A stretch of DNA of 64,000 nucleotides from Xestospongia bergquistia (lineage: Eukaryota > Porifera > Demospongiae > Haplosclerida > Petrosiidae). Below the pieces are notes generated by a model. That model had not been told where the DNA came from and searched no databases. It saw nothing but the letters and a program-made list of their open reading frames with translations. The position numbers were made by a program, and so were the translations under genes. How positions within the stretch are numbered: the stretch's first letter is position 1; every line of letters begins with the position of its first letter. Below, piece after piece: positions 1-64,000 of this stretch. The DNA lies in the NCBI GenBank assembly GCA_963965975.1, contig OZ014421.1, positions 67,001 through 131,000 of the forward strand, in the 5' to 3' direction.

Positions 1-35
1 TATGTCACAGACAGAGGTGAGGTGGTCTTGTCCAT
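1..35 (-). CDS. Coiled-coil cassette gene, first-exon 5' end (partial)
   Basis: These bases match the start of the first exon of the coiled-coil gene that is complete at 24656-26943: the protein begins MDKTTSPLSV and the ATG is the complement of 33-35. The rest lies left of the window. It shows that the tandem cassette array continues beyond the left edge. Whether that upstream copy is functional cannot be seen. Confidence 0.6.
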   Translation of the reverse strand, partial: MDKTTSPLSVT

Positions 36-281
36 TAGTAATGACTACAACTGGAACTTTTATTAACTAGAAAAGAATATTTAAATTTTATAGAATAGAT
101 TTGTATATAGTTCATTATTAGATACAATTTATTAATATTTTATTAAATACATTACCAATTATAGTATTGTATAAACAATGTACTTACCAGTTCACAATAG
201 CCAGGAGTAGACTACCACACCACACAGTACATAAAGAGTTAAAAATATCTAGGGGTGTGGTCTTAGTTAGGTGGGGCTGAA
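36..281. promoter_or_regulatory. Divergent promoter region, coiled-coil gene (-) / STPG gene (+), copy 1
   Basis: About 246 bp separate the two opposed ATG codons. The same interval is conserved between copies 2 and 3 (17069-17313) and copies 3 and 4 (26944-27188). No core motif is assigned; the call rests on head-to-head gene layout and conservation. Confidence 0.5.
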
Positions 282-1708
282 ATGGAAGAGCATCAGTTCT
301 TTAGAGATAGATTGTGTTCACTGACTCCTAATGGACGACCAGCTAAGAGACCTCAAAGGATTGTCTTAAAACTGACTCGGTAAGTGAGAGAGAAGGTTTC
401 TGTAGAGATGAGGTAGTCATTGTAGTGTAGACCATAGTTAGTTTCACAACAACAAGGACAACATCTTTATTACAAAACTAACTTGGACAAGAAATGATAA
501 AAATTCCAGTGCAGTTCTTTATATACTTCAAGTCCTCGACCAATCAGATTCGACTATTTGTCCGCTAGCAATCTTTAAATAACAACAATTCGCGCTTTTA
601 TTTATTAGCAATAAAATTAATAGATTCAATTAATTAGATCATTGTTAATAATATTCTCTATAGTAACCTCAACTCCTCCACTTTTTATACTATTGAAAAA
701 CCAAAGACATCTCATTATATTGGTAAGTAATATAGTGAAAAGTCTTGAGAGGATTATAATTTCAGGTTTAAGACAATGCTTGGTCTCACGGCCACCTCTT
801 TCTCTGGAACAAATAGCGACACCTTCTCCTTGTACCTATGATGTCCGACCAACTTCTTTAAGTAGTAAAGGTCCATTATGTTGGATATCAAACCATCATA
901 TTAACAGTATGTCCTTTATTACTATGTTTAAATTGATAATGTTGTCATGGTAACAGGTAAACCCCCTCCAATTACGACCACAAATTTATGGATTTATCAA
1001 ACTAATCAGGACAGGGAACAAGTAATTTTTATATAATTTAGTTATAATTTTATTAAATCTATTTAATTTTAGACTACTACTCCATGCTCCTATAATATAC
1101 CTCATATAATTGGACGTCAATCTTTAACTACAAGGACAGCACCATCTTATTCTATGAGAATTAAAACAACTCTACCTCTTGGTAATAAAAATTGGAATAA
1201 ATTATAAGTCTGAAGTTCAGGACACTTGTTCTAGGCCCATACTAATAATACTTTAATGACCTTTATATTGAGGACACACCTCTACTAATGACATTGTCCT
1301 AAAGAAGTACAGTGTGACAGTCTGAGATCAGCATATTTTAATACTGATCCTATCACTAAACCTTAAACATTAAGTATGTGGCTTAAGGTTCAGACTGTCA
1401 CACTAGACTTCCATAGTGTCCATTATAGAGATGTTCCATTTAAGTATGATCTTATATCTTCTAATAGGCTCAACTATTCAACCAGCTCCTAACAGTTATA
1501 ACACACTAGAGGCCACTAATATTACACTGACATCTTATCCTTCTTACACTATATCACATTTACCATCTCACAACAAAAGATCAAATCAGCATTATCTTTA
1601 ACAACTATAATATTAATGTTCTATTTAACAGAATCTACTCCAGGACCAGCTCACTATTATCCTAATATAGACATCTGTACATTAACAAGTCCAGTATATA
1701 CTATATAA
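282..1708 (+). CDS. STPG-repeat (ODF3/CIMAP-like) ciliary protein, cassette copy 1
   Basis: The multi-exon model starts at ATG 282 (MEEHQFFRDRLCSLTPNGRP). The first introns are GT-AG and 45-300 bp long. The joined exons give a roughly 230-residue protein with four spaced STPG-like motifs: PSPCTYDVRP, TPCSYNIPHIIG, PAPNSYNTLE and TPGPAHYYPNI. Proteins with such sperm-tail PG-rich repeats bind the lumen or wall of ciliary microtubules. This copy lacks the GT donor (AT instead) used in copies 2-4 before the last exon, so translation may stop at 1601 after SNQHYL and leave out the final repeat. It is convergent with the kinase gene. The family call is firm on motif grounds; the exact orthologue is not recognised. 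Confidence 0.6.
1215..1441. repeat. MITE-like element in STPG intron (same family as the 58-bp arrays)
   Basis: The intron contains the core words of the 58-bp repeat seen at 43905 (a tract reading ggacacttgttctag and then atattgaggacac) and ends in a tract reading tccattatagagatgttcc, which matches the element's terminal sequence elsewhere. It holds a 15-bp inverted repeat (1310-1324 with 1390-1404, agtgtgacagtctga type). The same insertion occurs in all four cassettes (near 10820, 18240 and 28090), so it predates the duplications. Confidence 0.55.
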
Positions 1709-1989
1709 CTAACATTATATTTTATATTGTTAATATAACTGTATGTCAGTCAATAATACTAACTTTTGAGATAAAACTTTCTCTATGAACACTCTCTCTA
1801 TATATATGTAGTCTAGCATTGCCTTCTCTAAGTGAAAGGGCAGAAATGCCAGTTATAATTCATACATTCACTTCTCTGGAAAATGTCCATATATGGTAAT
1901 ATTATTATAATAATCACACATAGTACAAAAACTAAACTAACTATTATAATAACCTCACTACTAAAATTATAACACACACTAGTATACTA
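1709..1989. other. Short convergent intergenic region, copy 1
   Basis: AT-rich spacer between the 3' ends of the STPG gene (+) and the kinase gene (-). No coding sequence is seen. The region is conserved in the other copies with small indels. Confidence 0.5.
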
Positions 1990-4900
1990 TTAAATGGTTT
2001 CATTGAAGTATGTTAGGATCTCTGACATTGTTGGACGTTCTCTACGATTCTCCTTCAAACATCGCTCAATAAGAGCTTTAAACGTTGGTCGTTTAATACT
2101 GTTAATATGAAGTTGTCTCTGAGCTACCTCAGGAATACAACAGATCATCATTTCAATCAAGACAACACCATAACTGTAAACATCCATTGCAGGAGAATGG
2201 TCTTTTGGTACACCAGCTTCTGGAGCAGAATAAACTGGATTACCTGGATTGACTGTACGACCAATCATTGGTTGAAGATTAGCTGAACCATAGTCTGATA
2301 CCTTGGCTCTCCAACTGTAATCACCACGAGTAAGAAGGACATTAGCAGTGCTGACATCTCTATGTAGTATAGGGTCTGGTTTAAAGAGGTGGAGATAGTT
2401 GAGACCACAGGCTATATCTTGACTGATAGTCAGAACAGCAGGATAGGCTAGAGGACCAGCTTCTAGCTCTTTGCGAAGACTAGTTGGCATTAGTTCTGAG
2501 AGGATAACAGGAGTACCCACTTTAGTGGCTCCTATGAACTGAAGGAGATTAGGATGACGTACTCGAGCAGCAATCTCCATTTCTCTTGTAAAAACTGATA
2601 TGTTATATGATGACAGGATAACTTCATAAAGACATTTCACAGCTACTCTAAGGCCGCGAAATTTAGCCACCTTGACTTCTCCCCAACCTCCTTTCCCAAG
2701 GATCTCCTCAGTTATCTCAATCTCCTCCTTCCTCACTACCCAGTGAGACTGTTCTTGTAACTGTTGAACTTGTTGTTGAAGAGTAGCATAAGCTTGACGT
2801 GTTTGTTGAAGAGCAGAGGTTGAGTCCTGAAATTGTTGACGAAAATTATCACGTTCTTGACATAGTTGTCTTTCCCTCTCTTCTTGATCTTGTAGTTGTT
2901 GTTGAAGTAACCTTTCTCTATTTCTGTGCTCACGTTCAAGTATAGCTTGAGTTTGTTGTTTCTCTTGAAGTTCTTGACGTAGTTGATGTAGTTGTCTTTC
3001 TTTTGTTTCAAGGTTGTCTTGAAGAGCTCTTGTCATATCTATCTGCTGTTGTTTGGTATCTTGTAGCTCTTTGTTGGTAACTTCAAGTTGTTGTGTTAGA
3101 CATTGAATTTCTCTATCTTTCTCTTGTAATTCTTGATGTGATGAAGAGGAAGGTTGAAGACGTGTAGGAGATTGGACAGTAAGTTGAGGTTGTCCATGTC
3201 TCTTCTGTTGTAGCTTAAGTTGATATTCTTCAGTAGATGTCAGGTTAGTTATTACATCTCCTACAATCCACTGGTCATCATTACATACTACAGTGAGAGA
3301 TATAGTATGTTACAATAGTATTGAGTTATGAGACTAGTTTGTAATATAAACAGTTAGTGTGTCAATACTCCTATATCATACTGTGATAATACTGATAATG
3401 TGTGTGTGTACTATATAACAAATACTATCATCAATAGACAGTACTTACTAAGTTCTATCACTGTAGTATCATTGAGTTTACCATTATAGCATCCTCCAAA
3501 TTGTATTACCCATACAGTGGTAGGTGACACATTCCATACTGAGAGGGAGTGGGTCCATCTCTGAGTCACTGATTCTGGTATATTGAGCTATAAGATGGAA
3601 TATAGTGTACTATATGACATTATAATAATGATGTTATGATATTACTACAAAACTAGTCATTATACATGTAACATCAGTGGATACATGTACTCTAGTAACA
3701 GACTATAACTTTGTATGAACTGGTAGAGTTAACATGTTACAATACTTTAAAACATGAACATAAGTACTTACGTACAGTCTTTAATAACTGAATTATAACT
3801 ATAAACAAATCAGATATATCAATAGACTATACTATCATAAATGTTAACATACTATAGTGTCAGGACTACAGGTATAAAACCAGGTCATAAAAACAATAAC
3901 TATTATTAATTAGAAATTTTCTATAGATAAGGGTTATTTTTAGAGGTCAAAGTTCAAATAGTCACACTTTATTATATCTCCTCATATTGTAGATCATAGA
4001 CATTAACTCACTTTGTGTTAGTGTTAGGTCACATGATAACTAGTAACTAACCTTTGTCCATGTCTTTGTATCAATGTTAAATAACCAGCTGTCAGCAATA
4101 CGGTTATTTGTAGCATATCCACCCACCATCATCACATGTAGGTCACTGATAATAGTAATAGCATGACCCAATCTACTCTGAGGCCAATTCACTGATTTGT
4201 GAAGTGTCTTCTCCCAGTGCTGGGTAGATAATATTCAAGTTAACATATTATACAATTAACATAGCAGTAATTAATACTGTATACTGGGAAATGTTTAAGA
4301 ATATTCTTCATTTTATAGTTTATGTGGATTTTAATTTAGTTACAATATTTCCTTTAATAAGACCTGGGACATCTATTTTAATATTCAACAACAATAGGGA
4401 AATTTACTATTTGAGGTCACTATTTAAAATATAATTGTGAATTATTAAAGTTTCTAGAATTAGAAGTGATTCTGAACATTCCTGATAAACAATAGCTTTA
4501 AACTTTGTGTATCAGTTAGTAAATGATAGATCAAGCATTGACAGAAAAATTAAACAAATATTACCTCATTGTGAACTCATTTGTTTAAGGACTTTATCAA
4601 ACTACAGTTATTTCCTGACTGAACAAACATTTTGTTATTTTGACAATTTTGTTAAGCAGTCATTGTATCATTTATTCAAGCTCATCATCAATTTCACTCA
4701 TATACAAAAAGGGAGGTTACTATTCAAGAGTGACATTTAGTCAATGAAATATGGCATCACTATATAGTTGACTAAAGGAATGTTTCAGTTATCAATATAA
4801 CCTCTAAGTTGATTAAAGAAATATTAACAAACAATAAATCACTTGTTTATTAATAAAACAGTTCCTAATAATAATATAAAGACATTATATACTATAAATT

Positions 4901-5928
4901 TAGTTCATTTAATAATATCAAACTTTAAACTTGATTACTCCACAATATTATACAGTAACTAAATACTTTAACTTAATACATAGTGTACTCACCACTGCAG
5001 TCTTTGTACACTGAGCAATATACACAGTGTTAATATAACCATTAGGAGTATTACCACCAAATAACAGAGCTCTGTTATTAGGTAGTGATGTAAGAGTGAA
5101 GCTATGACAAGGAGGTGGACATTCTCCAGTAATTTCTGGTATTATCCACTGACCTGAAATACAAATAGTTATAAAATTGTACTTGATATATAATGTATTA
5201 ATAACATGATATATTGATCTTCTTACCACTGGATAACTGATAATAGTGGTGTTCATTAGTACGAACATTACCACCATAAACATCACTATACTGAGCACCA
5301 GATTGTAGAGAGGTAGGACGTGGACCATATCCACCAACTACCAGTAGATAATCCACTTTATTGAATGTAAGTGATATCATCCCACAGTGTGACTTCATCA
5401 TTGGACCCATACTTGGATTAGTTGGGAACAGTTCATTCCATGTAAGTGAATCTGTTATTAATGATTTGAGACTATTGTAACGACACTGGTCATGATTACA
5501 ATAGCCTCCAAAATAGTAGATCCTGTTACTGATAACAGTGGAGGCATAGGCCCAGACACCCAGTGGAGGTTTTCCATTAGTAGGTCGTTGTTCCCATCTA
5601 CCAGTTGGTAAGTGAAATACCTCAATAACAGAGGTCATCTTCCGTTTGACTTCATTATCATGTACTTTAGGGAGACCATCTATATCACCACCCCACATGT
5701 AGAGGTAGTCACCCACTATATATGTGGAGTGACCATACCTCTTTGTAGGTACATAATAATCTGTAGAACATGACACACACAGACACATAACAATAGATAA
5801 CTATTATAATAATGTAGTCAAACCTGATCTAAATGTAGCCATCTTTTCTTTCAAATTAGACACGCCCTTAATAATCAGCTCTCAGTTATTATAATTGAGG
5901 ACAACTCTCTACTTACAAGTTCCATCAT
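1990..5928 (-). CDS. Kelch / coiled-coil / TKL protein kinase, cassette copy 1
   Basis: Joined minus-strand exons give a kelch propeller, a Gln/Glu/Arg-rich coiled coil and a C-terminal TKL-type kinase. The proposed start is MMEL (ATG near 5928), spliced by a 50-bp intron to GVSNLKEK; a second in-frame ATG (MATFRS, near 5850) exists only in this copy. Kelch blades show the double-Gly signatures (YLYMWGGD, RIYYFGGY, LLVVGGYG, ALLFGGN, HVMMVGGY, VIQFGG). The last exon (about 3300-1990) holds the coiled coil and then the kinase: GKGGWGEV loop, VAVK lysine, HRDVSTANV catalytic loop, DYG instead of DFG, and SAPEAG. It is probably an intracellular Ser/Thr or Tyr kinase with a protein-binding propeller. 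All catalytic residues are present. CDK1 relic lies 127 bp upstream on the same strand. Ligand and substrate are unknown. Confidence 0.75.
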
Positions 5929-6055
5929 AAAACAAGTAATCTTATACTATACAAGTTATTTTATTTATTATAAGTTATTCCATTCAGATGTATTAGTGTA
6001 TGTTAATACAGTATACAGTTAATGATACATAAAATATTAATGTTATAATATGTTC

Positions 6056-7170
6056 TTAAGACTGTACTGTATCAGGTAGACCTGACTTGTCTAAATCACT
6101 GAAATAAGGATGTTGCATAGCAGTCTTTGCTGACATTCTCTTCCCAGGATTATAAACCAACATTTGCTGATGTTAAAGACACTAGAATTAAAAAGGATCA
6201 CTGAACAATAACTTACCATTAACAGGTCACAACCTGCTGCATCAAGTCGAGGACAAACTTGTTTTATTGTCTTTCCAATCCATTTAGGGAAATTTGGTTT
6301 AAAATTTGGTAGTTCAGTTACATTAGGCCATGTTGTATCATTAGGTGTACCCAAAATCCTACAGTGGAACTAGTTAAACCAGTTTATAAAACCTGTTTGA
6401 TAAACCTGAAAATTTGGAAGAGTTGATCAATTTCAGAGTCTCCTTGAAACAGAGGTTTTTTATTAGACATTTCAGCAAATATACAAGCTATACTCCATAC
6501 ATCAATGGGACAAGAATATCGTGCTGAACCAAGTAAGACTTCAGGGGCCCTGTACCACAGTGTTACTACCTGTGTAATTTAACAATGGGTCAGTATGAGA
6601 GAGAGAGAGAAAGAGAGATAGAGAGAGAGAGACTGATACCTCATGGGTATATGCACTAACTGGTATACCAAAGGCTCGTCCAAGTCCAAAGTCAGCCAGT
6701 TTAATAGCTCCTTTAGCATCAATCAACAGATTTTGTGGTTTCAAGTCACGATGAATAATACGTCGACAATGACAGAAAACTGTACCTTTGAGGATCTGGT
6801 AAGTATAACTCTATTAATATAAGAAATAATGAAGTTAATAATAATATTATTAACAATAGAACATTTACAATAAATATAACTACTATAATGTATGGTCATT
6901 GTAGATTGGTCACCTATCTATACATCCATATAATCATTCATATGTTTGTCCATTAATCAATTTATCTATTGATCCATGTCTCCATTTGTCAATCTATGTA
7001 TCCATTTATCAAACCATGTATCCATTATTACTGTGATCATTACCTTTAATAATACTGGATCAATATACTGTCCAGATGGAATAGTATCAAGATATTTCTT
7101 TAAATCCATACTAATGAATTCAAAAACAAGATAGAACTTAGAATCTTGATGAATTATCTCCTCAAGTCTG

Positions 7171-7231
<61 letters not shown>

Positions 7232-7397
7232 GAGAGAGAGAGAGGGGGGGAGAGACTCAGAGAGAGTTGACATTATTTCTAGTCATTCTATTAGTGTAAG
7301 TAAATCACATTCCATTCACTTCACAATAGACACTTTCACTTACATCACAATATTAGGATGTTGAACTTCCTTCAATATCAAAATCTCTCTAATATAA
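6056..7397 (-). pseudogene. CDK1 copy 1, N-terminal deletion
   Basis: The exons match the intact CDK1 at 33085-34565 from the C-terminus (stop near 6056) through the [19 protein letters not shown] and hinge exons. The exon carrying the PSTAIRE helix breaks off inside it: only IREI...KEVQHPNIV remains (about 7343-7397). Beyond that the sequence turns into a fragment of the coiled-coil gene. The Gly-rich loop, the ATP-binding lysine and the start codon are absent, so an active kinase cannot be made. The remaining exons have no obvious stops, so the loss looks recent. Confidence 0.75.
7170..7256. repeat. (GA)n microsatellite
   Basis: Long GA run with a short poly-G interruption, inside a CDK1-relic intron. 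Copies 3 and 4 carry GA or GT tracts in CDK1 introns too, but of very different length. Confidence 0.9.
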
Positions 7398-7475
7398 TTG
7401 TTCAGTATCTATTTTTTTAATACGACCTAATTCACTAAGAAAGAATATATTATATTTAGTAAACTAATATCTACA
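7398..7475 (-). pseudogene. Fragment of the coiled-coil gene fused to the CDK1 relic
   Basis: From about 7403 the sequence matches 25185-25245, an exon/intron border of the complete coiled-coil gene (exon words ELGRIKALHTEQ). The CDK1 exon is joined directly to it, showing a deletion of the CDK1 promoter, start exon and the 3' part of the coiled-coil gene. The rest of that gene is missing from this copy. Confidence 0.65.
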
Positions 7476-7639
7476 TTTTATTATGACATAAATAACAAAA
7501 CAATTACTTCTAATGTTAATTTTTTGTATTAACATTATTTTTGTCTGTATTTTTTATAGATTCAATTATCACTGATATCCACAACATTGACACAATGACA
7601 ATGATTAACATTCATGACATTCATAACAATATATATCAC

Positions 7640-8700
7640 TCTATTAATCTGTACATTTACTCTAGTGATCCATCCATTCATAGGTATGGTACTCATATCT
7701 GCTAGTCTTTTTTCATCCATGGAGACTGTCCCTTTCTCCTTTACCCATTCTTCTACCTCCTCCAATTCTCTCTGATTCTCCAACCCTTGAAGAATCAATA
7801 CTGGTCACCATACCAGCTTGTCTATCAGCTATGAATGATGCTGGGTCTCCTACTATTTTTATCACAACTGGTCCCCCTACCTGCTAACTACACAACTGAT
7901 GTGTTCTCTCTATCATGCTCTCTTTTCTCTTAAGTCTACTTTAACAGAAATGAAATTAGTATATTCAAGAAGCAAACTGAAACAAACATTATTCTTTCTT
8001 ACCTGCTGCTCATCTGGAACTACTGACAAACACCTCTCATGCTGTAAAATACTGTAATACTTTAGAGAATGCTTCCATTTTAATAAATGAGAGTGCTCCT
8101 GCATCAAATAATGTAATGATGAGGAAGATGGATTGAATGGATGGATGGGTCAATCAATGGATGGATAGACTATTCTTGTATTTTTCCTGCATTAGTTGAA
8201 ATCATCTCATCCTTTGATACAATAACCTTGTCAACCTAAGTTGGAATCTTTCTACAATAGCCTCTCTCCTCCATCTCCCAAATGATTTGATCCTATTATA
8301 CGTCAACAGTTTCAAGAAATGTTAATAAATCAGAGAGAGAGAGAGAGAGAGTTATGTATTAATCTTTAAATGATTACTTTTTCATGTGGATCTCTCTGTC
8401 TGTCTCTCTCTGTCTGTCTCTCTGTCTGTCTCTCTCTGTCTCTCTCTCTGTCTCTCTCTGTCTGTCTGTTCCTCTCTCTCTCTCTGTCTCTCTCTCTCTC
8501 TCTCTAGGTCATAGAGTCATAGCAAAAGCACAAGATTGATGACTTAGAACCAATAAATTTTTAAACTCTATCAATACTAAAGAGAACATATTGATTATTT
8601 CATGACCGTTTATCACTTCTCCTACTACCTGACTTAAATTATTAACACTAAAGATCAAGTGAGCTATTAGTCTCTTGTACCAGCAATAATGCAAACTATT
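7640..8700 (-). pseudogene. Unrecognised coding exons (gene remnant or small gene)
   Basis: Three minus-strand stretches look coding: about 8694-8511 (LHYCWYKRLIAHLIFSV..., 60 residues), about 8107-8000 (LMQEHSHLLKWKHSLKYYSI, ending in a clean GTAAG donor) and about 7890-7730 (a good AG acceptor, then VGGPVVIKIVGDPASFIADR). The last two join in phase. They have no counterpart in cassette copies 2-4, so the block entered or survived only here. I do not recognise the family, and no complete start or stop was established. It may be a relic carried in by the rearrangement that broke CDK1. Confidence 0.35.
8332..8510. repeat. (GA)n and (CT)n/(CTGT)n microsatellites
   Basis: A short GA run (8332-8351) is followed, after 38 bp, by a long CT/CTGT-rich tract (8390-8510). 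Confidence 0.9.
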
Positions 8701-8710
8701 TGTAATATAG

Positions 8711-9917
8711 ACATAGCCAGTACCACATTTATTGCAAACTAGGGATTAGGTCAAATAAATTAACAATCTCGTTCATGCTAGCCACCACCTCCTAGTATAT
8801 TAGTCATATATGTGTAGTGGTGACTGTTAGAAAGCAAACCTAATTATAAAATGTATGAAAAGATTTCCTTTAACTAGTGTAGTCATTGTTTAGAAAGCAG
8901 ATCTAATCATAATAGATATCATAGTGAATTATCTTATTACATATATTCACTGATTAGTTTACTATGACAATCACAGACTATCCATCCATTGTCCTTTATC
9001 ATTTATACATTCATATTATTATCTTATTCATATTATCTATTATTATCATATTATTATATTATTATCCGTCCATTTAGACCTCAGAAGATGTGATATGACA
9101 AATTATAATTTGTGAGAACATCCTCATTAGTTACCTTGAATACTAGAAAACCCTTCTATTGAATGTTCAAGACTACCTCTTCCTAGTTATGAGGTAGGTG
9201 GAGTCATATAATATTGTATGTATGTTGTCTTTATTAATTCATTAATTTAAAAAGTATATTAATTATAAATAATAATAAAAGAGTAAACATACTACATATG
9301 TTTTGTTTGTTATAAATATTTACATTGTACTATACAAATTGTAATAATTATCACATTACAATACAAGTTTCAACATTCCTTTACTATACATTTGTATATA
9401 TATTTATATATCATGTAAACTGATATCTGTCATAGTTGTTAAATTAACTTATCATTAGGTATCTAATCTCTTTTCCAGGAGTGTTATTGTACATGTTCAT
9501 TGATTTACATATATTTTCATATCAGAATGGTTTTGAATATTATATGAGGGAGGACAAAACTTCATGGAAATCTAAACCTATGTGACTTGTTAGACAGTTT
9601 TGGCAACATTATAAACATCCTCCTAATTTATAAGAAATGGAATTTGTAAATGTATTTTAGATGAATGCACGACAAATAAATGGTCTGATATCAGCATTTC
9701 TAAATCAGGTATCAAGATGATTAAATCAGATGTCAGTATCAGTGTACAATCAGATATCATTGTTAAAAATCATGTTGATGCCTGTTTGTAGTAGGTCTGA
9801 TATCAGCATTTCTAAATTAGATAAAGTCAATTCCATCCTATATTTACTTCATAATGCTACATAATAATACAAAGCAATAGTAGACTATCATTCATTGTAA
9901 TATTACTAGAACATCTT
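8711..9917. other. Unique AT-rich spacer between cassettes 1 and 2
   Basis: No convincing coding sequence. It contains a direct repeat of about 24 bp (9682-9705 and 9794-9817, beginning ggtctgatatcagcatttct). At the other junctions the coiled-coil gene or its remnant fills this place, so this block replaces it here. Confidence 0.5.
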
Positions 9918-11319
9918 GATAGATTGTGTTCACTGATTCCTAATAGACGACCAGCTAAGAGACCTCAAAGGATTGTCTTAAAACTGACTCGGTAAGTGAG
10001 AGAGAAGGTTTCTGTAGAGATGAGGTAGTCATTGTAGTGTAGACCATAGTTAGTTTCACAACAACAAGGACAACATCTTTATTACAAACTAACTTGGACA
10101 AGAAATGATAAAAATTCCAGCGCAGTTCTTTATATACTTCAAGTCCTCGACCAATCAGATTCGACTATTTGTCCGCTAGCAATCTTTAAATAACAACAAT
10201 TCGCGCTTTTATTTATTAGCAGTAAAATTAATAGATTCAATTAATTAGATCATTGTTAATAATATTCTCTATAGTAACCTCAACTCCTCCACTTTTTATA
10301 CTATTGAAAAACCAAAGACATCTCATTGTATTGGTAAGTAATATAGTGAAAAGTCTTGAGAGGATTATAATTTCAGGTTTAAGACAATGCTTGGTCTCAC
10401 GGCCACCTCTTTCTCTGGAACAAATAGTGACACCTTCTCCCTGTACCTATGATGTGCGACCATCTTCTTTAAGTAGTAAAGGTCCATTATGTTGGTTATC
10501 AACCCATCATATTAACAGTATGTCCTTTATTACTATGTTTAAATTGATAATGTTGTCATGGTAACAGGTAAACCCCCTCCAATTACGACCACAAATTTAT
10601 GGATTTATCAAACTAATCAGGACAGGGAACAAGTAATTTTTATATAATTTAGTTATAATTTTATTAAATCTATTTAATTTTAGAATACTACTCCATGTTC
10701 CTATAATATACCTCATATAATTGGACGTCAATCTTTAACTACAAGGACAGCACCATCTTATTCTATGAGAATTAAAACAACTCTACCTCTTGGTAATAAA
10801 AATTGGAATAAATTATAAGTCTGAAGTTCAGGACACTTGTTCTAGGCCCATACTAATAATACTTTAATGACCTTTATATTGAGGACACACCTCTACTAAT
10901 GACATTGTCCTAAAGAAGTACAGTGTGACAGTCTGAGATCACTATATTTTAATACTGATCCTATCACTAAACCTTAAACATTAAGTATGTGGCTTAAGGT
11001 TCAGACTGTCACACTAGACTTCCATAGTGTCCATTATAGAGATGTTCCATTTAAGTATGATCTTATATCTTCTAATAGGCTCAACTATTCAACCAGCTCC
11101 TAAGAGTTATAACACACTAGAGTCCACTAATATTACAATGACATCTTATCCTTCTTACACTATATCACATTTACCATCTCACAACAAAAGATCAAGTCAG
11201 CATTATCTTTAACAACTATAATATTAATGTTCTATTTAACAGAATCTACTCCAGGACCAGCTCACTATCATCCTAATATAGACATCTGTACATTAAGAAG
11301 TCCAGCATATACTATATAA
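9918..11319 (+). pseudogene. STPG-repeat gene copy 2, promoter and start lost
   Basis: Homology to the other STPG copies begins abruptly at about 9918, inside the first coding exon after the ATG; the ATG and the shared divergent promoter are absent. The downstream exons are intact and keep the STPG motifs (PSPCTYDVRP, TPCSYNIPHIIG, PAPKSYNTLE, TPGPAHYHPN), with the donor at the last intron present. One codon change (Gly to Arg) follows the breakpoint. It could be transcribed from a new promoter, but as seen it is a 5'-truncated gene. Confidence 0.65.
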
Positions 11320-11589
11320 ATAACATTATATTTTATATTGTTAATATAACTATATGTCAGTCAACATTTGAGATAAAACTTTCTCTATGAACACTCTCTC
11401 TATATATATAGTCCAGCATTGCCTTCTCTAAGTGAAAGGGGAGAAATGTCAATTATAATTCATACATTCACTTCTCTGCAAAATGTCCATATATGGTAAT
11501 ATTATTATAATAATCACACATAGTACAATAACTAAACTAACTATTATAATAACCTTACTACTAAAATTATAACACACTCTAGTATACTA

Positions 11590-14500
11590 TTAAATGGTTT
11601 CATTGAAGTATGTTATGATCTCTGACATTGTCGGACGTTCTCTACGATTCTCTTTCAAACATCGTTCAATAAGAGCTTTAAACGCTTGTCGTCTAATACT
11701 GTTAATATGAAGTTGTCTCTGAGCTACCTCAGGAATACGACAGATCATCATTTCGATCAAGACAACGCCATAACTGTAAACATCCATTGCAGGAGAATGG
11801 TCTCTTGGTACACCAGCTTCTGGAGCAGAATAAACTGGATTACCTGGATTGACTGTACGACCAATCATAGGTTGAAGATTAGCTGAACCATAGTCTGATA
11901 CCTTGGCTCTCCAACTGCATTGACCATGTGTAAGAAGGACATTAGCAGTGCTGACATCTCTATGTAGTATTGGGTCTGGTTTAAAGAGGTGGAGATAGTT
12001 GAGACCACAGGCTATATCTTGACTGATAGCTAAAACAACATGATAGGGTAGAGGACCAGCTTCTAGCTCTTTGCGAAGACTAGTTGGCATTAGTTCTGAG
12101 AGGATGATAGGACTACCCACTTTAGTGGCTCCTATGAACTGAAGGAGATTGGGATGACGTACTCGAGCAGCAATCTCCATTTCTCTTGTAAAAACTGATA
12201 TGTTATATGGTGACAGGATAACTTCATAAAGACATTTGGCAGCTACTCTAAGGCCACGAAATTTAGCCACCTTGACTTCTCCCCAACCTCCTTTCCCAAG
12301 GATCTCCTCAGTTATCTCAATCTCCTCTCTCCTCACTACCCAGTGAGACTGTTCTTGCAACTGTTGAACTTGTTGTTGAAGAGTGGCTATAGTATGTTGT
12401 CTTTGTTGAAGAGCAGTAGTTGAGTCCTGAAATTGTTGACGAAAATTATCACGTTCTTGACATAGTTGTCTTTCCCTCTCTTCTTGATCTTGTAGTTGTT
12501 GTTGAAGTAACCTTTCTCTATTTCTGTGCTCACGTTCAAGTATAGCTTGAGTTTGTTGTTTCTCTCTTTCTCTCTCTTGACTATCCTGTAACTGTCGTCT
12601 TTCTCTCTCTTCTTGATCTTCTAGCAGTTGTTGAAGTAATCTTTGTTCATGTTGAAGTGTAGCTTGAGTTTGTTGTTTCTTTTGAAGTTCTTGATGTAGT
12701 TGATGTAGTTGTCTTTTTTTGGTTTGAAGGTCCTCTTGAAGAGCTCTTGTCATATCTATCTGCTGTTGTTTGGTATCTTGTAGCTCTTTGTTGGTAACTT
12801 CAAGTTGTCGTGTTAAACGTTGAATTTCTCTATCTTTCTCTTGTAATTCTTGACGTGATGAAGATGAAGGTTGAAGACGTGTAGGAGATTGGACAATAAG
12901 TTGAGGTTGTCCATGTCTCTTCTGTTGTAGCTTAAGTTGATATTCTTCAGTAGATGTCAAGTTAGTTATTACATCTCCTACAGTCCACTGGTCATCATTA
13001 CATACTACAGTGAGAGATATAGTATGTTACAATAGTATTGAGTTATGAGACTAGTTTGTAATATAAACAGTTAATGTGTCAATACTCTTATATCATACTG
13101 TGATAATACTGATAATGTGTGTGTGTACTATATAACAAATACTATCATCAATAGACAGTACTTACTAAGTTCTATCACTGTAGTATCAATGAGTTTATCA
13201 CCATACAATCCTCCAAATTGTACTACCCATACAGTGGTAGGTGATACATTCCATAATGAGAGGGAGTGGCTCCTTCTCTTAGTCACTGACTCTGGTATAT
13301 TGAGCTATAAGATGGAATATAGTGTACTATATGACATTATAATAATGATGTTATGATATTACTACAAAACTAGTCATTATACATGTAACATCAGTGGATA
13401 CATGTACTCTAGTAACAGACTATAACTTTGTATGAACTGGTAGAGTTGACATGTTACAATACTTTAAAACATGAACATAAGTACTTATGTACAGTCTTTA
13501 ATAACTGAATTATAACTATAAACAAATCAGATATATCAATAGACTATACTATCATAAATGTTAACATACTATAGTGTCAGGACTACAGGTATAAAACCAG
13601 GTCATAAAAACAATAACTATTATTAATTAGAAATTGTCTATAGATGAGGGTTATTTTCAGAGGTCAAAGTTCAAATAGTCACACTTTATTATATCTCCTC
13701 ATATTGTAGATCATAGACATTAACTCACTTTGTGTTAGTGTTAGGTCACATGATAACTAGTAACTAACCTTTGTCCATGTCTTTGTATCAATGTTAAATA
13801 ACCAGCTGTCATATGTAACAAATCCACCCACCATCATCACATGTAGGTCACTGATAATAGTGGTAGCATGACCCCATCTACTCTGAGGCCAATTCACTGA
13901 TTTGTGAAGTGGTTCACTTATCTTCTCCCAGTGCTGGGTAGATAATATTCAAGTTAACATATTATACAATTAACATAGCAGTATTTAATACTGTATACTG
14001 GGAAATGTTTAAGAATATTGTTCATTTTATAGTTTATGTCAATTTTAATTTAGTTACAATATTTACTTTAATAAGACCTGGGACATCTATTTTAATATCC
14101 AACAACAATAGGGAAATTTACTATTTGAGGTCACTATTTAAAATATAATTGTGAATTATTAAAGTTTCTAGAATTAGAAGTGATTCTGAACATTCCTGAT
14201 AAACAATAGCTTTAAACTTTGTGTATCAGTTAGTAAATGATAGATCAAGCATTGACAGAAATTTTAAACAAATATTACCTCATTGTGAACTCATTTGTTT
14301 AAGGACTTTATCAAACTACAGTTATTTCCTGACTGAATAAACATTTTTAAAAAATAAAAATTATCTTTTTTTGTGTTTTTCACTTAACAGAACAACTTAA
14401 TATTAATTAATATAATATTATATATATTATTATTATATATATAATATTAATATTAATAATCAATTATAAATTATCAATAGACAAGTTTGTTAAGCAGTCA

Positions 14501-15749
14501 TTGTATCATTTATTCAAGCTCATCATCAATTTCACTGATATACAAAAAGGGAGGCTACTATTCAAGAGTGACATTTAGTCAATGAAATATGGTATCACTA
14601 TATAGTTGACTAAAGGAATGTTTCAGTTATCAATATAACCTCTAAGTTGATTAAAGAAATATTAACAAACAATAAATCACTTGTTTATTAATAAAACACT
14701 TCCTAATAATAATATAAAGACATTATATACTATAAATTTAGTTCATTTAACAATATCAAACTTTAAACTTGATTACTCCACATTATTATACAGTAACTAA
14801 ATACTTTAACTTAATACATATTGTACTCACCACTGCAGTCTTTGTACACTGAGCAATATACACAGTGTTAATAGAACCATTAGGAGTACTACCACCAAAT
14901 AACAGAGCTCTGTTATTAGGTAGTGATGTAAGAGTGAAGCTACTACAAGGAGGTGGACATTCTCCAGTAATTTCTGGTATTATCCACTGACCTGAAATAC
15001 AAACAGTTATAAAATTGTACTTGATATATAATGTATTAATAACATGATATATTGATCTTCTTACCACTGGATAACTGATAATAGTGGTGTTCATTAGTAC
15101 AATTATCACTATACTGAGCACCAAGTTGTGGAGAGGTAGGAAGTAGACCATATCCACCAACTACCAGTAGATAATCCACTTTATTGAATGTAAGTGATAT
15201 CATCCCACAGCTTGACTTCATCATTGGACCCATACTTGGATTAGTTGGGAACAGTTCATTCCATGTAAGTGAATCTGTTATTAATGAGTTGACACTATTG
15301 TGACGACAATAGTCATGATTACAACGTCCTCCAAAATAGTAGATCCTGTTACTGATAACAGTGGAGGCATAGCCCAAGACACCCAGTGGAGGTTTTCCAT
15401 TAGCAGGTCGTTGTTCCCATCTACCAGTTGGTAAGTGAAATAACTCAATAACAGAGGTCATCCTCTGTTTGACTTCATTATCATGTACTCTAGGGAGACC
15501 ATCTATATCACCACCCCACATGTAGAGGTAGTCACCCACTATATGTGTGGAGTGACCATACCTCTTTGTAGGTACATAATAATCTGTAGAACATGACACA
15601 CACACACATAACAATAGATAACTATTATAATAATGTAGTCAAACCTGATCTAGATGTAGCCAGCTTTTCTTTCAAATTAGACACGCCCTTAATAATGAGT
15701 TCTCAGTTATTATAATTGAGGACAACTCTCTACTTACAAGTTCCATCAT
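11590..15749 (-). CDS. Kelch / coiled-coil / TKL protein kinase, cassette copy 2
   Basis: It has the same architecture as copy 1. Proposed exon 1 is MMEL (ATG near 15749), exon 2 GVSNLKEKLATSRS, then kelch exons at about 15592-15065, 14995-14830, 13930-13770 and 13300-13160, and a last exon (about 13018-11590) carrying the coiled coil and kinase. Blade signatures include MWGG, YYFGG, VVGGYG and LLFGG. The coiled coil is the longest of the four copies: it has an extra QQLLEDQEERERRQ-type block, so linker length differs between paralogues. Kinase motifs are GKGGWGEV, AAK, HRDVSTANV, DYG and APEAG. The reading frame is open throughout the last exon. The MATFRS-type ATG of copy 1 is CTG here, so the start must be the MMEL exon or another site. 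Confidence 0.75.
14343..14485. repeat. AT-palindromic 140-bp insertion in kelch gene intron (copies 2-4)
   Basis: The block contains a run of ATTAAT/TATATAT palindromes. It is present at the same place in copies 3 (about 21629-21772) and 4 (about 31543-31682) and absent from copy 1 (near 4640). It is either an insertion in the ancestor of copies 2-4 or a deletion in copy 1. Confidence 0.7.
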
Positions 15750-15876
15750 AAAACAAGTAATCTTAGACTATACAAGTTATTTTATTTATTATAAGTTATC
15801 CCATTCAGATGTATTAGTGTGTGTTAATACAGTATACAGTTAATGATACATAAAATATTAATGTTATAATATGTTC

Positions 15877-16412
15877 TTAAGACTGTACTGTATCAGGTAG
15901 ACCTGACTTGTCTAAATCACTGAAATAAGGATGTTGCATAGCAGTCTTTGCTGACATTCTCTTCCCAGGATTATAAACCAACATTTGCTGATATTAAAGA
16001 CACTAGAATTAAAAAGGTTCATTGAACAATAACTTACCATTAACAGGTCACAACCTGCTGCATCAAGTCGAGGACAAACTTGTTTTATTGTCTTTCCAAT
16101 CCATTTAGGGAAATTTGGTTTAAAATTTGGTAGTTCAGTTACATTAGGCCATGTTGTATCATTAGGTGTACCCAAAATCCTACAGTGGAACTAGTTAAAC
16201 CAGTTTATAAAACCTGTTTGATAAACCTGAAAATTCGGAAGAGTTGATCAATTTCAGAGTCTCCTTGAAACAGAGGTTTTTTATTAGACATTTCAGCAAA
16301 TATACAAGCTATACTCCATACATCAATGGGACAAGAATATCGTGCTGAACCAAGTAAGACTTCAGGGGCCCTGTACCACAGTGTTACTACCTGTGAAATT
16401 TAACAATGGTCA

Positions 16413-16450
<38 letters not shown>

Positions 16451-16820
16451 CCTCATGGGTGTATGTAGGCTCGTCCAAGTCCAAAGTCAGCCAGTTTAAT
16501 AATAGAACAATAAATATAACTACTATAATGTATGGTCATTGTAGATTGGTCATATGTTCATCCATTTATCCATACAATACATCCATTCATTTATATGTTT
16601 GTCCATTAATACATTTATCTATTGATCCATGTATCCATTTGTCAATCTATGTATCCATTTATCAAACCATGTATCCATTATTACTGTGATCATTACCTTT
16701 AATAATACTGGATCAATATACTGTCCAGATGGAATAGTATCAAGATATTTCTTTAAATCCATACTAATGAATTCAAAAACAAGATAGAACTTAGAATCTT
16801 GATGAATTATCTCCTCAAGT
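15877..16820 (-). pseudogene. CDK1 copy 2, two deletions
   Basis: The C-terminal exons and the WYRAPEVL exon are preserved. The exon with HRDLKPQN is cut: near 16498 the FGLGRA/KLADFG coding part is joined straight to intron sequence, removing the catalytic loop. Further up, the hinge exon ([16 protein letters not shown]) is fused at about 16820 to the last exon of the coiled-coil gene, so the whole N-lobe is gone. The copy cannot code for an active kinase. Confidence 0.75.
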
Positions 16821-17068
16821 AAGTATTGGTGCTTCTTCTTTGAATTTCTGCTGACTGATGTAATACTTCTTAAGTCGACTCTCTAAACTGTGAATCTAAT
16901 GACGAGGATAATAACACTAGCCCCTATGATTAAGAGTTAATTAAATACCTTAGCATTAACTAATTCTAGTTGATGTGAAGTGCTTTCTAGTTCAGAGACA
17001 AGACGCTGTCCTTGTGATACTAACACACTCACCTCTGTCACAGACAGAGGTGAGGTGGTCTTGTCCAT
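16821..17068 (-). pseudogene. Collapsed coiled-coil gene remnant, copy 2
   Basis: About 250 bp hold the terminal exon region (NQQKFKEE-like), one VSQGQRLVSELESTSHQLE exon and then, joined directly, the first-exon start (MDKTTSPLSVT, ATG near 17068). Everything between, about 2 kb in the intact gene, is deleted. The promoter side remains next to the copy 3 STPG gene. Confidence 0.65.
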
Positions 17069-17313
17069 GAGTAATGACTACAACTGGAACTTTTATTAAC
17101 TAGAAAGAATATTTAAATTTTATAGAATAGATTTGTATACAATTCATTATTAGATACAATTTATTAATATTTTATTAAATACATTACCAATTATAGTATT
17201 GTATAAACAATGTACTTACCAGTTCACAATAGCCAGGAGTAGGCTACCACACCACACAGTACATAAAGAGTTAAAAACATTTAGGGGTGTGGTCTTAGTT
17301 AGGTGGGGCTGAA
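17069..17313. promoter_or_regulatory. Divergent promoter region before STPG copy 3
   Basis: It is a 245-bp interval nearly identical to 36-281 and 26944-27188. It still drives STPG copy 3 on + but now faces only the collapsed coiled-coil remnant on -. Confidence 0.45.
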
Positions 17314-18739
17314 ATGGAAGAGCATCAGTTCTTTAGAGATAGATTGTGTTCACTGACTCTTAATGGACGACCAGCTAAGAGACCTCAAAGGATTGTCTTA
17401 AAACTGACTCGGTAAGTGAGCAAGACGGTTTCTGTAGAGATGAGGTAGTCATTGTAGTGTAGACCATAGTTAGTTTCACAACAACAAGGACAACATCTTA
17501 TTACAAAACTAACTTAGACAAGAAATGATAAAAATTCCAGCGCAGTTCTTTATATACTTCAAGCCCTCGACCAATCAGATTTGACTATTTGTCCGCTAGC
17601 AATCTTTAAATAACAACAATTCGCGCTTTTATTTACTAGCAGTAAAATTAATAGATTCAATTAATTAGATCATTGTTAATAATATTCTCTATAGTAACCT
17701 CAACTCCTCCACTTTTTATACTATTGAAAAACCAAAGACATCTCATTGTATTGGTAAGTAATATAGTGAAAAGTCTTGAGAGGATTATAATTTCAGGTTT
17801 AAGACAATGCTTGGTCTCACGGCCACCTCTTTCTCTGGAACAAATAGCGACACCTTCTCCCTGTACCTATGATGTGCGACCATCTTCTTTAAGTAGTAAA
17901 GGTCCATTATGTTGGTTATCAACCCATCATATTAACAGTATGTCCTTTATTACTATGTTTAAATTGATAATGTTGTCATGGTAACAGGTAAACCCCCTCC
18001 AATTACGACCACAAATTTATGGATTTATCAAACTAATCAGGACAGAGAACAAGTAATTTTTATATAATTTAGTTATAATTTTATTAAATCTATTTAATTT
18101 TAGAATACTACTCCATGTTCCTATAATATACCTCATATAATTGGACGTCAATCTTTAACTACAAGGACAGCACCATCTTATTCTATGAGAATTAAAACAA
18201 CTCTACCTCTTGGTAATAAAAATTGGAATAAATTATAAGTCTGAAGTTCAGGACACTTGTTCTAGGCCCATACTAATAATACTTTAATGACCTTTATATT
18301 GAGGACATACCTCTACTAATGACATTGTCCTAAAGAAGTACAGTGTGACAGTCTGAGATCACCATATTTTAATACTGATCCTATCACTAAACCTTAAACA
18401 TTAAGTATGTGGCTTAAGGTTCAGACTGTCACACTAGACTTCCATAGTGTCCATTATAGAGATGTTCCATTTAAGTATGATCTTATATCTTCTAATAGGC
18501 TCAACTATTCAACCAGCTCCTAACAGTTATAACACACTAGAGACCACTAATATTACACTGACATCTTATCCTTCTTACACTATATCACATTTACCATCTC
18601 ACAACAAAAGATCAAGTCAGCATTATCTTCAACAACTGTAATATTAATGTTCTATTTAACAGAATCTACTCCAGGACCAGCTCACTATCATCCTAATATA
18701 GACATCTGTACATTAAGAAGTCCAGCATATACTATATAA
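17314..18739 (+). CDS. STPG-repeat (ODF3/CIMAP-like) ciliary protein, cassette copy 3
   Basis: ATG 17314 (MEEHQFFRDRL) with the same exon/intron plan as copy 1: exon 1 ends before GTAAGTGAGC, and later exons carry PSPCTYDVRP, TPCSYNIPHIIG and PAPNSYNTLE, then TPGPAHYHPNIDI and a stop at 18739. The donor for the last intron (AAGTCAGC) is present. No frame lesions were found. The intron holds the conserved MITE-like element near 18240-18465. Predicted role: microtubule-associated protein of cilia or flagella (choanocytes, larval cilia or sperm), inferred from the repeat family. Confidence 0.65.
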
Positions 18740-18989
18740 ATAACATTATATTTTATATTGTTAACATTTGAGATAAAACTTTCTCTATGAACACTCTCTC
18801 TATATATATAGTCTAGCATTGCCTTCTCTAAGTGAAAGGGCAGAAATGCCAGTTATAACTCATACATTCACTTCTCTGGAAAAATTCCATATATGGTAAT
18901 ATTATTATAATAATCACACATAGTACAATAACTAAACTAACTATTATAATAACCTTACTACTAAAATTATAACACACACTAGTATACTA

Positions 18990-21900
18990 TTAAATGGTTT
19001 CATTGAAGTCTGTTAGGATCTCTGACATTGTCGGACGTTCTCTACGATTCTCTTTCAAACATCGTTCAATAAGAGCTTTAAACGCTTGTCGTCTAATACT
19101 GTTAATATGAAGTTGTCTCTGAGCTATTTCAGGAATACGACAGATCATCATTTCAATCAAGACAACACCATAACTGTAAACATCCATTGCAGGAGAATGG
19201 TCTCTTGGTACACCAGCTTCTGGAGCAGAATAAACTGGATTACCTGGATTGACTGTACGACCAATCATTGGTTGAAGATTAGCTGAACCATAGTCTGATA
19301 CCTTGGCTCTCCAACTGTAATCACCACGAGTGAGAAGGACATTAGCAGTGCTGACATCTCTATGTAGTATTGGGTGTGGTTTAAAGAGGTGGAGATAGTT
19401 GAGACCACAGGCTATATCTTGACTGATAGTCAGAACAGCAGGATAGGGTAGAGGACCAGTTTCTAGCTCTTTTCGAAGACTAATTGGCATTAGTTCTGAG
19501 AGGATGATAGGACTACCCACTTTAGTGGCTCCTATGAACTGGAGGAGATTTGGATGACGTACTCGAGCAGCAATCTCCATTTCTCTTGTAAAAACTGATA
19601 TGTTATATGGTGATAGGATAACTTCATAAAGACATTTGGCAGCTACTCTAAGGCCACGAAATTTGGCCACCTTGACTTCTCCCCAACCTCCTTTCCCAAG
19701 AACTTCGTCAGTCATCTCAATCTCCTCCTTCCTCACTACCCAGTGAGACTGTTGTTGTAACTGTTGAACTTGTTGCTGTAGAGTGGCATTAGCTTGACGT
19801 GTTTGTTGAAAAGCAGTAGTTGACTCTTGGAGTTGTTGACGAAGACCTTGTTCAATATTATCATGTTCTTGACGTAGTACTCTTTCTCTCTCTTGACTAT
19901 CTTGTAACTCTTGTTGAAGTATAGCTTGAGTTTGTTGTTTCTCTTGAAGTTCTTGATGTAGTTGATGTAGTTGTCTTTCTTTTGTTTCAAGGTCCTCTTG
20001 AAGAGCTCTTGTTATATCTATCTGCTGTTGTTTGGTATCTTGTAACTCTTTGTTGGTAACATCAAGTTGTCGTGTTAAACGTTGAATTTCTCTATCTTTC
20101 TCTTGTAATTCTTGACGTGATGAAGATGAAGGTTGAAGACGTGTAGGAGATTGGACAGTAAGTTGAGGTCGTCTATGTCTCTTCTGTTGTAGCTTAAGTT
20201 GATATTCTTCAGTAGATGTCAGGTTAGTTATTACATCTCCTACAGTCCACTGGTCATCATTACATACTACAGTGAGAGATATAGTATGTTACAATAGTAT
20301 TGAGTTATGAGACTAGTTTGTAATATAAACAGTTAGTGTGTCAATACTCCTATATCATACTGTGATAATACTGATAATGTGTGTGTGTACTATATAACAA
20401 ATACTATCATCAATAGACAATACTTACTAAGTTCTATCACTGTAGTATCATTGAGTTCAAATCCCTTCCTTAGATTTGTTCTTCCACCAAATTGTACTAC
20501 CCATACAGTGGTAGATGACACATTCCATACTGAGAAGGAATGGCCAAGTCTCTTAGTCACTGATTCTGGTATATTGAGCTATAAGATGGAATATAGTGTA
20601 CTATATGACATTATAATAATGATGTTATGATATTACTACAAAACTAGTCATTATACATGTAACATCAGTGGATACATGTACTCTAGTAACAGACTATAAC
20701 TTTGTATGAACTGGTAGAGTAGACATGTTACAATACTTTAAAACATGAACATAAGTACTTATGTACAGTCTTTAATAACTGAATTATAACTATAAACAAA
20801 TCAGATATATCAATAGACTATACTATCATAAATGTTAACATACTATAGTGTCAGGACTACAGGTATAAAACCAGGTCATAAAAACAATAACTATTATTAA
20901 TTAGAAATTTTCTATAGATGAGGGTTATTTTCAGAGGTCAAAGTTCAAATAGTCACACTTTATTATATCTCCTCATATTGTAGATCATAGACATTAACTC
21001 ACTTTGTGTTAGTGTTAGGTCACATGATAACTAGTAACTAACCTTTGTCCATGTCTTTGTATCAATGTTAAATAACCAGCTGTCAGCAATTGTACTGAAG
21101 AGTCCATATCCACCCAACATCATCACATGTAGGTCACTGATAATAGTGGTAGCATGACCATATCTATTCTGAGGCCAATTCACTGATTTGTGAAGTGGTT
21201 CACTTATCTTCTCCCAGTGCTGGGTAGATAATATTCAAGTTAACATATTATACAATTAACATAGCAGTAATTAATACTGTATACTGGGAAATGTTTAAGA
21301 ATATTCTTCATTTTATAGTTTATGTGGATTTTAATTTAGTTACAATATTTCCTTTAATAAGACCTGGGACATCTATTTTAATATCCAACAACAATAGGGA
21401 AATTTACTATTTGAGGTCACTATTTAAAATATAATTGTGAATTATTAAAGTTTCTAGAGTTAGAAGTGATTCTGAACATTCCTGATAAACAATAGCTTTA
21501 AACTTTGTGTATCAGTTAGTAAATGATAGATCAAGCATTGACAGAAATTTTAAACAAATATTACCTCATTGTGAACTCATTTGTTTAAGGACTTTATCAA
21601 ACTACAGTTATTTCCTGACTGAATAAACATTTTTAAAAAATAAAAATTATCTTTTTTTGTCTTTTTCACTTAACAAAACAACTTAATATTAATTAATATA
21701 ATATTATACATATTATTATTATATATATAATATTAATATTAATAATCAATTATAAATTATCAATAGACAATTTTGTTAAGCAGTCATTGTATCATTTATT
21801 CAAGCTCATCATCAATTTCACTGATATACAAAAAGGGAGGCTACTATTCAAGAGTGACATTTAGTCAATGAAATATGGTATCACTATATAGTTGACTAAA

Positions 21901-23035
21901 GGAATGTTTCAGTTATCAATATAACCTCTAAGTTGATTAAAGAAATATTAACAAACAATAAATCACTTGTTTATAAATAAAACAGTTCCTAATAAAAATA
22001 TAAAGACATTATATACTATAAATTTAGTTCATTTAATAATATCAAACTTTAAACTTGATTACTCCACAATATTATACAGTAACTAAATACTTTAACTTAA
22101 TACATATTGTACTCACCACTGCAGTCTTTGTACACTGAGCAATATACACAGTGTTAATAGGACCATTAGGAGTATAACCACCAAATAACAGAGCTCTGTT
22201 ATTAGGTAGTGATGTAAGAGTGAAGCTATGACAAGGAGGTGGACATTCTCCAGTAATTTCTGGTATTATCCATTGACCTGAAATATAAACAGTTATAAAA
22301 TTGTACTTGATATATAATGTATTGATAACATGATATATTGATCTTCTTACCACTGGATAACTGATAATAGTGGTGTTCATTAGTACGATTATCACTATAC
22401 TGAGCACCAGATTGTGGAGAGGTAGGACGTAGACCATATCCACCAACTACCAGTAGATAATCCACTTTATTGAATGTAAGTGATATCATCCCACAGCTTG
22501 ACTTCATCATTGGACCCATACTTGGATTAGTTGGGAACAGTTCATTCCATGTAAGTGAATCTGTTATTAATGAGTTGACACTATTGTGACGACACTGGTC
22601 GTGATTACAACGTCCTCCAAAATAGTAGATCCTGTTACTGATAACAGTTGAGGCATAGTCATAGACACCCAGTGGAGGTCTCCCATTAGTAGGTTGTTGT
22701 TCCCATCTACCAGTTGGTAAGTGAAATAACTCAATAACAGAGGTCATCTTCCGTTTGACTTCATTATCATGTACACTAGGGAGACCATCTATATAACCAC
22801 CCCACATGTAGAGGTAGTCACCCACTATATGTGTAGAGTGACGAGACCTCTTTGTAGGTACATAATAATCTGTAGAACATGACACACACACACATAACAA
22901 TAGATAACTATTATAATAATGTAGTCAAACCTGATCTAGATGTAGCCAGCTTTTCTTTCAAATTAGACACGCCCTTAATAATGAGTTCTCAGTTATTATA
23001 ATTGAGGACAACTCTCTACTTACAAGTTCCATCAT
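18990..23035 (-). CDS. Kelch / coiled-coil / TKL protein kinase, cassette copy 3
   Basis: Proposed MMEL start near 23035, a 50-bp intron, then kelch exons (about 22879-22351 and three more) and the coiled-coil/kinase exon ending at 18990. Blade signatures are YLYMWGGY, RIYYFGGR, LLVVGGYG, ALLFGGY and HVMMLGG. The kinase has GKGGWGEV, AAK, HRDVSTANV, DYG and APEAG, with no stop in the exon. The last 248 residues begin RKEEIEMTDEVLG, slightly diverged from the ITEEILG of the other copies. The coiled coil is shorter than in copy 2. It lies about 130 bp downstream of the copy 3 CDK1 pseudogene on the same strand. Confidence 0.75.
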
Positions 23036-23162
23036 AAAACAAGTAATCTTAGACTATACAAGTTATTTTATTTATTATAAGTTATTCCATTCAGATGTAT
23101 TAGTGTGTGTTAATACAGTATACAGTTAATGATACATAAAATATTAATGTTATAATATGTTC

Positions 23163-24610
23163 TTAAGACTGTACTGTATCAGGTAGACCTGACTTGTCTA
23201 AATCACTGAAATAAGGATGTTGCATAGCAGTCTTTGCTGACATTCTCTTCCAAGGATTGTAAACCAACATTTGCTGATATTAAAGACACTAGAATTAAAA
23301 AGGATCATTGAACAATAACTTACCATTAACAGGTCACAACCTGCTGCATCAAGTCGAGGACAAACTTCTTTTATTGTCTTTCCAATCCATTTAGGGAAAT
23401 TTGGTTTAAAATTTGGTAGTTCAGTTACATTAGGCCATGTTGTATCATTAGGTGTACCCAAAATCCTACAGTGGAACTAGTTAAACCAGTTTATAAAACC
23501 TGTTTGATAAACCTGAAAATTCGGAAGAGTTGATCAATTTCAGAGTCTCCTTGAAACAGAGGTTTTTTATTAGACATTTCAGCAAATATACAAGCTATAC
23601 TCCATACATCAATGGGACAAGAATATCGTGCTGAACCAAGTAAGACTTCAGGGGCCCTGTACCACAGTGTTACTACCTGTGGAATTTAAAAATGGGTCAG
23701 TATATGAAGAGAGAGAGAGAGAGAAACACACACAGACAGATAGAAAGAGAGAAAGGCAGAGAGAAAGAGAGAGAGAGAGAGAGAGAGTGATACTTCATGT
23801 GTATATGCATGAACTGGTATACCAAAGGCTCGTCCAAGTCCAAAGTCAGCCAGTTTAATAGCTCCTTTGGCATCAATTAACAGATTTTGTGGTTTCAAGT
23901 CACGATGAATAATACGTCGACAATGACAGAAAACTGTACCTTTGAGGATCTGGTAAGTATAACTCTATTAATATAAGAAATAATGAAGTTAATATAATAT
24001 TATTAACAATAGAACATTTACAATAAATATAACTACTATAATGTATGGTCATTGTAGATTGGTCATATGTTCATCCATTTATCTATTGATCCATGTATCC
24101 ATTTGTCAATCTATGTATCCATTTATCAAACCATGTATCCATTATTACTGTGATCATTACCTTTAATAATACTGGATCAATATACTGTCCAGATGGAATA
24201 GTGTCAAGATATTTCTTTAAATCCATACTAATGAATTAAAAAACAAGATAGAACTTAGAATCTTGATGAATTATCTCCTCAAGTCTGCACATTTCGAGCC
24301 ATTCTAATAGTGAATAAATCACATTCCGTTCACTTCACAATACTCACACACACTCACACTCTCACTTACGTCACAACATTAGGATGTTGAACTTCCTTCA
24401 ATATTGAAATCTCTCTAATAGCTGTACTGGGTACACCTTCTTCCTCACTCTCAAGACGTATTTTCTTCAAGGTCACAAACTTACCAGTAGCTTTATGTCT
24501 AGCCTTTAAAACGAGTAAGAAATATAGCATGAAAGAAGACTTACCTTGTAAACGACACCATAAGTCCCTTCTCCAATCTTTTCAATCTTTATATAATCAT
24601 CTATAGACAT
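23163..24610 (-). pseudogene. CDK1 copy 3, nonsense codon at the hinge
   Basis: All exons are present from ATG 24610 ([18 protein letters not shown]) to the stop near 23163, including [21 protein letters not shown] and WYRAPEVL. In the hinge exon the GAA codon of FEF is TAA (24236-24238), ending the protein at about residue 83 of about 300. The next codon change (Met to Ile in FMSM) is shared with copy 1. Apart from this stop the copy looks functional, so the lesion is young, or an assembly or allele difference. Confidence 0.7.
23708..23788. repeat. (GA)n microsatellite in CDK1 copy 3 intron
   Basis: GA-rich tract with CA interruptions. It corresponds to GT/GA tracts at 16416-16450 and 33620-33673 in copies 2 and 4. 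Confidence 0.85.
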
Positions 24611-24655
24611 GACTGCTCCTATTAAAATAGTTTCTTCTCTAAGACTTGGCCCTGC

Positions 24656-26943
24656 TCAGGTAAGTACTGGCACTTCTTCTTTGAATTTCTGCTGATTGAT
24701 GTAATATTTCTTAAGTTGAGTCTCTAAATTATGAATCTAATGACAAGGATAATAACACTAACCCCTATGATTAAGAGTTAATTAAATACCTTAGCATTAG
24801 CTAATTCTAGTTGATGTGAAGTGTTTTCTAGTTCAGAGACAAGACGCTGTCCTTGTGATACTAACTTTGTGTTCTCTTCTCTCAAACTTGTCATCTTATC
24901 CTGTACTGTGTTAGAGGTAGGTAGCTATACAGGAGAGAATAAAGGTCACATGACAATGACACCATCACTCACCATCTAACTGTGCAAGTAACTTTGATAC
25001 ATTATCTGAAAGTAGCTTAGCCTCACTCTGACTCCCTACCAAAAACATTCATTACATATACAATTATAGAGAAATAATAGTTACCTTTAAGTGATGTTCT
25101 AAGCTTGGAGTTTTCTTCATCTAACTTTACCTTGTCACTTTTAAGACGATGTAACTGTGTCTCCAAATCATTACATTGTTCAGTATGTAATGCTTTAATA
25201 CGACCTAATTCACTAAGAAAGAATATATTATATTTAGGAAACTAAAAAAACATTATCAATAGATAAACATGACTATATTATACCTAGCAGCCTTCTCTTG
25301 TGATTGATGGGAACTGATAGCATGACTGGCTTTCTCTTGTGCTAGTAAGGACCTCAGTTGTGTCAGGTCTTCAACGTGAGTCTCTGATAATTTTGTTTTC
25401 TCTTGTAGTTGTTGTTCTAAAACAGTTACCTAATACAAATGAAAAGAGATGAATGTCATGTGACAATTATGTAATCACTTTAAGTAAGACAAAACTAGTC
25501 ACATGATAAGAGGAAGAAGTCACATGACAATTCCAGTAAATGTACTAACTGACCTCTTTTTCCAATTTTCTGATCTTTATTTTTGCTCTCTCTAATTCTA
25601 CAGCTGAACTAGATCCAGTACTATCAAGGACACTGGAGTAGGCAGAACTGAATGTACTACGTGTGGAAAATGTGAGAGGTTCTCTAGCAGACTTAACACT
25701 GGACAAACTGGTATTACTACCTGATAATGACCGATCTAGACCTGTTTCACGAGGGTAGCTATTTCCACCAGTGAGGATTGGTTTTGATAAGAGAGAGCTG
25801 TAAGCACTTTTACTTCCACTAACAGTTTTATAATTGGAGAGAATATTTTCAGTTTTATTAGAATGTCTAGTGTAAGTGCTAATACTAGTTGATGGAAATC
25901 CTCTACAACTTTGTGATGACAAAGGCTAAAAGAAATAATACCAATAAAATAAATTATTAATAATATACAGTAAATTCTAACTAATTATCTTAATTAAAGG
26001 AGCATTCTTTCTTTAAAGAGGCTTATCAGTACTAGTTCAATTTACAAGGGATGTCTTTAATAGTGAGGTTTTATTGGAAGATGTAACTACTGATAGTCTC
26101 AGATCTTGGTGGTATAATATAGTCATCATATAGTGGTCTAGAGTTGTATATAGATAGCATCACTGACTATCAATATATGAACTATAGTAGTAGACACTTT
26201 GGGGGCTTGGAACATGGAGATATCCTCAATATAGAGGTTATAAGTATTAACATGGGACTAGAACAAGTGTCCTAATATAGAGAGTGTCCTAATTACAAGT
26301 ATAACTTACTCTGTCTGGTACATCTGCTCTCTTGTTTGTTCTTTGTTCAGCTTCAACACAAGCATCTCTTAATCGCCTACACACATCAACATAACCATAT
26401 ATGGTAATACTAATATAACATTATAATACCTGCATTCTTCCTGTACATCTAATAACTGATCTTGTAAGACTTTCTGACGAGTACTCCATTCTTGTCTCTC
26501 TCTTCTTTCAGTTGAAGTTGATTTAAAGGTGCTTGGGGGTGTGGTTTGAGGTGTGATTGAATCTGACTTTTTAAGTCGACCCTCTAAATTATGAATCTAA
26601 TGACGAGGATAATAACACTAACCCCTATGATTAAGAGTTAATTAAATACCTTAGCATTAGCTAATTCGAGTTGATGTGAAGTACTTTCTAGTTCAGAGAC
26701 AAGACGTTGTCCTTGTGACACTAACTTTGTGTTCTCTTCTCTCAAACTTGTCATCTTATCCTGTACTGTGTTAGAGGTAGGTAGCTATACAGGAGAGAAT
26801 AAAGGTCACATGACAATGACATCATCACTCACCAATGAACTAGTAGTTCGTGGACTAGACTGTCTTGGGACAACACCTCTAGTAACAGGACCTACTGGAG
26901 GTGAGAGATATGTCACAGACAGAGGTGAGGTGGTCTTGTCCAT
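24656..26943 (-). CDS. Coiled-coil protein, the only complete copy
   Basis: Start ATG near 26943 (MDKTTSPLSVTYLSPPVG), then an exon LPTSNTVQDKMTSLREENTK, an IHNLEGRLKK exon, RRLRDACVEAEQRTNKRADV, a Ser-rich low-complexity exon (25922-25550, SCRGFPSTSISTYTRHSNK...), then heptad-rich exons (VLEQQLQEKTKLSE, RELGRIKALHTEQ, GSQSEAKLLSDNV). The TSLREENTK/ISQLE-type exon pair appears a second time (about 24925-24785, then IHNLETQLKK) before a stop near 24656, so the gene contains an internal exon duplication. It is a coiled-coil scaffold of unknown function. It is head-to-head with STPG copy 4 and its stop lies only about 46 bp upstream of the CDK1 copy 3 ATG. A centrosomal or ciliary role would fit its neighbours but is not shown by the sequence. 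Confidence 0.6.
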
Positions 26944-27188
26944 GAATAATAACTACAACTGGAACTTTTATTAACTAGAAAAGAATATTTAAATTTTATA
27001 GAATAGATTTGTATATAGTTCATTATTAGATACAATTTATTAATATTTTATTAAATACATTACCAATTATAGTATTGTATAAACAATGTACTTACCAGTT
27101 CACAATAGCCAGGAGTAGGCTACCACACCACACAGTACATAAAGAGTTAAAAATATCTAAGGTGTGGTCTTAGTTAGGTGGGGCTGGA
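26944..27188. promoter_or_regulatory. Divergent promoter region, coiled-coil gene (-) / STPG copy 4 (+)
   Basis: 245 bp between start codons, both flanking genes intact, conserved with 36-281 and 17069-17313. Confidence 0.5.
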
Positions 27189-28613
27189 ATGGAAGAGCAT
27201 CAGTTCTTTAGAGATAGATTGTGTTCACTGACTCCTAATGGACGACCAGCTAAGAGACCTCAAAGAATTGTCTTAAAACTGACTCGGTAAGTGAGAGAGA
27301 AGGTTTCTGTAGAGATGAGGTAGTCATTGTAGTGTAGACATAGTTAGTTTCACAACAACAAGGACAACATCTTTATTACAAACTAACTTGGACAAGAAAT
27401 GATAAAAATTCCAGTGCAGTTCTTTATATACTTCAAGCCCTCGACCAATCAGATTCGACTATTTGTCCGCTAGCAATCTTTAAATAACAACAATTCGCGC
27501 TTTTATTTATTAGCAGTAAAATTAATAGATTCAATTAATTAGATCATTGTTAATAATATTCTCTATAGTAACCTCAACTCCTCCACTTTTTATACTATTG
27601 AAAAACCAAAGACATCTCATTGTATTGGTAAGTAATATAGTGAAAAGTCTTGAGAGGATTATAATTTCAGGTTTAAGACAATGCTTGGTCTCACGGCCAC
27701 CTCTTTCTCTGGAACAAATAGCAACACCTTCTCCCTGTACCTATGATGTCCGACCATCTTCTTTAAGTAGTAAAGGTCCATTATGTTGGATATCAACCCA
27801 TCATATTAACAGTATGTCCTTTATTACTATTTTTAAATTAATAATGTTGTCATGGTAACAGGTAAACCCCCTCCAATTACGACCACAAATTTATGGATTT
27901 ATCAAACTAATCAGGACAGGGAACAAGTAATTTTTATATAATTTAGTTATAATTTTATTAAATCTATTTAATTTTAGAATACTACTCCATGTTCCTATAA
28001 TATACCTCATATAATTGGACGTCAATCTTTAACTACAAGGACAGCACCATCTTATTCTATGAGAATTAAAACAACTCTACCTCTTGGTAATAAAAATTGG
28101 AATAAATTATAAGTCTGAAGTTCAGGACACTTGTTCTAGTCCCATACTAATAATACTATAATGACCTTTATATTGAGGACACACCTCTACTAATGACATT
28201 GTCCTAAAGAAGTACAGTGTGACAGTCTGAGATCACCATACTTTAATACTGATCCTATCACTAAACCTTGAACATTAAGTATGTGGCTTAAGGTTCAGAC
28301 TGTCACACTAGACTTCCATAGTGTCCATTATAGAGATGTTCCATTTAAGTATGATCTTATATCTTCTAATAGGCTCAACTATTCAACCAGCTCCTAACAG
28401 TTATAACACACTAGAGGCCACTAATATTACACTGACATCTTATCCTTCTTACACTATATCACATTTACCATCTCACAACAAAAGATCAAGTCAGCGTTAT
28501 CTTTAACAACTATAATATTAATGTTCTATTTAACAGAATCTACTCCAGGACCAGCTCACTATCATCCTAATATAGACATCTGTACATTAAGAAGTCCAGC
28601 ATATACTATATAA
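27189..28613 (+). CDS. STPG-repeat (ODF3/CIMAP-like) ciliary protein, cassette copy 4
   Basis: ATG 27189 (MEEHQFFRDRL), the same exon plan as copies 1 and 3, motifs PSPCTYDVRP, TPCSYNIPHIIG, PAPNSYNTLE and TPGPAHYHPN, stop at 28613. No lesion was seen. The 3' end is convergent with kinase copy 4 at a distance of about 270 bp. The copies differ at only a few residues, in keeping with recent duplication or gene conversion. Confidence 0.65.
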
Positions 28614-28883
28614 ATAACATTATATTTTATATTGTTAATATAACTATATGTCAGTCAACATTTGAGATAAAACTTTCTCTATGAACACTCTCTCTATATA
28701 TATAGTCTAGCATTGCCTTCTCTAAGTGAAAGGGCAGAAATGCCAGTTATAATTCATACATTCACTTCTCTGCAAAATGTCCATATATGGTAATATTATT
28801 ATAATGATCACACATAGTACAATACCTAAACTAACTATTATAATAACCTTACTACTAAAATTATAACACACACTAGTATACTA

Positions 28884-31800
28884 TTAAATGGTTTCATTGA
28901 AGTCTGTTAGGATCTCTGACATTGTCGGACGTTCTCTACAATTCTCTTTCAAACATCGTTCAATAAGAGCTTTAAACGATAATCGTCTAATACTGTTAAT
29001 ATGAAGTTGTCTCTGAGCTACCTCAGGAATACGACAGATCATCATTTCAATCAAGACAACACCATAACTGTAAACATCCATTGCAGGAGAATGGTCTTTT
29101 GGTACACCAGCTTCTGGAGCAGAATAAACTGGATTACCTGGATTGACTGTACGACCAATCATTGGTTGAAGATTAGCTGAACCATAGTCTGATACCTTGG
29201 CTCTCCACCCACCAACAATTGGCAGTAACAGAACGTTAGCAGTGCTGACATCTCTATGTAGTATAGGGTCTGGTTTAAAGAGGTGGAGATAGTTGAGACC
29301 ACAGGCTATATCTTGACTGATAGCTAAAACAGCATGATAGGGTAGAGGACCAGTTTCTAGCTCTTTGCGAAGACTAGTTGGCATTAGTTCTGAGAGGATG
29401 ATAGGACTACCCACTTTAGTGGCTCCTATGAACTGAAGGAGATTAGGATGACGTACTCGAGCAGCAATCTCCATTTCTCGTGTAAAAACTGATATGTTAT
29501 ATGGTGACAGGATAACTTCATGAAGACATTTGGCAGCTACTCTAAGGTCCCGAAATTTAGCCACCTTGACTTCTCCCCAACCTCCTTTTCCAAGGATCTC
29601 CTCAGTTATCTCAATCTCCTCCTTCCTCACTACCCAGTGAGACTGTTCTTGTAACTGTTGAACTTGTTGTTGTAGAGTGGATATAGTATGTTGTTTTTGT
29701 TGAAGAGCAGTGGTTGACTCTTGGAGTTGTTGACGAAGATCTTGTACAATATTGTCACACTCTTGACGTAGTACTCTTTCTCTCTCTCGACTATCTTGTA
29801 GTTGTTGTTGAAGTAACCTTTCTCTATTTCTGTGCTCATGTTCAAGATTAGCTTGAGTTTGTTGTTTCTCTTGAAGTTCTTGACGTAGTTGATGTAGTTG
29901 TCTTTCTTTTGTTTCAAGGTCCTCTTGAAGATCTCTTGTCATATCTATCTGCTGTTGTTTGGTATCTTGTAGCTCTTTGTTGGTAACTTCAAGTTGTTGT
30001 GTTAAACGTTGAATTTCTCTATCTTTCTCTTGTAATTCTTGACATGATGAAGATGAAGGTTGAAGACGTGTAGGAGATTGGACAGTAAGTCGAGGTTGTC
30101 CATGTCTCTTCTGTTGTAGCTTACGTTGATATTCTTCAGTAGATGTCAGGTTAGTTATTACATCTCCTACAGTCCACTGGTCATCATTACATACTACAGT
30201 GAGAGATATAGTATGTTACAATAGTATTGAATTATGAGACTAGTTTGTAATATAAACTGTTAATGTGTCAATACTCCTATATCATACTGTGATAATACTG
30301 ATAATGTGTGTGTGTACTGTATAACAAATACTATTATCAATAGACAGTACTTACTAAGTTCTATCACTGTAGTATCATTGAGTTCAGATCCCTTCAATAG
30401 ATTTGTTCTTCCTCCAAATTGTATTACCCATACAGTGGTAGGTGACACATTCCATACTGAGAGGGAGTGGCTCTTTCTCTTAGTCACTGACTCTGGTATA
30501 TTGAGCTATAAGATGGAATATAGTGTATTATATGACATTATAATAATGATGTTATGATAATTATTACAAAACTAGTCATTATACATGTAACATCAGTGGA
30601 TACATGTACTCTAGTAACAGACTATAACTTTGTATGAACTGGTAGAGTTGACATGTTACAATACTTTAAAACATGAACATAAGTACTTATGTACAGTCTT
30701 TAATAACTGAATTATAACTATAAACAAATCAGATATATCAATAGACTATACTATCATAAATGTTAACATACTATAGTGTCAGGACTACAGGTATAAAACC
30801 AGGTCATAAAAACAATAACTATTATTAATTAGAAATTGTCTATAGATGAGGGTTATTTTCAGAGGTCAAAGTTCAAATAGTCACACTTTATTATATCTCC
30901 TCATATTGTAGATCATAGACATTAACTCACTTTGTGTTAGTGTTAGGTCACATGATAACTAGTAACTAACCTTTGTCCATGTCTTTGTATCAATGTTAAA
31001 TAACCAGCTGTCATATGTACCCACCATCATCACATGTAGGTCACTAATAATAATGGTAGCATGACCCCATCTACTCCGAGGCCAATTCACTGATTTGTGA
31101 AGTGGTTCACTTATCTTCTCCCAGTGCTGGGTAGATAATATTCAAGTTAACATATTATACAATTAACATAGCAGTAGTTAATACTGTATACTGGGAAATG
31201 TTTAAGAATATTGTTCATTTTATAGTTTATGTGGATTTTAATTTAGTTACAATATTTCCTTTAATAAGACCTGGGACATCTATTTTAATATTGAACAACA
31301 ATAGGGAAATTTACTATTTGATGTCAATATTTAAAATATAATTCTGAATTATTAAAGTTTCTAGAGTTAGAAGTGATTCTGAACATTCCTGATAAACAAT
31401 ATCTTTAAACTTTGTGTATCAGTTAGTAAATGATAGATCAAGCATTGACAGAAATTTTAAACAAATATTACCTCATTGTGAACTCATTTGTTTAAGGACT
31501 TTATCAAACTACAGTTATTTCCTGACTGAATAAATATTTTTAAAAAATAAAAATTATCTTTTTTTGTCTTTTTCACTTAACAGAACAACTTAATATTAAT
31601 TAATATAATATTATATATATTATTATTATATATATAATATTAATATTAATAATCAATTATGAATTATCAATAGACAATTTTGTTAAGCAGTCATTGTATC
31701 ATTTATTCTAGCTCATCATCAATTTCACTGATATACAAAAAGGGAGGCTACTATTCAAGAGTGACATTTAGTCAATGAAATATGGTATCACTATATAGTT

Positions 31801-32957
31801 GACTAAAGGAATGTTTCAGTTATCAATATAACCTCTAAGTTGATTAAAGAAATATTAACAAACAATAAATCACTTGTTTATTAATAAAACAGTTCCTAAT
31901 AATAATATAAAGACATTATATACTATAAATTTAGTTCATTTAATAATATCAAACTTTAAACTTGATTACTCCACAATATTACACAGTAACTAAATACTTT
32001 AACTTAATACATATTGTACTCACCACTGCAGTCTTTGTACACTGAGCAATATACACAGTGTTATCAAGACCATTAGGAGTATTACCACCAAATAACAGAG
32101 CTCTGTTATTAGGTAGTGATGTAAGAGTGAAGTAACTACAAGGAGGTGGACATTCTCCAGTAATTTCTGGTATTATCCACTGACCTGAAATACAAACAGT
32201 TATAAAATTGTACTTGATATATAATGTATTAATAACATGATATATTGATCTTCTTACCACTGGATAACTGATAATAGTGGTGTTCATTAGTACGAACATT
32301 ATTACTAGGAGTATCACTATACTGAGCACCAGATTGTGGAGAGGTAGGACGTAGACCAAATCCACCAACTACCAGTAGATAATCCACTTTATTGAATGTA
32401 AGAGATAGCATCCCACAGTGTGACTTCATCATTGGACCCATACTTGGATTAGTTGGGAACAGTTCATTCCATGTAAGTGAATCTGTTATTAATGAGTTCA
32501 GACTATTGTGACGACACTGGTCATGATTACAATAGCCTCCAAAATAGTAGATCCTGTTACTGATAACAGTTGATGCATAGTTCCTGACACCCAGTGGAGG
32601 TTTTCCATTAGTAGGTTGTTGTTCCCATCGACCAGTAGGTAAGTAAAATAACTCAATAACAGAGGTCATCCTCTGTTTGACTTCATTATCATGTACCTCA
32701 GGGAGACCATCTATATCACCACCCCACATGTAGAGGTAGTCACCCACTATATGTGTGGAGTGATGAGACCTCTTTGTAGGTACATAATAATCTGTAGAAG
32801 ATGACACACACACACACAACAATAGATAACTATTATAATAATATAGTCAAACCTGATCTAGACGTAGCCAGCTTTTCTTTCAAATTAGACACGCCCTTAA
32901 TAATGAGCTCTCAGTTATTATAATTTGAGTACAACTCTCTACTTACAAGTCCATCAT
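28884..32957 (-). CDS. Kelch / coiled-coil / TKL kinase, cassette copy 4 (start exon frameshifted)
   Basis: The last exon (about 30210-28884) is open and has GKGGWGEV, AAK, HRDVSTANV, DYG and APEAG. Kelch exons (about 32801-32260, 32190-32025, 31130-30970, 30490-30360) are open; one blade lost several codons in frame, including a Gly of its GG pair (HVMMVGTYDSW). In the proposed first exon, the GGAACTT of copies 1-3 is GGACTT, a 1-base deletion just before the GTAAGT donor. Reading from that ATG gives a stop in exon 2. No other in-frame ATG lies in exon 1-2. The copy may use another start, or may no longer make a full-length protein. Confidence 0.6.
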
Positions 32958-33084
32958 AAAGCAAGTAATCTTAGACTATACAAGTTATTTTATTTATTAT
33001 AATTTATTCCATTAAGATGTATTAGTGTGTGTTAATACAGTATACAGTTAATGATACATAAAATATTAATGTTATAATATTTTC

Positions 33085-34592
<1,508 letters not shown>

Positions 34593-34604
34593 CTAAGACT
34601 TGGC

Positions 34605-34661
34605 CCTGCTCAGGTAAGTACTGGCGCTTCTTCTTTGAATTCTGCTGACTGATGTAATAAT
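34605..34661 (-). pseudogene. Tail of the coiled-coil gene, right end of the cassette array
   Basis: The terminal-exon sequence of the coiled-coil gene (QQ..FKEEAPVLT) continues to about 34661 and then stops matching. This is the right breakpoint of the tandem array; from here the sequence is single-copy. The remainder of the coiled-coil gene is absent in copy 4. Confidence 0.6.
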
Positions 34662-34815
34662 AAACGCATGCGCATACAGAAAAGGGCGTGGTCAACACAA
34701 AATAATGGCACGCCTACTAATTAACTATGTTTATTTTAAAATAATAACATTATAATATTTCACACAAGAACAAATAAACAGAAAAGAGTATTTATAAATA
34801 ATTTACATTGTTTTA

Positions 34816-37279
34816 TTAAAATGGAACAAAAAACATTATTAATATTAATACAATAACTATTATAAGTATAACAATACAAATTATTTGACAACGATCTAGA
34901 GAGAGAGAGAGAGAGAGAGAGAGTAATCTACATAATATACAATGTTATATATAAACTTACCACTTGAGTTTCTGATTGCTTTATTTACACGTTTTGTCAG
35001 AGCCACAAGTCGAGTATCAGTTCTTTGAATATCATCATCGATATCATCAATCATTCTAAAAATAATAAAAACATTAAAATACATATTCTTAACAAAAAAT
35101 AGACTAACTTATTTTGCTCATCTAATTCTATTCCAATATCTTGACCCATTTTATGTAATACTCCTATTGTTCCGCTAACTTTATCAATTTTTTGATCTTG
35201 TTGTGTGAGAAGCATCTAAGAGTCAAATGGACATATAACAGTATTGCAATAGATGAATGAATAGACAATGGATGATATGAATATGTGAATGGATGGATAG
35301 ACAAGTCGATAGATGAATGGATGGTTTAATGGATGAATAAATAACAAGGAGATGGACAGATATAACACAAATGGACAGATAGTTACTTGTTGCTGATGTT
35401 GCTGTTGATCAATATAATCTTGATTAGAACGTTCTAACTCCTCCTCTAATTTCTGATATCGTCCACGAGGCTTTCTCTGTGAACTACTAGTCAATAATTG
35501 CTATATATAAAGAGACACAATAATCAGTTTATAAGGAATGAGCATACAAGGTACAAGTTCATTTTATTTATTTTAGGTAAAACATTTATCAACATTGTCT
35601 CTACTTAGTATAACTGCCAAGTAAGTTGAGGACACAATAGGATAGCTTATTAGGTTAATTGTTATAATTACAGGGACATCCTCTCTTTTGTGCTGTTCAT
35701 TAACACTAATCCGAGAGATATCCTCAATATAGAGGTTGTATAATACACTCAGTATTAGCATGGGACTAGAACAAGTGTCCTTAATATAGAGAGTGTCGTT
35801 AATGCAGTATATCTACATGATAACTTAATAGTGTATGAGATATCTATACAAAATTCATTATTAATAATAATAACATTCATGATGTCACATGAACCCATTC
35901 AAATATCTGTTGCTACGACAACCACAGTTTACCAGGGAAACCCACAAAAGCACGGAACAGACAAAAGTTATGACATCAGTTACTATAATCAATAGTAAAG
36001 GGAAGTGACCACAAGAATAGAGGATACTACATTATACTACATGTCCGCTATACATGTACATGTCCTTATGTTATCACATAATGATGCAACACATGTCCTG
36101 TCAACAAAAACAGAACAGCAACTATTCCCAAATGGGGAAACACACATGTGTATATATATATATGTTATCTACACTGTATGGGGTCGTGTTAATTCAAGGG
36201 GCTTCCTCTTGTTATGGGATAATCCATAAGGGATCTTAAACAATGTCCTTAAAGTGAGGTCACCTTATATAAAGAAGTTTTCTCACAACGAAACTATATA
36301 TTGAATTGATACCCTCTATATTGAGGACACTTGTTCTAGTCCCATACTAATACTTTAGTGTATTATACAACCTCTATATTGAGGACACTTGTTCTAGTCC
36401 CATACTAATACTTTAGTGTATTATATAACCTCTATATTGAGGACACTTGTTCTAGTCCCATACTAACACTTTTAGTGTATTATACAACCTCTATATTGAG
36501 GATACCTCTATAGTAAGTACAATGACACAGTCTAATATAGAAAGCTTCCATAAATAGATATTATTAACTTACTTGTCTCTTCATATTTTCCATAACTCCT
36601 TGTGCCTGGGCACTAGTCATGTGTGTTTTAATTTTCTATAGTAAGAGATGTAGGCAGTACCCAGTTACCATTATCAAAGCATTAGATAAAAGGCTCATTA
36701 CATTTACAAAGCACTTTGACATTGGGATAGGCTGATGGACATCACTAGCCACCCATATGGACTTAAATGGTCACAAGACACACAACAGATGTAATAACAC
36801 TAACACTTTAAAATAATTTAGTCTAGTATATATTACATTATGTTAACAAACATATATAATGTTAACAAGTTGAGTTAGTAATACTTACATCAACAACGTG
36901 TCTAGTATCACGAATAAAATGTTTTCTAGTTTCTAGTTCACCGACACTTAATCTAAACTTTTGAGGGTTAGTTTCAGCAATACCTATACCAGAATAGTCG
37001 TAAAATACAGAGATTTCATTGACTGACTTATAGTCTCTTCTAAGTCTTGTAAATCCCATTCTATGCTTTTTATACATGATCTCAAGTCTGTTGATGCTGT
37101 TTGGAGTTTGTCTAAGTCAGACTGGTCCTCTAATAACATACACCATTGAGAATATAACTTTTGGGCGTTATTTAGTGAATCACGAACATCGCTAAAGGAC
37201 AAAGACACTAATATTCAATATTACATCAGGAGATGTTAACTTACTCTCTTACGGTATAAAAGGGGTCTTCAAGTGACAT
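34816..37279 (-). CDS. STX6: Syntaxin-6 type Qc-SNARE
   Basis: Start 37279, MSLEDPFYTVRE (compare the conserved N-terminus of animal syntaxin-6), then the N-terminal three-helix domain (SDVRDSLNNAQKLYSQW, SIEWDLQDLEETI, NPQKFRLSVGELETRKHFI), a linker, and the SNARE motif (KIDKVSGTIGVLHKMGQDIG, ELDEQNKMIDDIDDDIQRTD, TRLVALTKRVNKAIRNSS). The last exon codes for DRCQII and a single C-terminal membrane anchor of about 20 Ile/Val/Leu residues ending MFFVPF and a stop at 34816. Syntaxin-6 acts in fusion at the trans-Golgi network and endosomes. About 8 exons; introns contain MITE copies (35560-35830, 36290-36505). Divergent from the PDZ gene. Confidence 0.85.
36290..36505. repeat. 58-bp repeat array, inverted orientation, about 3.5 copies
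   Basis: Tandem units of the family described at 43905, in reverse complement, inside a syntaxin-6 intron. A diverged single copy lies at 35690-35810. Confidence 0.85.
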
Positions 37280-37467
37280 AGTTGATGACAGAGAAAAGGT
37301 TAGAGGATATTAACAAGGAAAAAGCGTGACTAGATTATTGTAATGATCAACTAGGATCTGCGTCAGCCTCTTTTATGAATCACAAAGTTCACTTTAGTTC
37401 TTGTGAGGTCACGAGCTATCATAATAGCCACGCCCATCATCAATGAATAACTTCTCTTTAAGACGGC
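37280..37467. promoter_or_regulatory. Divergent promoter region, STX6 (-) / PDZ gene (+)
   Basis: 188 bp between opposed ATG codons; no other gene fits. Inferred from layout only. Confidence 0.5.
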
Positions 37468-38523
37468 ATGGCTACACTTGAGGAGACTATTATCCACTCG
37501 AACGAAATGCCATCTTCTGCTAGCGAATTAGACAATAGATATTCTCCTATAGAAGAATCTCCTACTCGTGTTATGTCTAACGGAGAGCGACCAAGTCGAG
37601 AAGAACTGATCGATATGGTAAGAAAAGCCGGTATACCAGTGACAACAACAAGTGAACACAAGTCCTCGATATCAGAACCGTCTTCTCCACGGAAAGTTTT
37701 GGGTTGGCTAAACAATGTCCCTTTGAACACAATCAAAGATAATTCTAGTTGTAGTAGCAGTACTTTAACCTCCGAGGACGGTCATGTCGACTCACTTGAC
37801 TGTTTACCTTCTTCGAAACCTGGAAGAAGTGATAGTGACCCATTGAAATCATCCATTCCTGAGGTTGTAGTCAACGATAGCACAGACAACAATTTACAAG
37901 AATTTCGTGGACGTTCTGGTTCTCAATTTTATCATGAAAGTTTTACTCCAAAGACCAATACTTACAAACCAGTCATGTACATACCAGCTAGTCAAAGTGC
38001 TCAACAGCTAACTGTTTCTTTAGATAGGAAGAAAAAAGGTCTATTTTCACGACTTAGAAACAGTTTCCGTGGCAACAAGCACCGCCCAGTTGGACGTACA
38101 GTATCAGACAAGAGTGTGATGTTGAGCGGAAAAAGATGGATAGATTACGAAGAAGAACTTGACCCTGTTAGTCGGCCATCTTATTTTCGTCATATTGGAC
38201 ATGTTATAACAACTGGACCAGGTACTATTAAAACTATAGAACTAAACCGTCCAGCTCATGGAAAATTTGGAATATATATAGCCCAGGGATTTGATCCCGA
38301 ATCTACTTCACAAAAAAAGAGCATATTTGTGTCACGATTTTATCAAGAAAATATGAATAAATTTTATGCTAGTTTACTTAACCCAGGCGATGAAATTGTA
38401 GCCATAAATGGACATATTGTACGTGATCTCTCAATAACTGAAGTATCCTCATTACTTGAAGGAATACTAACTGTCAGATTAACACTATTACCTGTAACAG
38501 AATCAAAAAATGACCCAAGTTAA
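37468..38523 (+). CDS. PDZ-domain protein, single exon, 351 residues
   Basis: An uninterrupted reading frame from ATG 37468 (MATLEETIIHSNEMPS). Residues 1-175 are Ser-rich and probably disordered, with SPRK- and SP-type sites. About 185-215 is basic (DRKKKGLFSRLRNSFRGNK), a possible membrane- or actin-binding patch. About 250-345 is a PDZ fold: HGKFGIYIAQG corresponds to the carboxylate-binding loop (FGIY in place of GLGF), followed by IFVSRF, LLNPGDEIVAINGHIVRDLS, EVSSLL and TVRLTLLP. PDZ domains bind C-terminal peptides and assemble junctional or cortical complexes. The lack of introns is unusual beside its neighbours. Similarity to Par-family PDZ is possible, but I do not assign an orthologue. 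Confidence 0.8.
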   Translation: MATLEETIIHSNEMPSSASELDNRYSPIEESPTRVMSNGERPSREELIDMVRKAGIPVTTTSEHKSSISEPSSPRKVLGWLNNVPLNTIKDNSSCSSSTLTSEDGHVDSLDCLPSSKPGRSDSDPLKSSIPEVVVNDSTDNNLQEFRGRSGSQFYHESFTPKTNTYKPVMYIPASQSAQQLTVSLDRKKKGLFSRLRNSFRGNKHRPVGRTVSDKSVMLSGKRWIDYEEELDPVSRPSYFRHIGHVITTGPGTIKTIELNRPAHGKFGIYIAQGFDPESTSQKKSIFVSRFYQENMNKFYASLLNPGDEIVAINGHIVRDLSITEVSSLLEGILTVRLTLLPVTESKNDPS

Positions 38524-38888
38524 ATCATTATATTTTATCACCTTTTCATTCTTGTATAAATATATTTGACCATCTGTTCATTTATTATATTATGATTCCA
38601 CATTTCCTTTGAGGTTTGTAACATTAATTTGTAATCAACGATGTATAGTTGTAGCAGCCATAGCAGTATTAGTGCCTGTGGTTGAATTATTCATCAGTTG
38701 AGCAATTGGTGTAGTGGGTAGAGTAGTGGACCTTAACCCTAGAGTTCAAATCCCATAAAGTTCCTTTATACATAGTTCTTTTTCAGTATAATGCAATACT
38801 ATGAGAATATATAACAATGTGTGTTTATCATACAAAGTTGTTGTGTGTGGCATATATAACATAATGTATTAATAATTTGTGGTTCTAG
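38524..38888. other. Convergent intergenic region, PDZ gene / RASGEF gene
   Basis: AT-rich; contains only the tRNA-like sequence described separately. Confidence 0.5.
38698..38760 (+). repeat. tRNA-like sequence (possible tRNA-derived SINE head)
   Basis: There is a good pol III A box (tggtgtagtggg, 38707-38718) and B box (gagttcaaatccc, 38742-38754) at tRNA-like spacing. The acceptor ends do not pair and the anticodon arm is poor, so a working tRNA is unlikely. It is probably a tRNA pseudogene or the 5' end of a SINE. Confidence 0.35.
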
Positions 38889-41448
38889 CTAGTTGTTGTC
38901 TTTCTTCACTGGATAGGCTGTGAATGTTGTTGAAGGAAAAGCACTAGAAACAGAACCACCTTGTTTACCAATACAACGAGCATAAGAACCTAGTTGTTTT
39001 CTGTGAGAGAGGGTGAAAAAGGAGTAAAGAGATACAGTAGGGGAGGAAGAAGGAGAAAAGAAGGGTTCAAGGAGGGGAGAAAAGTCAAACAGAATTAGAG
39101 AGGAAGAGGAGAGGGGACAAGAGAGGGTAAAAGGGGATAAAGGAGAGAGGGGAGATGAAGGAAGAAAGAAGGAGAGGGGACAGAGGGTAAAAGAAAAAGA
39201 GGGGAGATGAAGGAAGAAAGAAGGAGGAGGGGACAGAGGGGCAAAAGGGGAGAAAGGAGAAGAAGAGGAGATGAAGGAAGAAAGAAAACATAAAAGGGGG
39301 GACACCGGAGAGAGAAGAGGGAACCGGAATGAGATGATAGGAAAAAAACAAGAAGAGAATGAGATGATAGGTATCATCTCGAGAGTGATAGACTAACTTT
39401 AATTCTTGATAGTGTATTTTTTCTCTTGGAGTATCTGGTGGCTCAACTTCATAAGATACTAACAACAATTCTAGAGAGAGAGAGAGAGAAAGAAAGACAG
39501 GTCATCTGTCCATCCATCTCTATAAACTAACCATCATCAGTATGAATAGGAACAGTCATTAAATAATTCAATGTCAACCTGTGTCTTTCATAAGGTAACT
39601 AACAAAGGCACAAACCATCATATTATATAATACAATCAATAAATGACACTATAACTTACAACAGTCTCCTTCCAAGTCAATAATGGTGATACTAGTCTAG
39701 CTATACTAAGACATTTCTATGATAAATAATACATTATATTGTGAATAGTGTAAGTATATACATTACCTCAAATTTTATGAACCCGCTAGGAGTCCTGTAA
39801 AGAAAATAAAATGAGCTACCTCTCTATATGAACATTTTAAATGTTGGACACTGTCCTTAGACATGTCCTCAATATAGTAGTTAAATAAGCATAGAACAAA
39901 TGTCATAAATATAGAAGGTGTCCTTAATTCAGACTATTCTCTATAAGATATTCTACTACTATAATTCATTATGACTTACTTGTCTGGCATAGTCTGGTTT
40001 TGAAAGTATAGATCTTTGACTATTAGTGAGAAGAAAGGCACGACACAAGTGTTTGGTTTCTCTTTTCGTGCTCTCATCATGGCTACCTCTAGTGATGTTC
40101 GATATATCTTGAAATTTTCAGTAGGATCAAGGTAATGCTATTAGAGAGAGAGAGTTCAGTTACAGTCATAATAATAATAACTCATACTTCGAGTTCTTCA
40201 AACTTGTCACTGCTCAATTTTGCTCTCTGAAATTACAAATATATGACATTTTTATTTCTCAATATAATACTAGAACATACTGTCTTTTTGAGACGTACAA
40301 CTGGACTCATGTACAGGCCAGCTAAAGAAAGATAGGATAGATATAATTTCATTTATTAATGCATTAAATGGAAGCTCTCTATAGTGGACAATGCAGGACT
40401 TAAAAATTGTCCTCAATATAGAGGTTGTATAATACATTACAGTATTAGTATGGGACTAGAACAAGTGACCTCAATATAGAGGTTGTATAATACACTAAAG
40501 TATTCGTATGGGACTAGAACAAGTGTCCTCAATATAGAGGTTGTATAATACACTAAAGTATTAGTATGAGACTAGAACAAGTGTCCTCAATATAGAGGCT
40601 GTATAATGCACTAAAGTATTAGTATGGGACTGTCCTCAATATAGAGGTTGTATAATACACTAAAGTATTAGTATGGGACTAGAACAAGTGTCCTCAACAT
40701 AGAGGCTGTATAGTACACTAAAGTATTAGTATGGGACTGTCCTCAATATAGAGGTTGTATAATACACTAAAGTATTAGTATGGGACTAGAACAAGGTTGT
40801 CCTTAATTAAAAGTGCCTTTAATAGTATTTACTTACCAGCAATAGCCATAAAAGAATTAAAATTATTTAAACCCAAACACTGAATTGCTGTGTCAACAAA
40901 AAACTCCAATAATCTGACTCTATTCCTTTCTCTATCAGACTACAATATAATATTATATTATTATTAACAAAATGAGTAGGGGCTTACCACACAAATCTCA
41001 GTAGCTACTAAATAACTTAATCTGTTAAACCATTCAACATAAGCTTCTATATTACTGGTCTTTTTAACCTCCTATAAATAAATGTAATGTTTTAAAATTA
41101 TATATAATAATGAATAATACCCCAGAATCTGCTGGGGATTTTATAAATGTCTGCACAAATTCTTCCGGTCCAATATTATTGAGCCTTTCCTTTAAAAAGA
41201 AAGTTAAATATTTTATGAAGAGGGTGGAATTATTGTACCAGCTCAATGTGTGTTAATTGTTGTGCTAAAATAAGAGGATTATCACAAGTTCTTAATATGT
41301 CCACCTGAAAATAATATACAATAAAATTAATGGGTTTATTTTAATTCTCTTCCTCTCTCTCTCTCTCTCCCTCTCTCCCTTCCTCCCTCTCTCTCTGTCT
41401 CTGTCTCTCTGTCTCTCTCTCTGTCTCTCTCTCTGTCTCGTCTCTGTC

Positions 41449-41482
<34 letters not shown>

Positions 41483-43634
41483 ACTTGTGTTCGAGGATCT
41501 ATCAATTTCTGCAAGGCTACAGCATTAACTTGACTTAGCACATGTTCATATCTGTCTAATGTTGAAAGGTTCTGAATAAGAGTCGATTGTAATTGGCCCA
41601 CTTCTCGTCTTTGCTCCTATTAATAACAGTATTAATGAGATAAATCATGAATTAAATTAAATTAAATTACAGGAGATAGAGTTGCACAGATCTGAGTAAT
41701 ATCTTTTAATGCACGCATCATTTTTTCATCACGGAAGTCATAAGGAAACGTCTCTGTCCACTCTCTAATTAACTGTACAAAGTGAGGGACCGGACTCTTA
41801 CGACCAGGCTAATAAATTAGTAAATAATTATAGGGACTAACTCAATACACTCATACTTTCTTTGAAGTTGTAGATTGTTGTTGTATAACTTGAAATATCT
41901 ACATAACAGAATTTAAAAGCATTTATTTATCAGAGTTAGCTTACTCTTGAGAATCTTGTTAGTAACTGATGAGGCTGTATAAACATTCTTGAGCACAAAA
42001 TGAAAGCAAATATGAACGTTCTCTGTAAACAACAAAATAATAATAATTTGTAATGTTGATCTTTATATTGGACACTATTGAACAGTATAGAAGTGTCCTC
42101 AATATAGAGTACACTGAAGTATTAGTATGGGACTAGAACAAGTGTCCTCAATATAGAGGTTGTATAATACACTAAAGTATTAGTATGGGACTAGAACAAG
42201 TGTCCTCAATATAGAGGTTGTATAATAGACTAAAGTATTAGTATGGGACTAGAACAAGTGTCCTCAATATAGAGGTTGTATAATACACTAAAGTATTAGT
42301 ATGGGACTAGAACAAGTGTCCTCAATATAGAGGTTGTATAATACACTAAAGTATTAGTATGGGACTAATCCTAATATAAAGGATGTCGTTTATAATATTT
42401 CTATTAATATTAATATCTTACCTCAGGATAATATGATTCAGTTGGAATTAATAGTTGTATCAATGCATCTAAAGATCCAGCCACTACAACACCATCTTTA
42501 TATTCTATTTCCTATACAAAAAGATCCAATGATAACACTATAAGTTAGAAACATACTTCAGCTAGTTGCTGTGGAGAATACAACATTGACTTAGCATCAT
42601 CACTGCGAAATCTGTAATCATCAGTTTTTTTATGCTGAGCAAGCTAGTACAAAAGTTTAATTAATGCTTAATGAAGGAGCTTACCTCATCCATTTTGGCA
42701 GCATATAGCCTCTCCTTTGGGACCATACTATCAAACACTGAGGGCTGAAGAAGTAATAGTTCATAATGAGACAATAATTCTACTTAATAATGACACAGTC
42801 TGATATGGGCTATCCTACCATTAATGCAAAGTACAGTGGAACATCTCTATAGTGGACATGTTGGGAACTTAGAAAATATCCTTAGTATAGAGGTGCCCTC
42901 AATATAGAGTTTATAGAATATGCTAAAGCTTTAGTATGGGATTAGAGTATCCTAAATAAAGAGGGTCTCCTTTGTCCTTTATAAGAGGTTCCACTATAAG
43001 AGTTATTGGTCAATGCTAGCACTTACCCTTCTCTTAGGAGTCTGTTTCATACCGATGGCTGGTAAACTACGAGATACCTATATTAAATCAAGAAACATTA
43101 AAAACTAACATCATTGATCGATTTGTGGTAATACCTGAATTTTCCTCTTATGTATCATACCCATTGACTGCATTTCCTGCACTAATCGTTGATATTGTGA
43201 TCGTATCCGCCTACATACAAATATATTATCTATAAACCTGATATAATGTTACTGACATCAGTGTATTCTCTTGTGTCTCCAACTCTTTGTCCTTCAATTT
43301 CAATGTAGAGAATAAAGATAGTCAGGTTATAGAGCCTTACCTTGTTGTCTTTAACAGCATTATGTCCTCCTCCAGTGTGTTTAGCTAGTTCTATTTCTGT
43401 TTTTAAAAGCCTCAATTTCTGCTCTTCAGCTTCAAGAAGGCGCTCTGTGACCTGCAAAGGCAAAGGGGTAACGCCCCCTCCCTTTATTGTGTTCATCTCA
43501 AGATAAGCTTGGTATGAGTTTCTTTTATTTTAAAAGTGACATTTTTATTTGGTTTTTCTCACCTCTAGTTGAATATGAAGGATATCTTTTAACTTGTTTG
43601 AGGGTAAGTCTTCTCTCGCTTTTTCTGATGCCAT
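38889..43634 (-). CDS. RASGEF1-type Ras guanine nucleotide exchange factor
   Basis: About two dozen short exons from ATG 43634 (MASEKAREDLPSNKLKDIL) to the stop at 38889 (AYPVKKDNN). An N-terminal helical region (EAEEQKLRLLKTEIELAKH) resembles an HR1-like coiled coil. Next comes a RasGEF_N module (YKDGVVVAGSLDALIQLLIP, YYPERTFIFAFILCSRMFI, EWTETFPYDFRDEKMM). The catalytic CDC25 domain follows (NPLILAQQLTHIELERLNNI, SYLVATEICV, RVRLLEFFVDTAIQC, NFNSFMAIAAGLYMSPVVRL, HYLDPTENFKIYRTSLE, GFIKFE). This order and wording match the RASGEF1A/B/C family, which loads GTP on Rap/Ras GTPases. Introns hold MITE arrays, a polypurine block and CT tracts. It is divergent from the 43767 gene. Confidence 0.85.
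39003..39370. repeat. Polypurine minisatellite in the last RASGEF intron
   Basis: Almost only G and A on + over more than 300 bp, with a degenerate unit of 52-64 bp (ggagatgaaggaagaaag at about 39151, 39203 and 39267). Open frames across it are low-complexity artefacts. Confidence 0.8.
40378..40810. repeat. 58-bp repeat array, about 7 copies, in RASGEF intron
   Basis: Units read actaaagtattagtatggga, then ctagaacaagtgtcctcaat, atagaggttgtataatac. Two units lack the ctagaacaagtg segment. Left flank ctctctatagtggacaatg matches the MITE end. Confidence 0.9.
41350..41484. repeat. (CT)n/(CTGT)n microsatellite in RASGEF intron
   Basis: CT-rich tract that ends directly at the acceptor of the next RASGEF exon (cactTGTGTTCGAGGAT on +), so it lies within one short intron on the donor side of the minus-strand exon. 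Confidence 0.85.
42080..42395. repeat. 58-bp repeat array, about 5 copies, in RASGEF intron
   Basis: Near-identical units in the same orientation as at 43905. Confidence 0.9.
42836..43005. mobile_element. Single-unit MITE showing both ends
   Basis: The left end is agtggaacatctctatagtg. The right end reads tttataagaggttccactat, which is its imperfect inverted complement. Between them lies one diverged 58-bp core. This is the clearest non-amplified member of the family in the window. No transposase is encoded. Confidence 0.65.
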
Positions 43635-43766
43635 GTTAGTCGCGTACTTGGCCTCCAGCAGTTTGTCAACATTATTCACAGTCTCTCAGGTCAGGGTGTG
43701 GCTCAGAGCATTACACTTTCAAGTGAGAAGTAACTTGTTAATTAATAATCGAACAGAGAATCTGTT
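43635..43766. promoter_or_regulatory. Divergent promoter region, RASGEF (-) / small coiled-coil gene (+)
   Basis: Only 132 bp separate the two ATGs. Called from gene layout. Confidence 0.5.
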
Positions 43767-46069
43767 ATGGCAGAAGCTTATCATTATGAAGCTTTAAGGA
43801 AGCAGCGAGTCCTAGATAGAGCTGCTGAGGCTAGAAGCAGAATGGAGGCTCAGAAGAAAGTAAGTTGATTCCAGCATTCATTTATGGGATATCGTTAAAC
43901 TCTTTACAGTGGACAAATGGATATTGTCCTTAATATAGAGGTTGTATAATACACTAAAGTATTAGTATGGGACTAGAACAAGTGTCCTCAATATAGAGGT
44001 TGTATAATACACTAAAGTATTAGTATGAGACTAGAACAAGTGTCCTCAATATAGAGGTTATATAATACACTAAAGTATTAGTATGGGACTAGAACAAGTG
44101 TCCTCAATATAGAGGTTGTATAATACACTAAAGTATTAGTATGGGACTAGAACAAGTGTCCTCAATATAGAGGTTGTATAATACACTAAAGTATTAGTAT
44201 GGGACTAGAACAAGTGTCCTCAATATAGAGGTTGTATAATACACTAAGTATTAGTATGGGACTAGAACAAGTGTCCTCGATATAGAGGTTGTATAATACA
44301 CTAAAGTATTAGTATGAGACTAGAACAAGTGTCCTCAATATAGAGGTTATATAATACACTAAAGTATTAGTATGGGACTAGAACAAGTGTCCTCAATATA
44401 GAGGTTGTATAATACACTAAAGTATTAGTATGGGACTAGAACAAGTGTCCTCAATATAGAGGTTGTATAATACACTAAAGTATTAGTATGGGACTAGAAC
44501 AAGTGTCCTCAATATAGAGGTTGTATAATACACTAAGTATTAGTATGGGACTAGAACAAGTGTCCTCAATATAGAGGTTGTATAATACACTAAAGTATTA
44601 GTATGGGACTAGAACAAGTGTCCTCAATATAGAGGTTGTATAATACACTAAGTATTAGTATGGGACTAGAACAAGTGTCCTCAATATAGAGGTTATATAA
44701 TACACTAAAGTATTAGTATGGGACTAGAACAAGTGTCCTCAATATAGAGGTTATATAATACACTAAAGTATTAGTAGGGGATTAAAACAAGTGTCCCCAA
44801 TATAGAGGTTGTATAATACACTAAAGTATTAGTATGGGACTAGAACAAGTGTCCTCAATATAGAGGTTGTATAATACACTAAGTATTAGTATGGGACTAG
44901 AACAAGTGTCCTCAATATAGAGGTTGTATAATACACTAAAGTATTAGTATGGGACTAGAACAAGTGTCCTCAATATAGAGGTTATATAATACACTAAAGT
45001 ATTAGTAGGGGATTAAAACAAGTGTCCCCAATATAGAGGTTATATAATACACTAAACTATTAGTATGGGACTGTCTAGAATATAGATGGTCATACATTAT
45101 TAAAATATATCTTGATGTGTGTATTATTTAGAGATATGCTGACAAAGCAGTACAGGTAGACGGTGATTTAGGCACAGCCACTTCAAAACAATCTCCATGT
45201 AAACAGTCAAAGAGCTCACGTAGAGGAACACACTTACAAAAGAGGGCTGAGACCATCTTGAGAGACTTACACAAGTAAGAATTATTGATACTTCTTGTTC
45301 CTTTAAAGTTCCAATATTCTCTATTTATTGCGACTCCCAAAAATCTCTTTACTATATATATATATGTATTCATATTGAAAAGAGGAGTACCCTAATAATT
45401 AAGGGCATATTAACAATGTTGTTTAGATAAGATTTAACTATAGGGGATATTTATAGAGAGTTATCGATTCAATTAGGAATCAAATATTGCGTAATATAAT
45501 GAAATATAGTAGTATTTTGTAAACATTGACAACATGAATAATAGCAAGGACGTCCTGTCAGTACTATAAATTTCTTCTAAGAACATAGTTGGGACAAGTT
45601 TTTGGTAAAGTTTCTCAGCAAGTTCTCTCAAAGTATTTGTATACTAATAATAGGGGAGTACCCTAATAAGTAAGGGTATTATTACTATTATTAGAATAGG
45701 GGGGGACCTGGGGGGCCATGCCCCCCCCCCCCAACCAAATACATAATCATTTTATTTTATGTGACACACAAAATAATAATATACAGCATATATATGCATG
45801 TGTCAAACTAAGTAAATAATAATGCCCCCCTCACCCCCCCCCCCCCCCAATAAGAAATTCATTCTTACACCTATGGTATAGGACTAGAAATGTTCTAAAT
45901 ATAGAGTGTCCTTTTAAAGATATTTCATATATTAAAATATTAACATTTTTATAGACAAGAAATGATTCTTCGCGATAGTAATCTTGTTATGGGACCTATA
46001 TCATTGGAGGAAGAACTCAAGTTAATTGAATCAACAAAAAGAAAACACCATAATAAAAAGAAACAATGA
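43767..46069 (+). CDS. Small basic coiled-coil protein, about 117 residues
   Basis: Three exons: 43767-43859 (MAEAYHYEALRKQRVLDRAA, ending QKK before GTAAGT), 45132-45274 (RYADKAVQVDGDLGTATSKQ to RDLHK) and 45956-46069 (QEMILRDSNLVMGPISLEEE to KRKHHNKKKQ, stop TGA). The phases agree at both junctions. The protein is helical and highly charged, with a Lys/His-rich tail that could act as a nuclear localisation signal. I do not recognise the family. The first intron (about 1.27 kb) is almost entirely the 58-bp satellite array, and the second holds the poly-G/poly-C blocks. Confidence 0.65.
43905..45085. repeat. 58-bp minisatellite array, about 20 copies
   Basis: Head-to-tail units of 58 bp (some 56 bp, lacking AA in cactaaagtat). 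The core contains the near-palindrome cctcaatatagagg. Variant units recur in order: the tatgagact variant followed by ttatataat occurs near 44025 and again near 44315 (5 units), and the rare gggattaaaacaagtgtccc unit near 44772 and 45005 (4 units). This shows amplification in multi-unit blocks. The flanks (ctctttacagtggac on the left) match the MITE ends. Confidence 0.95.
45688..45850. repeat. Poly-G / poly-C blocks in intron
   Basis: Runs of 7 G, then ggggggcc followed by a run of about 14 C, and a later C run. They can fold back on each other and stand out in a roughly 30% GC setting. Two tracts reading gagtaccctaataa plus agtaagggt or attaaggg occur nearby (45384 and 45654), suggesting a duplicated insertion. 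Confidence 0.7.
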
Positions 46070-46293
46070 CTTGAAGATTTAGCTGACTTTGCATAAATTA
46101 TTGTTTATTCTAAAAGACATCCAATAATAGTTTGGCTACGAATGAATTCCATAAAAGCATATTTTAAATTCCTTTCTCTAATAAACCATGTAACCACACC
46201 CACTTAATTACTTATCTTTATTATAAAGTTGTTGGAAGAGAATTTTGTCAGCACTCTAATATTTTGTAAGCTCCAATTCTCCGACTTCATAAT

Positions 46294-46909
46294 ATGGCTG
46301 CCAAGTTTCTCCTAGTGTGTCTGGCTGTGCTAGTGGTAGGAACAATCGGCTCCCACAAGAACGATCTAACGCCTACCTTGGTGTATCGTCCCACTTGTGA
46401 TCGGTACTTTCATAAGATGAAGTACACGAACGACAAAGGTTGTACTGGCGAGACCATTGTCTTATCATGTACTGGACTCTGCTCCTCGTACGAAGTGTCC
46501 TTAATAGCGACAACACGGTACGCACAATTGTATAGAGAACGCCTTTAGAACATTAAATCTATATTATTAAGAATATTTCTATACTAAGGACGGTGTCCAA
46601 GTTTTTAGTGATAATCGGAATTAATTTAGGCATATTATTTAAATTTTTCACAACCAAGCTTCACTTCTAGTTATGACAATGTTAATGACACATATTACAT
46701 TATATTTATTTTTCAGGTTTAGCGTAGACGACATCCCAAAATACTTGAAGACAACTTGCAATTGTTGTAAGCCTGTTTACAATACTAACGAACCAAGAAT
46801 TCGAAAAATTAACATTAATTTTAACTGTCAGGACCAGAATGGTAATTATACTGAACAAGAACAACGCAATGTACCTTATATCACAAAATGTCAATGTATG
46901 GCTTGTTAA
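46294..46909 (+). CDS. Secreted cystine-knot protein, glycoprotein hormone alpha-2-like
   Basis: Two exons (46294-46515 and about 46717-46909) join in phase at R-F (IATTR|FSVDD). Residues 1-20 form a signal peptide (MAAKFLLVCLAVLVVGTIGS). The mature part of about 117 residues has 11 Cys: TCDRYF, GCTGET, SCTGLC, CNCC, NFNC, and KCQCMAC at the very C-terminus. The CxGxC, CC and terminal CxCxxC arrangement is that of the C-terminal cystine-knot superfamily, and the spacing is closest to glycoprotein hormone alpha-2 (thyrostimulin alpha) and bursicon. One N-glycosylation site (NYT) is seen. It is probably an extracellular signalling ligand. Family assignment is by cysteine pattern only; DAN/mucin-type knots are the alternative. 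Confidence 0.65.
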
Positions 46910-46952
46910 AAAGAAGGAATTGAGACTTTTATTGTTTTTTTCCTTCTTTCCC

Positions 46953-46958
46953 AATAAA
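46953..46958 (+). terminator. Polyadenylation signal of the cystine-knot gene
   Basis: AATAAA 44 bp after the stop codon, following a T-rich stretch. Confidence 0.6.
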
Positions 46959-47084
46959 ATGATCATTTTTCATTAATTTTCAATACTTATTATGTATGTA
47001 TGATAAAACATATTATGAAAACATTTCTGCAAATATACTTTATTGTAATAATTTTATTAAACTGTTGTTATAATGTTAATATAT

Positions 47085-47855
47085 TACTAGAAATATAGAC
47101 GTTATATAATACACTAAAGTATTAGTATGGGACTAGAACAAGTGTCCTCAATATAGAGGTTGTATAATACACTAAAGTATTAGTATGAGACTAGAACAAG
47201 TGTCCTCAATATAGACGTTATATAATACACTAAAGTATTAGTATGGGACTAGAACAAGTGTCCTCAATATAGAGGTTGTATAATACACTAAAGTATTAGT
47301 ATGAGACTAGAACAAGTGTCCTCAATATAGAGGTTGTATAATACACTAAAGTATTAGTATGGGACTAGAACAAGTGTCCTCAATATAGAGGTTGTATAAT
47401 ACACTAAAGTATTAGTATGGGACTAGAACAAGTGTCCTCAATATAGAGGTTGTATAATACACTAAAGTATTAGTATGGGACTAGAACAAGTGTCCTCAAT
47501 ATAGAGGTTATATAATACACTAAAGTATTAGTATGGGACTAGAACAAGTGTCCTCAATATAGAGGTTGTATAATACACTAAAGTATTAGTATGAGACTAG
47601 AACAAGTGTCCTCAATATAGAGGTTGTATAATACACTAAAGTATTAGTATGGGACTAGAACAAGTGTCCTCAATATAGAGGTTGTATAATACACTAAAGT
47701 ATTAGTATGGGACTAGAACAAGTGTAGAGGTTGTATAATACACTAAAGTATTAGTATGGGACTAGAACAAGTGTCCTCAATATAGAGGTTGTATAATACA
47801 CTAAAGTATTAGTATGTGATTAGAACAAGTTTCCTCAATATAGAGGGTGTTCTTA
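47085..47855. repeat. 58-bp minisatellite array, about 13 copies
   Basis: Same unit and orientation as 43905-45085. It lies between the convergent 3' ends of the cystine-knot gene and the GCAT gene. One unit is truncated (near 47727). The atagacgtt variant occurs near 47096 and 47212, two units apart. Confidence 0.95.
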
Positions 47856-48071
47856 ATTCATGTATGCCCATAACTAATAAGGAGGTTTCTATAGGGAACA
47901 ATACTACAACACAGTCACTATAAAATGTTACACAAGATACCACAATAACTCAATAATTACATACTGACATGACAAGGTTGAATAAACATTCATAAACAAC
48001 ACCCTCTTTCACAAAATACAGACATTATAATGAAATCCCAAGACAACCAACGAATAAGTCAAGCATTCAAA

Positions 48072-50237
48072 CTATTTAAGTACACCTTTCTCTCTACCAA
48101 CATCAATAAACGCTTGAATACATTTATCAATATCTATTATATCGTGCACTGCTGACAACTGGACACGTATTCTAGCTTCTCCTATTGAAATACGTAAGAA
48201 ATATTAGACAAAATAAAAAAAAAATTCTATACCTTTCGGAACCACAGGATAACTGAAACCAACAACATAAATGCCTTTTTCTAATGATAAAAGACAATAT
48301 GGTTAGGCCAGCTGCAACCCCAAAGCCTTACCAAGCATTTTATTAGCAAACTCTGTGGCTAGTCGAGCATCACCCAACATAACTGGTACAATAGGATGTT
48401 GATCACCCTGTTATGAGAAATATAGGAAACAGCTGTGTATGCTACCTTTAAATTCTATTATAATACCACAGTCTAACATGAAAGGATTCTACAATATTCT
48501 AAACAAGATCATAGACTGTAAAATATGATAATAAAGACGTGAGACTAGAGTCGAATATGGACTTAGACGATTTACGCATTATAGTAAACAAGTGTCCAAG
48601 AACACATTGAATTTACGAGACTTTACTATATTTTACTGAAATATCTATTATTCTGAATATTGTTAACCTGAATGTTTGTATTCATTTATCCATCTATTTA
48701 ACAGTAGGCTGTCCATTACAATAACATACTATACGCTAATGTTGTTTGTTAGAAGGTGTTATGTGTAACATATCACAAGACTAATACAATGTAGTTAGGC
48801 TGCACCTCACATTAAGGGTTCTGTAGCGATAACTAAATCCTTAATAGGCAGATTAACGCAATAAAAATGATTTAATATTTGGTAATAATATCAGTGCTTG
48901 ATTGTGCTTGCATATAATAATGTGTACTTGTAAGTCTTGCTAAAAAACATTGTCACATGACGCATATCACTATATGTACTGTTGGAGCTGTGACTGTCCC
49001 TTTGTATAGATATGCCTTCAATATAGAGGTTATGATCTCCTAAATATGGAGAGTATCTTTATGGGAGAGTGTCCTTTATGATAAAATTTATTGACATCAT
49101 AAGCTATTCTGAGAAAAAGGTGGGATAATTTCAAAAGAATACTCGACTTTAAACATTCAATAAAAAATAATTTTTGGCTATAAAATATACCAAATAAGGT
49201 AATATAGATAACTTGAACAATACCGTCAAAAATAACTTGGACAGCTTTCCAGAACAACCACTTAACTTCAAGGATTCAAGTGGAACAACACTCATTCTAT
49301 TAAGGACACTTGTTCTAGTCCCATACTAATACTTTAGTGTATTATACAACCTCTATATTGAGGACACTTGTTCTAGTCCCATACTAATACTTTAGTGTAT
49401 TATATAACCTCTATATTGAAGACATCTCTATACTAAGGACAGTGTTCCATAGTGTCTACTATAGAGACAAATCTCTTACTTTCAATGTAAAGCCAGCTTC
49501 AGTCATGCACTCCCTAAAATACTTAGTATTCTGTTGTAACTTCTCACACAAGTCTGATCCATCCATTAACAGATCAAAAACCTATTAGTAACCATAGCAA
49601 CATAATGACATCATTACGACATCATACTTTACTAGCACCAGCCACTACAGAAGGTGGAAGTGTATTAGAAAAGAGGTAAGGCCTTGATCTTTGCCGCAAT
49701 AAATCGATAACTTCTTGTGGCCCAACGGTATAACCTCCTATTGTAATAAGAGAGATATAGTTTAGTAATGGGAGAAAAGCACTGACCAGACGCTCCTCCG
49801 AGTGCTTTTCCAAGAGTAGAATTTATTATGTCTACTCTTCCTTCACAGTCCAGGTGTTCTTCTGTGCCTCTGAAATAAGAGAAGGGTACAATCATAATCA
49901 CAAGTGTCTCATTTTACTAATAACAACACTTTAAAAATGTAATATTAGTGGAATACCTTCCAGTTTTCCCCATAAAACCAGTTGCATGGCACTCATCCAC
50001 AAAAACCATAGCATTGTACTTATCAGCTAAGTCACAGAGACCTCTGTTAGAGACAAAACATTTGATCGTATTTTGTGATGTGCTTACTGGAGCGGAGCTA
50101 CGTTGCCGTCCATACTAAAAACACCATCTGTTACAAGTAATTTCATACGAGAATTTGTGTCTGCCTGTAGCATGCCTTCTAACTCTGTTAGATCTGAAAA
50201 AAGAGATGGATATTCTCTTGCTTTCCCTCCTTCCATC

Positions 50238-50311
<74 letters not shown>

Positions 50312-50399
50312 CTTTCCTCTTACTCTCCCCCTCCCTCTCTCCTTCCCTCCATCACCCCACCTCTCTCTCTCCCTCTCTCCCTCTCTCCTTCCCTCCATC

Positions 50400-50451
<52 letters not shown>

Positions 50452-53123
50452 TCTCTCTCCTTCCCTCCATCACCCCACCTCTCTCTCTCCCTCCCTCTCT
50501 CCTTCTCCCACCTCTCTCTCTCTACCTTTATGCTTATAGCGATGTTTCTGAGCTTTACAGAGGCGGAGTCCATCAATGATGGAGGCGTGGTTAAGTTGAT
50601 CACTGAATACAGCATCTTCAGGCTGCATCAAAGCTTCAAATACACCTAGAGTGTTGTTAGTAAATTATTAGTATATTATCAGTAAATAACCAGTAAATTA
50701 TCAGTATATTATTAGTAAATTGTCAGTATATTATCAAGTAATTGTTAGTAATACTAATGGCACCTCACTGTTAAGGACATCAGTCCTTTGTGGATTGTCC
50801 TAGTATTATCGAACTTTAAAAAGAGGATGCCCCTTAATTAGAACAATTATGTCAATTAAATAAAGATAAAAGGCTTCACCCTACCACAATGTACAGTGAT
50901 AATTACTCTATTGTTGGGATAGCAGTAACATGATACTTCAACAATGGATTACCCTAAGGGTACTACGCATACATCACAGTTAAATGAATATATTTAAATA
51001 TGACTACTAACCAGCATTGGCGTCAAAACAAGCAGCATAGAGTATTGCGTCGTCTCTGTTATGGAAACGAGCGATTTTCTGTTCAAGTTCCTTATGAATG
51101 GTCTACAAGGAATGAAAAATGAGATGTCATACTAATATTATGAATACTATCTAAAAAATTTATATTACAACATAATGATGTCATTCTTTTAATATGAGCA
51201 TCATTTTGGAACACAATTGTATATAAATCTTTTTAGAATATTTCTACTTGGACATTCTCAATAATAACATTCAGAATCATATATAAACTATATATAATAC
51301 ATGTTAATACACATATATATATTTTTACTGTAAGAGTCAGAATAATGGGTGCGACTGATCAGGTAACAATATATCCTTGAATACAGCTTCAGACAACCCT
51401 CTCCTCTTCACGCATATAATTACAACACTATAATAACTGATGTACATCAAACAATCATAAAATAATAGTTACACGCCAGACGGTCTAACATTATCTCAAA
51501 TCACATTGGACACACAAGCTCTATACAAATTTAATCTATAATTCAGACTTTCCCTTATCTATGCTTCTCCTATTACCAGAGCATATCAAACACAATATAA
51601 AAGCACTCTAATCTGGCGTTGCTGACCCTTTGGTAAGAGATGAAAGTCTGGAGATAAGCAGTAGGAATGCAGATGTGGGTAGACTATTCTTAGATCTGAG
51701 TACATATTAAAGGAGTGAAGTACTTATAGTAGCTGATGTGTGACATACTGGTTGTGGCGATGATCTTTCAAATAAAAAAATTAGTAAACCATCTTGTACT
51801 AACATGTACTAACTGCTTTAAGAGCAGAGTTTAAACAGCTTCAAGGACTTTAGTAGACATCGTCGCCACATAGAATAGGTGCTTAATAAAAAGAGGAGTT
51901 TGTAAGTACATGAGATGTTTTCTGTGGCCTGCAAGATTCTTGCAGGCTAACAAGTCCAATATGCTATTGTTCCCTTTCCGTTCTTAGAGAAGGGTTGGTG
52001 ATACCAGACCAGTAACAGTCCATGTCTATTAGCTTATACATTTCTCATAAGTTATAGCAACAAGCATGAATTCTTTTTTCTGACAAGGAGAGTCATTCAT
52101 GTCAGACAAATTTGAGTCAGATCCTACAAGACTGCTTAAATAAAATGTTCATTGTACATGAGAAAGGTTCAGAAAAGCCAAACTGTCATTTTTTCTCAGC
52201 GATTTATGAACTAATCACAAACAATATCACATGAATGTCACATGACTTAACATATCATGTTTCCTAAAAAATGAGTTGTGAGCCATTTCTGTACCTAACT
52301 GCATAGGAGGCTGAGGGTGGGGGCGAAGGGGGCTGATGCCCCCCAACTTTTATAAAGGGGGGCAGAGCCCCTCCCCCCCCCCAACTTTTACATAGAGTAA
52401 CCCATTTTGCATGGAAAGCATTCATTACTTAGTAATACAAAGTTTGTTGAAAGAAATGATGGGCAAAGAAAATATTTTGATGTATTTTAATTCTCGTTTT
52501 AAAAATGTTTACCAAATATGTCCAGCCCCCCCCCCCCTCCCAACTTTATTGAGCTTCCTCTGCCTATGCTAAGTACATGTACATAAAAATTCGTATTATA
52601 TTCATTCTACAATATTTCTTTCTAATTATAAGTACCTGTGTTCCACAAATAAAACGAACTGAACTAAGACCAGCTCCATAATCTTTAAGAGCTTGTCTCC
52701 CTGCTTCTATAACTTCTGGATGGGACTATAAAGAAAGGTATGTTATCAATTAATTATTAATGATGAAAGTGGGTGTGGTTACAGTTAATTAATTTTATAG
52801 ACTTTAATTAATAATAATTATTAATAATGTCAAGTTGCCATGTGTAGATGAAATTAGTGTTATTAACTATGTAATATTAAGGGGCATACCGATAATCCAA
52901 GATAATTATTAGCACAGAAATTAAGGATACTTCGGTCATCACCCTCAACTTTAATGTAGGCGGCTTGAGGTGTCGTAATGACTCGCTCAGATTTCCAAGT
53001 ACCAGCTTCTTTAATAGAATTTAATTCATTTTGCAATACTTTACGAGCTGTAGTCCAACCAGAAGATGCTCTAACTAAATTTAAAGATGGCCACCTTTGT
53101 AATGTTCTTAAAGAAACTGCCAT
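48072..53123 (-). CDS. GCAT: Glycine C-acetyltransferase (2-amino-3-ketobutyrate CoA ligase), mitochondrial
   Basis: About 12 exons. The start at 53123 gives [20 protein letters not shown], a typical mitochondrial presequence. Then come [62 protein letters not shown] (cofactor-ring His), and [15 protein letters not shown] with the PLP-binding lysine. The C-terminal domain ([40 protein letters not shown]) ends in a stop at 48072. The enzyme uses PLP to cleave 2-amino-3-oxobutyrate with CoA to glycine and acetyl-CoA, in threonine breakdown. Length about 415 residues is normal. Introns carry CT tracts, MITE copies (49290-49450) and G/C-rich repeats. It is divergent from IFRD. Confidence 0.93.
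49295..49465. repeat. MITE with two inverted 58-bp units, GCAT intron
   Basis: Reverse-complement units, then a right end reading agtgtctactatagag, as in other members. Confidence 0.8.
50238..50523. repeat. (CT)n / CCCACCTCTCT minisatellite in GCAT intron
   Basis: Long CT runs interrupted by ccttccctccatc and ccccacctctct blocks at about 85-120 bp intervals. Four such blocks show a higher-order unit. Open frames on both strands here are low-complexity shadows. Confidence 0.9.
51110..52635. other. Large GCAT intron with dispersed-repeat material
   Basis: About 1.5 kb, long for this locus. It contains G/C-rich repeat blocks (52310-52390 and 52525-52545, tracts gatgccccccaacttttat and agcccctccccccc) and a weak inverted pair tgtggcgatgatc / gacatcgtcgccaca (about 51754 and 51857). 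No coding sequence was found. Confidence 0.5.
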
Positions 53124-53297
53124 CCTTTGTTCTGCAAAAGGGGTGGAGCTAATAAAGGTGGAGGCCTTGTTGCGTCATACATTTCATCACGTGATTACAT
53201 TGCACAACAAGTGATCAACAATGGCTGTTAATAGTAGATGACAGCAAAGGTTTCTCTTTCATTTTATCAAAAAAGACACGTGTATAAAGTTGTCAAG
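53124..53297. promoter_or_regulatory. Divergent promoter region, GCAT (-) / IFRD (+)
   Basis: 174 bp between opposed ATGs. Layout-based call. Confidence 0.5.
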
Positions 53298-54443
53298 ATG
53301 CCTAAAGGCGGTAAAGGTAAAAAGAAGAAGGAAAAACAAGTCCAAGATGGTGAGTTATCACGTGATTACAATAGAACCTCTATAAAAGGACGCATTTGTT
53401 CTATACAAATACTTTAGTGTATTATACAACCTCTATATTGAGGACACTTGTTCTAGTCCCATACTAATACTTTAGTGTATTATACAACCTCTATATTGAG
53501 GACACTTGTTCTAGTCCCATACTAATACTTTAGTGTATTATATAACCTCTATATTGAGGACACCTCTGTACTAAGGACACTTTCAAGTTCTCAGTGTTCA
53601 TTATTGGAAGTTCCACAATAAAAAATAAATCATTGTTATGATATGATATCTCTCTTTTTCTCCTCACAGAGGGTGCTACTGGACTGTTAACTGTACCACA
53701 GACTTGTCTCGGAGATGATAGTGATAGTGTATGTAGTTCTATTCCAGATAGCGTACTGAGTGACGAATGTAAGTAGATAATCAGTGGGTGTGGTCAATTT
53801 CACCCCTTTTTAGTACTTTCCGAAGGTGCCACTGAAGAGTCTGATAGTGACTCAGAACTCCAGTTTCAACTTTCAGAGCATATAGATCACCTTAGTGATA
53901 AAAAGTGAGTTTTAAATGACCACACCCATTTAACCACGCCTCTTAGTACACAGACAAGACTGTCTGCTTTATCCTGTCTCACCGAAACTCTTAAACATAA
54001 AATGGTCACACAATTATTGTCTGGAAGGTATGTAAACCAATGATGTCATAATGATGTTATTATGATGTCATCAAATAGGGTGGAGGGACTTATTGATATT
54101 TTAATCAAAGGAGTTAAAAAAGTCCGTGGTCAAGAGAGACATGATCTTCTCTTGCTAGTGTCTTTAGTGGCATTGCAGTTTGGTGATGAACATCCTGAAC
54201 TTTGTGTTGCTCTTCATCCTGGTTTGGTCTCATTACTTCATGACCCTACTGTAACGAATATGGAGAGAAGTGCTGTAAGTATTATTGTAAATTAATTATT
54301 TTATAAATAACGGGGGTTTTCTCTTTTAGGCATTGTCTACTTTAACATTATGTACTTTTTTGATGTGTCAGGATATGAAGGTAAAAAATGGAAGCTTTTT
54401 GACACACACATAAACTCTCTGTCTCTCTCTGTCTCTGTCTCTT

Positions 54444-54475
<32 letters not shown>

Positions 54476-54515
54476 TCTGTCTCTCTCTCTCTGTCTCTCT
54501 CTCTCTCTCTGTCTC

Positions 54516-54583
<68 letters not shown>

Positions 54584-56328
54584 TCTGCTCTGTCTCTCTC
54601 TCTCTCTCTCTCTAGCAAGTAGAGACAATAATGCATGAATGTGAGACTGTCTACCACACCATTAAAATTGACAATATACTCACAGCTGCTGTCAAAGGCT
54701 GGGCTCTCCTACTGTCTATTGTACCCGACCATGCTATTCCAAATATCTTTGCCAGGTATGACCTTAGCTACAGAAAAGACCTTTTATAATGGACATCCTC
54801 TATATTGAGGACACTTGTTCTAGTCCCATACTAATACTTTAGTGTATTATACAACCTCTATATTGAAGACACATGTTCTAGTCTTATACTAATACTTCAG
54901 TGTATTATACAACCTCTATATTGAGGACACCTCCATACTAAATATAAGTTTGTGACATGTCTCCTGTACCAGACATTAATATCATTTTGTACTAATTAAC
55001 CTTTATTTAAAGGAAATACCCTTTAAACTTTAACCTTGTAGGTTGTAATGTTCCTATATTATTATATTATATTCTATCATAACATTTAACTAACTAGGGA
55101 AAAATATTTTTTAAACAATTATGCATAATAGAGTGTTAGTAACTTTGAATGATACATATTGTAGTCCCTGGATAATTAATGTTAAGTTATTAAAAATGCT
55201 AATATTATATTAATATTAGGAAATACACAGGGTTTACCTCATGCAGTGATAGTCTAGATTTAATGACAAATAAAACTGTGATCTGTTAGATTGTCCAGGA
55301 TAAAGTGAACTTTAAGAATTGTTACATTCTATAGTGTACTAACATTTCTTTTTTCTTACAGTCAATTGTCTCATTTGACTACTATTCTGGAGAGCAGTAG
55401 TAATTTGGAACTTAAAGTAGCTACAGGACAGGCTATAGCTCTCCTACTTGAGCTAGCAAGGGAAACAGATGATGAGGTATAAATTAGTGGGTGTGGGCTA
55501 TTTATTAATGGGTGTGGTTTTTAGTTATTGGACTGTGAAGAGTTTGAAGTGGTGTGTGGTGTTGTTCAGACAATAGCAGCTGAGAGTAATCGATATACTG
55601 GAAGACGAGAGAGGAACCAACAAAGATCAAGTTTTAGAGACATCGCACAGACAGTAGAGGTATAGAACACTCATTGATAACACTTAAGAAACTTGGATGC
55701 CATCCCTAATATGGAGGTGTCCTCAATATAGAGGTTATATAATGCACTAAAACATTAGTATGGGACTAGAATAAATATCATAAAGATAGAGGGTGTTCCC
55801 TTTAAAGATTCTTGACTATTAAGGACATTACTATCTTCAACACACAGACTGGGAGTGTCCCTGAGCGACAGATAAAGTTTGGCTTAGAAACACTTCACTT
55901 GGATTCTTGGTCAAAGTAAGACAATTTAATTGCTCCACCCACTAACCACGCCCACTCTAGATTAGTACAATACAGTACAATCACGGACTTGTTGGCTACT
56001 GGCAGTAGAACCCACTTTCAAGTATTTTTAACCCTTTTATGACTCTCATATTAAGCTCTATTTTAGAACAATGAATTATTACGTGATATATTTCAACTAG
56101 GAACACCACCATTAGTACAACAAGAATCTAAAGCTGATAAAATTGAAAGAGTAAGTACAACTAAACCCCTGTTATAATCAATTTTAATTAAGTCACTAAT
56201 TATTTCCATCATTATTATTATTTTAATATTACCGGCTTTTCTTTTATTAGAAATTATATAATGCTGCAGTTGCTAAGTGGAGATCACAATCTCGAGGGAA
56301 ACAAAGAGACAAACGAGCTGTTTTGTAA
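53298..56328 (+). CDS. Interferon-related developmental regulator (IFRD1/2, Tis7/PC4) homologue
   Basis: About 13 exons from ATG 53298 (MPKGGKGKKKKEKQVQD, basic N-terminus) to TAA 56328. An acidic Ser-rich stretch (EESDSDSELQFQL) is followed by HEAT/armadillo-like helices typical of IFRD: RLSALSCLTETLKHKMVTQL, GLIDILIKGVKKVRG, LLLLVSLVALQFGDE, SALSTLTLCTFLMC, AAVKGWALLLSIVPD, TGQAIALLLELARE. The conserved C-terminal IFRD region follows (RSSFRDIAQTVE, ERQIKFGLETLHLDSWSK, LLRDIFQLGTPPL, KAKWRSQSRGKQRDKRAVL-like end). IFRD proteins are transcriptional co-regulators and ribosome-associated factors. Introns contain MITE copies and a long CT tract (54415-54614). Confidence 0.9.
53385..53630. mobile_element. 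MITE with three inverted 58-bp units in IFRD intron 1
   Basis: The left end aatagaacctctataaaagg and right end tattggaagttccacaata are imperfect inverted complements. Three reverse-oriented core units lie between them. Diverged members lie at 54780-54950 and 55685-55820. Confidence 0.7.
54415..54614. repeat. (CT)n/(CTGT)n microsatellite in IFRD intron
   Basis: A roughly 200-bp CT-rich tract. It ends directly before the CAAGTAGAGACAATAATG exon of IFRD, so it may act as an oversized polypyrimidine tract. Confidence 0.9.
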
Positions 56329-57764
56329 TATTATTTATTATATTACATTAAAAATTATAATTATTATTATATTACTTTATAATTATAATTATTATTATTA
56401 TTATATTACTTTATTATAATAATGTTATTGTTATAAAGTTTATTGATTGTTTATTAATATTATTTATAATATTATTATATTACTTTATAATGACGTTATT
56501 GTTATAAAGTTTATTATATAATTAATGATTGTTTATTAATGATATATTATTTATTATAAATAAATTATATTTAATTATAATATAATAATAATTATAGTAT
56601 TTCCAGTTATAAAAGACTGCAATAATACAACTTAAATTATCTTATTTGTTCATCAGTTTGATATTAATTCTCTATTGTTCATCTAATCTTTCACTGTTAA
56701 ATCTACTGTCATTATGAACTGGTGTCATATCTATTATATAACATCATTTATACTATATATCTACAGTGATAGATTGATAGGTTTTGAAAATTTTCTTCTA
56801 AAATGACCACTAATTATAAAGTTATTGTAACTCTGTCTACTTTCAATAGATTCTCTAGTAAAACATCAGTTATATGCTGAACTATATGAATTAATATGGT
56901 ATTCATAAGGTTATATAATATTATTTATTATTGTATTGTTTTATTATTATTAATAGTGTTTATTGTTACAAAATTAAGTATATAATCAAAGATTGATATT
57001 AATAATGTATTGTTCATTATAAAGACATTATATTTAATTATTTTTCAAAATAAAGATGATATGATTATTAATTACTAGTTAATATTAATTATCTTTAATA
57101 AAATGAATGACACATTAGTTACCATGGCAACAAATGTAAAATAAACTTTATTCTTTGGTCTCATAAACCAATCCCTCATTCTTTACATAATAAGTTAAAT
57201 TGAATGTTTATTGAAATTGGAATGTCCGTCTTCGGCTTCTGTAAGCAACTAACTAACATCATTTATTGTGTACTTACAATGACAAATACCATTCACTATA
57301 TAGCTAATATATAGTTACAATATTACACTACACAAATGATGTCATAATCACAGTAATTTAATTTGTATAGTTACTAGAATTCTTATGAAATTATCATAGC
57401 TACTAGTAGAGTATTCATTCTTTAGATATTATATTTAAAAGTATTTCTTCAAACATGACCACTAATCACAAAGTTATCTTATGAATTACTATGGTATTCA
57501 CAAGAAGTGATGTCAAAGCTAACTTTTATAGCTGGAAATACTATATATTGACATCACTTCTTGTGAATACCATAGTAATTCATGTAGTTTGGTATGAAAG
57601 GGATGTAAGTGAACTATTCTAGGTAACCAATTTGTGACTTACAAGGTGTTACTATAGAATCTATTAGGCTGCAGTTATACAACTTAAATTATCTTGTTTG
57701 TTCATCAGTTTGACATTAATTCTCTATTGTTCATCTGATCTTTACTGTTGAATCTACTGTCATT
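56329..57764. other. Intergenic region with repeats of the beta-helix gene family flank
   Basis: AT-rich. At 56714 there is a tiny relic of the beta-helix family start (MNWCHIYYITSFILYIYS, then a frame ending after about 30 residues). The surrounding 56600-57480 matches the flanks at 58140-58460 and 63050-63890, in places inverted. No full gene was found. Confidence 0.6.
57481..57583. repeat. Perfect 35-bp inverted repeat (hairpin)
   Basis: The left arm 57481-57515 and right arm 57549-57583 are exact reverse complements around a 33-bp spacer. Sequence to the right of the hairpin (to about 57660) is the reverse complement of 63655-63745, so the hairpin is the centre of an inverted duplication of the gene family flank. 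Confidence 0.9.
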
Positions 57765-57929
57765 ATGAACTGGTGTCATATCTATTATATAACATCAGTT
57801 ATACTGTATATCTACAGTGGATATGTTACTGCTTCTGAGTATTATGTCTCTGCAACTCCTAATGGAGTACCTTGTTCTCATACTGACCTACTGTTCTCAT
57901 ACTGAGATGATGATATGTGGATTGGTTAC
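57765..57929 (+). pseudogene. Beta-helix membrane protein relic, internally deleted
   Basis: It starts as the intact gene does (MNWCHIYYITSVILYIYSGY, ...SEYYVSATPNGVPCSHTDL), then is shifted into a stop at 57903-57905. About 20 bp later it matches the DMWIGY region of the intact gene (60960) and then jumps to its 3' flank (62850). Over 3.5 kb is deleted. Confidence 0.8.
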
Positions 57930-58466
57930 ACTATGTATTGCAGCATTGAGCAAAATTACCTTTTGTAAATGACCATATAAGGAAATATGAAATTATATTC
58001 ATAGAGGACTTGTGGTATTATAACCTACGTTTACGTATTTTAACCCTTTGATAACTCTTATTGAGCACTTGATAACATGACATGACCAACTGTTCATTTC
58101 AAATATCTATTCTTAAAGAAATTGGCTAAATTTGTAGTTATTAGAGTTCTTATGAAATTATCAAAGATACTAGTAGACTACTCATTGTTTAGTTGATAGG
58201 TTTTGAATATTTTCTTCTAAAGTGACCACTAATTATAAAGCTATTGTAACTCTGCCAACTTCTAATAAATTCTATAGTAAACATGATATACACTTACATC
58301 AGTTATATAACAAACTATATGAACTATGGTATTGACAAGAAGTGATGTCAATATATAGTATTTTCATTATATAATAGGCTGCAATAATACAACTTAAATT
58401 ATCTTGTTTCTTCATTAGTTTGACATTAATTCTCTACTGATCTTTACTGTTGAATCTATTGTCATC

Positions 58467-61400
58467 ATGACCTGGTGTCATATCTATTATATAACATCAG
58501 TTATACTGTATATCTACAGTGGATATGTTACTGCTTCTGAGTATTATGTCTCTGCAGCTCCTAATGGAGTACCTTGTTCTCATACTGACCTACCTTGTCA
58601 CAACCTCTCCTACTATACTGATGATTATACATCTTACTTCACTGATGACACAATCTTCTACTTCCTAGAGGGAACTCATATTCTACAAGGTACATTGGAG
58701 ATCATTGGTGTAAGTAATATAACTCTACAGGGACTGGGTCATATAGAACAAGGCTTTCATGAGACAGTTATGCAATCTACCTCAGTAATAATGTGTAGTG
58801 ATTATGACAGAAGTGGTATACAATTTATTAGTAGCACAAATATTGTATTGGAATCATTAACAATAGCAAACTGTGGGTTTAGCTGGAATATGTATTATAT
58901 AAAGGTTAGCTTATTCTTTATTGACATCAACAATGTTGCTTTAAAATGGGTATCAGTCCAGAATGGTTCTGGTATTGGACTCTATCTTTACAATGCTTTT
59001 GATGTGTTAATTGCTAATTCAACATTTGCTAATAATGGAGGTCTTAAGTATAATGCAGACAATACAGTAATTTTCTATGATGATCAGGTTAAAAGACTGT
59101 CCAGAGTTAATATTGTGAAATCAAATTTTACACTGGGCTCAGGGATTGGCATGAATTTTTCGTATTTTAGTGATAATAAAGTTGAGGTAATCATTGAAAA
59201 AAGTAAATTTTCACATAATACTGCTCAATATGGAGGAGGAATTACAATTACTTCTTATGCTAGAAGTGGTAGTATTGGGTTCAGTAACTGCACTATATAC
59301 AACAATACTGCTCAGGATAGAGGAGGAGTGGGGATTAATTTGTTTGATGGAAGTGGTAGTATTGAGTTCAGTAACTGTACTATATATGACAATACTACTC
59401 AGAATGGAGGAGGAGTGGGGATTAATTTGTTTGATGGAAGTGGTAGTATTGAGTTCAGTAACTGCACTATATACAACAATACTGCTCAGGATAGAGGAGG
59501 AGTGGGGATTAATTTGTTTGATGGAAGTGGTAGTATTGAGTTCAGTAACTGCACTATATATGACAATACTGCTCAGTATGGAGGAGGAGTGGGGATTAAT
59601 TTGTTTGATGGAAGTGGTAGTATTGAGTTCAGTAACTGCACTATATATGACAATACTGCTCCGGATGGAGGAGGAGTGGACATTTTTTTACTTGATGGAA
59701 GTGGTAGTATTGAGTTCAGTAACTGCACTATATATGACAATACTGCTCAGGATGGAGGAGGAGTGGACATTTTTTTACTTGATGGAAGTGGTAGTATTGA
59801 GTTCAGTAACTGCACTATATATGACAATACTGCTCAGAAGATTGGAGGAGGAGTGGGCATTTTTTTACTTGATGGAGATGGTAGTATTGACTTCAGTAAC
59901 TGCACTATATACAACAATACTGCATATTATGGATCAGGTGTCAGTGCTTTACAAGATGCTTCAACAAGTAGGATTCATTTTACAAATGTTTCGTTTTATT
60001 TCAATAAAGTATCAAACAAGCATCATAAATATCATTCTGCTGTGTTACTAGAAAACATTAAAAATGTTACTTTTGACCAAATTGACATTAGTAATCATGA
60101 CACAACTGGTTTACTCAGTATCAATAGCCCAATCATTTTTGATGGACATAATACATTTATAAACAATTCTGGCATTAATGGTGGGGGCATGGCTTTATAT
60201 GGATTCTCCCAATTATTACTAAAGCAGAATACGAGCATATCATTTGTCAATAATCATGCCAGTGAGTCAGGTGGAGGAATCTTTGTGTCACAAGTTATTG
60301 ATGGCAATGACTTGACAATTTGTTCCTTTAAGAATTTTCCTTATTATAATACTAATACTAAGACAATGTTGTATTTTGTCAACAATACAGCTGATATATC
60401 TGGTGATGTCTTGTATGGAGGGAAAATCTCTGATTGTTCATACTTTGACTTTGATCACCAATTTTATTATCCTCAACAAACAGGTCTATCAGTAGTATCA
60501 TCAGATCCTATTCAAGTGTGTTTTTGTGAATCAAACAGACAAAATTGCTCTATTAGAAACATCAATATAACTGCAATACCTGGAATTAATGTCAATATAT
60601 CGCTAGCTACTGTTGGTAATAAAGATGGCTTAACAAAGGGTGTGATAAAATTGACAACATCAGATAGTTCATCATCTAATGTTCAAACTGACAATACTAG
60701 ACTAAATGCAACTTGTACCAATGTAACCTTTAAGTTAAGAGCAAAACCTTCATTGAATACAACACAAGTCTATGTAACATCGGAAAGTTTAATCAGTGAA
60801 CTTTCATCTAATGACATTCACTATGTTAAAGTCATTGAAGTTAACATTGAGTCCTGTCCAATTGGGTTTCCATTAATAAATAATGCTTGCAGTTGTAGAT
60901 CTGAATTAAATACATCTTCAATAATTTGTGATATTAACACTCAAATTATAACTAGAGATGGTGATATGTGGATTGGTTATAAAAATGACTCAGACTGTCT
61001 TATTGTTTATCCTCATTGCCCCTTTGATTACTGCAATGATGGAACAGTTCATTTTAAAATCACTTCTCCTCATCCACAGTGTCTTCTCAATCGATCTGGC
61101 ATACTCTGTGGACAATGTTCTGAAGGACTTAGTCTCATGTTAGGTTCCAATCAATGTGGACAATGTTCTAATAACTACATAGCTCTTATCATTCCATTTG
61201 CTTTAGCTGGTATAGCATTGATAGCTTTTATCATTGCTTTAAATTTAACTGTGTCTGTGGGTACAATCAATGGACTTATATTCTATGCTAATGTTGTCAA
61301 AATATATGAACCTATCTTCTTTCCAAATGGTCCTGTGAAACTTCTTAGTCAATTCATTTCCTGGCTTAATCTTGATCTGGGTATTGAGACTTGTTTCTTT

Positions 61401-62402
61401 GATGGTATGGATTCTTGCAGTAAGACATGGCTACAGTTTATCTTTCCAGGCTATGTTTGGTTTCTACTAATACTCATTATAATATTATCACAATATTCTA
61501 GCAAAGTGGTTCGACTTGTTGGTTCGCATGCAGTTCCAGTACTAGCCACTATGATCCTTCTCTCTTATACTAAACTGATACGTACTGTCTTCCAAGCTCT
61601 TTATTTCACCAATATTCAATGTAATGGTAATAATAATGTCCCATTATTGAGGTGGTACATTGATGCTAATGTCCAATATCTAAGAGGTTGTCACATACCA
61701 TTGTTCCTGTTCTCACTGGCTGTACTCATTTTACTAATTGTTCCATACACCTTCTACCTTCTAACAATACCATTACTTGAAGGACCTTTATCAAAATACA
61801 TGTGTTGCTGCCAAAAGTTATGGAGATATATGAAACCTTTCTTTGATGCATATGGAGGTCCATATAAGGACAAGTGTCGTTTTTGGACTGGATTTTTACT
61901 ACTAGTTCGTATTGTCTTAGCACTGGTTGTGTCTCTAGATACTGAGGCTACTATAAGTTTGGATGTGTTAACATCTCTTTTATTTGTTATTATATCAATG
62001 TACTTCCTTTTGAGAGGAATATATCGACATTTACCTTTAGCTTGTCTAGAGATGTCTTTTTTTCTTAATCTCATGTTTATGGCTTATGTGAGTGTACAAA
62101 CCTACAAAGCGTCAAATTCAAGGCAAGTATTAAGTGTTGCTTTAGTAACAGTATCATTTGTAGTATTCTGTGGTATTATCCTCTATCATGTCTGGGATCA
62201 ACTATCTAAATATTGTTTAAAACGACCATTTGCAAAAATTACAAGGGTATTTAAGAAGCCTCCATCAGATCCTGTTACTGATGATGCAGTCGTTCCTTTA
62301 ATACGTCCTGGATCCCCTGCTTTAATATGTAATACTAGTTCAGTGAGTGTGGTATCAGTAGTAATGAGACGAGAATCACTACTGGATGATGAAGATGACT
62401 AA
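58467..62402 (+). CDS. Beta-helix-repeat multipass membrane protein, 1311 residues, single exon
   Basis: ATG 58467 gives a signal peptide (TWCHIYYITSVILYIYSGYV), then SEYYVSAAPNGVPCSHTDLP. Residues 80-680 are Asn/Gly/Ser-rich right-handed beta-helix-like repeats resembling Pmp-type FxxN/GGG motifs. About 260-490 consists of eight near-identical 29-residue units (EFSNCTIYDNTAQ, GGGV), each with an N-C-T glycosylation sequon. Residues about 790-895 are Cys-rich (SGILCGQCSEGLSLMLGSNQ). From about 900 there are roughly eight hydrophobic helices (first YIALIIPFALAGIALIAFII), then an acidic, Ser-rich cytoplasmic tail (ESLLDDEDD). It is probably a surface receptor or adhesion protein with an extracellular carbohydrate- or ligand-binding solenoid. 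The family is not named. A relic copy lies upstream and another copy begins downstream. Confidence 0.75.
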   Translation: MTWCHIYYITSVILYIYSGYVTASEYYVSAAPNGVPCSHTDLPCHNLSYYTDDYTSYFTDDTIFYFLEGTHILQGTLEIIGVSNITLQGLGHIEQGFHETVMQSTSVIMCSDYDRSGIQFISSTNIVLESLTIANCGFSWNMYYIKVSLFFIDINNVALKWVSVQNGSGIGLYLYNAFDVLIANSTFANNGGLKYNADNTVIFYDDQVKRLSRVNIVKSNFTLGSGIGMNFSYFSDNKVEVIIEKSKFSHNTAQYGGGITITSYARSGSIGFSNCTIYNNTAQDRGGVGINLFDGSGSIEFSNCTIYDNTTQNGGGVGINLFDGSGSIEFSNCTIYNNTAQDRGGVGINLFDGSGSIEFSNCTIYDNTAQYGGGVGINLFDGSGSIEFSNCTIYDNTAPDGGGVDIFLLDGSGSIEFSNCTIYDNTAQDGGGVDIFLLDGSGSIEFSNCTIYDNTAQKIGGGVGIFLLDGDGSIDFSNCTIYNNTAYYGSGVSALQDASTSRIHFTNVSFYFNKVSNKHHKYHSAVLLENIKNVTFDQIDISNHDTTGLLSINSPIIFDGHNTFINNSGINGGGMALYGFSQLLLKQNTSISFVNNHASESGGGIFVSQVIDGNDLTICSFKNFPYYNTNTKTMLYFVNNTADISGDVLYGGKISDCSYFDFDHQFYYPQQTGLSVVSSDPIQVCFCESNRQNCSIRNINITAIPGINVNISLATVGNKDGLTKGVIKLTTSDSSSSNVQTDNTRLNATCTNVTFKLRAKPSLNTTQVYVTSESLISELSSNDIHYVKVIEVNIESCPIGFPLINNACSCRSELNTSSIICDINTQIITRDGDMWIGYKNDSDCLIVYPHCPFDYCNDGTVHFKITSPHPQCLLNRSGILCGQCSEGLSLMLGSNQCGQCSNNYIALIIPFALAGIALIAFIIALNLTVSVGTINGLIFYANVVKIYEPIFFPNGPVKLLSQFISWLNLDLGIETCFFDGMDSCSKTWLQFIFPGYVWFLLILIIILSQYSSKVVRLVGSHAVPVLATMILLSYTKLIRTVFQALYFTNIQCNGNNNVPLLRWYIDANVQYLRGCHIPLFLFSLAVLILLIVPYTFYLLTIPLLEGPLSKYMCCCQKLWRYMKPFFDAYGGPYKDKCRFWTGFLLLVRIVLALVVSLDTEATISLDVLTSLLFVIISMYFLLRGIYRHLPLACLEMSFFLNLMFMAYVSVQTYKASNSRQVLSVALVTVSFVVFCGIILYHVWDQLSKYCLKRPFAKITRVFKKPPSDPVTDDAVVPLIRPGSPALICNTSSVSVVSVVMRRESLLDDEDD
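59245..59940 (+). repeat. Eight tandem 87-bp coding repeats
   Basis: Each unit codes for 29 residues around SGSIEFSNCTIYDNTAQ plus GGGVGINLFDG or GGGVDIFLLDG. Units are nearly identical at the DNA level, including synonymous positions. One unit has a 1-codon insertion (AQKIGGG). The INLFDG and IFLLDG types are grouped, not mixed, indicating stepwise unit duplication. Confidence 0.95.
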
Positions 62403-63894
62403 TGTTTGATTTCTTGATATATAATAAAATTGTTTGAATTTTACCTCATAAAACCAATTATGTTTTGATTTGTATAACTTTATTTTTGATGTGTAGTTAA
62501 CAACAATACCAGTATGTAATATAAATAATAATATCATAGAAGTGTGTTATTATGTATTACTAAACTTACTATTAATATTGTTTTTGTTATTGTTGTTATT
62601 TACTATTAATTATAAAGGAACATTTTATATTATAACTAACTCTTATACCGTTATAAGTACTAGTACTATTTAGTGACATATCAGTTAACAGTATAGTTAC
62701 AACTAATGTACTGGTCACCTCTTACTCTACTCTACATAATAATATAATATCATAGAATTGTATGATAATGTATTAATTAGCTTTGCAGTATTATTTTAAA
62801 TAATGACTATTAGCAGGAGCTCATAGGCTCACAAAGGAGGAAGGAGTGTACACTATGTATTGCAGCTTTGAGCAAAATTACCTTTTGTAAATGACCATAT
62901 AAGGAAATATGGAATTATATTCATAGAGGTAGTATAACCTACGTATTTTAACCCTTTGATAACTCTTATTGAGCACTTGTTTAGAATGATAACATGACAT
63001 GACCAGTAATTACTGGTTCATTTCAAATATCTATTCTTAAAGAAAATGATGACACATTAGTTACTATAGCAACAATCCTACATTAAACTTTAATTCTTGA
63101 GTCTCATAAACCAATCCCTCATTCTTTACATAATAAATGAGTGTCCTGTATTATAATTCTAACATAATATGTATACAATAGAATATGTATATGAATTATT
63201 ACTATTATATCTAATATCTACTAATCATGTCAGGTTACTTCAGTATTTTGTAGTTAGCCCCTCCCATAACTACTGATGACACTGTTGAATTTAATTTCTA
63301 CTACTGTTGCAACATTCTAAGAGACAGCTCATGCTCTGCACTTCATTTCATTGAGTGATTGAAAGTAGAATTGGAATGTCTGCTTTTGGCTTTTGTAAGC
63401 AACTAACTAACATCATTTATTGTGTACTTACAAGGACAAATACCATTCACTATATAGCTAATATATAGTTACAATATTAGACTACACAAATGATGTCATA
63501 ATCACAGTAATTTAATTTGTATAGTTACTAGAATTCTTATGAAATTATTATAGCTACTAGTAGAGTATTCATTCTTTAGATATTATATTTAAAAGTATTT
63601 CATCAAACATGACCAGTAATCACAAAGCTATGATAACTACATGAATTTCTGATAAATTCTATAGTAACACCTTGTTGTAAGTCACAAATTGGTTACCTAT
63701 AATAGTTCACTTACATCCCTTTTATACCAAACTATATGAATTACTATGGTATTCACAAGAAGTGATGTCAATATATAGTATTTCCAGTTATAAAAGGCTG
63801 CAGTTATACAACTTAAATTATCTTGTTTGTTCATCAGTTTGACATTAATTCTCTATTGTTCATCTGATCTTTCACTGTTGAATCTACTGTCATC
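62403..63894. other. Intergenic spacer between beta-helix gene copies
   Basis: AATAAA at 62423-62428 is the likely polyadenylation signal of the upstream gene. 62850-63010 matches 57929-58090, and 63380-63890 matches 57235-57760, so the spacer itself is part of the tandem unit. No gene was found. Confidence 0.6.
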
Positions 63895-64000
63895 ATGAAC
63901 TGGTGTAATATATATTATATAACATCAGTTATACTGTATATCTACAGTGGATATGTTACTGCTTCTGAGTATTATGTCTCTGCAGCTCCTAATGGAGTAC
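63895..64000 (+). CDS. Next beta-helix membrane protein copy (partial, runs off the window)
   Basis: ATG 63895 followed by NWCNIYYITSVILYIYSGYV and SEYYVSAAPNGV, in frame to the edge, as at 58467. The upstream 150 bp is also conserved, so promoter and start are duplicated together. Confidence 0.75.
   Translation, partial: MNWCNIYYITSVILYIYSGYVTASEYYVSAAPNGV

Follow-up and report, generated by a model that had tools for sequence, protein, structure and literature searches.

What kind of protein is encoded by a giant single-exon gene that recurs in tandem in the genome of the sponge Xestospongia bergquistia, and what might it be for? The gene lies on the + strand at 58467..62402, stop codon included, of the 64,000-nucleotide stretch of contig OZ014421.1 that we analyzed, here called the window, and all features given below are on the same strand. 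Its reading frame runs for 1311 aa without a stop from signal peptide to tail, and the coding part therefore needs no intron, as a first-pass annotation of this DNA had proposed; genes of Amphimedon queenslandica have 4.2 introns on average, with a mean intron length of 326 bp (PMC4773876). The tandem duplication proposed in the same annotation is also confirmed, with the next paralogue beginning at 63895 (63895..64000, start only in the window; its full length is locus L033, 1464 aa) and two 5′ fragments of paralogues located upstream, one consisting of a signal peptide and first residues followed by a stop (57765..57905) and a shorter one with its end set by eye (56714..56768). A conserved upstream block (58340..58466) contains a TATA-like stretch (58368-58376) followed by a common leader that ends at the ATG; comparing by eye the window gene, 15 further genes and the two window fragments, we found this pattern to be common to 15 of the 16 genes, the exception being L043. 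Since the tandem copies share upstream DNA, a retrocopy origin of the missing introns is not favoured for this cluster. The DNA encoding the signal peptide (58467..58538, aa 1-24, putative cleavage site) is nearly frozen across the family, with a 53-mer from it present at 103 places in the genome with at most 3 mismatches, 46 of them exact, and at none in the control.

A genome-wide count of paralogues, which the first-pass annotation had suggested, gave 164 scored loci and at least 179 when the listed motif places were added, a lower bound because the count drew on 100 of the 166 motif places and, in the searches, on the matches listed. Segmental duplications that are selfish or decaying and do little for the animal would explain the broken copies that are present, namely the 5′ fragments in the window and 11 of the 164 scored loci, in which a stop interrupts the match; this is very improbable, as frames of at least 1000 codons with no stop in the match are kept in 128 of the 164 loci, the membrane core is under purifying selection, and the measured coil residues besides 1, 3, 5 and 6 are conserved (see below). 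Near-identical ectodomains sit on different tails: L033 and L038 are 96-100% identical over the upstream region and ectodomain and only 69-79% identical over the C-terminal ~170 codons, and L036 and L039 likewise combine near-identical ectodomains with a diverged C-terminal part. Three near-identical 6096-bp units represent recent copies, and these could reflect an assembly effect.

The ectodomain, about aa 25-640 (58539..60386), is a predicted right-handed beta-helix, scoring 109.7 bits with the PF13229 (right-handed parallel beta-helix) profile against a cut-off of 25.9. Structure prediction, set beforehand as the check on this claim with the lack of a solenoid as its refutation, returned a solenoid, with three predicted strands per coil in a stacked fold. 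Of the structural matches, we rely on those from VIA with an rmsd of about 3-4; in 5 of the 50 VIA matches listed the rmsd is near 19-20, and the Foldseek matches have low TM-scores by query length (0.07-0.29), with 8 of 353 at E ≤0.001. Eight of the 14 control prokaryotes also carry PF13229, and the best PF13229 place in this genome (C2:12102919) resembles a different kind of gene, with a 155-aa open frame containing a stop. Lyases, epimerases, glycosidases and phage tailspikes are frequent among the structural matches, as would be expected of a surface enzyme that degrades or modifies polysaccharide on its beta-helix; the fold alone is no proof of activity, the most exposed coil residues are the least conserved, and we regard such an enzyme as highly improbable.

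Within the ectodomain, TRF identified an 87-bp unit in 8.1 copies with 92% matches (59217..59923), encoding eight coils of 29-30 aa and bearing out the repeats read from the sequence in the first-pass annotation. That annotation also gave one glycosylation sequon per coil: sequons are indeed enriched, with 12 in residues 264-500 versus 4.4 +/- 1.8 in shuffles (0 of 2000 shuffles reach 12) and 32 versus 15.9 +/- 3.4 over the ectodomain, but a coil holds one or two of them, not strictly one. The number of canonical coil motifs per gene varies from 0 to 13 among 19 genes, and is zero in 5 of them. Between this solenoid and the membrane lies a predicted membrane-proximal part, about aa 641-903 (60387..61175), Cys-rich at its end and modelled with pLDDT <50 over most of residues 669-903.

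Each repeat carries a few hypervariable positions on a fixed scaffold. In the window protein, the hypervariable strands of seven coils (aa 288-293, 317-322, 346-351, 375-380, 404-409, 433-438 and 463-468) fall within 59328..59870. Across 91 coils from 14 genes, the hypervariable positions 1, 3 and 5 that follow the GGG turn have entropies of 3.18, 3.03 and 3.00 bits, the intervening V, I and L are conserved at 1.02, 0.26 and 1.07 bits, and position 6 is intermediate at 2.02 bits. The coil search expression fixed the FSNCTIYxN core and the GG, so conservation is inflated there; the V-x-I-x-L-x stretch was not part of this selection. These counts cover coils with a GG turn, i.e., not the eighth window coil, and exclude the short linker of variable length that precedes GGG; L034 and L035, which are near-identical to L033, were left out of both these counts and the regional rates. 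The V-x-I-x-L-x residues form one predicted strand in 7 of the 7 mapped coils of the window protein, and positions 1, 3 and 5 would point outward, judging by their alternation with hydrophobic residues. After identical coils were dropped (64 distinct coils, 12 genes), pN was 0.61 at positions 1/3/5 and 0.14 at V/I/L, and any alternating triple among the 15 residues before the turn gave pN ≤0.15.

Measured against pooled synonymous rates, the excess of replacements between genes at positions 1/3/5 is clear, with pN over pooled pS of 2.27 (bootstrap 1.83-2.90) versus 0.37 at the 19 other coil positions, and 1.86 (1.59-2.29) when gene pairs are weighted equally. When pS is instead taken locally, from the very codons being compared, the exposed positions have a pN/pS of 1.55 over all coils; with equal weighting of gene pairs (identical coils likewise dropped, L038 and L039 additionally left out), it is 1.12 (0.87-1.60), which is not significant, and the excess is no longer clear. 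Given this last value, relaxed constraint on the outer face may be an alternative. By region, pooled pN/pS is 0.65-0.83 in residues 101-640 and 0.29 in residues 906-1140, which agrees with the annotated rapid evolution of the repeats and places the membrane core under purifying selection. Pooled values are also high in the signal peptide (0.68), in residues 25-100 (0.67) and in the last 171 residues (0.64), and region-wide rates alone therefore fail to single out the solenoid.

Alternatively, the protein might be a coat glycoprotein or a structural adhesin. Its ectodomain would then act as a glycosylated glue or spacer with an outer face drifting under weak constraint, and the family size would derive from unstable tandem arrays. 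Such a protein would fit the dense sequons, a local pN/pS not clearly above 1 and the near-identical 6096-bp copies. Drift, however, hardly explains alternate-residue variation that is confined to one of three strands per coil while the measured residues elsewhere vary little, and a coat has no need of a conserved multi-pass domain and tail motif; we consider this explanation unlikely.

The multi-pass membrane domain, aa 904-1240 (61176..62186), is common to all 41 aligned members and contains a DAYGGPYKD motif, which in the form DAYxGPYKD occurs at 166 places in the genome and at none in the control. Hydropathy averaged over the 41 paralogues gives 11 above-threshold stretches that group into eight cores, in line with the eight helices of the first-pass annotation; a ninth, weak segment may be present as well, judging by basic loops, loops that carry cysteines and, in a low-confidence model, a helix at fragment residues 37-52. 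The model of this domain is poor (pLDDT 56), and its Foldseek matches (best E 1.0) and VIA matches were set aside, given this low confidence and with none standing out. A membrane transporter or channel could in principle be the working part, with the large ectodomain as its sensor or tether. Searching Pfam with the 41 members at E up to 1 listed 13 families (best E 0.001) with no convincing match, and neither a transporter or channel nor a 7TM family was among them; no PDB sequence relative was found at E up to 1, and a transporter would not ordinarily be expected in well over 100 copies that differ in their ectodomains. We consider a transporter or channel improbable. The tail that follows (62187..62399), presumably cytoplasmic, varies between tail types and ends in MRRESLLDDEDD (62364..62399), with a RESLL-type motif, conserved in the alignment of 41 members, where the second R, the following E and the second L are invariant. 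It contains an RRES motif, which we take to be a PKA-type consensus. A search of the genome with the B tail led us to reject a clean two-class A/B system: close copies (≥72% over the whole query) occur at six loci, and elsewhere the matches, which span most of the query, grade through identities of about 48-67%, and the two tail types are therefore local to the window cluster.

Short peptide patterns identified no relatives in phages or GTDB genomes, nor in IMG/VR (one protein; alignment), these scans covering viral and prokaryotic collections with a few such patterns. Bacterial transfer of the gene is not favoured, because these scans gave no prokaryotic relative of the membrane part, a TATA-like leader precedes the coding sequence and the protein carries N-glycosylation sequons. 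Similar membrane domains may be present in cnidarian and choanoflagellate proteins, and sponge gene models may have received automatic "pmp" names. In a literature survey mostly of papers outside subscription, judged by title and the opening of the abstract, we recognized none on this receptor family; the terms pmp, beta helix, transmembrane and SRCR are all absent from the main text of an allograft transcriptome study (PMC5450542), and the available parts of PMC7385117 and PMC4302439 contain no mention of the family that we could find.

Together, at least 179 loci, the varying number of canonical coils, the hypervariable positions that each coil carries on a single predicted strand and a conserved membrane core give good support to the variable surface receptor family suggested by the first-pass annotation. 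The window gene is probably a member of a very large, germline-diversified family of cell-surface recognition receptors, with ligand binding predicted. The hypervariable strands would stack into one long beta-sheet, with an outer face forming a ladder of changeable contact residues that may bind a microbial or self glycan or glycoprotein. Polysaccharide is the substrate of many beta-helices in the PDB. A binding signal would then travel along the Cys-rich neck into membrane domain and tail, perhaps through phosphorylation of RRES, and diversity may arise as coils are added or lost, as genes with different tails exchange ectodomain sequence and as selection acts on contact residues. More tentatively, and with less than even confidence, we propose a VLR-like germline repertoire built on a beta-helix in an early-branching animal, with three changeable residues per coil on one stacked sheet, coils that are gained, lost or swapped, and the same ectodomain joinable through the membrane domain to different signalling tails, for self/non-self or symbiont recognition.

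LRR, WD40 and Ig make up the short list of scaffolds known to be used for diversified recognition, and the beta-helix would join them if this proposal is true. To our knowledge, the receptors behind self/non-self discrimination in sponges are largely unknown. Sponges make this distinction with remarkable specificity, as stated in PMC5450542, and the window family provides a large, testable set of candidates in which the residues expected to carry specificity are named. The multi-pass domain, present in every aligned member and with no convincing Pfam match, is a further problem of interest.

How does this family compare with known systems? The first-pass annotation called the solenoid Pmp-like, which holds for its shape only; the DUF2069, DUF5123 and Chlamydia_PMP (PF02415) matches in the window protein are all below their own cut-offs (Chlamydia_PMP, 12.5 versus 20.6 bits), paralogue L033 scores above the latter cut-off at 24.9 bits, and L037, L043 and L045 have no Chlamydia_PMP match among those listed with E ≤0.1. 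According to PMC11166332, chlamydial Pmps are likewise multigene surface proteins with beta-helix coils bearing GGA-type and FxxN-type motifs, but are bacterial autotransporters with adhesion and epitope features in side loops. An autotransporter barrel is lacking in the window family, whose C-terminal part has eight strongly hydrophobic stretches and is modelled, at low confidence, as helical. Hydractinia Alr and Botryllus fuhc, the polymorphic allorecognition proteins of sessile invertebrates, have other folds and few loci and are not known to carry solenoid repeats. The VLRs of jawless fish are LRR solenoids of variable repeat number, with hypervariable outward and conserved inward residues on one sheet, and are somatically assembled and GPI-anchored, whereas the window family consists of germline genes encoding a beta-helix with a multi-pass anchor; among the Pfam matches listed for the window protein with E ≤1, none is to an LRR family. 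Sponge SRCR and NLR expansions have been studied as immune repertoires, with domains unrelated to those described here (PMC10855680 and PMC12909245). Similar in pattern are the HNWD genes (het-d, het-e, het-r) for non-self recognition in Podospora anserina, which, according to PMC2873952, have near-identical repeats in variable number that are exchanged both inside a gene and among genes, with diversifying selection acting on the binding face at a few set positions of the repeat (the two alternate-codon pairs 7/9 and 25/27), though in a fungal STAND protein with a WD40 beta-propeller rather than in a beta-helix on a membrane protein. VLRs and HNWD receptors share the logic proposed here for the window family, on scaffolds of their own.

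The window gene is an intact reading frame of 1311 codons (58467-62402, forward strand) that starts with a signal-peptide-like stretch, contains a region matching the Pfam beta-helix profile PF13229 (E = 1.4e-31) and has a C-terminal portion made up of a hydrophobic part and then a charged tail. Inside the gene lies a tandem array with an 87-bp unit in 8.1 copies (59217-59923), and upstream of it an inverted repeat, recognized by eye at 57480-57590, carries a motif found again upstream of family genes. The family counts reported here come from one genome of 146.46 Mb in 21 contigs, in which the window occupies positions 67001-131000 of contig C11; GC content in the window is 24-38% per 2 kb.

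Variation within the repeated coils of the ectodomain is strongly patterned. We aligned on two anchors 91 coils from 14 full-length genes (17 were searched, and two near-identical copies dropped), extracted by a pattern that itself fixes part of the coil. The strand following the GGG turn reads V-x-I-x-L-x, with entropies of 3.18, 3.03 and 3.00 bits at the three x positions and 1.02, 0.26 and 1.07 bits at V, I and L. The next residue is intermediate (2.02 bits), and the remaining residues counted, i.e., excluding the short link of variable length before the GGG, range from 0 to 1.24 bits. In the predicted structure, V-x-I-x-L-x coincides exactly with a single strand in all 7 mapped coils of the window gene, an eighth without the GG turn having been left out; the model of the membrane domain is poor. 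Stacking of the coils would thus bring these strands, one per coil, together into a sheet whose outer face is hypervariable.

A set of 64 coils that all differ in sequence has a pN of 0.61 at the x positions and of 0.14 at V/I/L; for the 19 coil positions left after excluding x and the intermediate residue, pN is 0.10. Between genes, the ratio of pN to pooled synonymous differences is 2.27 at the x positions (bootstrap over 12 genes 1.83-2.90) and 0.37 at the 19 others; weighting gene pairs equally gives 1.86 (1.59-2.29) for the x positions. When the synonymous differences are taken from those three codons alone, the ratio is 1.55, or 1.12 (0.87-1.60) with equal weighting, which is not clearly above 1. 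In a full-length alignment of 15 genes, the ratio reaches at least 2 in 48 of the columns that hold enough data: 36 at residues 101-640, 7 at 641-840, 3 at 841-1140 and 2 at 1141-1311. Pooled pN/pS by region is 0.68 for the signal peptide, 0.67 for residues 25-100, 0.83 for 101-260, 0.76 for the coils, 0.65 for 501-640, 0.58 for 641-840, 0.42 for the Cys-rich neck, 0.29 for 906-1140 and 0.64 for 1141-1311. Within the tail, the second R, the E and the second L of the RRESLL motif are invariant in 41 of 41 members, unlike the residues around them; RRxS is a PKA consensus. A similar motif is readable near the end of L071, a paralogue on contig C8, but in a different frame from its membrane domain, so this copy may be damaged.

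The family is large. Used as query, the window gene's membrane domain gave at least 99 scored matches (each with E of 4e-177 or better), a diverged member gave at least 98, and a member of the C8 cluster at least 108, those beyond its own cluster mostly at 38-54% identity. Merged, the three lists comprise at least 164 loci. In 128 of these 164 the frame stays open for 1000 codons or more and no stop interrupts the match, and in 11 the match is interrupted by a stop; giant single-exon frames are therefore the rule among scored loci. The DAYxGPYKD motif of the membrane domain occurs at 166 places in the genome versus 0 in the control, and adding the 100 of these that were listed gives at least 179 loci over 11 contigs, with 79 on C11, the window's contig, and 63 on C1. 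The signal-peptide 53-mer is found at 103 places with up to 3 mismatches, 46 of them exact (control, 0), and a search with the first 261 residues yielded 150 matches. A genome search with PF13229 yielded 108 matches, many coinciding by eye, from unmerged lists, with family loci in frame place and length; the best resembles another kind of gene, and the profile also matches in 8 of 14 control prokaryotes.

Coil number is itself variable, with 0 to 13 canonical motifs per gene in 19 full-length genes. Coils of one gene are more alike (0.868, n = 270) than coils of different genes (0.803, n = 2215). The paralogue L033 also shows a three-coil period, and together these observations indicate repeated internal duplication. 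L033 and another paralogue, L038, have 2 base differences between roughly 900 bases upstream of the ATG and 1650 downstream, diverge by up to 4% on to 3300 and by 3-11% to 3900, and beyond that by 20-45%, a level that continues to the end of the frame and downstream of the stop codon. The pair L036 and L039 shows the same pattern (last part 16-49%), so this cluster holds nearly the same ectodomain with two different C-terminal ends. Median dS rises from 0.07 in the signal peptide through 0.17 in the membrane core and 0.29 in the last 171 residues to 0.33 in the coils. Exchange between genes is the best explanation for this regional mosaic. The nearly identical L033, L034 and L035 (G000:C11:134021, 140117 and 146213), spaced by exactly 6096 bp, either arose by triplication very recently or reflect an effect of the assembly. 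Among the matches listed, six loci spanning 0.7 Mb (G000:C11:1497574-2227204) have a common frame length of 1174 aa, which suggests recent dispersal. The stretch upstream of L043 (gene at G000:C11:332172) is without the TATA-like leader common to the other 15 genes compared.

Elsewhere in the window, tandem copies of a coiled-coil and kinase gene lie on the reverse strand at 1990-3036 (Pkinase, E = 2e-31), 11590-12753 and 28884-29942. A repeat with a 21-bp period is found at four places (1027, 10638, 18058 and 27932), so the units probably number four, one without a frame of at least 250 aa. A forward-strand frame at 37468-38523 has a PDZ domain match just at the Pfam cut-off. A 58-bp minisatellite forms dispersed arrays in both orientations, with up to about 20 copies (36313-36502, 40408-40795, 42110-42367, 43925-45072, 47092-47850, 49298-49424, 53403-53563 and 54793-54930).

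In its anatomy the family matches a surface recognition receptor, with a fixed scaffold, predicted contact residues changeable at fixed places, a changeable length, and a constrained membrane part and tail motif. In the open-access literature, searched by titles and the starts of abstracts, no paper recognizable as describing this family was found. The closest described logic is that of the lamprey variable lymphocyte receptors (VLRs) and the HNWD non-self recognition genes of the fungus Podospora anserina, and the family belongs to neither. In the HNWD genes, concerted exchange of repeats is accompanied by diversifying selection acting on two pairs of alternate codons at the binding face (PMC2873952).
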